This document shows positions 1-50,685 of a stretch of 50,685 bases of DNA, piece after piece. Under the pieces are notes generated by a model that ran no database searches, had not been told where the DNA came from, and worked only from the letters and a program-made list of their open reading frames with translations. Source of the stretch: Pseudomonadota bacterium. GTDB taxonomy: Bacteria > Pseudomonadota > Gammaproteobacteria > Burkholderiales > JAKAFK01. Each line of letters opens with the position of its first letter. Position 1 is the first letter of the stretch. Position numbers and translations under genes: made by a program. The stretch is from positions 1 to 50,685 of the forward strand of contig JAKAFK010000021.1 of NCBI GenBank assembly GCA_021817985.1, in the 5' to 3' direction.

Positions 1-159
1 AGTCCTCCATGGCCTGCCCCACTTCCGCCCTAAACGCCCCATGCAATAGCTATGCTCCCGAACCCTCCGCGGGCGTTCCGCGCATCTGGTTCAAATTGAC
101 GCGTTTCTTGGTAATCGCCAACATCATGGCCCTAGGAAATTACGAAACAATTGATTCCT

Positions 160-549
160 TCATTCGGACGAACAAGCTTCATCGGTGCCTGGGTGATTGC
201 AAGCTGCCCGGAACGGATTGAACACATTTCCGGACATACACCCACGCCGACGCACTTTCATCGTTTACCCGTTCCAGAAGTCCATCGCCGCTTCCTCGTT
301 CAGGTGCCACATCACGTGGCTGTTCTTGAAATCGTGACAGCACAGGGCGACCTTCTCTTTCCGGGCAAAGACGAGCTTCATCCAGGGAGCATCGCCGTTT
401 GCGCTGAAATGCGAGATGTGTCGCCGAATAATAGTCTCTGCGGCCGGCCGCTTCCGGTGGCTTGAATTTTCGGCGATATCGCCTGTCCGTGTAGCCCTCT
501 TCCGGGGGAGTCGATGAACCCCAGGAGTTTTAAACCATAACGACTCCCT
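160..549 (-). pseudogene. Decayed C-terminus resembling a radical-SAM/SPASM protein
   Basis: One minus-strand frame stays open from 549 down to a TAA at 265-267 and then on to a TGA at 160-162. It carries protein-like text: ETIIRRHISHF, then APWMKLVF, then VALCCHDF with the Cys pair at 337-342, then MDFWNG just before the TAA. The CC-x-D signature followed about 20 residues later by a W-N-G is typical of SPASM iron-sulfur domains, and after the TAA the same frame still reads a short stretch with two cysteines, as such domains end. No N-terminal radical-SAM core is present because the FkbM gene ends at 657. I read it as a truncated, decayed fragment. The family assignment rests on motif resemblance only. 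Confidence 0.35.
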
Positions 550-656
550 TTAATGTTCTCTGAGTTGACAAGCCAGGCCGCCCGATTTGAACTCAATGGG
601 CTGGACAGGCGCCTCACGCCATTTTCCGCGCGACACCACCCGACTGAAGCCAGAAT

Positions 657-1631
657 CTATCCAAGCGGTTTTGCAGAGGCAAGGACATTGATACGCTCTG
701 CGAATTCCGCACGTTCGGATAACTTAAAGGGCTTGAACGCTAATACTTGTATATCTCCACACAGCGGTGGGGAAAATGAAAACAAATCGGTAAACGGCTG
801 ATACCAGCCCAAGGCATAAAATGAGTAGCCCAGTTTACCTAACTGGGCATAATGGCTCGCTTCACACCCGACGAAATCCTCAAAAATTATCAATGGGCGG
901 CATCGTCGCAGGGTTTCTGCAGCGCCAGCCAATACCCTGGACTCGTATCCTTCGACGTCGATCTTGATGATATCTGGATCGTTATGCAACACACGATCTA
1001 ACCGATCCATCCGGCATTTCTCGCCCCCTCCGTCCTTTGTGACCATCCTGTTCCCACTCCAGAAGTGGCGCGATAGCGTGGCTTCACCAGCCGAATCACT
1101 CAGCGCGAGATTATGGCAGAATATGCGCGCTTGCAGCCCGATTTCTCCGACAGCCTTTTCCAACATCGCTAGCGCGCTTGCCTGTGGCTCGAAACAGACT
1201 ATTTTCCCAACAAAACCCGGACGCAGTGCCGCCTGAAAGGTGATGGGTCCCCAATTTGAACCCACGTCCACAATGGTGGCATCGGGCTTGGTCAAGATAT
1301 CGATCGCACAATGGATCTCGGGCTCGTACCCGTGCCGAAAAGTTCGGATGCTACGGTCTGCGCCCAGCACCTGATTATTCGCGGAGACATCGACGTCGAC
1401 ACCTACGCGCTGTTCGCCTACATGAAATTTTATCGTTTCCTGGCTAAACTGGGTCGCACCGTATGCTTCGGGCATCATCTCAAGCGACCTCAAGGTCTCG
1501 ACCAATTCGTCACGCCACTGGGGCGCTTCAAAAAACGCAAGTCGTGCAAGCCTCCCATATATAGAGCGAACATCGAGCGAAAAGAAATCAGGAAGAACCA
1601 CGCTTGCCGTCACAATATCCATACCCGCCAC
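657..1631 (-). CDS. FkbM-family SAM-dependent methyltransferase
   Basis: Last gene of the left-hand glycosylation operon. The product of about 324 residues has the FkbM methyltransferase pattern: a motif I region (IVDVGSNWGPIT), then VCFEPQ as the SAM-acidic loop, and the strongly typical PDIIKIDVEGYE followed by ETLRRCRPLIIFED. FkbM-type enzymes O-methylate sugar or polyketide hydroxyls, and members beside TPR-glycosyltransferases commonly methylate glycans on surface structures; methylation of a flagellar or surface glycan is therefore inferred. I chose GTG at 1631 because GAGG sits 5 nt upstream; ATG at 1622 is the alternative, with a 14-nt spacing. The frame stays open further upstream to 1781, but that part is not conserved-looking and overlaps the preceding gene. 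The preceding TPR gene ends 85 bp upstream. Confidence 0.85.
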   Translation of the reverse strand: MAGMDIVTASVVLPDFFSLDVRSIYGRLARLAFFEAPQWRDELVETLRSLEMMPEAYGATQFSQETIKFHVGEQRVGVDVDVSANNQVLGADRSIRTFRHGYEPEIHCAIDILTKPDATIVDVGSNWGPITFQAALRPGFVGKIVCFEPQASALAMLEKAVGEIGLQARIFCHNLALSDSAGEATLSRHFWSGNRMVTKDGGGEKCRMDRLDRVLHNDPDIIKIDVEGYESRVLAGAAETLRRCRPLIIFEDFVGCEASHYAQLGKLGYSFYALGWYQPFTDLFSFSPPLCGDIQVLAFKPFKLSERAEFAERINVLASAKPLG

Positions 1632-1716
1632 GCTTTCCTCTTGCTGCTCATCTGCCCGCCTGGAGCGAGAATGGCCGTTTAAATCGTTTGAGCCGAACAC
1701 ACAGAGCAAGTCGGCT

Positions 1717-2481
1717 TTACACCGCGTGAAATGCCTGCCTGCCGAAGTGGTGCATCGCAAAATCCCTAATCTTCCCGTCAAGCCCCTCAGGCAACGCGGA
1801 TGGATTGTTCCTATCAGGGGGCAAAGAAAGCAAATGAAGCCATGCCGCCATATGACGAGACGCGGCTTCCAGAGAGCCGGCCTGCACGCCCGCGGCCTTC
1901 CGAGCGAGTTCGGTCAGGCTTTCCTCGAGATCGTTTGAAGCGATGCGCTGCCCCAAGCAAAGCGCCGCAAGCCGTTCTAATGCCCATTGCGTCCATATTC
2001 CGCGCCCTATCAAACGCTCGAGAAGCTCAATGGCTAATGCGGTTTCCCCAAGCTGGGAAAGCAGACCAGAAATGACAATCAGGTCCTCCCGCGAGAACTG
2101 GTCGGCCCTCAAATGCCTGGCAAGGTCAGGAAGGAAGGTCTTCAGCCGAAACATCGCTGGCGGTGTTGCAATAAGCCCTAGTTCGCTGGCCCTGCCGATC
2201 ATCAGGGCGCCTTTTGTCGCCGTAGGGGAATAGGGACTCGTCGGATAGAAACTGGCATAGAGATTGGACAGCCTCGTGAAATCTCTCATGGCGATATACA
2301 GTTCAGCAAGCGTATCGAACACTACCGACCTGAGTTCATCCGGGCATAGCAGCATAGCTTGTTCAACTTGCTCGGCGGCTCCGCCCAGATTTCCTTGTGC
2401 CTGCAATTGCCCAGCGGCCTCCACCAGACGCGCGATGCGCTCAACGAGCTGTTCTGAAGATCGATTACGCAGGCCGTTCAT
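1717..2481 (-). CDS. TPR-like hypothetical protein
   Basis: A 254-residue all-helical protein with degenerate tetratricopeptide-like helix pairs (for example LVEAAGQLQAQGNLGGAAEQ, and LSQLGETALAIELLERL). No catalytic motif is visible and no signal peptide is seen. The start is ATG at 2481, which overlaps the TGA of the upstream gene in an ATGA, so the two are almost certainly translationally coupled. TPR proteins inside glycosylation operons often scaffold glycosyltransferases or bind the acceptor protein; that role is inferred here. I do not recognise a named family. Confidence 0.75.
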   Translation of the reverse strand: MNGLRNRSSEQLVERIARLVEAAGQLQAQGNLGGAAEQVEQAMLLCPDELRSVVFDTLAELYIAMRDFTRLSNLYASFYPTSPYSPTATKGALMIGRASELGLIATPPAMFRLKTFLPDLARHLRADQFSREDLIVISGLLSQLGETALAIELLERLIGRGIWTQWALERLAALCLGQRIASNDLEESLTELARKAAGVQAGSLEAASRHMAAWLHLLSLPPDRNNPSALPEGLDGKIRDFAMHHFGRQAFHAV

Positions 2482-4286
2482 TGAAGGTTCCCCCACCGCT
2501 TTCCGAGCTCCCGCTCCTCAAGGAGAATACCAAACAGAATGATTGCGTTGCCCTTCTCGGCGCTCCACTCCGCTTGCGCAAAGTGAGGCATTCCTGCCGC
2601 ATCGCACAATGGCATACCCAGGAAATTTTCCATTATCGCCAGAGGATCGAGAAGTATCGGCTCCGTAGGTTTGGAGGGATCGATGAAGCCGCGCGAATCT
2701 GCCTCCAGCTGCAGGATAAACAACGCTTTTCCCCCAATCGCGAGGATACGCGCCAAGTCGCGCATCACATAAAACGGCTGCGGCAGCATGACAATCGCTA
2801 AATCAAAGGCACCCGTCGCCGCACGAGGATCGTTACTCTGAAAAAACCTCACATTCGGATGCCCTTCTTCCACTGCCTTTGCCGATACATCATATCCCGC
2901 GGGAGAGGAGATCGGCTTCTGGTCAATAACACTAATCGACTCGGCATCAATAGGCAACAGTGTGGCGATCTGCCTGATGGACTGCCCCCACATGGCTGCG
3001 CGCCGCCAACGGAAGACATGATCTTGCACGTCACTCCCCACACCCTGAGCCGTCAACGCCGCGACCAGATCGCGCCGCGCCCGGGCCAAGGGCGGGCTGC
3101 CCGCAGCGTCCGTGAGAACGCGCGCTCCCAGCCTCATGGACACGGTGCTGGCCATGACGCACTGCCAAGGGGACGACGAGCGTTGCGCTGCAAGCACCTG
3201 CGCAGCGCGCACGATCTCATCTTCCGAGACCGACTCGGTGCATTCGGGCGTGAGCATTAGGCGCGGGCATTGGTGCAGGTATCGTGGCGTCGCAAACCAG
3301 CATGCACCGCAACGCTTGGGTAACACATTTGTGTTCGCCCCCAGAGCGAAGAACGCCGCCGGAGTCGACCCAAAGAATACGATGGAGGGCGTCCCAACCG
3401 CTCGTGCAAGATTCACGATGCCGCCTTCTGGCCCGACGTTGAGCATCGCCCCTTTGAGAATGGCTGCGGCCTCCCGTACAGAGGTCTTGCCGCGCAAGTC
3501 GATATCAACGCCTCGAATCGGCGGGTCCGCCTGCACACCCAACTGGACGAGGGGATGGCCCAGTGCTTTAAGGCGTTTGACGATCCGTTCGATCTTGGCG
3601 CGAGGCAAACATTTCGTCCACCCTCCCTCATGCAGCGGGAGCGTTTCTGCGGCATTGGAAATCGTGATGTAATCCCGTGGAAGCGCCTCGGATTTGTGGA
3701 AATCGGTTGGATCCAGCGAGACCTGGAAGTCTTCGAAACCGTCATCCGAGAATCCGGCGGTCGCCGCCATCAACGTATACAAAGAGTATCCCTGCTCGGC
3801 GGCGTGACGCCAAAGCTGGTCGTTATCGAGCGGAAAGCGGCCGAGAAACGGTAGCCACTGCGCCTGGGCTCGTTGGGCTATGTAGACGAACCGCCGTTCG
3901 TCGTCACTCAGACCCATGGTCCCGCGTGGCGTCAGCTCGTAGGTCACGACATATCGGCATTCCACTATGAGATCGATCAGCGCTCCGATTTCGGCATGTC
4001 CCCTAAGCGCTCTGTGATAGCGCGCACTGAGGCAAATGACGCCGTCTACGCTCGAAGAACCCCTGAGCAACTGCTCGGCCAATCCCGACTCATGTATAAG
4101 CACGACGGTCGATGAAGAGAACTTTTCACGAAGCTTGGCGAGCAGCGGCGTGATTTGAAGAACGTCTCCATGACTGCCCACGCCGAAGACAACGACAAGA
4201 GAGTGTCCTACTGGGCGATACGATTTCAGCGCAGCGACCGCCTCCAACACCGGCGGAGCCACTGGCTCAGGCGCGCGCGCGCTCAT
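2478..4286 (-). CDS. Glycosyltransferase family 9-like protein fused to a methyltransferase-like C-terminal domain
   Basis: 602 residues. The N-terminal part (about 30-350) is a GT-B fold like ADP-heptose:LPS heptosyltransferases (GT9): it opens with VVVFGVGSHGDVLQITPLLA, a typical first Rossmann strand and helix. Around residues 260-310 it carries MLNVGPEGGIVNLARAVGTP then IVFFGSTP, the GT9 donor-binding region. The C-terminal part (about 400-600) looks like a class I SAM methyltransferase that has lost its glycine motif; it keeps an acidic loop (ISVIDQKP) and a FDLAIVMLPQPFYVMRDLARIL stretch resembling motifs IV-VI. Substrates are unknown. Start and stop are both coupled to neighbours by ATGA overlaps (4283-4286 and 2478-2481), making this an obligate operon member between the TPR-GT and the TPR protein. 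Confidence 0.8.
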   Translation of the reverse strand: MSARAPEPVAPPVLEAVAALKSYRPVGHSLVVVFGVGSHGDVLQITPLLAKLREKFSSSTVVLIHESGLAEQLLRGSSSVDGVICLSARYHRALRGHAEIGALIDLIVECRYVVTYELTPRGTMGLSDDERRFVYIAQRAQAQWLPFLGRFPLDNDQLWRHAAEQGYSLYTLMAATAGFSDDGFEDFQVSLDPTDFHKSEALPRDYITISNAAETLPLHEGGWTKCLPRAKIERIVKRLKALGHPLVQLGVQADPPIRGVDIDLRGKTSVREAAAILKGAMLNVGPEGGIVNLARAVGTPSIVFFGSTPAAFFALGANTNVLPKRCGACWFATPRYLHQCPRLMLTPECTESVSEDEIVRAAQVLAAQRSSSPWQCVMASTVSMRLGARVLTDAAGSPPLARARRDLVAALTAQGVGSDVQDHVFRWRRAAMWGQSIRQIATLLPIDAESISVIDQKPISSPAGYDVSAKAVEEGHPNVRFFQSNDPRAATGAFDLAIVMLPQPFYVMRDLARILAIGGKALFILQLEADSRGFIDPSKPTEPILLDPLAIMENFLGMPLCDAAGMPHFAQAEWSAEKGNAIILFGILLEERELGKRWGNLQ

Positions 4287-5824
4287 CGCGCAAACTCCAG
4301 AAGCTCTTCGCGCAAGCGTGCAATTGCCGATGTCCAATCTCCGGGCGCATGCTGGCGCACCAAACGCATGTTCGGGTACCAGGGCATCTCCTCCCCCGTA
4401 CCGGGAAACAAATTTCCGCCGGAAAAGCGCATCAGCGTCCATGTCGGCAGGCCCAGTGCCGCAGCGAGATGGGCACCGGCGGTGTCTACCGATACGACGC
4501 AATCAATATTCATCATGATGGCCGACGTATCCGCGAAGTCGGTAATTTCCGGCGTCGGATCTATGCAGGTAATCCCCAAGTCCTCCGGGTCTAAAGAACC
4601 GCCCAACTGCAAGCGGACATATTCAAAAGGCGTCCCCTCAAACAAGTGTTGGAGTTCCGCGCCCGACAGGCTCCTGCTGGCCCTATCAAAGTCCGTCTGC
4701 CCCACACCGACGGCACCCGATTCCCATATGATGCCGACGCGCCACTTTCCACTACGTTCACCTAGGCGTCGGCGCCAAACCGCGATAAGCTCTGGATCAG
4801 GACGCAAGTAGGGGACCACATTGGGTATCGTATCGACCATGGTATTGAATCGCGCCGGAAAAGACATGGCCGGCAGGTGAAAATCTGCCGCGGGTAAACC
4901 GGCGCTTTTTGCACTGAACGCGTCCATTCCAGACAGATTACGGAAGAGACGTTGAAATACGTCCTCGGCCCGAAGAATCACTTCCGCATCCGGCCAGCGT
5001 TCTTTGAGCAAAGGCAGATAACGGACCATCTGGATCAGATCACCCAGGCCCTGCTCGCTCCATACCACCAAGCGTTTTCCACTCAGCGGCTCGCCACCCC
5101 ATTCGGGATATTGTTGATCGTAGGGTGCACGCCGCATTCGAAGCGGTTCCAGCAACCACCGCTCCTCATACCAACGCCACCCCTCCTGCATGCGCCCGGC
5201 CTGTAACAGCGCAATCGCATAGTTGAAAGGGAGGCTAGGGTCATAATCCGGAAACGCCAGCGCGCGCTCGTAACAGGTCAGCGCCTCGTCGAGACGCATC
5301 TGGTCCTTGTAAACGAGACCCATGTTGTTCCAGACGTCGGCGCAATCATTGCCGAGGGACAGCGATTTCTTCAGGCTGGTCTCGGCTTCCCGATATCGCC
5401 GCATCTCCCGATACACGTTACCCAGGTTGTTCATCGCTTCCCGATAATCGGGTTTGATTTCGATGGCCTCAAGTAGACACTGCTCGGCAAGCCGAAGCTC
5501 GCCCAAGACTTTCAGAAGGCTGGCGAGGTTATTCCTGATCGAGGGAGATGCATTATTCAACTGCAGCGCCTTGACATAACAGTCAAACGCTTGGGGATAA
5601 TCGCGCAACAAATGATGCTCGCGCCCCTTGGCTGCCCAGGCCTCCCAGAGACGGGGCTGCAATGACACGGCTTCCCCAAAGCTTTCCGCCGCTTGGCGAT
5701 GGTCTTTCGTTGCCGCATAGGCAGTGCCAAGGTCGAACCACGCGCTGGCATCCCCCGGAGCGCGTGCAAGCTTTCTTTTGAGCCGCCGCACAGCGTCGTG
5801 ACTCTCGGCGCTGAAATCCTTCAT
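4283..5824 (-). CDS. TPR protein with C-terminal GT-B (GT9-like) glycosyltransferase domain
   Basis: 513 residues. At least five TPR units occupy about residues 10-215 (recurrent patterns such as AWFDLGTAYAATKDHRQAAE and NNLGNVYREMRRYREAETSL). A GT-B half follows: residues 270-300 contain GKRLVVWSEQGLGDLIQMVR, the donor-side glycine loop, and the C-terminus contains CVVSVDTAGAHLAAALGLPT followed by PWYPNMRLVRQ and PGDW. This layout is that of bacterial TPR-glycosyltransferases that modify surface proteins and glycans. ATG at 5824 was chosen because AAGGG lies 5 nt upstream; a longer open frame exists but has no ribosome-binding site. It is the first gene of the four-gene operon ending at 657 and is a paralogue of the gene at 15121-16251. 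Confidence 0.88.
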   Translation of the reverse strand: MKDFSAESHDAVRRLKRKLARAPGDASAWFDLGTAYAATKDHRQAAESFGEAVSLQPRLWEAWAAKGREHHLLRDYPQAFDCYVKALQLNNASPSIRNNLASLLKVLGELRLAEQCLLEAIEIKPDYREAMNNLGNVYREMRRYREAETSLKKSLSLGNDCADVWNNMGLVYKDQMRLDEALTCYERALAFPDYDPSLPFNYAIALLQAGRMQEGWRWYEERWLLEPLRMRRAPYDQQYPEWGGEPLSGKRLVVWSEQGLGDLIQMVRYLPLLKERWPDAEVILRAEDVFQRLFRNLSGMDAFSAKSAGLPAADFHLPAMSFPARFNTMVDTIPNVVPYLRPDPELIAVWRRRLGERSGKWRVGIIWESGAVGVGQTDFDRASRSLSGAELQHLFEGTPFEYVRLQLGGSLDPEDLGITCIDPTPEITDFADTSAIMMNIDCVVSVDTAGAHLAAALGLPTWTLMRFSGGNLFPGTGEEMPWYPNMRLVRQHAPGDWTSAIARLREELLEFAR

Positions 5825-5861
5825 CCGACCCTTATTGGTTCCATCAAATTCATACTGATTT

Positions 5862-5880
5862 GCATAAGCATGAATTATGC
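5862..5880. promoter_or_regulatory. Short inverted repeat in the leader of the TPR-GT operon
   Basis: GCATAA (5862-5867) and TTATGC (5875-5880) form an inverted repeat with a 7-nt spacer, about 40 nt upstream of the ATG at 5824, in a locally AT-rich 182-bp gap. On the minus strand the repeat contains CATAAT, which could be a -10 element, but no good -35 stands 17 nt away. It may be an operator or part of an internal promoter. Confidence 0.25.
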
Positions 5881-6006
5881 CTGAAAAATCTGCATTCAAG
5901 GCCCGCGAAAGGCGGAAGACACGGTGGCGTCCTGCCGACCCGAACGGCGGATCAACGGCACTTCCTGTCGCCCGCCTTGAGCATGACGGCATGTCCTTCG
6001 AACCGG

Positions 6007-7623
6007 CTATAGCTTCGCCGCAAGCGACATCGCTGCGCGGTAGCCCTCGTCGTCAACGCTGGAGGTGATGCAAGAAAGTTCCGCCACTGCATCCAACGCA
6101 TCCATCGCTTGTTCGATGAACTTGCCTTCGTTCGCCCCGTCCTCTTGGGTCGCCAAAACAACCAGCCGCGCGCTTGCGCAGATTCGCAATGCGGCTATAG
6201 GCCGACCCCTTCGTTGGCCGCAAGCAACGGGTTGTCCGAGCTGGTAGCGCGCGTTCCCCCGATGCCCCGCTGAAAGGGGCGGCGGCAAAGCCCATTCGGC
6301 CTGCAGCAACCGGTGAATCTGTGCAGTCCGGGTGGCGTCAAGCAGCTCTTTTCGGTGACGGAGCATGAACGGATGAATAGTCGCAATTCGATCCCAGCTT
6401 GATGCACGAGAAAAAACACCACGGTCGGGCGTTGGACTCGCGACGGGCTCAAAGGATGGATCGGTGGCGAATCGATGATGAAGGCTATCCGCCAGACGGC
6501 TAAGAAAACTCGCCGCGGCAGCCTCCGGTACTTGCCGAAACGCACGAAGCTCCTCCAACGCGGCCTCCCAACGCATCAGCAGGCCAAACTTCGCCGCCCC
6601 CCCCGTAGAGCCCATGAGTGCATCGCGGGCGCACAATATAGAAGAGCCGCGTTTTTCCTTCATGGCGTTGGGCACACTATGCTCCTGAAGGCGGTGCGCC
6701 GTCGAAGCCGGGATAAGAAGCGCCCCGGAAAAACTCGGCCCAGTGACAAACTTGGACCCGGTGATCGCCACCATGAAGCCCTGCTCGAGATACGAGCGCA
6801 GCGTGTGGCTCGACATTCTGAATTGGCAGGCATCCACTAAAACGTCGACGGTGTCCGGCCACTGTTCGGCCAGCGCACATACGCAGCCCGGACTGGGGGC
6901 GATGAGGCCCGTTTTGGAGACGTCGACCGCGACGAGGAGGACGCGCCGCCGCGCTCGAACCGCACGCTCCACGGCCCCCGCAAACTCGGTGTCGATGTCG
7001 CGGGTCGGCCTGGGTGTGCCATCCGAAGCACGAACACGGATCCCCACAAGAAATTCGTCCGGTACGCCAAGCGCGTTCGGTACGCTGCGGCCCGTCTCCG
7101 AGGGCTCGATCGTGACGACCACCGGCGGTTCGGTTGCCGTCGCGCGAACCAGAGCGCTCGCCAGGGCGTGAGCGTCAGTCCCTGAGGGATTCAGCATCAC
7201 TTCGAGACCAGGCATGTCGCCAATACCTGCGAGCACGGCCACCTCGCGCCGGACACGCTCCCGCTCAACGTCGTAGACTTCTTCCCTGGGGGTATCCGCC
7301 AGACGATCCAAGAGCCGTTGATACAGCCGTTCTGCGGCAGCATAGCCGCTCGCGGAGATGACAGACGCCGTGGACGATCCCCACGCCGCCAGGTCTGAGT
7401 CCGGATAGGCGCGGCAGCCGTACCGATTCTTCCCGGTTGAATCGAGCGCGATACGTTCACCCCCTCCGCTCGTCAACAGCGTTTCCAGAGAAGGAAGTCG
7501 CCATTCCTTCGAACGACAAGGCCTCAGGCCGGCACCCGCGCCGGCGGCGCCACTGCCCCCGCGCAGTGCACGCAGGCTAAACATCGCGACTAACGCTCGC
7601 ACCCATTCGCAAGCCCCCCGCAT
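6007..7623 (-). CDS. Fold-type I PLP-dependent enzyme, function unknown
   Basis: About 538 residues; third gene of the decarboxylase/ATP-grasp group. It has the layout of aminotransferase-class-V/desulfurase-like PLP enzymes: STGKNRYGC near the N-terminus, then SSTAS as the phosphate-binding region, LNPSGTDAHALA, a DACQ stretch (D264 would pair with the PLP nitrogen) and a candidate Schiff-base lysine in ITGSKFVTGPSF (K291). The usual His-Lys of class V is replaced by Ser-Lys-Phe, so the reaction cannot be named. The N-terminus is unclear: ATG at 7623 is the first ATG, ATG at 7584 and a TTG at 7644 are alternatives, none with a clear ribosome-binding site, and the first 40 residues look non-conserved. 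The next gene upstream ends 70 bp away. It probably works on a product of the two neighbours; this is inference. Confidence 0.75.
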   Translation of the reverse strand: MRGACEWVRALVAMFSLRALRGGSGAAGAGAGLRPCRSKEWRLPSLETLLTSGGGERIALDSTGKNRYGCRAYPDSDLAAWGSSTASVISASGYAAAERLYQRLLDRLADTPREEVYDVERERVRREVAVLAGIGDMPGLEVMLNPSGTDAHALASALVRATATEPPVVVTIEPSETGRSVPNALGVPDEFLVGIRVRASDGTPRPTRDIDTEFAGAVERAVRARRRVLLVAVDVSKTGLIAPSPGCVCALAEQWPDTVDVLVDACQFRMSSHTLRSYLEQGFMVAITGSKFVTGPSFSGALLIPASTAHRLQEHSVPNAMKEKRGSSILCARDALMGSTGGAAKFGLLMRWEAALEELRAFRQVPEAAAASFLSRLADSLHHRFATDPSFEPVASPTPDRGVFSRASSWDRIATIHPFMLRHRKELLDATRTAQIHRLLQAEWALPPPLSAGHRGNARYQLGQPVACGQRRGRPIAALRICASARLVVLATQEDGANEGKFIEQAMDALDAVAELSCITSSVDDEGYRAAMSLAAKL

Positions 7624-7693
7624 AGCGAGACATCGCTGGCGCAATCATCGAACGCAAAGTCCTTCTTGAGTCCCGTCGTCCCCATACCTCCCC

Positions 7694-8950
7694 TCACGGG
7701 TGCGCGTTGCCTTGCGCCCCGGTTCCCAGCGCATGGCCGAGCATGGTGCGAAACGCGCTGAACACCCTGCGCATCTGCGCCTGCTTGTAGGGAAATAAAT
7801 CTACGGAATCCAGCGCATGAACCACCATGGAGCTGTCCACCTCAAAAATCACCAATTCGCCCTGCGGTGTCTCCCCGCAATCGATTGCGAAATAATCAAG
7901 GCCCACGCGTTCATGGATGGCGCGCAACGCCGCGTCGTGCCGGCGTCCAAACGCGTCATCGAAATGACGCATGAAGTCGCCCTCCTCCGCTCTCTTGGCT
8001 TCGCTCAGATCCATGCCGGCGTTAAGGTAGTGGATCATCCAATCCCCAGAGATCGCGAGGTGCGCGGCATAGGCACGCCCCTCGATGAGCACAATGCGGT
8101 ATTTCCGGTACAGCCCATCCGTGCTCCGATAGTCGATGAAAGGCGTTAGGTAGAACGCCTGCGACGGCTGCTCGGACAAGTAGCGGCGAACATCCTCGCG
8201 CCGTTCAGCCTTGGTGAGACCATGGCCTGCATGAGAATCGAGTGGTCGAATGATGAAAGGAAACACGCCATCGTTGGCGGCTTCTCCCCCGTTCGCCACG
8301 AGTCCCTCCAATATGGCCCGTCCGACGCGCGTCACGGCAGGAATCATGGCGCCTTGCACATCCGCCAGAAGGTTGCACACCGAGTCGCGGCCCAAACGGG
8401 CGATGGCCGATGGACGGTTGATGACCGGCCGCGGCCACGATTTCAGCCACGCATCGAGTTGCTGCAGCAACGGCAGATTTTGCTCTGACTCCCCGACGGC
8501 AACGAACACCAGATCGTGATCCGGCACAGAAGTTGGAAATGGCTCCCCAGGCTTGAGATAAAGCATTTCCAAGAGAACGTCGGAATGCTCCACCAGGAAC
8601 TCCAACGGTGCGTTGGCCATGAGGTCACCGGGCCCCATTAGCATGAGCACGCGCAGCGCGGTTGGCTGGCTCCCCTGCAAACGGTAATGCCGGGTAATGG
8701 CGAGGGCCTGTGCCTGGAGCGCTAGCGCGACATCGCGTTGTCCTCTGAACTGCAGCACGACCGACAGATCCATCAGCGCATTGGCATCCTGATCGTCGGC
8801 CGACGCGCGTGCGAGCAACTGCTGCGCCAATGGGGTCAAGTCCTCGCCCGCGAAGAGCCGGCGCATGAGCACCGCCAACCCCATCAAGGGTTGGCGGTGC
8901 GTCCCGGACGTTACATTGACTTCAAGCGGGTCAGAATTCATGGGCACCAT
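7694..8950 (-). CDS. TPR-like plus ATP-grasp (RimK/glutathione-synthetase-like) ligase
   Basis: 418 residues. Residues 1-95 form a helical TPR-like module (LAQQLLARASADDQDANALM, DVALALQAQALAI). Residues 100-175 form a pre-ATP-grasp Rossmann-like domain, beginning VLMLMGPGDLMANAPLEF. Residues 176-395 are an ATP-grasp domain: PFIIRPLDSHAGHGL holds the nucleotide-binding lysine/arginine-glycine loop, and the C-terminal DYFAIDCGE and VIFEVDSSM supply the acidic metal-binding residues. ATP-grasp ligases join a carboxylate to an amine through an acyl phosphate, so a partner decarboxylase (9000-10520) that makes an amine is chemically coherent. Start ATG 8950, with ATG 8941 as alternative; neither has a strong ribosome-binding site. 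Only 49 bp separate it from the decarboxylase. Confidence 0.85.
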   Translation of the reverse strand: MVPMNSDPLEVNVTSGTHRQPLMGLAVLMRRLFAGEDLTPLAQQLLARASADDQDANALMDLSVVLQFRGQRDVALALQAQALAITRHYRLQGSQPTALRVLMLMGPGDLMANAPLEFLVEHSDVLLEMLYLKPGEPFPTSVPDHDLVFVAVGESEQNLPLLQQLDAWLKSWPRPVINRPSAIARLGRDSVCNLLADVQGAMIPAVTRVGRAILEGLVANGGEAANDGVFPFIIRPLDSHAGHGLTKAERREDVRRYLSEQPSQAFYLTPFIDYRSTDGLYRKYRIVLIEGRAYAAHLAISGDWMIHYLNAGMDLSEAKRAEEGDFMRHFDDAFGRRHDAALRAIHERVGLDYFAIDCGETPQGELVIFEVDSSMVVHALDSVDLFPYKQAQMRRVFSAFRTMLGHALGTGAQGNAHP

Positions 8951-8999
8951 CGGTATTGTGGATTAGGCTCGCTGATTATCATTGGGGCCATGAAGGGCG

Positions 9000-10520
9000 T
9001 CAAGACTCAGACCGTGTCGACGACATGGGTGTGTGTTTCCACGCGGGGCCTGGTCCCGCTCTTGGCATAGCCCCCCGTCCCCCGCGCGTCCGCCCTGCAG
9101 CCTCCCCCATGGCAAGCGTTGTGGCCACCAGCGCATCGATATCCTCGAGCGTTGTGCGATGATTGACGATGGCTGCGCGGATCGCCAGCCGCCCATGAAT
9201 CGCCGTCGTCGAGGGGGCGCAGATGCCCGATTCCTGAAGCTCCGCGGCAATCTCCGCGTTGACCTCATCGGAATTGGCGGCACGGTAGCGGAAGCAAACG
9301 ATGTTAAGGTTGACAGGTGCAGCCAATTCCAGTTGGGACGTCGCCTCTATCCTTCGCTTGAGCTGCTGCGCGAGCTCGCATGTCCCGGATATCATGGCGC
9401 CTAGCTGTTGCGCCCCGTAGGTCTTGATCGTGAACCACGCCTTCAGGGCGCGAAAGCCGCGAGACAGATCCGGCCCGAAATCGCAAGGCCACGGCGAGCC
9501 CCCTGCCAAGCCACGTGCGTCGCGGCGCAGATATGCGGCCTGCGATGCAAACGTCCTGCGATGGAGTTCGCCATCGCGCACCAGGACAAAACCGGCGTCA
9601 TAAGGTACCTGTCCCCATTTATGGAAATCGAAGGCAATCGAATCGGCCCGCTCGATGCCCTTGAGGCGCGGGGCAATGTCGGGCGCGAGCATGCCGAGCG
9701 CGCCGCAGGCCCCATCGACATGCAGCCACAACCCCTGTGCACGGGCGATGTCCGCCAACGCGCCAAGATCGTCGATCGCACCCACATCGACGCTGCCTGC
9801 AGTGGCTGCGATGAAGAACGGACGGTACCCGGCTTGCCGATCGGCCTCAAGCTGCTGGCACAGGGCGCCGATGTCCATCTCGAAGCGCTCGTTCATGGGC
9901 ACGAGGCGCAAGCGCTCCGTCCCAAGGCCGCATAGATCCATCGCCTGCGCGATGCTCGCATGAGAGCCGGCGGACGCATACGCGAGGAGGCGCTGCCCCT
10001 CGGGCCCGAGCCCTTCCTTGCGCGCCCCCTCGCCGAGAACCGACGTGCGCGCGACAAGGAGGCCGATCAGGTTCGCCATGGACGTGCCGGTCACGAACAA
10101 GCCGCTGGCGCCTTCGGGGAAACCGAACAGATCGCGCATCCAGCGCACGATCTGCCGCTCCACCTCGACCGGCATCTGATCGCGCCCTCCGACATTGGCA
10201 TTCAGCCCGCCAGCCAGCATTTCGGCGAGCATTCCCACGGCGGTGCCCCCCCCATGCACCCAGCCCATGAAACCCGGATGGACGTTGCCTACCGCATAGG
10301 GCAACACCTTATGCATGAACGCTTCGTGCACGACCGCAAGCTCGGTGGCACGCTGGGGCAAAGGTTCGTCGAAAGCCGCGCGCACCTCATGAGGGATAGG
10401 CTGCCAAACGGGCCGCTCACGAATGTGTTCGAGGTAGTCGAAGAGGTCGTCCAGCATCCGGTGGCCTTGGGCGCGCAGTGTGCTCCAGTCCGTGGGATCG
10501 AGGGTGTGGCGAACTGTCAC
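9000..10520 (-). CDS. PLP-dependent group II amino-acid decarboxylase (aromatic-L-amino-acid/tyrosine decarboxylase type)
   Basis: 506 residues with all hallmarks of the group II decarboxylase family: N-terminal MLDDLFDYLEHIRERPVWQP, NVHPGFMGWVHGGG around residue 80, VTGTSMANL at 143-151, the PLP-stacking histidine in SAGSHAS (H187), HVDGACGA (D269) and the Schiff-base lysine in FDFHKWGQ (K301). These enzymes decarboxylate aromatic or acidic L-amino acids to amines; the substrate cannot be read from the sequence. The start is GTG at 10520. A sigma-28-like promoter lies at 10610-10636, giving a leader of roughly 80-90 nt. It heads the group with the ATP-grasp and PLP genes and follows the flagellar genes on the same strand. 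Confidence 0.92.
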   Translation of the reverse strand: MTVRHTLDPTDWSTLRAQGHRMLDDLFDYLEHIRERPVWQPIPHEVRAAFDEPLPQRATELAVVHEAFMHKVLPYAVGNVHPGFMGWVHGGGTAVGMLAEMLAGGLNANVGGRDQMPVEVERQIVRWMRDLFGFPEGASGLFVTGTSMANLIGLLVARTSVLGEGARKEGLGPEGQRLLAYASAGSHASIAQAMDLCGLGTERLRLVPMNERFEMDIGALCQQLEADRQAGYRPFFIAATAGSVDVGAIDDLGALADIARAQGLWLHVDGACGALGMLAPDIAPRLKGIERADSIAFDFHKWGQVPYDAGFVLVRDGELHRRTFASQAAYLRRDARGLAGGSPWPCDFGPDLSRGFRALKAWFTIKTYGAQQLGAMISGTCELAQQLKRRIEATSQLELAAPVNLNIVCFRYRAANSDEVNAEIAAELQESGICAPSTTAIHGRLAIRAAIVNHRTTLEDIDALVATTLAMGEAAGRTRGGRGAMPRAGPGPAWKHTPMSSTRSES

Positions 10521-10609
10521 CGGGATGGCTTTCCGTGCATGAGACGATTCTCGGGCGAACCGGCGTACCCTACGCCAACTCGTGAAACCTTTCGGGATGT
10601 GCTAGGAAT

Positions 10610-10636
10610 ATATCGGAAAACGTGGGCGAAACTTGA
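10610..10636 (-). promoter_or_regulatory. Sigma-28 (FliA)-type promoter of the decarboxylase/ATP-grasp/PLP genes
   Basis: Minus strand: TCAAGTTT (10636-10629), an 11-nt spacer, then TCCGATAT (10617-10610). The bacterial sigma-28 consensus is TAAAGTTT-N11-GCCGATAA. This site differs from the fliC promoter in this same window (TAAAGTTT-N11-TCCGATAA) at only two positions, with identical spacing. It lies in the 136-bp gap after the flhB-like gene and about 90 nt upstream of the GTG start of the decarboxylase. Confidence 0.75.
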
Positions 10637-10656
10637 AGATCCGGCTCGGCGTCGGG

Positions 10657-10938
10657 TCAGCGCCCGGCTTCTTCTGCCCCGTGCTCGACCTTATACAGCC
10701 ATGCGAGCAGTTCTGCGACCGCAACATAGAGTTGCGGCGGAATGTGTTGGTCAAGGTCGACCTGCATGAGAAGCGACACCAGTTCGGGCGACTCGTGAAC
10801 ATAGACTCCCGCGGCCCGTGCCCGCTCGATGATCGTCTCGGCGAGGATCCCGCGCCCCTTGGCCACCACCTTCGGCGCCGCCTGTCCGGCCTGGTAGGCC
10901 AGGGCTACGGCCATCTGCCGCGGATCAGGTTTCTTCAC
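10657..10938 (-). CDS. FlhB-like C-terminal domain protein (FlhX type)
   Basis: 93 residues matching only the cytoplasmic C-terminal domain of the flagellar/type III export switch protein FlhB: DPRQMAVALAYQ, then APKVVAKGRGILAETI, then YVHESPELVSLLMQVDLDQ and IPPQLYVAVAELLAWLY. The self-cleaving NPTH motif of true FlhB is replaced by DPRQ, so no autocleavage is expected. Such stand-alone proteins occur next to fliK in many beta- and gammaproteobacteria and can substitute for the cleaved FlhB C-terminus in some species. The GTG start at 10938 overlaps the fliK stop by 14 bp and has a GTGAGG-like ribosome-binding site inside fliK. Confidence 0.9.
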   Translation of the reverse strand: MKKPDPRQMAVALAYQAGQAAPKVVAKGRGILAETIIERARAAGVYVHESPELVSLLMQVDLDQHIPPQLYVAVAELLAWLYKVEHGAEEAGR

Positions 10939-12085
10939 GACGCCTCACCACCAAAGACAAAACCGGGATTCCCGCCGCCGACAACGCGCCCGCAAGCGCC
11001 GGGCTCGCCCGCTTTAGCGCCTCTGAGCTTCTGGTACCCGCCACCGACACGTCGAGTCGAACCCCTTTTGCGCCGAGTGCAATCGTCGCGTTCACCTCCC
11101 CCATCCGCGGAAGCGTCAGATTGAGATGGGTCTTCCAGGGATTCTCTTCCGAATTTTCTGGCCCATTCCCTTGGCCTCCCTCTTCCTCAATGCGCCACTG
11201 CATGGTCTGACCGGGCCACACTTGCCCCTGCCAGACGAGGGCGCGCTGGTCGAGAGCGTCGAGCTGACGCTGGACGATCGGGATCGTCGCGGGATGGGCC
11301 GGCTGGGCGTCTTTCGTCGCGGCCGCATTCACTTGGGCGCCGGCGCTCTGGGCTCCCGGACGCGCCGAAGACGTCGCCGCCCCCGGAATACCCGTGGGCG
11401 CACGCGCGGCCGGCATGCCCGCCTTGCCGCCGGCGTCCGTTTGCCCATTGGCGGCGGGCATTGGGCTGCCCGGTGGCGGCGCGCGACCCGCCGCCTGCGT
11501 CGTGGCAGGCAACTGGCCTTGGGGTTCCCTGAGCAGGTCGCTCAAGGGGCGTTCGCCGGACACCCACTGCGCCTGGTGGGATTCGTAGAAAAGCCCGCTC
11601 TCACTCAGCGCGCCGGAAAGCTTCTGCGCCAGCACCGCGGTCTCCCCGGGAGGCCCCTCGATCACCGGCGTCGCTTTCGCCGGCCCCTGCGTCGCAGCGG
11701 CTTGGTATTGGCCCATTTTCGCCAACAGCGCCCCGATGAATTTGGCCGTGGCACCCATGGAAACCTGTGAATCTCCGCCTTGGGGCACCGCGCCTTCCTG
11801 CGACAAGGCGAAGGTGAGCCGCGGCCTTGAGGAAATGAAGGTAAGATTCAGCTTCTCGCCGGGCTGGGTGTTGCGCGGGAGATTGAGGTCCAGCAAATGG
11901 TCCGCGACAAGGACCTGAAACCGCCCATTGGTGAGCGCCGCGACGACGGTGGCGTGAACGGATTGGCCGGGAACGAACTCGGCGCTCCCGCCCGGCGGGG
12001 GCGCGCTTTCCGGGACTGAGATGAGCTCTGGCGCAGAGGCCTTGACCAGGAGCTGAAGCTGGGTTTGCAGATCGCCGAATAACAT
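10925..12085 (-). CDS. fliK: Flagellar hook-length control protein FliK
   Basis: 386 residues. The N-terminal half and middle are low-complexity, rich in Ala, Pro, Gly and Gln (about residues 170-270), as expected for the ruler part of FliK. The C-terminal domain (about 290-386) has the Flg_hook pattern: MQWRIEEEG, WKTHLNLTLPRMGEVNATI, then GVRLDVSVAG and a terminal VLSLVVRRRE. FliK is secreted by the flagellar export apparatus, measures the hook and triggers the FlhB specificity switch. ATG at 12085 is preceded by GGGAAGA. It overlaps the flhB-like gene downstream, which fits their joint role in the switch. Confidence 0.93.
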   Translation of the reverse strand: MLFGDLQTQLQLLVKASAPELISVPESAPPPGGSAEFVPGQSVHATVVAALTNGRFQVLVADHLLDLNLPRNTQPGEKLNLTFISSRPRLTFALSQEGAVPQGGDSQVSMGATAKFIGALLAKMGQYQAAATQGPAKATPVIEGPPGETAVLAQKLSGALSESGLFYESHQAQWVSGERPLSDLLREPQGQLPATTQAAGRAPPPGSPMPAANGQTDAGGKAGMPAARAPTGIPGAATSSARPGAQSAGAQVNAAATKDAQPAHPATIPIVQRQLDALDQRALVWQGQVWPGQTMQWRIEEEGGQGNGPENSEENPWKTHLNLTLPRMGEVNATIALGAKGVRLDVSVAGTRSSEALKRASPALAGALSAAGIPVLSLVVRRREET

Positions 12086-12133
12086 CGCTCTTCCCTTTGC
12101 ACGCGGCGCGTGGCGTGCGCCGGCTTGCGCCGA

Positions 12134-12511
12134 TCAGGAAGAGTGCGAACGGTAGAGCGCCACGATCAGTTCCGCCTCACCCCGGGAAATTCCGCACGCT
12201 TGCGCCAGCTCCGATGCGTCGAGCCCTTGTTGCGCGAGCTCGATGGCATGATTGTACGGCGATGCGCCGTGCCCCCCGCTTTTCAGCTGGACGATGTCGG
12301 CTTCCAGCTTCCCGATATGCTCCCGCAGCTGCCTGAGCTCGGCCTCAATCGCGCCGCCGTCATGCGTCCGCGCCCCTTGGTCCGCGCGCGCATGTCCGCG
12401 TCGGCGCCGCGGTCCCACGCGCATCAGAAGAAGCATTTCGGCAATATACACGGCGAGGACCACGACCACCACGATCAGGATCTCGCGCCAAGTGACGACA
12501 AACGACTCCAC
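12134..12511 (-). CDS. DUF2802 membrane-anchored protein
   Basis: 125 residues. An N-terminal transmembrane helix (about residues 9-31, ILIVVVVVLAVYIAEML) is followed by a basic stretch, a short coiled coil (IEAELRQLREHIGKLEADIV) and a C-terminal helix-turn-helix-like segment (AIELAQQGLDASELAQACGI, then SRGEAELIVALYR). This is the DUF2802 architecture, which is regularly found beside flagellar genes in beta- and gammaproteobacteria; its function is not established. The start is GTG at 12511 without a clear ribosome-binding site. It sits between the 82-aa unknown and fliK. Confidence 0.82.
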   Translation of the reverse strand: MESFVVTWREILIVVVVVLAVYIAEMLLLMRVGPRRRRGHARADQGARTHDGGAIEAELRQLREHIGKLEADIVQLKSGGHGASPYNHAIELAQQGLDASELAQACGISRGEAELIVALYRSHSS

Positions 12512-12548
12512 GATTGTGCTCAGCCCGGTTGTTCATCGTAGACTTGAA

Positions 12549-12797
12549 TTATAGCGCAGGGAAATGGCCGATCGAAGCCACCACGTCCCGTGCCCGGGCA
12601 TACTCGTCGACCTGATGCTTTCCGTCCGGCGGCGGCTTGCGGTTTCGTTCCTCTTTCCGCCGCCGCTCATGGTGCCGAAGCAGATCCTGCCATACTTCGC
12701 GGGGCAAGGAACCGCCTCGCCCGGGCGGGATGATCCGGATCTTCTCGGTCACGCTGCCCACCGGCTCGTCAGCTGCTTGCCACGCGATTGACGCCAT
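12549..12797 (-). CDS. Small hypothetical protein in the flagellar operon
   Basis: 82 residues, charged and proline-rich (IRIIPPGRGGSLPREVWQDL, then HHERRRKEERNRKPPPDGKH), without a membrane segment or cysteine motif. AAAGGGG lies 7 nt upstream of ATG 12797, a strong ribosome-binding site, and the gene fits exactly between fliT (ending 12823) and the DUF2802 gene (starting 12511), so I think it is real. I recognise no family. The C-terminal DEYARARDVVASIGHF suggests an amphipathic helix. A chaperone or export accessory role is only a guess from position. Confidence 0.6.
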   Translation of the reverse strand: MASIAWQAADEPVGSVTEKIRIIPPGRGGSLPREVWQDLLRHHERRRKEERNRKPPPDGKHQVDEYARARDVVASIGHFPAL

Positions 12798-12822
12798 GTC
12801 GCGCCCCTTTAGTCAAGCATCG

Positions 12823-13167
12823 TCATCCCGTCGTATACGCTCGCTGCAACCTCCGCCGGGTCCCTATGATACCCAGAACGTTCGACAGCTCATCCATGCG
12901 GCCACGCGCGAGAGTCGCCACCTCCCGGTCCGCCGCGAGGATCTGCCGCAATATTTTCGCCTTGCTGCGCTGAAACGCCACCGCCTCCGGCTCCGGGGAG
13001 ACGCCGCCGCTCACGTTGGCCAGTTCGCGCCTGCGCTCGATCTCCAGATCAACGAGGGTGTTCCACTGCCCGGCCCGCGCCGCTTCAAGCATCCTGTGCG
13101 TGAGCGCCAGCACGCAGGCGTACCTCGAGAGGTACGCCTCTTCTCGGCCGGCATCAGGCTTTGGCAT
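12823..13167 (-). CDS. fliT: Flagellar protein FliT
   Basis: 114 residues, almost entirely helical, like the FliD chaperone FliT: YACVLALTHRMLEAARAGQW, then LVDLEIERRRELAN, then a C-terminal helix ending IIGTRRRLQRAYTTG. FliT binds the filament cap protein FliD and, in enterobacteria, also modulates FlhDC. It overlaps the end of fliS by 14 bp, the usual order. ATG 13167 was chosen; ATG 13197 in the same frame is possible. Its client gene fliD is not in this window. Confidence 0.85.
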   Translation of the reverse strand: MPKPDAGREEAYLSRYACVLALTHRMLEAARAGQWNTLVDLEIERRRELANVSGGVSPEPEAVAFQRSKAKILRQILAADREVATLARGRMDELSNVLGIIGTRRRLQRAYTTG

Positions 13168-13600
13168 ACGCTTTCGCACTCGGGGCGGGCGCCGCATCGG
13201 TCGGCACCCCCGCCTGGGAGCGCGCGAGGATCGCCCACGCCTCCCTCAGGTCCGTCAGCAATCCCTGCACCTCGGCCAGTGCTTCCACCGCATTGGACGC
13301 GTTCGCGGCGATCAGGCGCCTTTTCATATAGTCGTACAAGGCGCCGAGATTGGCGGCGATCGCTCCCCCCTTCTCGTGGTCGATGATCCGACGCAGGCCG
13401 TCGATGATGAGTATGGCGTGCGCGATATGCTTTGCTTTACGCTCATAGTTCTTTTGAGCGATCTGCGCCTTCGCACCCGCAATGGCATCGACTGCCCCGT
13501 CATAGAGCGCGACGATCAATTGCACGGGATTCGCGCAGTTGACCGCCGTCTCCATATTGATCTGGGCATACGCCTTAATCGCCTGCTGTGCCGCGTTCAT
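13154..13600 (-). CDS. fliS: Flagellin export chaperone FliS
   Basis: 148 residues with the FliS four-helix pattern: AYAQINMETAVNCANPVQLI, VALYDGAVDAI, a central GLRRIIDHEKGG, LGALYDYMKRRLIAAN and VQGLLTDLREAWA. FliS binds the C-terminal D0 region of flagellin and prevents premature polymerisation. ATG 13600 is preceded by AGGA. A longer frame upstream (to 13699) overlaps flaG and is not FliS-like. It follows flaG by 40 bp with no fliD between. Confidence 0.95.
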   Translation of the reverse strand: MNAAQQAIKAYAQINMETAVNCANPVQLIVALYDGAVDAIAGAKAQIAQKNYERKAKHIAHAILIIDGLRRIIDHEKGGAIAANLGALYDYMKRRLIAANASNAVEALAEVQGLLTDLREAWAILARSQAGVPTDAAPAPSAKAYAKA

Positions 13601-13640
13601 GGTTCCTGTATCCTCGAGTGTTTTCGACAATCCCGCGTGC

Positions 13641-14024
13641 TTATGCCTTATGCTGCAACAGCAATCCCTTGAGTTGATCCAGGCTCTTGGCAATTTCAAT
13701 CGTTTGCTCGGGAGGAATTTGCCGGATCACCTGTTTCGTCTGGGGGTCAATCACTTTTACGACACTGATTCCCGTCGTCTTGTCCACACTGAACTGGAAA
13801 TTCAGCGAATACGACTCGACGGCCTGGTTGATTTGTGCGACCGATTGCTGGATCGCTTGCGGATCGGGCTTTCCCTGGGTGGCCGCACTCTGAGCGCTCT
13901 GTGCGCTGGCCTGAACGCCTTCGGCCGACGCCGGCCCAGCCGCAGCCTGTGGCACCGGAGTGGCGCTGCTCCCATTCGGTGCGAAATCAGCATAGGCCTG
14001 ACCACTGATTTGCTGAATGTCCAT
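13641..14024 (-). CDS. flaG: FlaG-family flagellar protein
   Basis: 127 residues. The C-terminal 65 residues are the FlaG domain: VAQINQAVESYSLNFQFSVD, then VVKVIDPQTKQVIRQIPPEQ, then a final helix. The N-terminal 60 residues are a low-complexity Ala/Gln/Ser/Pro linker. FlaG proteins are small flagellar proteins encoded next to flagellin and in some species influence filament length. The ribosome-binding site GAGGG lies 6 nt before ATG 14024. A strong stem-loop lies between it and fliC upstream. Confidence 0.92.
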   Translation of the reverse strand: MDIQQISGQAYADFAPNGSSATPVPQAAAGPASAEGVQASAQSAQSAATQGKPDPQAIQQSVAQINQAVESYSLNFQFSVDKTTGISVVKVIDPQTKQVIRQIPPEQTIEIAKSLDQLKGLLLQHKA

Positions 14025-14056
14025 CTTGATCCCTCGCTTAAGTCCAAAGATCCAAC

Positions 14057-14093
14057 CCGGAGATCATGGGGTGCGCATCCCCATGGTCTCCGG
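14057..14093 (-). terminator. Strong stem-loop between fliC and flaG
   Basis: CCGGAGA (C or A) CATGGGG pairs with its complement across a 7-nt loop, giving a 15-bp stem with one mismatch. On the minus strand it is followed by GTTGGATCTTTGG, only modestly U-rich. It lies 28 nt after the fliC stop and 33 nt before flaG, so it may act as a partial terminator or an mRNA 3'-end stabiliser that raises fliC expression over the chaperone genes. Confidence 0.55.
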
Positions 14094-14121
14094 CGCCTTC
14101 TGGAACTAGCCCACCCGGCTA

Positions 14122-14961
14122 TTAACGCAGCAGGGTGAGTGCGAGTTGCGGCAGGGCGTTGGCTTGCGCCAAGATCGCCGTACCCGCCTGCTGCAAGACC
14201 TGGTTCTTGGTAAGGTTCGCCGTTTCTGCCGCGAAGTTCGCATCCATGATCTGGCCTTGGGCTGCCGTGAGGTTCTGCACGTAGTTGGTCAGATTGGCAA
14301 CCGCCGTCTGGAAGCGGTTCTGCACCGCACCCCAGGTCGACTCATTGGTCACGACCGTGTTGATATCGCCATCGAGTGCAGAAAGCGCGGCGGACGCAGC
14401 AGCGGAACTCGAAATATTGATGGTGCCTGTCGCCGTCAAGGAGCTGGCATATGAGGCCAGCCCCGTCAGGACCGTCGAACTGAGGGCCACCTGGTTGGAG
14501 GTCACCCCGCTCGCTCCAATCTGGAACGTCAGCGTGGTGCTCGCGCTGAACAGTGCCACGCCATTGAAGTTGGTGGTCTGGATGATCTGCGAGTTTTCTT
14601 GGGTCAGCTGATCGACTTCGGCCTGCAGCTGAGATCGCTGCGTATCGGTGTAGGTTCCGTTCGCCGCCTCCACCGCAAGTGTCCGGACCGTCTGCAGGTT
14701 GTTGACCAACTGCTGCAGCGCGCCGCCTGCCGTCTGGGCCATCGAGATGCCGTTGTTGGCATTGTTGATCGCCTGATTATCGCCATTGATGACCGAGGTC
14801 ATGTCGGTCGCAACCGCAAGACCCGCAGGATCATCCGCCGCGCTGTTGATGCGCAACCCTGAAGACAGGCGCTGCAGCGAAGTCTGCAGGGAGGCCTGCG
14901 AGTTCGACAGGTTGTTCTGCGCGATCAGGGAGGCGATATTCGTATTGACATAGATAGGCAT
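14122..14961 (-). CDS. fliC: Flagellin FliC
   Basis: 279 residues, a short flagellin. The N-terminal D0/D1 part (MPIYVNTNIASLIAQNNL, LQRLSSGLRINSAADDPAGL) and the C-terminal D1/D0 part (NFAAETANLTKNQVLQQAGT, ending LPQLALTLLR) are complete. The variable centre is only about 90 residues and rich in Ser and Thr (SSTVLTGLASYASSLTATGT), which would suit O-glycosylation by the adjacent glycosyltransferases; that link is inferred. AAGGAG precedes ATG 14961 at ideal spacing, and a near-consensus sigma-28 promoter lies at 15040-15066. It is exported by the flagellar type III apparatus with FliS and forms the filament. Confidence 0.97.
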   Translation of the reverse strand: MPIYVNTNIASLIAQNNLSNSQASLQTSLQRLSSGLRINSAADDPAGLAVATDMTSVINGDNQAINNANNGISMAQTAGGALQQLVNNLQTVRTLAVEAANGTYTDTQRSQLQAEVDQLTQENSQIIQTTNFNGVALFSASTTLTFQIGASGVTSNQVALSSTVLTGLASYASSLTATGTINISSSAAASAALSALDGDINTVVTNESTWGAVQNRFQTAVANLTNYVQNLTAAQGQIMDANFAAETANLTKNQVLQQAGTAILAQANALPQLALTLLR

Positions 14962-15039
14962 TTTATTCTCCTTAAACTCAACCGGGAGCAGATCGGGGCA
15001 GCTAGCCCCGTGCAATTCGCATTCTGTTCCCTGTACCCG

Positions 15040-15066
15040 TTATCGGAGAGCCCATCCGAAACTTTA
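15040..15066 (-). promoter_or_regulatory. fliC: Sigma-28 (FliA) promoter of fliC
   Basis: Minus strand: TAAAGTTT (15066-15059), 11-nt spacer, TCCGATAA (15047-15040). This is one base off the sigma-28 consensus TAAAGTTT-N11-GCCGATAA and lies about 80 nt upstream of the fliC start codon. Confidence 0.9.
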
Positions 15067-15120
15067 AGGATCTTGTTCGATCGATCAATACATTTGACGC
15101 CCCGACCGACTCCCCTCGCC

Positions 15121-16251
15121 CTAACATCGCCTACGGCAAAGTGCCTCGGCCACTGTGCGGGCCACACCCGCCCAGTCGCCCGGCGCGGGCTGGCGGATAA
15201 GGCGCATGGACGGATACCAGGGACTGTCTTCGCGCCCGGTCAGCCAGCGCCAATCTGCCGAAAACGGCAGCAGCGTCCACACCTTGACCCCAAGCGCGCC
15301 AGCCAGATGCGTGACGGCGGAATCGACCGAGACGACGAGATCCAGATTGGCGATAGCCGCCGCAGTCTCGGCAAAATCAGGAAGGGCCGGTGCGAGGTTC
15401 TCTATGCGCGACGACAGCCCAGACGCCACCAATTCCGCGAGCGAGCGGCCCTTCTGGAGGCTATATAACTTGAGATGCGGCTCGCGCGTCAGCGCCTCAA
15501 AGTGCTTGAGCGGCACCGACCGAACAGGGTCTCTCTGGGTCCCGTTGTAGGCAGCCCATGTCAGCCCTATCTTCAGCTTGCGCGCATGACCGGCGAACCG
15601 CGTGGCCCACGCATCCACGCTCTGATAAGGCGGAACAAGGTATGCGACCGACTGGGGGATCGTCGCTAAGCTCGTCCCCAAAAGGTGGGGCAGGCTCATG
15701 AGGGGAATGTAGGCGTCGCCGGCAACCCTCGCCAGCGTATCACGTTCATATTCAACGAGCTGGTCTATCTCACTACAGCCCGCCAGCAGCCGCCCGAGGC
15801 CCGCCTGACACAAGAGCACCAACTTGCGGACATAGGGTTTTACACCCGCCAGATAGCGTACAAACTGAAGGGTATCACCCACGCTGCCTTCGGCGACCGC
15901 CAGAAGGGTACCCGCAAGCGGGGAGCCGTCCCAGCGCGCAACCCCGGCGAGCGCATCTTGCCATGGACGGGCATGCGGTCTCCATTCGAGCTCAGCGAAC
16001 CCCTCCCTGAGCCTCCCCGCGCGCAGCCATGCCTTCGCGCGACCCCAATGGGCGTCCGGAGAGTCGGGGGCCAACTGCAAGGCCCGATCGAAGCAGGCCA
16101 GCGCCTTCTCGTCATCCCCTGCCGCCTGCAAGATGGCGCCCAGCGAAGTGATGACATCAGAATTGTCTGGATCATGGGCCAATCGCTGCAGGCACGATGC
16201 TATAGCAGCAGCCGATCCAGCCAATGGGTCCAGTGGGACCGCGCCACTCAT
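15121..16251 (-). CDS. TPR protein with GT-B (GT9-like) glycosyltransferase domain
   Basis: 376 residues. Two TPR units at about residues 20-85 (TSLGAILQAAGDDEKALACF) are followed by a GT-B domain: LLAVAEGSVGDTLQFVRYLA matches the donor-side loop and LDLVVSVDSAVTHLAGALGV with PWYPSMRLIRQPAPGDW the C-terminal half. It is a shorter paralogue of the protein at 4283-5824. Located directly upstream of fliC and 14 bp after the giant glycosyltransferase, it very likely takes part in flagellin glycosylation. ATG 16251 was chosen because AAGGTG sits 4 nt upstream; the longer frame to 16293 would run into the upstream gene. Confidence 0.88.
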   Translation of the reverse strand: MSGAVPLDPLAGSAAAIASCLQRLAHDPDNSDVITSLGAILQAAGDDEKALACFDRALQLAPDSPDAHWGRAKAWLRAGRLREGFAELEWRPHARPWQDALAGVARWDGSPLAGTLLAVAEGSVGDTLQFVRYLAGVKPYVRKLVLLCQAGLGRLLAGCSEIDQLVEYERDTLARVAGDAYIPLMSLPHLLGTSLATIPQSVAYLVPPYQSVDAWATRFAGHARKLKIGLTWAAYNGTQRDPVRSVPLKHFEALTREPHLKLYSLQKGRSLAELVASGLSSRIENLAPALPDFAETAAAIANLDLVVSVDSAVTHLAGALGVKVWTLLPFSADWRWLTGREDSPWYPSMRLIRQPAPGDWAGVARTVAEALCRRRC

Positions 16252-16265
16252 GCCGCACCTTATGG

Positions 16266-19200
16266 TTATGCCTTCACGAGGGCCTGAAGCCATTCATCAA
16301 GATAGTCTTCAAGAATGTAGTGCTTCAGCACCCACTCCCTTAGGGCATCTCCGCGCCGCGCGGCCGCCTCTGGATCCCTGACCTGTTCCCGGATGGCTTC
16401 GATCCAGGCGTCCGGATCGTTGGGCACCCGTGTAACGGGCGCATTATTCGTTCGATAGGGAAAGACATCCGTGCAGACTACCGGCCAGCCCAGAATACCG
16501 TACTCCAGCAGGCGCAGGTTGCTCTTTGCCTCGTTGAATGGATTGACTTCCAACGGTGCGATGGCGACATCGAGATTCAGGCGCGCCAGAGCCTCCGGGT
16601 ATTCGTTGATCGGCACGCCCTCATGGAACTCGGTCAGATGAGGGCTGATCTTGTCGGTGGCCATGCCCATGAAGACCCATTCGACTTCGCCCGCGAGGGC
16701 CGCCACGACAGGTTCGATAATCTCCAGATCGCCTTGGTGTTGCTGGGCGCCTGCCCAACCCACGCGGGGCCGCCGGCCCGCCCGCCTTCGGGAGGTCAGA
16801 TGGATCCATTTATCGCGTTCTAGCCGATTGGGCACGATGCGAACATCCCCGATCATGCCCTCTGCGAGATTCGCCAGCGGCTCGGTGCTCACAACGAGCC
16901 TGTCGCAGGATCGCAGCCCGCTGCGAAGCCTCGGCTTCGCGTCCCGGAAGCCTTTCATGTAGTCTCGATAGACATTGCTCTTTTTGGGTACCAGGGTAAC
17001 CAGATCGTCGAGCAGGTACACCTTCAGAATATCCTTCGTGCATCTGCGATAAGATTCCAGGGCCGCGATTTGCGCATCGTCCAGGGCCGCATGGAGCACC
17101 AGCGTATCGGGTGCCAAGCGAGCGAGTTCCGTGAGCGTCAAGACGCGAGTCAGCCGATTCGCCATCCGGACGTATTCGCACTGTGCCCAGCCGGCCTTGC
17201 TCAACGCACCGAAGGGCTGAATGACCCGGTAATCGCCGCTGCCTCCGGGCAGCGGAACGCCATAGATCCGCGGCCTGTCATGGAAATGAGGATCCCAATT
17301 CAGGACGGCGTCGGCCTCGGCCCGCCAATCACGGCAGACAAGGCTCAGGTGCCGGTTGTACGCCGGGTCATGCGCGAGTTGCGGCAGCCACTTGTCGTAC
17401 ATCAAATCCTGTTCCTGCTTATACTGCAGGAGATGCTTGGCTTGCTGCGCGATGTCCCGCAGATCCGTCTTCTGGGTGATCGACTCGTGGTGCACGAGGG
17501 TCGCATACGGCGTCCAGACGATCTTGTAGCCCGCCTCGCGCACCTTGAGACAATAGTCAACATCGTTATAGCGGTTCCTAAGCCCTTCCGCATCCAGACC
17601 GCCCATTGCCCCGTAAAGGCTCTTCCGCGTAAGCAGGCACGCGCCCGTTACGGCAGAGAAATTCTGATCAATCTGAAGCCGATTCATATAGCCGGCATTG
17701 GCCAATTCTTCGCCCGCGCCCGGATGCTCGGCAACACCGCCAAGGCCCAGGACGACGCCCGCGTGCTGAATCTTTCCGCTTTCGGGGTAGATAAGGCGCG
17801 CTCCGACCACGCCCACCTCGGGGCGCTGGGCATGGGACATCATGCGGTCGAGCCACTCCCCCTGCAACACCTGCGTATCGTTGTTCAGCAGCAGAAGATA
17901 TTCCCCCCTCGCTGCCTGGGCGGCCGCGTTGCAGATCGCGGAGAAATTGAAGGGATGGTCGTACGTCACGATGCGCACCCTGTCAGCGTGACGTGCCTCA
18001 ACCGCCGCCAAATACTCCAGGGCGTCCGGGTCCTCGCTCTGGTTGTCAACGATGATCAACTCGTAGTTAGGATACGTCGTCTTGCCGACCACGCTTTCGA
18101 CACATGGCTCCAGAAACTCCAGCTTGTCCTTGGTCGGTACGATGATGGATACGAGCGGCTGATCGGCATGCCGATAGACGATGCGGTGCGTCAAGGGCAG
18201 CAGTCCGGCCTGGACTTCAGCCTCTATGCCGTTCCTTTCCAAGTGAGCGGCGAGCGCACGGCGCGCGGCATCCTCGCCGGGAGCGGCCGCTCCCTCAGGC
18301 GCATGATAAAGAATCTCGGCGATATGGCCTATCGCCGCCTCTGCGCTCCGGTCAAGGACGCGCAGCGCCAAGTCATAGGCCCGGGCATCGGCAAGCAAAG
18401 GTTCCGATTCCACTTCGCCGAACACATCACCGCGCACCAGACACACATCGCCCATATAGGGCATCGCCCGGAGCATATCCAGATTGAAGTCGGGCTTGAA
18501 CACAGGGTTCGTCCGCTCGCCGAAATTCCCCGCGACGTCATGATCCGTATAGATGAAACGCCAGTCCGGACGAACGTTGATATAGTCCACGCACGCGAAC
18601 AACATGTGGGGCTCAAGCCGGATGCCGGGCGTGATCAGTCCAACCCAATGCCCTGAGAGCCCTTCAAAGGCAGCGTCCACGACCGTGGACAAGCCCCCCT
18701 CTGCCGAGCGCTGCACCCATTTGAGAAGCGGTATCTGATCGAAAAGCGCACCCGGCGAGCCGAAATCGGCCACGACCACCAAGCGCCAGTTGTCATACAA
18801 CTGCCCTGCGAGGCTATCGATGGTGTCGGCCAGCAAAGACTCCTCCCCGGAGCGCAGAGCCATCACCAGGACGACAGTCGGTCGCTGGGTCCATTTGAGC
18901 ACCATGCGCTCGGCAAAGAGCTGACCCTCAATTTCCCTCAGCGCATGCCGTTTCAGCCAGCTCGCATAGGCCTCCTTGCGGACCGCTTGGACGGGATCCG
19001 CGTCGGACTCCATCTCCGGTTGCGGCTGATCGGCCCCACCGCTCGAAAGCCGCGCGAGAATCTGGGCACGCCCGCGCGAGATCTCCGCATTGTCCGGGAC
19101 CGGGTATTGCTGATAGATCCTGCGGTAGGTGTCAAGAAACTTTCCGCTCTCGCGCCGGAGCATGTTGTCATGCTGGTTGACGCGCTGGTGCACTTCGACG

Positions 19201-21503
19201 GTGGTCTTAGGGATATGCCGGAAGTCATGCTTCCGGGAAAATCGCAGCAAGAATTCCCAATCTTCATGGTTGTCGAGCGACTCATCAAAGTAGCCGACTT
19301 GCGCCAGCGCCTGACGTCGATGCGCCCAGCAGTTGACGGGGATGAAATTGTGAACGTGGAGCCGCTCCTTGCTGTATTCGACGCCGGCATACGGTCGCGC
19401 ACGCGACTGCTCCAATCGCTTGCCGTTTTCCAGGCGCTCCAGCACGTAGTCCGCATCCGTGTAGACGAACGCGCAATTTCCTTCGTTCAACGCCTTGACG
19501 ACCGTCGAGACGTGGTCCGGAAGAAAAAGATCGTCATCGTCGAGATACACGATGACATCCCCTCGCGCGACACGCAGCGCGGTATTGCGAGCCGCCGCCA
19601 ACCCGCGATTGCGGCCGTGCCGGATATAGGTCACGTCCGCTTCGCGCCCGAGCCAACGAACCAGCCCTTCCACATCCGTCCCGGCGTCGTTGACGACGAT
19701 GACCTCGATGGGAGCATAAGTCTGTCCTAGAGCACTTTGCAGCGCGTCTGACAGCAACTCTGGCCTGTTATAGGTCGGAAGAATGACCGAGACCAGAGGC
19801 GCGTCCTTCCCAGCGCTCGGGGCTCTCGGCCGCACGTCGTCGGAGTCTGGCGTCTGCGCATTTGCCGTGGGCGTCCCGCCAATCCCGCTCAGCCGTCTAC
19901 CGGCCTCGGCAACCTCCGCCTCGCCATATGCTTCCTTGTTATTGATCACTATGCGTGCCATAGATTCCTCAAGCTTGGCAAGATCGGATTGGTATCGGCC
20001 GCCGTCGTGCAGGCGATAGCGGAAAAGCGGTGCCGCAATCCGTGCGCCGAAGTATCCTCTCGCCCCTGCAGCCACCCAGAAATCCCAGTCCTCAAACCCG
20101 ACGTCCGAGCGGTATCCCCCGACGGCCTGCCAGACTTCTCTTCTGAACAGCGCGCAATAGGACAGCAGGTTCCCATATCGCAAGCGCGCAAAGTCGTATT
20201 CACCCGCACAAACCATCTGCGAGCTGTCGCCAAAATCCTCTCGATCCGTATATGCGATGCTGACATGGGGATTGCGCTCCAGGTGGTCCACGCACTGAGC
20301 AAGCATGGTCGGCGCAAGCATATCATCCGCATCCAAAGGCAAAATGTATCTGCCGCGGGCCGACAGGATCCCCCGGTTCCGGCTATAACCCGGATGGCCC
20401 GAGTTCGGCTGGGCGATGAGCCTGATCCTATGCTCAGGATGCGCGGCGATGAGCTCTCGGGCAACGGCAACGCTGTCGTCGGTGCTGCCGTCATCGACGA
20501 TGATGATTTCGAAATCCTGGTAGCCCTGCTCGAGAACACTGCATACGGCATCGGACAAATACTGCCCATAGTTGTAGCAGGGGATGACGACCGAAACTGT
20601 TGGCCTGGGCTTCTCGGATGGCGCGCTCGAGCTGTCGCCGGCCGGGGGCGCGACGAAAACCATGGGAACTTCCTGATGGCAGCCCCTAGGCACGAAACCC
20701 TCGTACGCCTGCACATCGATCCGATAGCCTCGATGAAAAAGGTCGTTGAGTGCGTCAACGGAATGGTCAGGCCGCGCCCCCACGCGATTCGCGTATTGCG
20801 ACTGCGTCAAGTTCACCGGATTGCAAAACGTGGCGGACTTGAAACCGCAGAGCAGGAACTCTTTGCGACCCACGAAGCCGCCTTTCGAGCCCGCAAGCGC
20901 GTCTTCCAGCGTGTTGGGATTGGAAAATGCCCGTCCCGCGAGGACATCGAGAACATCTCGGGTGCGGTACACCGAACTCGAGACTTCCAGGGGATACCCA
21001 AAGTCATGGTGCCCGGCAGTCCATTTGAACTGAAGCGTCGAGCCGTCGAGCGGCTTGAAGTCTGGGAGATATTGCGGCGCGTCCAGCGGGTAGCAATGGG
21101 TCGTGTTGGTTCCCAGCCGAAGAGAATAGCCGATCGATCCTTCACTGGACTCCAGGATGTTCGTGATGGAGCGAAGCGCAAAGGAGCGGACGAAAATATT
21201 GTCATCGACTAGGAAAAGAACATACCGATAGTCCCCTAGACTCTCAATGACCTGAGATCTAAAGTCCCCTTCCGGCGAGAATTTCCAATCCTGATAGTCT
21301 TGACCCAGCCGCTGGTAGGATTGGGCATGCCGTTCGCTCGACGCCTTGAAAATGACATTTAGATCGAACTCCTGCGGATCCTCGCAATGCATCCGCAGGG
21401 AGCGAAGCGTCGCGTCAAGCTGCATCGCCCGATCTTTGCTAAACACAAGAGCAAGCGTGCGCGTTCGTCCGTCTCTGCTCGTTTCCGTGGTTGGGCTCAA
21501 CAA
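16266..21503 (-). CDS. Giant multi-domain glycosyltransferase (five GT-A modules plus one GT-B)
   Basis: 1745 residues, no membrane segment. Modules: 17-285 a GT-A-like domain with VDDN at 99-102; 303-500 a GT2 with VDDGS (336-340), DADD (391-394) and EDWD (471-474); 571-790 a GT2 with VNDAG, DDDD (655-658) and HEDWE; 875-1110 a GT2 fold that lacks the acidic motifs, apparently catalytically dead; 1117-1340 a GT2 with VDNQS, NNDT (1207-1210) and YNDVDYCLK; 1410-1745 a GT4-like GT-B with VGWAGAQQHQGDLEII and KSNLRLLEYGILGWPVVCTD. Such a chain could build an oligosaccharide or glycosylate repeatedly. The start is TTG at 21503 with AAAGG 9 nt upstream; no ATG exists between it and the upstream stop at 21621. 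A sigma-28-like promoter lies at 21631-21657, so it is probably a late flagellar gene; flagellin is the likely target (inference). Confidence 0.9.
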   Translation of the reverse strand: MLSPTTETSRDGRTRTLALVFSKDRAMQLDATLRSLRMHCEDPQEFDLNVIFKASSERHAQSYQRLGQDYQDWKFSPEGDFRSQVIESLGDYRYVLFLVDDNIFVRSFALRSITNILESSEGSIGYSLRLGTNTTHCYPLDAPQYLPDFKPLDGSTLQFKWTAGHHDFGYPLEVSSSVYRTRDVLDVLAGRAFSNPNTLEDALAGSKGGFVGRKEFLLCGFKSATFCNPVNLTQSQYANRVGARPDHSVDALNDLFHRGYRIDVQAYEGFVPRGCHQEVPMVFVAPPAGDSSSAPSEKPRPTVSVVIPCYNYGQYLSDAVCSVLEQGYQDFEIIIVDDGSTDDSVAVARELIAAHPEHRIRLIAQPNSGHPGYSRNRGILSARGRYILPLDADDMLAPTMLAQCVDHLERNPHVSIAYTDREDFGDSSQMVCAGEYDFARLRYGNLLSYCALFRREVWQAVGGYRSDVGFEDWDFWVAAGARGYFGARIAAPLFRYRLHDGGRYQSDLAKLEESMARIVINNKEAYGEAEVAEAGRRLSGIGGTPTANAQTPDSDDVRPRAPSAGKDAPLVSVILPTYNRPELLSDALQSALGQTYAPIEVIVVNDAGTDVEGLVRWLGREADVTYIRHGRNRGLAAARNTALRVARGDVIVYLDDDDLFLPDHVSTVVKALNEGNCAFVYTDADYVLERLENGKRLEQSRARPYAGVEYSKERLHVHNFIPVNCWAHRRQALAQVGYFDESLDNHEDWEFLLRFSRKHDFRHIPKTTVEVHQRVNQHDNMLRRESGKFLDTYRRIYQQYPVPDNAEISRGRAQILARLSSGGADQPQPEMESDADPVQAVRKEAYASWLKRHALREIEGQLFAERMVLKWTQRPTVVLVMALRSGEESLLADTIDSLAGQLYDNWRLVVVADFGSPGALFDQIPLLKWVQRSAEGGLSTVVDAAFEGLSGHWVGLITPGIRLEPHMLFACVDYINVRPDWRFIYTDHDVAGNFGERTNPVFKPDFNLDMLRAMPYMGDVCLVRGDVFGEVESEPLLADARAYDLALRVLDRSAEAAIGHIAEILYHAPEGAAAPGEDAARRALAAHLERNGIEAEVQAGLLPLTHRIVYRHADQPLVSIIVPTKDKLEFLEPCVESVVGKTTYPNYELIIVDNQSEDPDALEYLAAVEARHADRVRIVTYDHPFNFSAICNAAAQAARGEYLLLLNNDTQVLQGEWLDRMMSHAQRPEVGVVGARLIYPESGKIQHAGVVLGLGGVAEHPGAGEELANAGYMNRLQIDQNFSAVTGACLLTRKSLYGAMGGLDAEGLRNRYNDVDYCLKVREAGYKIVWTPYATLVHHESITQKTDLRDIAQQAKHLLQYKQEQDLMYDKWLPQLAHDPAYNRHLSLVCRDWRAEADAVLNWDPHFHDRPRIYGVPLPGGSGDYRVIQPFGALSKAGWAQCEYVRMANRLTRVLTLTELARLAPDTLVLHAALDDAQIAALESYRRCTKDILKVYLLDDLVTLVPKKSNVYRDYMKGFRDAKPRLRSGLRSCDRLVVSTEPLANLAEGMIGDVRIVPNRLERDKWIHLTSRRRAGRRPRVGWAGAQQHQGDLEIIEPVVAALAGEVEWVFMGMATDKISPHLTEFHEGVPINEYPEALARLNLDVAIAPLEVNPFNEAKSNLRLLEYGILGWPVVCTDVFPYRTNNAPVTRVPNDPDAWIEAIREQVRDPEAAARRGDALREWVLKHYILEDYLDEWLQALVKA

Positions 21504-21630
21504 TACATCATACCTTTGCGCAAAAACTCGACATCGGTGCAGATGTCCAGCGAATGGAGCGTACGGGAGTGTCAGTACGTGAAGATGTCGCGCTATCGTG
21601 TGCGTCGCCGACGTGGGACATCACCCTGGG

Positions 21631-21657
21631 TTAACGGATTCTTATGTGCGAACTTTA
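21631..21657 (-). promoter_or_regulatory. Sigma-28-like promoter upstream of the giant glycosyltransferase
   Basis: Minus strand: TAAAGTTC (21657-21650), 11-nt spacer, TCCGTTAA (21638-21631). Against TAAAGTTT-N11-GCCGATAA it has one mismatch in the -35 and two in the -10. It lies about 130 nt upstream of the TTG start. Confidence 0.6.
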
Positions 21658-21732
21658 AGGACGCGCCCTCTCCGTCAAGGCATAGCTCACACACGCTCGC
21701 GAGGCGATGAACCCGCGCGCCGAGACACGGTC

Positions 21733-21776
21733 GGTCCCATCGGGACCATCCGGCGAAACCGGATGGGCGTTACGCC
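21733..21776. repeat. Three adjacent inverted repeats
   Basis: GGTCCC-ATC-GGGACC (21733-21747), CATCCGG-CGAAA-CCGGATG (21747-21765) and GGCG-TTA-CGCC (21766-21776) lie end to end. No U-run follows on either strand. They may be part of a terminator or attenuator after the DUF268 gene, or protein-binding sites. Confidence 0.35.
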
Positions 21777-21992
21777 ATGGACGGTCGAAGACGGGCGGAT
21801 AAAGGGTAACGCGGGCCTGACCGAGTTCGAGAGAATCCGCCCCCATCGAGCCGCCCGGCGCCGCCGATCCATGCACCCGAATTGTGATGAGTCGGACCCT
21901 GACCTTGTCCCCGAATCAAAGGTCACCAGCAACTCCGGAGGGGTCCGTAGGTGTTCTTGGCAAGCTCCCCAGCGATTCCTGACATGCGTCCC

Positions 21993-22727
21993 TCAGACCG
22001 GACGGCGAATGAATTCGAAACAGCCGCAGCCATAGGGGATGTTTTCCGTCGCCACAAGGTCGATGTTCTTCACCGGCGCCCGCAGGACGTCGTTGAAAAT
22101 GAAATAGAACTCCTTCAACTCGAACATATCGGCAAAAAACTGGTGAATCCACGCGGCAGAATAAATGCGGTGTGCGTTGAAATGAATCTCGGGTTTTCCA
22201 CACGGCACGACAAACAGGAGCCGCCCGCCAGGACTCACCGCCCGCTTGAGGTTGCCCATCGCATGGACATCGCCGTTGACTGCGAGTTGGTCCCCGTACC
22301 GGCCAAGACCAATGTGCTCAACGACATGCATGCAGGAAAGGGATGGGTATTGCCCATACCACTCCGCATCGTTGGTCAGATTGCCCTGCGAGCAGACCAG
22401 ATTATCCAGGTGGATATTCGCCGGACGAAGGTCGATGAATCGGGTGGGCACGAAACCTGCCGTCGCCGTGCAGAAGTGAAGTGACGACGAGACATCAACA
22501 TGTTCCTGGCAGCGGCCTGCCGCCACCGCCTCGGCCACTTTCCGGGTCGCCCAGGCCACGTGGTAGAGGTAATGCGGGTCAAACGGCGTTGTCGGAATCG
22601 CCTCGTTGAGAATCGGATGGCGGAAATACGCTTGAAACTCCGGACGAGTGACTGTGCATTCCGCCAGGAACGATTGCAACTGAGCTTCGTAAACGGCCTG
22701 CGGGATGGCGTGCTGGGGCTGTGTCAT
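21993..22727 (-). CDS. DUF268-family (methyltransferase-like) protein
   Basis: 244 residues of the DUF268 family: HVDVSSSLHFC near position 80, FIDLRPANI, LTNDAEWYGQYPSLSCMHVV followed by EHIGLGRYGD, then GGRLLFVVPCGKPEI. The pattern of a short Rossmann fold with an EHIGLGRYGD motif relates it to class I SAM methyltransferases, but the function is unknown; members often sit in glycan clusters. ATG 22727 was chosen; an in-frame TTG lies 6 nt further up. It stands alone, separated by 489 bp from the giant glycosyltransferase and 268 bp from the oxidoreductase operon, all on the minus strand. Confidence 0.8.
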   Translation of the reverse strand: MTQPQHAIPQAVYEAQLQSFLAECTVTRPEFQAYFRHPILNEAIPTTPFDPHYLYHVAWATRKVAEAVAAGRCQEHVDVSSSLHFCTATAGFVPTRFIDLRPANIHLDNLVCSQGNLTNDAEWYGQYPSLSCMHVVEHIGLGRYGDQLAVNGDVHAMGNLKRAVSPGGRLLFVVPCGKPEIHFNAHRIYSAAWIHQFFADMFELKEFYFIFNDVLRAPVKNIDLVATENIPYGCGCFEFIRRPV

Positions 22728-22995
22728 GATCAATCTCAGTCACTGGTGCTTGAATGTGGTGCTCAAATTAAAAGGGCTCATGCGCTGATGTCGAGCCAAG
22801 TGAGCGTGAATCGGCAGGGAACGACGCGAAAAATCAACGCCGCAATCTTCACCAATCTGACGATTCAAGAGTGGCCGAAGATGAGTGCCCCATTGAACCC
22901 CCGCTGCCGTATCGTGGCGGATAGCGCTCACGTCTGTCAATGCCGTGCCACCCGACATACTGCCGTCTTCGTGGCACATGGAAGCGCCATCTTGC

Positions 22996-24384
22996 TCAAC
23001 CAGGGGGCCGTATCGCGTACACGCCTTCAAAATGCCGCCGCAAGGCATCCCCCGTGGCGGCAACCAGCGGATGGACCGACGGGGTGAGCCGCGGCTGACT
23101 GCCAAACTGTATGCTGGCAAGATCGGTCGCACTCGCATGCATCTGAATCGCCAGCCCGATGGTGTTGACGAGTTCGCCCGTGCTGGGGCCGCCCAACACC
23201 TGCCCCCCCAGGAGTTGAAGAGAGTCGGCCGCAAAAATCACTCGGCAATAGATTTCCGTCGTACCCGGCATGGTGGCGGGGTGATGGTCCGGCAGCCGGG
23301 ACTCGCCGACCAGGATTGGAAATCCCTCCTGCTCGGCCACGTGTTGCGTGAGGCCTGCCACGCCGAACGCAAGCCCATCGATCTGGCTGGCGTAGATACT
23401 GACGGAGCCCGCGTTGTAGCGCGGCTGGCGCAGCGCATAGAGGTTCATGCCGGCGATGCGCCCTTCGGCCGCGGCCTGGGAGGCGATCATGGCGTGGTTC
23501 GCCTTGCGCGTAAAAAAGTCCTGCTTGTGCGCGCAATCGCCGACCGCAAAGATGGCGGGGTCTTCGCGCGAACGCTGGAAGGCATCGACCCATACCCCCC
23601 CAGAGCGGCTGAGCGTGAGGTCCATTTGCCGCGCCAAAGCCACGTTGGGCCTCACGCCGATGGCGATGAGGACGGCGTCGACGGACAAGTCATCCCGCCC
23701 CGCGATCCGCACCCGGCCCACTCGTTTTCCGGTGTCGTCCGGCAGCAAGGCGTCGACCTTGGCGGCCGTGTGTATATGCACCCCATGTTTCGCGAGCTGC
23801 TGTTCCACCGCGACGCAGGCGTCAAGGTCGAAGGCCGCCTGCATGAGATGAGGCAGCATCTCCACGACATGGACTTCGATGCCGCGCTTGCGGATCTCGT
23901 CGGCAAACTCCACGCCGATGAAGCCACCCCCGATAATGGCAAATCGCTTGACGCGAGGGATCAGCGTCGTGAAGAGCGCGTCAAGATAATCGTAATCCTT
24001 CTTGATGCTGAACACGCCCTCGAGATCGGTCCCGGCAATCGGCGGAATAAAATTCTCCGCGCCAGTCGCAAGCACCAGGCGCTCCCAGCGCACCGCATCC
24101 CCGCTATCGAGCCACGCGCGACGATCCTCACGATCGATGCGCGCCACCGAATCGATTCGCAACTGCCCGCCGGCCGCGAGCAAAGGTGCACGTCCTGCCA
24201 AGTCCTCGTCCGTGCCGCCCAGCGTTCCGAAGATATACGGAATCCCGCACGGAATCACGGCATCGCTTTCCGGACGCACCACCAGCACCTTCTTGTGGGG
24301 CCAGAACTGCGCTGCGGTAATGCCCGTCATCATACCCGCGGGCCCGCCTCCGACAATCAGCGTGTCCGTCGTAACTTCTCCCAT
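22996..24384 (-). CDS. FAD-dependent pyridine-nucleotide oxidoreductase of the NADH-oxidase/CoA-disulfide-reductase type
   Basis: 462 residues. An N-terminal FAD site (LIVGGGPAGMMTGITAA), a single redox cysteine in VIPCGIPYIFG (C46) as in CoA-disulfide reductases and NADH oxidases, a central NAD(P)H site (FAIIGGGFIGVEFADEI), the FAD-closing motif PAIFAVGDCAHKQDF and a C-terminal dimerisation domain. It would oxidise NAD(P)H and reduce a disulfide, sulfur species or a partner protein. Located as the last gene of the 2-oxoacid oxidoreductase operon (183 bp after the previous gene), it may link that enzyme to the NAD pool. ATG 24384 has AAAGGGGG upstream. Confidence 0.9.
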   Translation of the reverse strand: MGEVTTDTLIVGGGPAGMMTGITAAQFWPHKKVLVVRPESDAVIPCGIPYIFGTLGGTDEDLAGRAPLLAAGGQLRIDSVARIDREDRRAWLDSGDAVRWERLVLATGAENFIPPIAGTDLEGVFSIKKDYDYLDALFTTLIPRVKRFAIIGGGFIGVEFADEIRKRGIEVHVVEMLPHLMQAAFDLDACVAVEQQLAKHGVHIHTAAKVDALLPDDTGKRVGRVRIAGRDDLSVDAVLIAIGVRPNVALARQMDLTLSRSGGVWVDAFQRSREDPAIFAVGDCAHKQDFFTRKANHAMIASQAAAEGRIAGMNLYALRQPRYNAGSVSIYASQIDGLAFGVAGLTQHVAEQEGFPILVGESRLPDHHPATMPGTTEIYCRVIFAADSLQLLGGQVLGGPSTGELVNTIGLAIQMHASATDLASIQFGSQPRLTPSVHPLVAATGDALRRHFEGVYAIRPPG

Positions 24385-24567
24385 ACCACGCCCCCTTTCG
24401 CAAGAGATAGACTGCGCCAGCAAGCCATGCCGTCGCACCTCGGCACGACTCGGTCGGCGACCGTGACCGTCATGAACGCTTATTGCGGCGGATGTGCGCG
24501 ATCGGCCCCAAGGGCAAGCGAAAAGGCCGCCATGCCGCCGACGCAGGTTTCCGCGAAACCATGGCCG

Positions 24568-26250
24568 CTAGGACGATTCCTCGACCATGGCGATGAAGCC
24601 CACAGGACATTCATGGGCACACAGGCCGCACCCCTTGCAGTAGTCATAGTCCGTCAGGTAGCGCATGCCCGCGGGCGATTGCATCTTGAGGACGGCCTGA
24701 TCGGGGCATACGGTCCAACAGTTGTCGCAGGCCATGCACGTCCCGCACGAAAGACAGCGCGCCACTTCCAGGGCCACCTCCTGCCCCGACAAGCCCGCGG
24801 CGATCTCGGCCGTCCCCACACGCCCATCCGGCGGCAGCAGAACCTCCTCGCCGCGCGGCGCGTGCTCGAAGTAGTTGAGGTTGAGCCCGGAAAACTGAAT
24901 AGGCTCAGGATGACGCTCCAGCCCGTGGGGCTGTCCTGAGAGATAGGCCTCGATGGCCAGTGCCGCACGGCGTCCGTCCCCCACAGCCCCGCTGACGGTT
25001 CCCCAGGCACCGACACGCGCGTCGCCCCCCGCGAAAAGACCGTCATGGCCCGGAATACGTCCAGCGTCGTCGACAGCGAAGAACCCTCGCGCGGCAAGCA
25101 GCGACTCCATGCCCTCCGGCGCCACCTTCTGTCCCACGGCAGGAATCACTTGGTCCACATGAAGCACCGTTTCCGTCCCTTCAAACGGGACGATCTCGTA
25201 GTGCCCATCGTCCCTCGCGAGCTTCTTGACGCGCACCAGCTCGACGCCGACCACTTTCTCGCCGCGCAGGATGAGATGGTGAATCGCGTGCTCGAGGTGC
25301 AGCACGACCCCCTCCTCCTCGGCCTGCTGAATGTCGCGCGGCGCGGCTTTCATGGCCACTGCCCGCGGCACGCCGGGAGCAGGCCGCACATCATGCGTCA
25401 CGAGATGCACCTTGGCCCCGGTGCGCGCGAGCACCCGCGCCATATCGATAGCGCTGTTGCCGCCTCCCACGACCACCGCCGAGTGAATCTCAGGCACCTT
25501 GCCGAAGGCCACCCACTCTTCCAGCAGCGGCAGCGCCGCATGGAGGTCGCGAGGCACGCGCCCGTCCACATCCCAGGCGTGCGGCTGTTGACGGCCAGGC
25601 GCCAGGAAGACGGCTGCATAATCGTGCAAAAGTTCTTCCAGCGCGACATCGCGCCCCAGGCTCGTGTGGGGCAGGAAGCTGACCGTGGCCATCAAGCGCT
25701 CCAGTTCGCGGTCGAGCACCTCTCGCGGCAAGCGATAGCCGGGCAGCGCCGTGCGCAGCGTCCCGCCAGCCAGGGGCAGGCGATCGATCACGGTCGCCTT
25801 GATCCCCAGACGCCGCAGGTGGTAGGCGCAGGAAAGCCCTCCCGGCCCGGCGCCGACGACAGCAACCGTCTTCGCCCCTGCGGGCAAAGGCGGCAACGGA
25901 TACTCCCACGCCTCGCGTGCGGCCTCGTCGCCCAGCCAGCGCTCGACATTGTGAATGGCGATGGGGGAGTCATAGCTCCCGCGATGGCAGGCGCTTTCGC
26001 ACGGATGATCACAGACGCGCCCCGTGACTGCGGGAAGCGGATTGCTCGCCACGAGACGCTCCCATGCCCCTTTGATGTTGCCCTCCGCGACGAGACCGAC
26101 GTAGCCGCAGGGGTCCTCTCCGGCCGGACAGCCGGCATGGCAGGGAGCCGGCACCCAGCGATGCACGGGCCGCGCCGTGCGCCAGCCCCCGGTCTTGAAA
26201 GCGAGGGAAGTGCCCGGGTAGGCGAAGGCACCAGGGGTCATGATGGGCAT
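24568..26250 (-). CDS. GltD-like FAD/NAD(P) iron-sulfur flavoprotein with C-terminal 4Fe-4S motifs (2-oxoacid oxidoreductase electron-transfer subunit)
   Basis: 560 residues. The N-terminus has the cysteine-rich helical domain of glutamate-synthase small subunits (CHAGCPAG, then VCDHPCESACHRG at about 80-92), an FAD site (VAVVGAGPGGLSCAYHLRRL), an NADPH site (AVVVGGGNSAIDMARVL), and the FAD motif GLFAGGDARVGAWGTV. The C-terminal 80 residues add ferredoxin-type motifs, CLSCGTCMACDNC with CP, and CKGCGLCAHECPVG. This is the architecture of the NAD(P)-linking subunit of some 2-oxoacid dehydrogenases such as phenylglyoxylate:NAD oxidoreductase, and it would shuttle electrons between the TPP enzyme and NAD(P). 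Start ATG 26250, 13 bp after the beta subunit. Confidence 0.92.
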   Translation of the reverse strand: MPIMTPGAFAYPGTSLAFKTGGWRTARPVHRWVPAPCHAGCPAGEDPCGYVGLVAEGNIKGAWERLVASNPLPAVTGRVCDHPCESACHRGSYDSPIAIHNVERWLGDEAAREAWEYPLPPLPAGAKTVAVVGAGPGGLSCAYHLRRLGIKATVIDRLPLAGGTLRTALPGYRLPREVLDRELERLMATVSFLPHTSLGRDVALEELLHDYAAVFLAPGRQQPHAWDVDGRVPRDLHAALPLLEEWVAFGKVPEIHSAVVVGGGNSAIDMARVLARTGAKVHLVTHDVRPAPGVPRAVAMKAAPRDIQQAEEEGVVLHLEHAIHHLILRGEKVVGVELVRVKKLARDDGHYEIVPFEGTETVLHVDQVIPAVGQKVAPEGMESLLAARGFFAVDDAGRIPGHDGLFAGGDARVGAWGTVSGAVGDGRRAALAIEAYLSGQPHGLERHPEPIQFSGLNLNYFEHAPRGEEVLLPPDGRVGTAEIAAGLSGQEVALEVARCLSCGTCMACDNCWTVCPDQAVLKMQSPAGMRYLTDYDYCKGCGLCAHECPVGFIAMVEESS

Positions 26251-26263
26251 GGGCTACTGCTCC

Positions 26264-27250
26264 CTATGCGGAACGAAGGCCGCCGCGACGAACGGTGTCG
26301 GCCCCTTCGCTGTCGAGCCCGTCGGGCATCTCTCCCCGCAAGCCGTAAGCCTCGATGTTGTGATCGGCGAGCGCCTGGAGATGGGCCAGTTCCTCCCGGG
26401 CACGCGGATCGCCGGCGAAGAGATGGCGAAATCGCGACTGAGGCTTGAGATAATCCGTCACCGGGTGGATCTGCCGAATCGGCATGGCGCCCACCAGCGC
26501 GCCGCGCTCCAGCTCGATGAGCGGGAAAAGCCCGGTCTGCACTGCGAGACGGGCGATCTCAATGGACAATTCGCTGCCATGCCCCCAACCCAGTGGACAG
26601 GGGGAGTGGACCTGCAGGAAACTGGGTCCTGCGACCTGAAGCGCCCGGCGCACCTTTTTCCTGAGATCCGCGGGATAGGCGACCGAAGCCGTCGCGGCAT
26701 AAGGAATGTGATGGGCGGCGATGATGGCCAGGATGTCCTTCTTGAGATGCCGCTTCCCCATGCGCGCCACCCCCGCCGGCGACGTCGTCGTCGACGCCGC
26801 ATGCGGCGTCGAGCCGGAACGCTGCACGCCCGTGTTCATGTAGGCCTCGTTGTCGTAGCAGACGAACAGCACGTCATGACCGCGCTCGAGCATGCCCGAA
26901 AGTGCTTGGAACCCGATATCGAAAGTCCCCCCGTCACCGGCCAGCGCAATCACCTTGACGTCTTTTCCCTGGGCTTTGAGGGCCGCCTCCATGCCCGCCG
27001 CCACCGCCGCCGCGTTCGCGAAAACGGAATGGAGATAGGGCACGCGCCATGCGGATTCGGGCCAGGCAGTCGTAAACACCTCGAGGCAGCCGGTCGCATT
27101 GGCGAGCAGGATGTCGGGCCCTGCGGCCTCCAGCGTCAGACGGGCCGCCAGCGCTTGCCCGCAACCCTGACAGGCACGGTGACCAGGGTCCAGCCCCTGA
27201 AAGCGCGGCTGCTGGGTGCGCAGCATCTGAAAATCCACGGGGGTAGTCAT
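26264..27250 (-). CDS. 2-oxoacid:acceptor oxidoreductase, beta (TPP-binding) subunit
   Basis: 328 residues with the thiamine-diphosphate motif GDGGTFDIGFQALSGMLERG followed by NEAYMNTGVQRSGSTP, and cysteines for a 4Fe-4S cluster (CQGCGQAL near residue 30, NATGCLEV, VHSPCPLGWG). Together with the alpha and gamma genes just upstream it forms the catalytic core that oxidatively decarboxylates pyruvate or another 2-oxoacid to the acyl-CoA, or runs in reverse. The start ATG 27250 lies 10 bp after the alpha stop. Which 2-oxoacid is used cannot be read from the sequence. Confidence 0.93.
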   Translation of the reverse strand: MTTPVDFQMLRTQQPRFQGLDPGHRACQGCGQALAARLTLEAAGPDILLANATGCLEVFTTAWPESAWRVPYLHSVFANAAAVAAGMEAALKAQGKDVKVIALAGDGGTFDIGFQALSGMLERGHDVLFVCYDNEAYMNTGVQRSGSTPHAASTTTSPAGVARMGKRHLKKDILAIIAAHHIPYAATASVAYPADLRKKVRRALQVAGPSFLQVHSPCPLGWGHGSELSIEIARLAVQTGLFPLIELERGALVGAMPIRQIHPVTDYLKPQSRFRHLFAGDPRAREELAHLQALADHNIEAYGLRGEMPDGLDSEGADTVRRGGLRSA

Positions 27251-27260
27251 GGCATCCGGT

Positions 27261-28433
27261 TCATTGGGCGTCAGCGGCGGCAGGCCATTGGTCGCGATCG
27301 AGATCGATCGGGATCATGCGCGGCTGCGGCTTGCCGATCGCTTCCAGCAATCGTGGGTAAATGGTGAGCGGCACATCGCGCCCGCCGAGCCCCGCGGCGA
27401 AGTTATGAACGCGTGGGGGCGCATCGGCGTCCATCAGGGCGGAGCGCACCTCTGCCGCGACGATGCCATCCGCGCCGGGCGAGATCGCGCGCTCCAGCAC
27501 GATGAGGTCCGACAGCCCCTTCGTTGCCGCACGCAACGCCTCCACTGGAAAGGGGCGGAAAGCGCGAAGATGGAGAATTTTCACGGGCGCGCCTCCATAA
27601 TGGTCCCTCGCATCGAGCAACGTCCCGAACACCGAGCCGAGCGTGAGGATTCCGACCGTGGCCTCGTCGGAGCCGTCGATGCGAATGAGGGGTGCGCTCG
27701 TGCGTCCGCTGATGGATGACCAGTCTCGCGCGGCGGCAATAATTTCATTCTCGGCGGCGAGTACCGCCTGATGATGCAGGTAGCGGCTCTCGGTAAAATA
27801 GTCCGGTCCGACCAGGGTTCCGAGCGACAGGGGCGCGCGAGGATCAAGCGCGCGCGAAAACGCGTACGGCGGCAAGAATGCGTCGACGGCTTCCTGGCTG
27901 GGCAGTTCGAGGGGTTCGAGGGTATGCGTGAGCGTGAACCCGTCCACGCACACCATGACCGGCAACTCGCAGCGCTCGGCGATGCGGAAGGCCTGTATCG
28001 TGGTATCGACCGCCTCCTGATTGTCCGCACAATAGAGCTGGAGCCATCCGGCATCGCGCACGGCCATCGAATCCTGCTGATCATTCCAGATATTGATGGG
28101 GGCGGACACGGCGCGGTTGGCACAGGTGAGGACCAGGGGCACGCGCAGGCCGGCAATATTGTAGAGCACCTCGCTCATCAGCATGATGCCCTGGGAAGCG
28201 CTTGCGGTATAGGCGCGCGAGCCCGCGCATGCGGCGCCCAGCACCACGGACGCCGCCGAGAACTCGCTTTCCACGCTCACGAACTCGCACTGAAACTGCG
28301 CGTCCGCCACCAGCTTGGCGATGTTTTCCACGATGTGGGTCTGCGGCGTGATGGGATAAGCCGCCACCACCTGAGGCCGGCACAAGGCCACGGCGCGCGC
28401 AATGGCTTGCGAACCTTCAAGCGCCTGTCGCAT
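27261..28433 (-). CDS. 2-oxoacid:acceptor oxidoreductase, alpha subunit
   Basis: 390 residues. The N-terminal pyrimidine-binding domain shows AYPITPQTHIVE and VESEFSAASVVLGAACAGSR followed by TASASQGIMLMSE, both diagnostic of the alpha subunit (PorA type). A C-terminal transketolase-like domain (VGILTLGSVFGTL, then VKILHLRAFRPFPVEAL) completes it. ATG 28433 overlaps the gamma gene by 17 bp and has AAGGAG inside gamma, so the two are coupled. Confidence 0.94.
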   Translation of the reverse strand: MRQALEGSQAIARAVALCRPQVVAAYPITPQTHIVENIAKLVADAQFQCEFVSVESEFSAASVVLGAACAGSRAYTASASQGIMLMSEVLYNIAGLRVPLVLTCANRAVSAPINIWNDQQDSMAVRDAGWLQLYCADNQEAVDTTIQAFRIAERCELPVMVCVDGFTLTHTLEPLELPSQEAVDAFLPPYAFSRALDPRAPLSLGTLVGPDYFTESRYLHHQAVLAAENEIIAAARDWSSISGRTSAPLIRIDGSDEATVGILTLGSVFGTLLDARDHYGGAPVKILHLRAFRPFPVEALRAATKGLSDLIVLERAISPGADGIVAAEVRSALMDADAPPRVHNFAAGLGGRDVPLTIYPRLLEAIGKPQPRMIPIDLDRDQWPAAADAQ

Positions 28434-28992
28434 TCACGCGCTCCTTCCAGACTCCCGCCGGCGTCGCCGCCGCCACTTGATCGATCAGAGCGAGGTTGCG
28501 CGCCAGGACGTCGCCCTTGAAGCGCTGCGCCAGCGCATTCTTGAGTCCGGTGAGGGGCACAAGCGCCGTAAGGGTGATGAAGGCCGCCAACAGCGCGGTA
28601 TTGGGCATGGGCCGCCCCAGCGCTTCGGCGGATAGGCGGGTGGCCGGCAGCGCGTAGACGGTGTGCCCCATGGCGGCCGAAAGCGCTCCCGCATCGCGGC
28701 CGGAGTTCACCACCACCGCCCCCTCCGAACGCAGGCCATCCAGGGTATCCGGAAGCGCCGCCAATGCCTCATCCTGAATAATGACAAATGCCGGATGGGC
28801 GATCTGGCAGCGGCGCCGAATCGGCTCTTCGGCCAAGCGCACGAACGCGGCGATCGGCGCCCCCCGCCGTTCCGCCCCGAAAGCCGGAAAGGCCTGCGCA
28901 TAACGACCTTGCTCGATCGCGGCCGTGGCCAGAACATAGGCGGCAACGACGTTGCCCTGGCCACCGCGTCCGTGTATTCGGATCTCAATCAT
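28417..28992 (-). CDS. 2-oxoacid:acceptor oxidoreductase, gamma subunit
   Basis: 191 residues: IRIHGRGGQGNVVAAYVLAT at the N-terminus, FGAERRGAPIAAFVR in the middle and NTALLAAFITLTALVPL toward the end are typical of PorG/gamma subunits. First gene of the five-gene operon 28992-22996. ATG 28992 is preceded by AAGGAG at ideal spacing; the longer frame to 29037 is not conserved-looking. Confidence 0.93.
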   Translation of the reverse strand: MIEIRIHGRGGQGNVVAAYVLATAAIEQGRYAQAFPAFGAERRGAPIAAFVRLAEEPIRRRCQIAHPAFVIIQDEALAALPDTLDGLRSEGAVVVNSGRDAGALSAAMGHTVYALPATRLSAEALGRPMPNTALLAAFITLTALVPLTGLKNALAQRFKGDVLARNLALIDQVAAATPAGVWKERVNATGA

Positions 28993-29392
28993 CCGGACTC
29001 CTTCGTGCACGGTGCCGCCAAGTGACCCCTCCATCATGTGCGAATGGGCGCATATATTTAAGTATAGCGGATATCAATCTCCGAATGTGGAGGCCTCGGC
29101 GGGTGCCTTCGCCGTCCAACATCCGCGCTCCCCGCCTTCGGCCCGTTGCCAGAACGTGATCCCGATGTCAGAATGCGGGCTGGGTGTCGTGGTCCGGGGA
29201 GACTCACGCGCCCGCGAGGCCAATGGCCCTGTCACGGCGACCCGACATCCATGCCGCTAGAGCGGCCATCACGCCCCAGGATGGCAGGCAAGGCGCTCAA
29301 GCCCCGTCCGGGTCGGCGGCAGATCGCCTGAACATCGACCCACACCGGTGGGCAGGACGCACGGCGCCCGGGAACCCTCCGAGACCCCTCCA
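28993..29392. promoter_or_regulatory. Divergent intergenic region between the 2-oxoacid oxidoreductase operon and gmd
   Basis: 400 bp. An AT-rich patch at about 29050-29080 in otherwise GC-rich DNA (minus strand contains TTGATA, TATACT and TAAATATA) is the likely promoter of the oxidoreductase operon, but I cannot fix the -35/-10 pair. The half nearest gmd shows no clear promoter and no gene. Confidence 0.35.
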
Positions 29393-30478
29393 ATGAAAAA
29401 AATTGCACTGATCACCGGCATCACGGGCCAAGACGGCGCCTATCTCGCGGAGTTCCTCCTCGAGAAGGGCTACACGGTCCATGGCATCAAGCGGCGCTCG
29501 TCGCTTTTCAATACCGCCCGCATCGATCATCTCTACCGCGATCCCCACGAAAAGGACATCCGCTTCTTCCTGCATCATGGGGACATGACCGATTCCTCGA
29601 GCCTCGTGCGCATCGTCCAGCAGGTCAGGCCCACCGAGATCTACAATCTGGCTGCGCAAAGCCACGTCGCGGTGTCCTTCGAAGAGCCCGAATACACCGC
29701 CAATGCCGACGGGCTCGGGGCACTGCGCATCCTGGAGGCGATCCGCATCCTGGGCCTGGAAAAGCACACCCGCTTCTACCAGGCCTCCACCTCCGAGCTC
29801 TTCGGGCGGGTGCAGGAAGTGCCGCAGCGGGAAACCACGCCCTTCTACCCGCGCTCGCCTTATGCCGCGGCCAAGCTCTATGCCTACTGGATCACGGTCA
29901 ACTACCGGGAAGCGTACGGACTTTATGCCTGCAACGGGATCCTGTTCAATCACGAGTCGCCCATCCGCGGAGAGACCTTTGTCACCCGCAAGATCACCCG
30001 GGCGCTCGCGCGCATCAAGCTGGGACTGGAGGAGTGCCTCTACTTGGGCAACCTCGACGCCAAGCGCGACTGGGGGCATGCCCGCGACTACGTGGAAATG
30101 CAGTGGCTCATGCTGCAACAAGAGGTGCCCGAGGATTTCGTCATCGCCACGGGCGAGCAGCACAGCGTGCGGGATTTCGTGAATGCCGCCGCGCGCGAAC
30201 TCGACATCGCCATCACATGGGAAGGCACGGGCGTGACCGAAAAAGGCTATGACGCGTCCGGGCGCGCAATCGTCGCCGTCGATCCGCGCTACTTCCGTCC
30301 CACCGAGGTCGAGACGCTCCTGGGCGACCCTGCGAAAGCCAAGGCCAAGCTCGGCTGGACCCCCAAGGTAGGCTTTCAGCAACTGGTGAGCGAGATGGTG
30401 CAAGCCGACCTCGCCGGCGCCCAGCAGGATGACCTCGTCAAGCGGCACGGCTTCCGGGTGTTCGACTACCGTGAATAA
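29393..30478 (+). CDS. gmd: GDP-mannose 4,6-dehydratase
   Basis: 361 residues. Extended short-chain dehydrogenase fold: NADP loop [26 protein letters not shown](L/F) for NADP selection, [17 protein letters not shown], the catalytic triad region [15 protein letters not shown] with [11 protein letters not shown] (Tyr-x3-Lys), and [17 protein letters not shown] for the sugar nucleotide. It converts GDP-D-mannose to GDP-4-keto-6-deoxymannose. ATG 29393 begins exactly at the conserved N-terminus, though no clear ribosome-binding site precedes it. The next gene overlaps by 8 bp and takes the product to GDP-L-fucose. Confidence 0.97.
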
Positions 30479-31523
30479 GGGTCAGCGCATCTATGTGGCC
30501 GGTCACCGGGGGCTCGTGGGCTCGGCAATCGTTCGCAGGCTTCAGCGTCTGGGCTACGAGCAGGTGTTGACGAGAACGCACGCCGAACTCGACCTCACCG
30601 ATGCACAGGCCGTGCGCACCTTTCTCGCCCGGGAAAAGCCCGACTGGATCGTGCTTGCGGCCGCCAAGGTGGGCGGGATCCTCGCCAACGACACCTATCC
30701 CGCCGAATTCATCCACCAGAACCTGGCCATCGAGCTCAACGTCATCCACGAATCCTGGCGGGCAGGGATTCAGCATCTGCTCTTCCTCGGCTCATCGTGC
30801 ATCTACCCGCGCGAATGCCTGCAACCCATCCGCGAGGAGTATCTGCTGACCGGCCCCCTGGAAGCGACCAACCGACCTTATGCCGTGGCCAAGATCGCCG
30901 GCATCGAGATGTGCTGGGCCTATAACCGCCAGTATGGCACGCGCTACCTCGCGGTCATGCCCACCAACCTTTATGGCCCGGGGGACCGGTACGATCTGGC
31001 CGCCTCCCACGTTTTGCCCGCGCTCATCCGCAAGTTCCATCTGGCCAAGCTCGCGGCCGAAGGCGCTTGGGACGCCATCCGGCGCGACGAAGCGATCCAC
31101 GGTCCCATTCCGGAGGCCATGCGCCCCACGCTGCTGGGCCTCGAGTCGCCCCACCCGCCCCGAGTCGACATCTGGGGCAGCGGGACGCCTCGTCGCGAAT
31201 TCCTGTTCAGCGACGACATGGCCGATGCCTGCCTCTACCTGCTCGGCCTGCCCCACGAGCGCGCGGCAACGCTTTTCTCGAACGATCGCGCCCCTCTGGT
31301 GAACATCGGTTCGGGAGAGGATCTCACCATCGCCGAGCTCGCAGGGCACGTTCGCCGCATCGTCGGTTTCGAGGGCCCCGTCGGGTTCGATGCCGCCAAA
31401 CCGGATGGCACTCCGCGCAAGCTCCTGGACGTCTCTCGGCTATCGGCCCTGGGGTGGCGCCACACCACCGACCTGGAAACCGGCATCCGGCGCGCCTATG
31501 AGGATTTTTTGGCGCACCAATGA
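30471..31523 (+). CDS. fcl: GDP-L-fucose synthase
   Basis: 350 residues. NADP loop [31 protein letters not shown], the catalytic SSCIYPRE and [18 protein letters not shown] (Tyr-x3-Lys) and [14 protein letters not shown] identify GDP-4-keto-6-deoxymannose 3,5-epimerase/4-reductase. It makes GDP-L-fucose, or possibly a related 6-deoxy sugar, for glycosyltransferases. The GTG at 30471 overlaps the gmd stop by 8 bp; ATG 30429 in the same frame would overlap far more. At 350 residues it is somewhat longer than the usual 310-325, with an insert around residues 188-225 ([20 protein letters not shown] region). Confidence 0.94.
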
Positions 31524-31574
31524 CGTGGCGTGCCGGGAGCCACGAATGACGGCATTGCGCGCACGCAAACCAAC

Positions 31575-31593
31575 CGGGGCGGCACTCGCCCCG
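31575..31593. terminator. Possible bidirectional hairpin between fcl and def
   Basis: CGGGGCG-GCACT-CGCCCCG forms a perfect 7-bp GC stem in the 206-bp gap between two convergent genes. No U-tract follows, so it is only a weak terminator candidate. Confidence 0.3.
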
Positions 31594-31729
31594 ACCTCGG
31601 CCATTTGGGGATACTGACCGCCCGAACCGTCACGGCAAGCGCAATCGAAGAACTGGGCAACGGCACAGCAGCCGTGACGCGCAGCAGGGCAAGCCGCCAG
31701 CATTCTCGCACGGCTGCGGATCGAAGGTT

Positions 31730-32275
31730 TCAGCCGCCGGACGGTTCGTCCGGCTGAGAAGCCTCGGGAAAAAGCGCCTCGATGAAGCCGAACCGGCGCG
31801 GATCGCGGATCCTGAGAGGATAAAGGACGCCCAGCAGGTGATCCACCTCGTGCTGCACCACGCGCGCATGGAATCCGCTGACCGTCCGGTCGATCGGGCC
31901 GCCGCTCGCATCGAAACCCTGGTAGCGCAGCGACTTGAAGCGGGGAACGACCCCGCGCATGCCCGGAATGCTCAGGCAGCCTTCCCAGCCCTCTTCCATC
32001 TCCTCGCCAATCGGTTGCAGGCGGGGATTGATGAGCACCGTCTGCGGCACCTCTTCGGCGTCCGGATAGCGGGGATTGTTCTCCACCCCGAAGATCACCA
32101 CCTGCAAGCCCACGCCTATCTGCGGCGCCGCCAAGCCCGCGCCGTTCATCGCCTGCATGGTGTCTCGCATGTCGGCCAACAGCGCAGCCAGTTCCGGCGT
32201 ATCGAAGGCCACCACGGGCAAAGACTTTTCCCACAATCTGGGGTCGCCCATTTTCAACACAGGCCGAATCGCCAT
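31730..32275 (-). CDS. def: Peptide deformylase
   Basis: 181 residues with all three deformylase motifs: [22 protein letters not shown] (metal-binding Cys) and [11 protein letters not shown] (HExxH-type His-Glu pair). It removes the N-formyl group from nascent proteins and uses a divalent metal, usually iron. ATG 32275. It is the last gene of the minus-strand run that begins at smc and lies 41 bp after the methylthioinosine phosphorylase gene; the usual def-fmt pairing is not seen here, so this may be a second deformylase copy. Confidence 0.95.
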
Positions 32276-32316
32276 TCCATTCCCCAGATCCCCACGATGC
32301 GGCGGGGATCGTCTCC

Positions 32317-33066
32317 CTATTTGCCCTGGTCGCGTTCGACCAGATGCTCGACAATATTTCGGACGCGCGCCATCGTTTGGGCGAGGACGTGATCGATTTC
32401 CTCATAGCTGATGGCGTGGGCACTGGACCCGCGTCCGGCCGCCCAGTTCGCCACAACCCCGATGGCGGCATAGCACAATCCCAGTTCCTTGGCGAGCGCA
32501 GCCTCCGGCATCCCCGTCATGCCGACCATGGTCGCGCCATCCCGCTCGAGACGGTCGATCTCCGCCTTCGTCTCGAGCCTCGGGCCTTGCACGGCCGCAT
32601 AGACGCCGCCGTCGATGTAGGCCTCTCCGGCGTCCGCCATCGCCTCCATGCAGCGAATCCGCATTTCCCCGCAATACGGTTCCGTGAAATCCATATGCGT
32701 CACCGGGCGCCCGTCGGCCTCGAAGAAACAATTCTTGCGCCCATGGGTATAGTCGATGATCTGATCGGGCACAACGATCGAGCCCGGGACGAGGTCCGGC
32801 CGGATGGCGCCCACCGAGGCCACCGACACCACCTTGCGCACGCCCTGCGCATGCAGCGCCCAGATGTTCGCGCGATAGTTGACCTCGTGCGGCGGAATGG
32901 TGTGGCCGTAGCCATGCCTCGCGAGAAAAATGATCTCATGCTCACGGATCTTGCCGAAGGTCAACGGCCCGGATGGCTCTCCGTAGGGTGTGCGTACGAC
33001 TCGACGCTGCGTAATTTCCAGGTTGGAGAGCTTCGTCAGCCCCGTCCCGCCGATCAATGCCAACAT
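32317..33066 (-). CDS. S-methyl-5'-thioinosine phosphorylase (MTAP/PNP family)
   Basis: 249 residues: [12 protein letters not shown] phosphate loop, [46 protein letters not shown] and [20 protein letters not shown]. The purine pocket reads VVANWAAG, with Asn where adenine-specific methylthioadenosine phosphorylases have a T-D-Y-D stretch; Asn selects 6-oxopurines. This matches the methylthioinosine phosphorylase known from Pseudomonas aeruginosa (PA3004). It would split 5'-methylthioinosine into hypoxanthine and 5-methylthioribose-1-phosphate. ATG 33066 has AAGGAA upstream. The next gene upstream encodes hypoxanthine phosphoribosyltransferase, 47 bp away. Confidence 0.88.
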
Positions 33067-33113
33067 CTCAATTCCTTCTTCTGGCCCGCATGCACCGCGC
33101 ACCGGGTCGCCAT

Positions 33114-33662
33114 TCAACTCCCGCGCAAGGCATAGACGGCCGGCAAGTTGCGCCATGCACCCCGGACGTCCATGCCAAAGCCGAACACATAGCGGTTGGG
33201 CAGCGTAACGCCGACAAAATCGGCCGAAATCGGCTTTTGCCTGCCTGTGGCCTTGTCGCCGAATACGGCGCTGAAGAAGCGCCGCGCCCCGAGGCTCAAT
33301 ACCTTGTCCCGGATGGCCGCGAGGGTATGTCCCTCGTCGAGGATATCATCCAGCACGAGCACCGTCCGGTTCTCCACGTTCTCGCGGGGCAACACTTTCC
33401 ATGCCAGTTCGCCGCCCTGCGTCTCGGCGCCATAGCGCGAAACGTGGATATAATCGAAATCCAAGGGAAATCGCAGCTTGGGCAGCAACTGGCCCGTGAA
33501 CACCACGGCCCCGCCCATCACGCTCAGGACCAGCGGATGCGCGTCCGCGAGCTGCGCCGAGATCTCCTTCGCCACACGCTCCACCGCCGCCGACACGTCG
33601 GCGGCCGCGAGGACCGGCTCCGCCTCGTTGAGGATGGCCCAGGCCTCTTCGCTGGGAACCAT
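33114..33662 (-). CDS. hpt: Hypoxanthine(-guanine) phosphoribosyltransferase
   Basis: 182 residues. PRPP-binding motif VLVLDDILDEGHT, the HPRT loop LSVMGGAVVFTGQLL, and FDYIHVSRYGAETQGG followed by the C-terminal FVGVTLPNRYVFGFGMDVRG with the purine-binding Val/Phe-Gly-Met-Asp. It salvages hypoxanthine or guanine with PRPP to IMP or GMP. Its position directly before the methylthioinosine phosphorylase makes hypoxanthine released from methylthioinosine its obvious substrate. ATG 33662 with GAGGAA upstream. Confidence 0.93.
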   Translation of the reverse strand: MVPSEEAWAILNEAEPVLAAADVSAAVERVAKEISAQLADAHPLVLSVMGGAVVFTGQLLPKLRFPLDFDYIHVSRYGAETQGGELAWKVLPRENVENRTVLVLDDILDEGHTLAAIRDKVLSLGARRFFSAVFGDKATGRQKPISADFVGVTLPNRYVFGFGMDVRGAWRNLPAVYALRGS

Positions 33663-33676
33663 GGCAAGTCGTTCCT

Positions 33677-34045
33677 CTAATACGTGAAGGTGACCACGTC
33701 GTCATCCATCGCCTGCTGGATGACGTAGGCCCCGCCGACGGTCTCCTCGATCTCGGGGATGAGATCGTCGCCCCAAAGCTCGCGGGTCGGCGTGCACACT
33801 TTGAACTTGACGCCCGCGTCATGGGCATCCTTGATGAAGTCGTACACGCTCTTCGGGGACCCCTCGATGACGTGCAACTTCTCCGCCACGCCTTTTTTGG
33901 CGAGTTCCCCGGAGCGTGCCGTCAGGATCACTTCGACTTCGTATTCCATCGCCGCCGCGACCGTTGCCTGGAAAAAGGGGGCGCCCAGTTCCGAGGGGTT
34001 GGAGGGATCGGTGTTGACCATCACGATCATCAGTTTGTCTGCCAT
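33677..34045 (-). CDS. DsrE-family protein
   Basis: 122 residues: KLMIVMVNTDPSNPSELGAP at the N-terminus, FFQATVAAAMEYEVEVILTA, and a single cysteine in VKFKVCTPTRELWG. This is the DsrE/DsrF-like fold, small proteins that often carry a reactive cysteine for sulfur transfer or redox relay. No DsrF or DsrH partner is adjacent, so the role is open. ATG 34045 preceded by AAGGA. It sits between galU (128 bp upstream) and hpt (15 bp downstream). Confidence 0.8.
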   Translation of the reverse strand: MADKLMIVMVNTDPSNPSELGAPFFQATVAAAMEYEVEVILTARSGELAKKGVAEKLHVIEGSPKSVYDFIKDAHDAGVKFKVCTPTRELWGDDLIPEIEETVGGAYVIQQAMDDDVVTFTY

Positions 34046-34173
34046 GTTCCTTCTCCGATCATTCAGAGTATGCTACGAGTCTGACGGGCAGACGCGCATT
34101 ATAGTCGATAGGCCAGGCTTGTTTTCGAGGCGCCTTACCTCGATCCCTTGTGGCCGCGTTCCCGCCTCGCCGG

Positions 34174-35070
34174 TCACCTGCTTCCCTGCGTGCCACCGGC
34201 CACGATCGACGTCAGATACTGCCGGAACTCATCTCCCACCTCGCCATGCTTCAACGCATATTCAACCGTCGCCTTCAAATAGCCCAGCTTGGATCCGCAG
34301 TCATAGCGGATCCCTTTGAACTCGTAGGCAAGCACCTGCTGCTCCTTGACCAAAGCCGCGATGGCGTCGGTCAACTGGATTTCCCCCCCTGCTCCCGCCC
34401 GCGCGTTCTGCAGGTGGTGGAAGACCCGCGGCGTGAGGATATAGCGGCCCACCACCCCCAAGTTGGACGGCGCTTCCGCCGGTTTCGGCTTCTCCACCAA
34501 CCCCAAGATCTTGTGAATCCCGTCGGAAAGAGGCTGTGCGTCGACAATCCCGTACTGGGACGTTTCCTGCGGCGCCACCATCTGCACCCCGAGCACCGAG
34601 CACTGGTAGTAATCGTACAGTTCGACCATCTGCCGCATCACGGGCGGCTGTCCCTGCCCATCGATCAGGTCGTCGGCCAACATCACCGCGAACGGATCGT
34701 CGTTGATCACGGGCCTCGCCATCAGCACCGCATGTCCCAGGCCCAGCGCTTCCACCTGCCGGATGAAGATGCACGACACGTGGCTCGGGATGATTGAGCG
34801 CACCATCTCGAGCATTTTCGTCTTGCCGCGCGCCTCCAACTCGGTCTCCATTTCGTAGGCCTTGTCGAAGTGATCCTCGATCGAGCGCTTGGTGCGACCG
34901 GTGATGAAGACAAGGTCCGTGATGCCGGCCGCCAGGGCCTCCTCGACGGCATATTGGATAAGCGGCTTGTCCACAATCGGCAACATCTCCTTGGGACTCG
35001 CCTTGGTCGCCGGAAGGAACCGCGTTCCCATTCCGGCAACCGGAAAAACCGCCTTCGTAATCTTGTGCAT
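34174..35070 (-). CDS. galU: UTP-glucose-1-phosphate uridylyltransferase
   Basis: 298 residues: [20 protein letters not shown] and [20 protein letters not shown] form the nucleotide site, followed by [12 protein letters not shown] (catalytic aspartates) and the C-terminal [19 protein letters not shown]. It makes UDP-glucose for envelope glycans and glycosyltransferases. ATG 35070 lies 2 bp after the ligA stop codon; a TTG at 35076 would overlap it. Confidence 0.96.
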
Positions 35071-35072
35071 GG

Positions 35073-38239
<3,167 letters not shown>

Positions 38240-38344
38240 ACCACCCATTCCCCGCTTGACATGTCGCTCACTATAGCAGCGATTTTATTTCTGAGCCCGC
38301 TGTCGAAAGGTCCGCCTATTTTACCGCGCATTGGCTTCGTCCGC

Positions 38345-41300
38345 TCAAGTGGACAGGCCTTCCGTGAGCTGCAACGCCGCTTCGACATCGACGGCAACAA
38401 CACGCGAGACACCGGATTCTTGCATGGTCACCCCGACCAGCTGGTGGGCCATTTCCATTGCGATCTTATTGTGGCTAATGAAGAGAAACTGCGTGTGCGC
38501 GGACATGGTCTTCACGAGTTCGCAAAAGCGTTCGGTATTGGCATCGTCCAGAGGCGCATCCACCTCGTCGAGCAGGCAGAAAGGCGCCGGATTGAGCTGG
38601 AATAGCGCGAATACCAAGCTCAGCGCCGTCAACGCCTTCTCGCCGCCGGACAACAAATGGATGGAACTGTTCTTCTTGCCGGGCGGCTGGGCGATCACCT
38701 GCACGCCCGCATCCAGTATCTCGTCACCCGTCAACACCAACTGCGCGCGTCCGCCCCCGAACAGGGTCGGAAAAAGCGCCACCATATGCGTGTTGACGGC
38801 TTCGAAGGTATGACTCAACCGCTCCCGCGTCTCCCGGTCGATGCGTCGGATCGCACCTTCGAGCGTCGCGACCGCTTCCCGCAGGTCGGCCGCTTGAGAC
38901 TCCAGGTAGCGATCGCGTTCCTCGGCAGCCTTGAGTTCTTCCAGTGCGGCCAGGTTGACCGCGCCAAGATCGGCGAGCGCGCCCTCCAAGCGGGCGATCT
39001 CGCCTTGCAGCGCGCCGGGCTTTTCCTTGCGCTGCATGAGTTCGGCAATCTCGGCCGGTGTGAGCCCGGCCGCCGCCAAAGCCTCGTCGATACGCTCGAC
39101 GTTCAGCCTGGCCTCCTGTTCCTTGAGCCGCGCCTCGCCCAGTTTTGCCCGCAAAGGCTCAAGCCCCCGCTCGATCGACAAGCGCTCCTTGTCAAGCGCG
39201 GCCAGGCGCTCGGTCAAGCTCACCAACGCCTCCCGCGCAAGCCGCATCGTTTGCTCCCTTGCCTCGCGCGCCGTCACGGCTTCACCCAGCGCCCGGCGAA
39301 TCGGCTCGTCGTCGAACGCATCCTGCGAGCGGGCCAGTGCCTGCAGCCGTCCCTCAAGCTCTGCGACGCTCTCCGTCAGGCCCTTGAGCGCGTTGCGTGC
39401 ATCGGCGATGCGGCTGATCGCCGACCGTTCCGCGTAGTGCGCCTCTTGCGCGGCACGCTCTGCCGCCGCAGCCCCCGCGCGGCCGGCCGTAAGCCGCTTC
39501 TCCGCCTCTGTGCGCGCGTCCACCGCATCTTGCACCGCCTCGCGCAACGCTTCGATTTCCGTGTCGAAGCCCGCCCGATTGGCCAACGCCTTTTGGCGTT
39601 GCTCCGTTTCCTCCCGCATCCGCTCCAAGAGCTCCGCCCGTTCGCCAGCCACTGCCGCGGCGCGCGCCTCCAGATGCTCCCGGCGTTGGGAGAGCTTGAC
39701 GGCGTCCATCTGCAACCGGTGCTGGGCTTGCCGCGCTTCGGCCGCCTCTTTGCGCAGCCGCCCGAGCGCGTCCTTCGCTTCATCCCGGACCCGTTCTGCA
39801 CCCTGCACCTGCTCCCTAAGGACCGGCAACCGTTCCTCGCATCGGGCCAAGCTCCCCTCCAGCCCTTCAATCTCGCGGCTTCGCGCAAGAAAGCCATCGG
39901 CCGCTGGCGCCGCGGCGGGCAGAGAGACACTATGGCGCGTAAAGACATGCCCGTCCGGCAGAACGATCGTTCCCCCCGGCGGCAAGGCGTGCCGGACGGT
40001 CCAAGCCACGCGCACGCTCTCAGCGGTGTAGACGCCGATGAGCCAATCCGCGAGAACCGTGCGGAAGCCTTCCTGTCCCCTGCACGCCACCCGCGCGATC
40101 AGGGGACGCAAGCCTTCCATGGGTGGCGCGCCAGGCTCCGAGTTCGCGGCCTCGGCATCGAAGGCGGTAACCGGCGCAGGGGGCGCAGTCCCTGAGAGCC
40201 ATTGTTCCGCCATGCGGAAATCGGTGAGCGCCAGGGCATGCACGCGTTCTTCGAGCAACCGCTCGACGACGCCCTCCCATCCCGGCTCGACCTCGAGGCT
40301 TTCCCACAGCCGCCGGACGCCCTCCAACCCGTGACCTGCAAGCCAACCGCCAAGATCAGAGGCGCCGGCGAGCTCGCCCTGAAGTCGCACCAGAACCTCG
40401 CGCCTGGCCCCGATTTCGGCATGCTCCCGGCGGGCGCTTTCGAGGGCACGCACCGCCATTCTCACCGCCTCTTCACGCGCGGGTTCCTCCCTCTCGTGGC
40501 TCGCCTCGCTCCCCTCGAGCACGGCGAGCCGAGCGCCGGCCGCTGCCAATTGCTCCTGACAGCGCTTGAGATTGCTCTCATCTTCGGGGGTCCACGAGAC
40601 ATGCTCCTGCTGCAGCCTGCCCTCGCGCACCCTGATCTGCTCCAAGGTCTTGTCGGCATGCCGAATATGCGTGTCCTCGATCTCCCGGGCCTGCTTCAGC
40701 ATGGAGAGCTGCCGCTCCTTGTCGGCTGCCGCCTGCCGGCATGCGGCAGCCGATGCTTCGGCCGCGGCAAGCGCTTGGCGCGCTGCGGCGACAGCGGCCG
40801 CGGTCTTCTCAATCGCGGCCTGCGCGTCCGCCAACTGGGAAAGCGCCTGCCCAAGGCTGGCCTCGGAGGACGCCACCTGCGCGCGTTGGCGGTCGTAGTA
40901 GGCTTTCTGAGAAGCCATCTGCTCGGCGACCCTCGCCCGGTTTTCCCTGAGGTGGGCCAACTCCTGCTCCAGGCGCGCCGCCTCCGCGTTGGCGCCGTAC
41001 AGCGCGCCTTGTGCGTCCTCGAGGCGGGTGCCGGCCGCGGCCTGCTCCTCCCGGGCGAGCTCGAGATCTTTCTCGATCTGCCGCACGCGGGCCATGCGTT
41101 TTTCCAGTTCGAGGTCCATCTGCTCGGCTTGATGCGCGTAGCGCTCGCGCGAACCGCTCGCCTCGTCCCGCAAGGTCAGCCACAGGAGATTCCGATGGGT
41201 CTGCAACAAGCCCTGCAGGCGGTGGTATTCTTCCGCCACCTGCGCCTGGGCGGCCAAGCGGGCCCGTTGGGCGCCCAGTTCTTGCCGGATGTCGTCGACC

Positions 41301-41878
41301 CGTTCGAGATGCTCGCGGGTGTCCGACAGCCGCGCTTCGGTCTCCTTGCGCCTGTCCTTATACTTCGAGATGCCGGCAGCCTCTTCGAGAAAGACGCGCA
41401 GCTCTTCCGGACGCGCCTCAATGATCCGGGAAATCATGCCCTGCTCGATGATGGCATAGGCGCGCGCCCCTAAGCCGGTGCCTAGGAAGATGTCCGTCAC
41501 GTCGCGACGGCGGACCTGCAGGTGATTGATGTAATAGGAGGAGTCGCCGTCGCGCGCAAGCACGCGCTTGACGGAAATCTCCGCGTACTGGCTCCATTGG
41601 CCGTGCGCGCGCCCGGCCGCATTGTCGAAGACAAGTTCCACGGACGCGCGGGCGACGGGCTTGCGGCTCGCGGACCCGCTGAAGATCACGTCCTGCATGG
41701 ATTCGCCGCGCAGCTGGCGCGCAGACGACTCGCCCAGAACCCATCGCACGGCATCGATCACGTTGGACTTGCCGCAGCCGTTGGGGCCGACCACCCCGAC
41801 GAGTTGGCCGGGAACCGGTATCGTGGTCGGGTCGACAAAGGACTTGAAACCCGCCAGCTTGATGTGGGTCAGACGCAA
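38345..41878 (-). CDS. smc: Chromosome segregation ATPase SMC
   Basis: 1177 residues. N-terminal ATPase head with Walker A in VVGPNGCGKSNVIDAV, long coiled coil (about 165-495), hinge (about 500-655, including GLEGVRRLWESLEVEPGWEG), second coiled coil (about 665-1030), then C-terminal head with signature LLSGGEKALTALSLVF and Walker B PFCLLDEVDAPLDDAN. SMC condenses and organises the chromosome. The start is TTG at 41878, exactly at the canonical N-terminus (RLTHIKLAGFKSF), with AAGG 9-10 nt upstream. Confidence 0.97.
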   Translation of the reverse strand: MRLTHIKLAGFKSFVDPTTIPVPGQLVGVVGPNGCGKSNVIDAVRWVLGESSARQLRGESMQDVIFSGSASRKPVARASVELVFDNAAGRAHGQWSQYAEISVKRVLARDGDSSYYINHLQVRRRDVTDIFLGTGLGARAYAIIEQGMISRIIEARPEELRVFLEEAAGISKYKDRRKETEARLSDTREHLERVDDIRQELGAQRARLAAQAQVAEEYHRLQGLLQTHRNLLWLTLRDEASGSRERYAHQAEQMDLELEKRMARVRQIEKDLELAREEQAAAGTRLEDAQGALYGANAEAARLEQELAHLRENRARVAEQMASQKAYYDRQRAQVASSEASLGQALSQLADAQAAIEKTAAAVAAARQALAAAEASAAACRQAAADKERQLSMLKQAREIEDTHIRHADKTLEQIRVREGRLQQEHVSWTPEDESNLKRCQEQLAAAGARLAVLEGSEASHEREEPAREEAVRMAVRALESARREHAEIGARREVLVRLQGELAGASDLGGWLAGHGLEGVRRLWESLEVEPGWEGVVERLLEERVHALALTDFRMAEQWLSGTAPPAPVTAFDAEAANSEPGAPPMEGLRPLIARVACRGQEGFRTVLADWLIGVYTAESVRVAWTVRHALPPGGTIVLPDGHVFTRHSVSLPAAAPAADGFLARSREIEGLEGSLARCEERLPVLREQVQGAERVRDEAKDALGRLRKEAAEARQAQHRLQMDAVKLSQRREHLEARAAAVAGERAELLERMREETEQRQKALANRAGFDTEIEALREAVQDAVDARTEAEKRLTAGRAGAAAAERAAQEAHYAERSAISRIADARNALKGLTESVAELEGRLQALARSQDAFDDEPIRRALGEAVTAREAREQTMRLAREALVSLTERLAALDKERLSIERGLEPLRAKLGEARLKEQEARLNVERIDEALAAAGLTPAEIAELMQRKEKPGALQGEIARLEGALADLGAVNLAALEELKAAEERDRYLESQAADLREAVATLEGAIRRIDRETRERLSHTFEAVNTHMVALFPTLFGGGRAQLVLTGDEILDAGVQVIAQPPGKKNSSIHLLSGGEKALTALSLVFALFQLNPAPFCLLDEVDAPLDDANTERFCELVKTMSAHTQFLFISHNKIAMEMAHQLVGVTMQESGVSRVVAVDVEAALQLTEGLST

Positions 41879-42001
41879 GATCGCCGCCTTGCGGTGCGTT
41901 CATGGCCGCAACGCCGATCAGGCACGCCGCCGCTCATTGCCGCGCACATTCTTGTCAACAGACTGGAAAGACAGGGTCGCTGCATGTCCCCGCGCTTCGC
42001 A

Positions 42002-42030
42002 TAGGCAACGCGCCTTGCCGAAGTTATAAT
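42002..42030 (+). promoter_or_regulatory. queF: Putative sigma-70 promoter of queF
   Basis: TATAAT at 42025-42030 is a perfect -10; TAGGCA at 42002-42007 matches the -35 at 4 of 6 with a 17-nt spacer. It lies 48 nt upstream of the queF start in the 199-bp gap between divergent smc and queF. Confidence 0.5.
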
Positions 42031-42077
42031 TTGAGGCGACCATTTTAGCCGAATTTGCGCCTGAGAGACCAAAGGTA

Positions 42078-42497
42078 ATGCCCACCCAACCCAGCAAGAC
42101 GCTCGAAACCTTCGACAACCCGAGGCCCGAACGGGATTATCACATCCATATGGAAATTCCCGAATTCACCTGCCTATGCCCGAAGACCGGCCAGCCGGAC
42201 TTCGCGACGCTCTATCTCGACTACATCCCCGACCGGACCTGCGTCGAGCTCAAGAGCCTCAAGCTCTACATCTGGTCGTACCGCAACGAAGGCGCTTTCC
42301 ACGAAGCCGTGACCAACCGCATTCTGGACGACTTGGCGCAGGCCACGCATCCGCGATTCATGCGTCTGACCGCCAAGTTCTATGTGCGAGGCGGCATCTT
42401 CACCCATGTCGCGGCCGAATACCGCCAACCCGGGTGGGTGCCGCAGCCCGCCGTCGAGCTCCAGCGCTTCGAATCCCAATCCAACACGCGTGGCTGA
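42078..42497 (+). CDS. queF: NADPH-dependent 7-cyano-7-deazaguanine reductase QueF
   Basis: 139 residues, the short (YkvM-type) QueF. The catalytic cysteine stands in [16 protein letters not shown], with the catalytic Asp seven residues on, followed by [20 protein letters not shown] (the E-S-K-S-x-K-Y-like NADPH motif) and [15 protein letters not shown]. It reduces preQ0 to preQ1 for queuosine in tRNA. AAAGG precedes ATG 42078. The following kinase gene overlaps by 8 bp. Confidence 0.95.
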
Positions 42498-43761
42498 GGC
42501 CTATCTCGGCATCGATTTCGGCACCAGCGGTGCTCGCGCCTGCGTGATCGATGGTCGGCGCGAGCCGCTGGCCGAAGCGCACATAGGCTTCACGCTCGAA
42601 GCTCGCCCCCAGGCGCCGACGCATTGGCGCGAGTGTCTGCTCGATCTCATCGCCCGCCTGCCGGCCCGCCTGCGGGCAAGGCTCCGGGCCGTCGCGCTGG
42701 ACGGCACGTCCAGCACTTGCCTGCTCCTCGACCGGAACGCCCGCCCCCTGGACGTTCCCTTGCTTTATCACGATATGCGCGCCACAAGGGAAGCGGCCGA
42801 GCTCGCCCAACTCGCGCCGCCGGACGCCGCTGTCCACAGCGCGTCCTCAAGCCTGGCAAAGCTCCTCTGGTATGCCCGCAATGCCGAATTTTCCAGAGCC
42901 GGATTCTTTGCCCACCAAGCCGACTGGCTCGCCCTGCAACTGCATGGCCAGCCCGGGCTGAGCGACTATCACAACGGCCTGAAGCTCGGCGTCGACGTCG
43001 AAGCGTTGCGATACCCCGATTGGCTGTTAAGCCTCCCCGTGGCACGCGTCTTGCCGCAGATCCTGTCCCCGGGGAAAGCGATCGGGCCCATCATGCACAA
43101 GACCGCTCAGGCGTTGGGGCTGCCGCATGAATGCATCGTGCGCTCGGGGACGACCGACAGCATCGCCGCGTTCCTCGCAACCGGCGCAAGGCAGGCGGGA
43201 CACGCGCTCACCTCGCTGGGCTCGACCCTGGTCATCAAATCGTTGAGCCACACCAGAGTCGATGCACCCGCCTTCGGGCTCTATAGCCACCGATTGGGAC
43301 CCCTGTGGCTCGTCGGGGGCGCATCCAATACCGGCGGAGCCGTGCTGCGGCGATTTTTCGATGATGGCGCGTTGGAAGCCCTCAGCGCGCAGATCCAGAC
43401 ATCCACCGCCAGCCCGCTCGATTATTATCCGCTGCTCGCTCCGGGCGAGCGCTTTCCCATCAATGACCCCGCCTACCCCCCGCGTCTGAGTCCCCGCCCG
43501 GCCGACGATCGCGCGTTCCTGCATGGGCTGCTGGAAGGCATCGCGCGCATCGAGGGGCGGGGCTACGAGCTCCTCATGGCGCTCGGTGCCACACCCGTTC
43601 AGCGCATCCTCACGGCCGGCGGAGGCGCCGGGAATGCGCCCTGGGCCCGGATCAGGGCACGGGTCACGGGCCTTCCCGTGGAAGCCGCCGCGCGCACGGA
43701 GGCCGCCTACGGTGCCGCCTTGCTTGCCGCCTGCGGCGAAAAGCTGCTATGTTTCGGGTAA
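42490..43761 (+). CDS. FGGY-family sugar kinase (D-ribulokinase-like)
   Basis: 423 residues. N-terminal phosphate loop [33 protein letters not shown], catalytic YHDMRA, central [16 protein letters not shown] and [13 protein letters not shown], then [15 protein letters not shown] and [10 protein letters not shown]. This short FGGY type with the [10 protein letters not shown] motif resembles plant and cyanobacterial D-ribulose kinases more than glycerol or xylulose kinases; the substrate is unproven. GTG at 42490 overlaps the queF stop by 8 bp, so it is co-translated with queF, an unusual pairing. Confidence 0.88.
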
Positions 43762-43793
43762 CTTGAAACAAGGTACGTTGCCGAGGCCGCCAC

Positions 43794-44345
43794 ATGGACT
43801 TGGATGCAATGCAGGGCGTGGTGATGCAGGCCAGCCTGCCTCTGCGCTGGGAAGCACGGGCAGACGTGCCCGAGTTCACCCTCGGGGGATGGATGCACGC
43901 CAACGTCGCATTGCTTGAGGGGCTGGCGACCCTCGAATCGCGGGGGACCGAGATCGACATACCGCCAGGCGAGGCCGCAGCACGCGCATTCGAGCGTCTG
44001 GAGGCCAAGCTCGACGTGTCGCTCATGCTGCTCGCGAGCGTCGTCACCTCCCACAACGGCCTGCCTCCTTGCGTGCCCGCCTCGCTCTCGGCGCAGGCGA
44101 TCGAATGGACGACACAGGACACGCAGCCGTTGCCGCAGCAACTGCTGATCCATGTATTCCTGAGCAGCCAGCTACCCCTCCCCTTGCGGCTGCCGGCCGA
44201 ACTCGCGCACGCGGAGCCACGCGCCGACGGTGTGCACGTGCGCGCCCGCTTCGTGCAATTGAGCGAGCCCATGGCCGATTGGCTCGAACGGACAATCTTC
44301 CGCCATCACCGCCGGCTCATCCAACGGCAAAACCGCACCCGGTAA
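43794..44345 (+). CDS. Atypical PilZ-like (tPilZ) protein, probable c-di-GMP-related
   Basis: 183 residues. KLDVSLMLLASVVTSHNGLP then VPASLSAQAIEW in the middle, and the C-terminal helix EPMADWLERTIFRHHRRLIQ, resemble the atypical PilZ domain proteins of proteobacteria, in which a C-terminal helix drives oligomerisation. The canonical RxxxR and DxSxxG c-di-GMP motifs are not visible, so ligand binding is uncertain. ATG 43794 has GAGG about 10 nt upstream. It lies 32 bp after the FGGY kinase and converges on the transporter gene. Confidence 0.6.
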   Translation: MDLDAMQGVVMQASLPLRWEARADVPEFTLGGWMHANVALLEGLATLESRGTEIDIPPGEAAARAFERLEAKLDVSLMLLASVVTSHNGLPPCVPASLSAQAIEWTTQDTQPLPQQLLIHVFLSSQLPLPLRLPAELAHAEPRADGVHVRARFVQLSEPMADWLERTIFRHHRRLIQRQNRTR

Positions 44346-44386
44346 CCCCCATTGCGCGCCTTGCGGGCTTCCGCCGAGTCGCGCAG

Positions 44387-45280
44387 TCAGGCCGCCTGCT
44401 CGTCGGTCTCGACCAGACACCCTGAGAAGAGGCTGGCCCCCACGATCATGGTCCCGCCGACCCATTCCCTCAGGGTCATCAGCTCATGGGCAAGAAAATA
44501 CGAGGAAATGGCCGCCACGACGAGTTCAAAGAGCAGAATCACGATCGCCTGGTTGGCGGACGAATGGCTAAGTCCGAATTGAATGGCCACGGTGGCGACG
44601 AAGACGATGGCGCCCAGCCCCGCCAGCGACAGCCAGCCGCTGGCGGGCAGTCCGGTCATCGCACGCCCGCCGTGCGCGGCCGCGAGAAAAACCGGCACCG
44701 CCGCCATCAGGGCTGCGCCCATCCAGACGGCCATGGACTTGAGATAGATGTCCAGGTGCGCCACGCGGCGCGTCAGGACATTGGTCAAGGCGAAGGCGAT
44801 GCCGGCGGAAAGCCCGAGCCACTCGGCGCCGTTGCGCGGCATCGGAAGCCCATATCTGGGCGCCCATAGCATGGTGACCGCCCCGGATACCGACAGAAGC
44901 ATCACCAGATATCCCAGCCGCGTGAGCCGCTCATGGAGAAGGAGGCGCGCGAAGAGCATGGTCCATAGCGGCGCCAAATAAAATAGGAGGAGAACCCGCA
45001 TGATCTCGCCATGCAGGACGGCCAACACGTAGGCGAGATTGGCCCAGCCTGCAGTGACGCCGATCGCGGCGAGCATGGCCCAATAGCCCTTTGCGGCGGG
45101 AAGGCGCCTGCGGAACGAAACAAGTCCCAAGGCAACCGACACGGCATACATCCCGAGGCTGCACAGCTCGCCCGAGAATCCTGCCTGATCGAGAAGCCGC
45201 AACGGGTACCAGATCAGTCCCCAGGTCAGGGCCCCCGTCAGCAGGCCGAAGACTGCGCCCACCTTTCGTTTTGAGTGCAC
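44387..45280 (-). CDS. EamA/DMT-superfamily transporter
   Basis: 297 residues with about ten hydrophobic segments in the two-times-five arrangement of EamA permeases (GAVFGLLTGALTWGLIWYPL at the start; AVLHGEIMRVLLLFYLAPLW; LAGLGAIVFVATVAIQFGL; ANQAIVILLFELVVAAISSY). Inner-membrane metabolite exporter or importer of unknown substrate. The GTG at 45280 has AAAGG 8-9 nt upstream; the longer frame upstream runs through the divergent dapC promoter and is not conserved-looking. Confidence 0.88.
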   Translation of the reverse strand: MHSKRKVGAVFGLLTGALTWGLIWYPLRLLDQAGFSGELCSLGMYAVSVALGLVSFRRRLPAAKGYWAMLAAIGVTAGWANLAYVLAVLHGEIMRVLLLFYLAPLWTMLFARLLLHERLTRLGYLVMLLSVSGAVTMLWAPRYGLPMPRNGAEWLGLSAGIAFALTNVLTRRVAHLDIYLKSMAVWMGAALMAAVPVFLAAAHGGRAMTGLPASGWLSLAGLGAIVFVATVAIQFGLSHSSANQAIVILLFELVVAAISSYFLAHELMTLREWVGGTMIVGASLFSGCLVETDEQAA

Positions 45281-45298
45281 CGATTGAACCTTTATAAT
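45271..45298 (+). promoter_or_regulatory. dapC: Putative sigma-70 promoter of dapC
   Basis: TTGAGT (45271-45276), 16-nt spacer, TATAAT (45293-45298), about 50 nt upstream of the dapC start and overlapping the start of the divergent transporter gene. Confidence 0.5.
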
Positions 45299-45349
45299 GA
45301 GCCCTTTTACGCCGGACGCCCGCAAAGGCCGACCTTTCGAGCCAATTTC

Positions 45350-46552
45350 ATGAATCCCAACATCGACCGCCTGCAGCCCTATCCGTTCCAGCGGCTTCGC
45401 CTGCTGCTGGATGGGGAAACCCCGCCCTCGGCGGTCCCGCACATTAACCTATCCATCGGCGAACCGAAACACCGGACGCCGGATTTTATCCGCACAGCCC
45501 TCGTCGAGGCGCTGGACGGACTGGGCGTTTACCCCGCCACGCAGGGCTCCGAGCCGCTGCGCGGCGCCATCGCCGCTTGGCTTAGGCGGCGCCATGGCCT
45601 GCGCGGACTCGATCCGTCGACGCAGGTATTGCCCGTGACCGGAAGCCGGGAAGCCCTGTTTTCCTTCGCGCAAGCGGTGGTGGATCCCACGCGCCGGCAG
45701 CCGGTCGTGGTCTCGCCCAATCCTTTCTACCAGATCTACGAAGGGGCTGCACTGCTCGCGGGCGCACAGCCCCACTTTCTCAACATGACCGCCACCCACG
45801 GCTTCGCCATGGACTGGTCGCAAATCGAGCCTGCCGTATGGGAACGCACGCAGTTGCTGTACGTCTGTTCCCCGGGCAATCCGACCGGAACCGTCCTGTC
45901 GATGGAGGACTGGAAGGCCATCTTCGAGCGGGCCGACACCTATGGTTTCGTCATCGCCGCCGACGAGTGCTATTCGGAGCTCTATTTCGACGAAGAGGCG
46001 CCGCCACTCGGCGCCTTGCAGGCGGCGCAAGCGCTGGGGCGGGACGATTATGCGCGGCTCGTCGTGTTCAGCAGTCTCTCCAAGCGTTCGAGCGTACCGG
46101 GACTGCGCTCCGGGTTCGTGGCAGGCGATGCGCGGATACTCGCCCAATTCCTGCTCTACCGCACCTACCATGGTTGCGCCATGAGTCCCGCGGTGCAAGC
46201 CGCCAGCATCGCCGCATGGTCGGACGAAGCACACGTGAAGGCCAACCGCACGCTGTATCGGCGCAAATACGAAGCGGTGACCCCGCTCCTCCAAGCCGCG
46301 CTCGATGTGGACCGGCCGCCCGCCGGATTCTATCTGTGGGCGCGCACGCCGATCCCTGACACCGACTTCGCGCGGCAGCTCTATCGCGATTATAATGTAA
46401 CCGTTTTGCCCGGCAGCTTCCTCGCGCGTGAGGCGCATGGGGTCAATCCAGGACAGGATTTCGTGCGCATTGCCCTGGTCGCGGACGAGCCTTCATGCAT
46501 CGAAGCGGCCACGCGCATCGCCGAATTTGCCGGCAAAATCATGGGCCGCTAG
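45350..46552 (+). CDS. dapC: N-succinyldiaminopimelate aminotransferase
   Basis: 400 residues, fold-type I aminotransferase: LSIGEPKHRTPDFI at the N-terminus, VLPVTGSREALFSFAQAV, VCSPGNPTGTVLS (Asn for PLP), AADECYSELYFDE, SSLSKRSSVPGLRSGFVAGD (Schiff-base Lys) and FVRIALVADE (carboxylate-binding Arg). The GEP start and the neighbouring dapD and dapE identify it as the succinyl-DAP aminotransferase of lysine/meso-diaminopimelate synthesis. ATG 45350 begins the conserved region. Confidence 0.93.
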   Translation: MNPNIDRLQPYPFQRLRLLLDGETPPSAVPHINLSIGEPKHRTPDFIRTALVEALDGLGVYPATQGSEPLRGAIAAWLRRRHGLRGLDPSTQVLPVTGSREALFSFAQAVVDPTRRQPVVVSPNPFYQIYEGAALLAGAQPHFLNMTATHGFAMDWSQIEPAVWERTQLLYVCSPGNPTGTVLSMEDWKAIFERADTYGFVIAADECYSELYFDEEAPPLGALQAAQALGRDDYARLVVFSSLSKRSSVPGLRSGFVAGDARILAQFLLYRTYHGCAMSPAVQAASIAAWSDEAHVKANRTLYRRKYEAVTPLLQAALDVDRPPAGFYLWARTPIPDTDFARQLYRDYNVTVLPGSFLAREAHGVNPGQDFVRIALVADEPSCIEAATRIAEFAGKIMGR

Positions 46553-46699
46553 GGGTCACCGGGAAAGGCGACGGGCGGTGGATCATTCTCAGATAGCACT
46601 CGACACGGAGAGCGGGATGGGAGGCTGGATTCCTTCAGCCGCGCTATCCCACCCGGCAAGATCGCCGCGGTTTCCCGCCCCCATAAGGAACGCTGATTG

Positions 46700-47521
46700 A
46701 TGAACAACTTGCAGTCCATTATCGAAGAAGCATACGAACGGCGCGCGGACATAACCCCGAAAACGGTCGATTCCCAGCTCAAAGACAGCATCGAACATGT
46801 CATTGGGGCGCTCGACCGCGGAGAATTGAGAGTCGCCGAGAAGGCGGACGGCCAATGGATCACGCATCAATGGGTCAAGAAGGCCGTCCTCCTGTCCTTC
46901 CGCATGGAAGACAACCAATTCATGAAAGGGGGCTTCACGAATTACTACGACAAGGTTCCCTCCAAGTTCTCGGACTACAATTCGCGCGACTTCCGCGAAG
47001 GCGGCTTTCGCGTCGTCCCGCCGGCAACCGCGCGAAAAGGCTCGTTCATTGCCCGCAATGTGGTTCTCATGCCCTCCTACGTCAACATTGGCGCCTACGT
47101 GGACAGTGGCACGATGGTCGATACCTGGGCCACCGTGGGCTCCTGCGCGCAGATCGGCAAAAATGTTCACTTGTCGGGCGGCGTGGGCATCGGCGGCGTT
47201 CTGGAACCGGTGCAGGCCAACCCTACGATCATTGAGGACGACTGCTTCATCGGCGCACGCTCCGAGATCGTGGAAGGCGTGATCGTCGAAGAGGGCTCCG
47301 TGATTTCGATGGGGGTCTACATCGGGCAAAGCACCAAGATCTACAACCGCGAGACGGGGGAAGTGTCCTACGGGCGCGTGCCGGCAGGCTCCGTGGTGGT
47401 CTCCGGCAGCCTGCCCAGCAGCGATGGCAAATACAGCCTCTACTGCGCGGTCATCGTCAAGCAGGTGGACGCGAAGACCCGCTCCAAGGTAGGGATCAAC
47501 GAGCTGCTCCGGGGCATCTGA
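46700..47521 (+). CDS. dapD: 2,3,4,5-tetrahydropyridine-2,6-dicarboxylate N-succinyltransferase
   Basis: 273 residues. N-terminal helical domain ([20 protein letters not shown]), then left-handed beta-helix hexapeptides: [60 protein letters not shown] and [19 protein letters not shown]. It uses succinyl-CoA in the step before DapC. ATG 46700 has AAGGAA upstream; a 147-bp gap separates it from dapC. Confidence 0.97.
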
Positions 47522-47828
47522 ACGCGCTGCTGCGCGCGCCGGCGCCGTGGGCAACCGCAGCCCGGCGACGCGCCGCGTCGGATCCTCCCCGTTGACGGGT
47601 GCCTTCCCGCGCCATGACCATTCGCTCCTCCCTGCCGGGCGCGCAGCTTTGTGGGCTCGGCCAGGGCGTCTTCCTGCAGACCCCCCCGGACCATGCCCCT
47701 CCCTGCGGCGTCTCATCCCCATCGCCGGACATCCCGGGCCCCGCAGATCGACAGGTCCGTCGGGCGGCCCTTCGTTCTATGGCCGAAGGGATTACAATAC
47801 TATTTTCAGCGCATAGGCCAAACCCAAG
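47522..47828. other. Intergenic region between dapD and the Spx/ArsC-like gene
   Basis: 307 bp without a convincing gene. A -10-like TACAAT at 47793-47798 stands about 30 nt before the next start codon but has no good -35; it may be the promoter of the Spx/ArsC-like gene and dapE. The first 100 bp are very GC-rich. Confidence 0.4.
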
Positions 47829-49330
<1,502 letters not shown>

Positions 49331-49353
49331 CAGCCCCCTGCGAGGACACCCGA

Positions 49354-50265
49354 ATGCCATCCCACACCGATCCCTTTATCGAGGCCCGACGCTCGCTCGT
49401 CACGCTGCGCGACTGCCTGCGCTTCGCGATCAGCCGTTTCAACGAGGCGCAGCTCGCGTTCGGACACGGCACGCAAAACGCCTATGACGAGGCCGCCTAC
49501 CTGCTGCTGCACAGCCTGCACCTGCCCCTCGACACGCTCGAACCCTTCCTCGATGCGCGACTCACGACATCCGAAATCACGGCTGCGCTGGCACTCCTGG
49601 AACGGCGCACGAGAGAGCGCTTGCCGGCGGCCTACCTCACCCACGAGGCGTGGCTCGGCGAGTTCCGCTTCTATGTTGACGAACGGGTCATCGTGCCGCG
49701 CTCCTTCATCGCAGAACTCCTGCGGGAGCAATTGACACCCTGGGTCGCGGAACCCGACAAAATAGGCGCCTGCCTGGACCTTTGCACCGGATCGGGATGC
49801 CTCGCCGTGCTCATGGCCCACGCCTTCCACGCGGCGGACATCGACGCGGTCGACATCTCGCCGGAGGCGCTCGAGGTCGCGCGCCGCAACGTGGCCGACT
49901 ACGATCTCGAAGAACGCATTCGACTGCTCCCGTCCGATCTTTTCGCCGCGCTGGGGGATCGCCGCTACGATCTCATCGTGAGCAACCCGCCCTACGTCGA
50001 TGCCGCGGCCATGCAGCAACTCCCTGAGGAGTATCTCCACGAGCCGACGCTGGCCCTGGCCGCAGGCGAAGACGGACTCGATGCCGTGCGGGTGATTCTC
50101 CAGGAGGCGCCGCGCCACCTCAATAAAGATGGCCTGTTGGTCGTCGAGGTCGGCCACGACAAGCCGGCGCTGGAAGCCGCCTTCCCCGATCTGCCTTTCG
50201 TCTGGCTGGATACCGAAGGCCCTGGAGAATACGTGTTCTGCCTCAAGCGCGAGGACCTGGCCTGA
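49354..50265 (+). CDS. prmB: Ribosomal protein L3 glutamine N5-methyltransferase PrmB
   Basis: 303 residues. N-terminal helical substrate-recognition domain (LRFAISRFNEAQLAFGHGTQ), linker, then Rossmann methyltransferase with CLDLCTGSGCLAVLMAHAF (motif I), AVDISPEALEVARRN, and the signature LIVSNPPYVD (NPPY) that binds the glutamine amide. It methylates a Gln of ribosomal protein L3. GAGGA precedes ATG 49354; the gene is 23 bp after dapE. Confidence 0.95.
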   Translation: MPSHTDPFIEARRSLVTLRDCLRFAISRFNEAQLAFGHGTQNAYDEAAYLLLHSLHLPLDTLEPFLDARLTTSEITAALALLERRTRERLPAAYLTHEAWLGEFRFYVDERVIVPRSFIAELLREQLTPWVAEPDKIGACLDLCTGSGCLAVLMAHAFHAADIDAVDISPEALEVARRNVADYDLEERIRLLPSDLFAALGDRRYDLIVSNPPYVDAAAMQQLPEEYLHEPTLALAAGEDGLDAVRVILQEAPRHLNKDGLLVVEVGHDKPALEAAFPDLPFVWLDTEGPGEYVFCLKREDLA

Positions 50266-50268
50266 GCC

Positions 50269-50685
50269 ATGAACATCGCCAGCTTTTCCCTCGCCCGCCT
50301 GCCGCGCATCGAGTTCGGTGCCGGCGCCGTGCGCAAGCTGCCCGGCCTGCTGGCCCCTTACGGCAAGCGTTTCCTGCTGGTGCTGGGGCGGGCCTCCTTC
50401 GAGCAGTCGGAAGCTTGGGAACGCCTGGCCCCGCAGCTCAAGGCCGCGGGCCTGAGCTGGGACATCCTGCGCGTGCCCGGCGAGCCCTCGCCCGAGCTGG
50501 TGGACGACGCCGTGCGCGCGCATCGCCAGAGCGGCTTCCAGGCCGTGGTGGGCATCGGAGGCGGCAGCGTGCTCGACGCAGCCAAGGCCGTGGCGGGCCT
50601 GCTGATCCCCGGCAACTCGGTCATGGATCACCTGGAGGGGGTCGGCCCCGAGCTGCCCTACCGCGGCCCGGCCCTGCCCTTCATC
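50269..50685 (+). CDS. Iron-containing alcohol dehydrogenase, 5' part (runs off the window)
   Basis: The first 139 residues are present: IEFGAGAVRKLPGLLAPYG and FLLVLGRASF, then VVGIGGGSVLDAAKAVAGLL, the NAD-binding GGGS motif of the group III (iron-dependent) alcohol dehydrogenase family. The metal-binding histidines lie beyond the right edge. The ATG at 50269 lies 3 bp after the prmB stop. The substrate cannot be told from this part. Confidence 0.88.
   Translation, partial: MNIASFSLARLPRIEFGAGAVRKLPGLLAPYGKRFLLVLGRASFEQSEAWERLAPQLKAAGLSWDILRVPGEPSPELVDDAVRAHRQSGFQAVVGIGGGSVLDAAKAVAGLLIPGNSVMDHLEGVGPELPYRGPALPFI

Follow-up and report, generated by a model that had tools for sequence, protein, structure and literature searches.

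Organization of the locus

The window, by which we mean the whole stretch of 50,685 nucleotides that was analyzed, harbors a block of flagellar genes followed on the same strand by genes for three enzymes, which we call DEC, ATPG and PLP2, and by genes for glycosyltransferases and a methyltransferase. In the direction of transcription the features are:

21631-21657, minus strand, sigma-28 type promoter of the large glycosyltransferase gene (pattern match), boxes identical in the congener
16266-21503, minus strand, multi-domain family-2 glycosyltransferase (domain search)
15121-16293, minus strand, second TPR plus glycosyltransferase-9-like protein (domain search)
15040-15066, minus strand, sigma-28 promoter of fliC (pattern match)
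14122-14960, minus strand, flagellin gene fliC
13641-14024, minus strand, flaG (Pfam)
13154-13699, minus strand, fliS open reading frame, true start probably internal (Pfam)
12823-13197, minus strand, fliT (Pfam)
12134-12511, minus strand, DUF2802 protein of the flagellar cluster (Pfam)
10925-12085, minus strand, fliK
10657-10938, minus strand, FlhB C-terminal-domain protein (FlhX), ending 20 nt before the DEC promoter element
10610-10636, minus strand, sigma-28 (FliA) type promoter of the DEC operon, TCAAGTTT-N11-TCCGATAT (pattern match, genome-wide rank, congener copy)
9000-10520, minus strand, DEC, group II PLP-dependent amino acid decarboxylase (PF00282) with a GTG start (Pfam, structure matches)
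7694-8950, minus strand, ATPG, N-terminal TPR-like helices and an ATP-grasp ligase fold (structure prediction, Foldseek)
6007-7644, minus strand, PLP2, fold-type-I PLP enzyme outside the Pfam families (structure prediction, Foldseek)
4283-5992, minus strand, TPR plus glycosyltransferase-9-like protein with a weak glycosyltransferase match and an FlmG-type domain layout (domain search)
2478-4502, minus strand, glycosyltransferase-9 (heptosyltransferase-like) protein (domain search)
1717-2496, minus strand, protein with one weak TPR match (domain search)
657-1781, minus strand, FkbM-family methyltransferase (domain search)

The position of the multi-domain glycosyltransferase gene (16266-21503) makes a role in filament glycosylation probable. 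Its promoter-like site is a second sigma-28 type site before a non-structural gene, and flagellin glycosylation beside fliC is probably under FliA control.

Predicted enzymes of the operon

DEC matches PF00282 with an E-value of 3.1e-67 over positions 43-413 and is homologous over nearly its full length to the group II decarboxylases, with DOPA, tryptophan, DfoJ lysine and diaminobutyrate decarboxylases as the closest solved structures. The HK lysine, the HVDGA motif and tyrosine 330, which we take to be the catalytic residues of the family, are invariant in eight aligned rows. The named decarboxylase classes are nevertheless distant: all six NCBIfam models that matched (DABA, PanP, MfnA, histidine, tyrosine and glutamate) stayed far below their cut-offs, and the score for RhbB, for example, was 193.9 bits vs. 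a cut-off of 900.

The structural model of ATPG (mean pLDDT 86.5) has D-Ala-D-Ala ligases as top Foldseek matches, with LysX/ArgX among them. In sequence searches the protein gave no Pfam ATP-grasp match, weak Pfam matches to TPR and a RimK-family match far below cut-off. RimK, LysX and the D-Ala-D-Ala ligases share the predicted ATP-grasp fold and are the best Foldseek and sequence matches, whereas ATPG is set apart from them by very weak sequence similarity and by its own N-terminal TPR-like segment. The motifs RPxxxHAG and FE are invariant in 12 aligned rows, and an acidic residue stands two places past the E in 10 of them. By analogy, these motifs may represent the glycine loop and the acidic metal site of a putatively active ligase.

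PLP2 has no Pfam match, and a profile search against PDB sequences gave nothing meaningful; its fold came from the structure search, in which the model (mean pLDDT 76.2) matched decarboxylases, SHMT and NifS-like proteins. The motifs VDACQFR and TGSKF are invariant in eight aligned rows. The ATP-grasp and PLP labels that an earlier reading of this DNA without database searches (the sequence-only reading) had given to these proteins hold as predicted folds, although they are hardly recognizable from sequence.

A sigma-28 type element upstream of DEC

Promoters of the sigma-28 (FliA) type carry boxes resembling TAAA(GTTT)-N11-GCCGATAA at the correct spacing before a gene. Positions 10636 to 10610 on the minus strand read TCAAGTTT-CGCCCACGTTT-TCCGATAT, with a spacer of N11, and the -10 box lies 89 nt before the GTG start of DEC. 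Compared with the fliC element TAAAGTTT-N11-TCCGATAA (15066 to 15040) there are two mismatches, 14 of the 16 box bases being the same, which agrees with the earlier description of an element about 90 nt before the decarboxylase with fliC-like spacing and bases. The GTG start is also found at the equivalent place in the congener and in two further relatives. In both congeners this start is overlapped by a short open reading frame (ATG CAC GGA AAG CCA TCC CGG TGA, 10517-10540, minus strand), which may serve translational coupling or just hold the ribosome-binding site.

Such sites are rare in the window. Three were found with at most three mismatches to the fliC element, vs. a mean of 0.04 in 100 shuffled sequences; the third, with two mismatches, is located at 21657 to 21631 and precedes the 1745-residue glycosyltransferase ORF. 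First-order resampling of the 136-nt gap between flhX and DEC produced a site with at most two mismatches in 3 of 20,000 trials (P about 1.5e-4). The whole assembly (3.97 Mb, 184 contigs) yielded 16 sites, four with at most two mismatches and 12 with three. Those four precede fliC, the flgM-flgN operon (identity checked with Pfam), the large glycosyltransferase gene and DEC. The reversed pattern gave eight sites with at most three mismatches, so the weaker, three-mismatch members of the set of 16 are frequently chance matches. The genomes of the window and of the congener both encode FliA (TIGR02479, above cut-off).

Conservation within the genus

The congener (G001) shares the gene order large glycosyltransferase, fliC, flhX, DEC-ATPG-PLP2, TPR-glycosyltransferase and next glycosyltransferase. 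Its DEC element occupies the same place, with 16/16 box positions and 7/11 spacer positions identical. Between the -10 box and the DEC start 80 of 91 alignment columns are identical, and the DEC genes share 87% of their DNA sequence. Six sites are conserved in the genus (those of DEC, fliC, flgM, a CheV-like gene, the large glycosyltransferase and an MCP gene), and together they show no box differences at 96 positions vs. 20 spacer differences at 66, a count that is partly circular since the sites were picked by pattern. Three weaker pairs outside this count, of doubtful function (argA-like, C178 and C68b), keep their boxes too, with 0, 0 and 1 differences, and so bring out this circularity. 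The rank of the DEC element among the four best sites of the assembly, the presence of fliA and the box conservation in the congener support the promoter reading well, and by these sequence features the element is a real promoter-like element.

Two further observations concern the same pair of genomes. A site TCTAATTT-N11-TCCGATAA (G000:C16:19372-19398, L006) lies 21 nt before an N-acetylglutamate-synthase-like gene and is kept in the congener (L062); it is possibly a chance match. A regulatory RNA in the 5' leader of DEC, suggested by about 80 nt that are identical between the congeners (about 63 of them in the leader), was dropped as a candidate because comparable identical runs occur in DEC (67 nt), fliK (50 nt) and fliC (88 nt) and because the two leaders fold differently.

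Occurrence of the element beyond the genus

When the 350 nt upstream of DEC were scanned for the strict N11 form, scores of at least 21 came from 2 of 87 loci, both belonging to the genus (the window and the congener), and this outcome is the strongest one against a conserved promoter. The sequence-only reading had proposed a search for the same 8-N11-8 element in homologous loci and had named its absence from relatives with the same genes as an outcome that would speak against it. A looser, position-restricted analysis softens this result but does not remove the lack of the element in relatives. It was based on 77 non-redundant DEC upstream regions, obtained from 94 by removal of 17 that shared 22-mers, the congener's region included. 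In an unbiased 6-mer count CCGATA, the core of the -10 box, ranks first at -115 to -50 (10 loci vs. 1.2 expected). A sigma-28 score of at least 20 with N11 or N12 spacing was reached in 5/77 loci vs. 0/77 in each of six controls (reversed motif, opposite strand, distal region and three resamplings), corresponding to p=5e-5 vs. the six controls pooled and p=0.06 vs. any single one; the settings of this test and of the 6-mer count were fixed once the data had been seen. The five positives are the window, a genome of the same order (G037) and three Acidobacteriota (two Bryobacterales MAGs and one Sulfopaludibacter MAG). The window has N11 spacing; the other four have N12, a form first spotted by eye in three Bryobacterales loci and tested afterwards.

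In Bryobacterales genomes (L121, L123, L128; G300-G303) sites resembling TAAAGTTT-N12-GCCGATAR are in excess; their spacing exceeds the usual N11 by one base. The pattern occurs 16, 18, 37 and 16 times in four genomes vs. 7, 7, 16 and 4 for the reversed control, and in a fifth Acidobacteriota genome once vs. 0. Ten N12 sites were inspected in Bryobacterales and six downstream proteins were run through Pfam, which identified two MCPs, one CheA-like protein, one response regulator and one histidine kinase, with one protein unmatched. In three of the Acidobacteriota genomes searched, strong N11 candidate sites also lie some 0.8 kb ahead of the flagellin match.

Other promoter patterns were scored alongside the strict N11 scan. 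Sigma-54 scores of at least 13 were found in 21/87 DEC upstreams vs. 3/87 for the reversed motif, and in 20/113 ATPG upstreams, which lie mostly inside coding sequence, vs. 6/113. Sigma-28 sites on the opposite strand reached a score of at least 21 in 14/87 loci (vs. 1/87). Ten of these 14, facing away from DEC, stand directly before flgM (five) or flaG (five), and in those loci the site marks the neighboring gene and not DEC.

Distribution of the cassette and linkage to flagellar genes

Relatives of ATPG are encoded in at least 573 stretches in a scan of species genomes. Among the best 80 of these loci, many on short contigs, clustering of ORFs placed DEC in 66, PLP2 in 49 and both in 44; named genera in this set include Duganella, Janthinobacterium, Methylobacter, Derxia and Undibacterium. 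Judged from this co-occurrence of genes, DEC, ATPG and PLP2 form a conserved cassette. Members of 15 flagellar families are present in 33 of the best 80 loci, and in 27/45 of those of at least 18 kb.

Since these 80 loci are the window's nearest relatives, a separate sample of carriers was taken across the order, drawn from 300 evenly sampled genomes. ATPG was detected at E<=1e-30 in 51 of the 300 genomes, 49 of which encode flagellin. Among the 48 strong carriers (E<=1e-100), 47 have flagellin (PF00669) vs. 158 of the 252 other genomes (Fisher p=1e-7, computed without phylogenetic correction); the exception, G196, is a 96%-complete MAG with no flagellin match. Thirty-one of the strong carriers supplied 34 loci, three of them giving two loci each. 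The other strong carriers comprise 11 genomes inspected before and six, mostly on short contigs, outside the linkage count. A flagellar gene was present in 10/34 carrier loci vs. 1/40 control windows (p=0.002), the latter being 20-kb pieces picked at spaced steps in six carrier genomes, away from the cassette and its surroundings. The remaining 24/34 loci had no member of the 15 flagellar families, nor did 8 of ten carrier loci fetched earlier besides the window, the other two being linked. The neighborhoods and the co-occurrence with flagellin support the tie between these enzymes and the flagellum that the sequence-only reading had drawn.

A DEC tree of 60 rows requires at least 14 changes of the flagellar-neighbor label, vs. 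a mean of 19.9 after shuffling, and its well-supported branches alone force six. The linkage has accordingly been acquired or lost on repeated occasions, whether beside filament, basal-body or flg genes. Among the linked rows 26/33 belong to the filament class, some assigned by an FlhB-type match alone.

Several divergent arrangements were observed. Longer TPR-ATP-grasp paralogues are encoded upstream of flhB/flhA/flhF/fliA-like genes in G034:C7 (L048:6052-8550 and 9721-11352), where the labels were given by eye and tblastn matched the FlhB part alone. Another paralogue, at G000:C177, lies in an 18-kb stretch in which the tested flagellar proteins had no match. G034:C8 (L042:6090-7250 and 7824-9059) contains a back-to-back pair of divergent ATPG copies with PLP2 after one of them, and a decarboxylase match is absent from the 18-kb stretch.

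Comparison with known systems

The closest precedent is the sfmABCDE operon for flagellin modification in Shewanella oneidensis. A FliA site is predicted 57 bp ahead of this operon, whose products are NeuB-like, TPP-dependent, reductase, methyltransferase and ATP-grasp proteins, the last gene specifying an ATP-grasp_4 protein (PMC3765264). Its loss shifts the mass of flagellin, and the cluster is needed for a fully functional filament and motility. Like the DEC operon, sfmABCDE combines small-molecule enzymes, an ATP-grasp protein and a predicted FliA site, and the view of the sequence-only reading that enzymes of small-molecule chemistry are not known in FliA regulons therefore fails. Ligase-type enzymes under a FliA-type promoter are, on that account, already precedented; the gene content here is different. 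The main text on sfmABCDE contains no mention of a decarboxylase or of pyridoxal, unlike the DEC and PLP2 content of the present operon, and SfmE, as an ATP-grasp_4 protein, is distinguished by its domain description from ATPG with its lack of a Pfam ATP-grasp match.

A second comparison concerns the Caulobacter flagellin O-glycosyltransferase FlmG, in which an N-terminal TPR domain that binds flagellins precedes a C-terminal glycosyltransferase domain (PMC7591256). The protein encoded at 4283-5992 shares this layout, the likeness being one of domain layout alone. ATPG is unlike FlmG in that its TPR segment is fused to an ATP-grasp domain and not to a glycosyltransferase.

A literature search, to which most subscription papers were inaccessible, returned no paper joining flagellin modification, ATP-grasp and a decarboxylase. 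It likewise returned nothing on a flagellar gene cluster with a pyridoxal-dependent decarboxylase, or on ATP-grasp, tetratricopeptide, pyridoxal and flagella together.

Proposed function

We propose, with a probability of roughly 0.6, that a working FliA promoter places the DEC-ATPG-PLP2 operon in the last flagellar class as an operon for filament modification. FliA (sigma-28) would transcribe the DEC-led operon alongside fliC in the last class of flagellar expression. DEC would convert an amino acid to an amine, and ATPG, docked via its TPR segment, would use ATP to form an amide between an amine (or, in the reversed arrangement, an acid) and its target; the docking argument draws on FlmG, whose TPR domain binds flagellins (PMC7591256). 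PLP2 would produce or remodel one of the substrates. A glycan may be built or attached by the products of the genes that follow, the TPR-glycosyltransferase, the glycosyltransferase and the FkbM methyltransferase. The sequences themselves show the promoter match and how rare it is in the genome, the conserved boxes in the congener, the predicted folds, the conserved cassette, its linkage to flagellar genes and its co-occurrence with flagellin. We infer that FliA is used, that the genes are transcribed together, which reactions take place and in what order, what PLP2 contributes, and that flagellin or its glycan is modified. A more specific form of the proposal is put forward tentatively and is doubtful in itself: an undescribed class of modification, turned on together with the filament genes in hundreds of Proteobacteria and some Acidobacteriota, in which a TPR-ATP-grasp enzyme that docks on flagellin would attach an amine derived from an amino acid, by an amide bond, to the flagellin or to its glycan. 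The sequence-only reading had likewise suggested an amine- or amide-forming pathway; its flagellar tie is supported, and the amine or amide part is deduced from the enzyme folds.

The operon may instead be controlled by FliA and serve a product other than a filament modification, for example a polyamine- or peptide-like metabolite for chemotaxis, surface behavior or envelope chemistry in motile cells. FliA regulons do hold non-structural genes, the CheV-like and MCP genes with genus-conserved sites being examples here, and the majority of carrier loci do not adjoin flagellar genes. The filament is nevertheless indicated by the genes that follow (for the TPR-glycosyltransferase, the glycosyltransferase and FkbM), by the neighboring fliC, fliK and flhX and by the predominance of the filament class among linked rows, even with some of these classed by the FlhB-type match alone, and we consider such a product unlikely, if the most serious of the alternatives.

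Transcription of DEC could also come from read-through of the fliC-to-flhX transcript, or from another promoter, with the sigma-28 element adding little. The named genes from fliC through DEC all share one strand, DEC being preceded by the 136-nt gap, and a search of the minus strand of this gap revealed no terminator-like site, so read-through could occur and the sigma-28 promoter could be redundant. The box conservation in the congener and the position-specific enrichment of CCGATA in other species argue against this explanation, which we regard as improbable. That the element is a chance resemblance and not a promoter is very improbable: the 16 sites vs. eight for the reversed pattern mark weaker matches as frequently due to chance, and most relatives lack the element, but its probability in the gap, its rank in the top four of the assembly and the conserved boxes all speak for a promoter.

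The proposed filament-modification operon thus retains the promoter reading and the flagellar link of the sequence-only reading, whereas the element does not extend to most relatives with the genes and the supposed lack of a precedent was not borne out. The main known modifications of flagellin are glycosylation, with nonulosonic acids or other sugars, and lysine methylation. If the proposal is true, a widespread and apparently unstudied three-enzyme cassette of amine- and amide-forming folds, linked to flagella through its promoter, its gene neighborhoods and its co-occurrence, would lead to new filament chemistry, and hundreds of proteins that carry no family name would gain a role. There is a credible chance that the DEC operon represents such chemistry, and the results suggest that decoration of the flagellum via a pathway that is not yet described may occur in many swimming bacteria.
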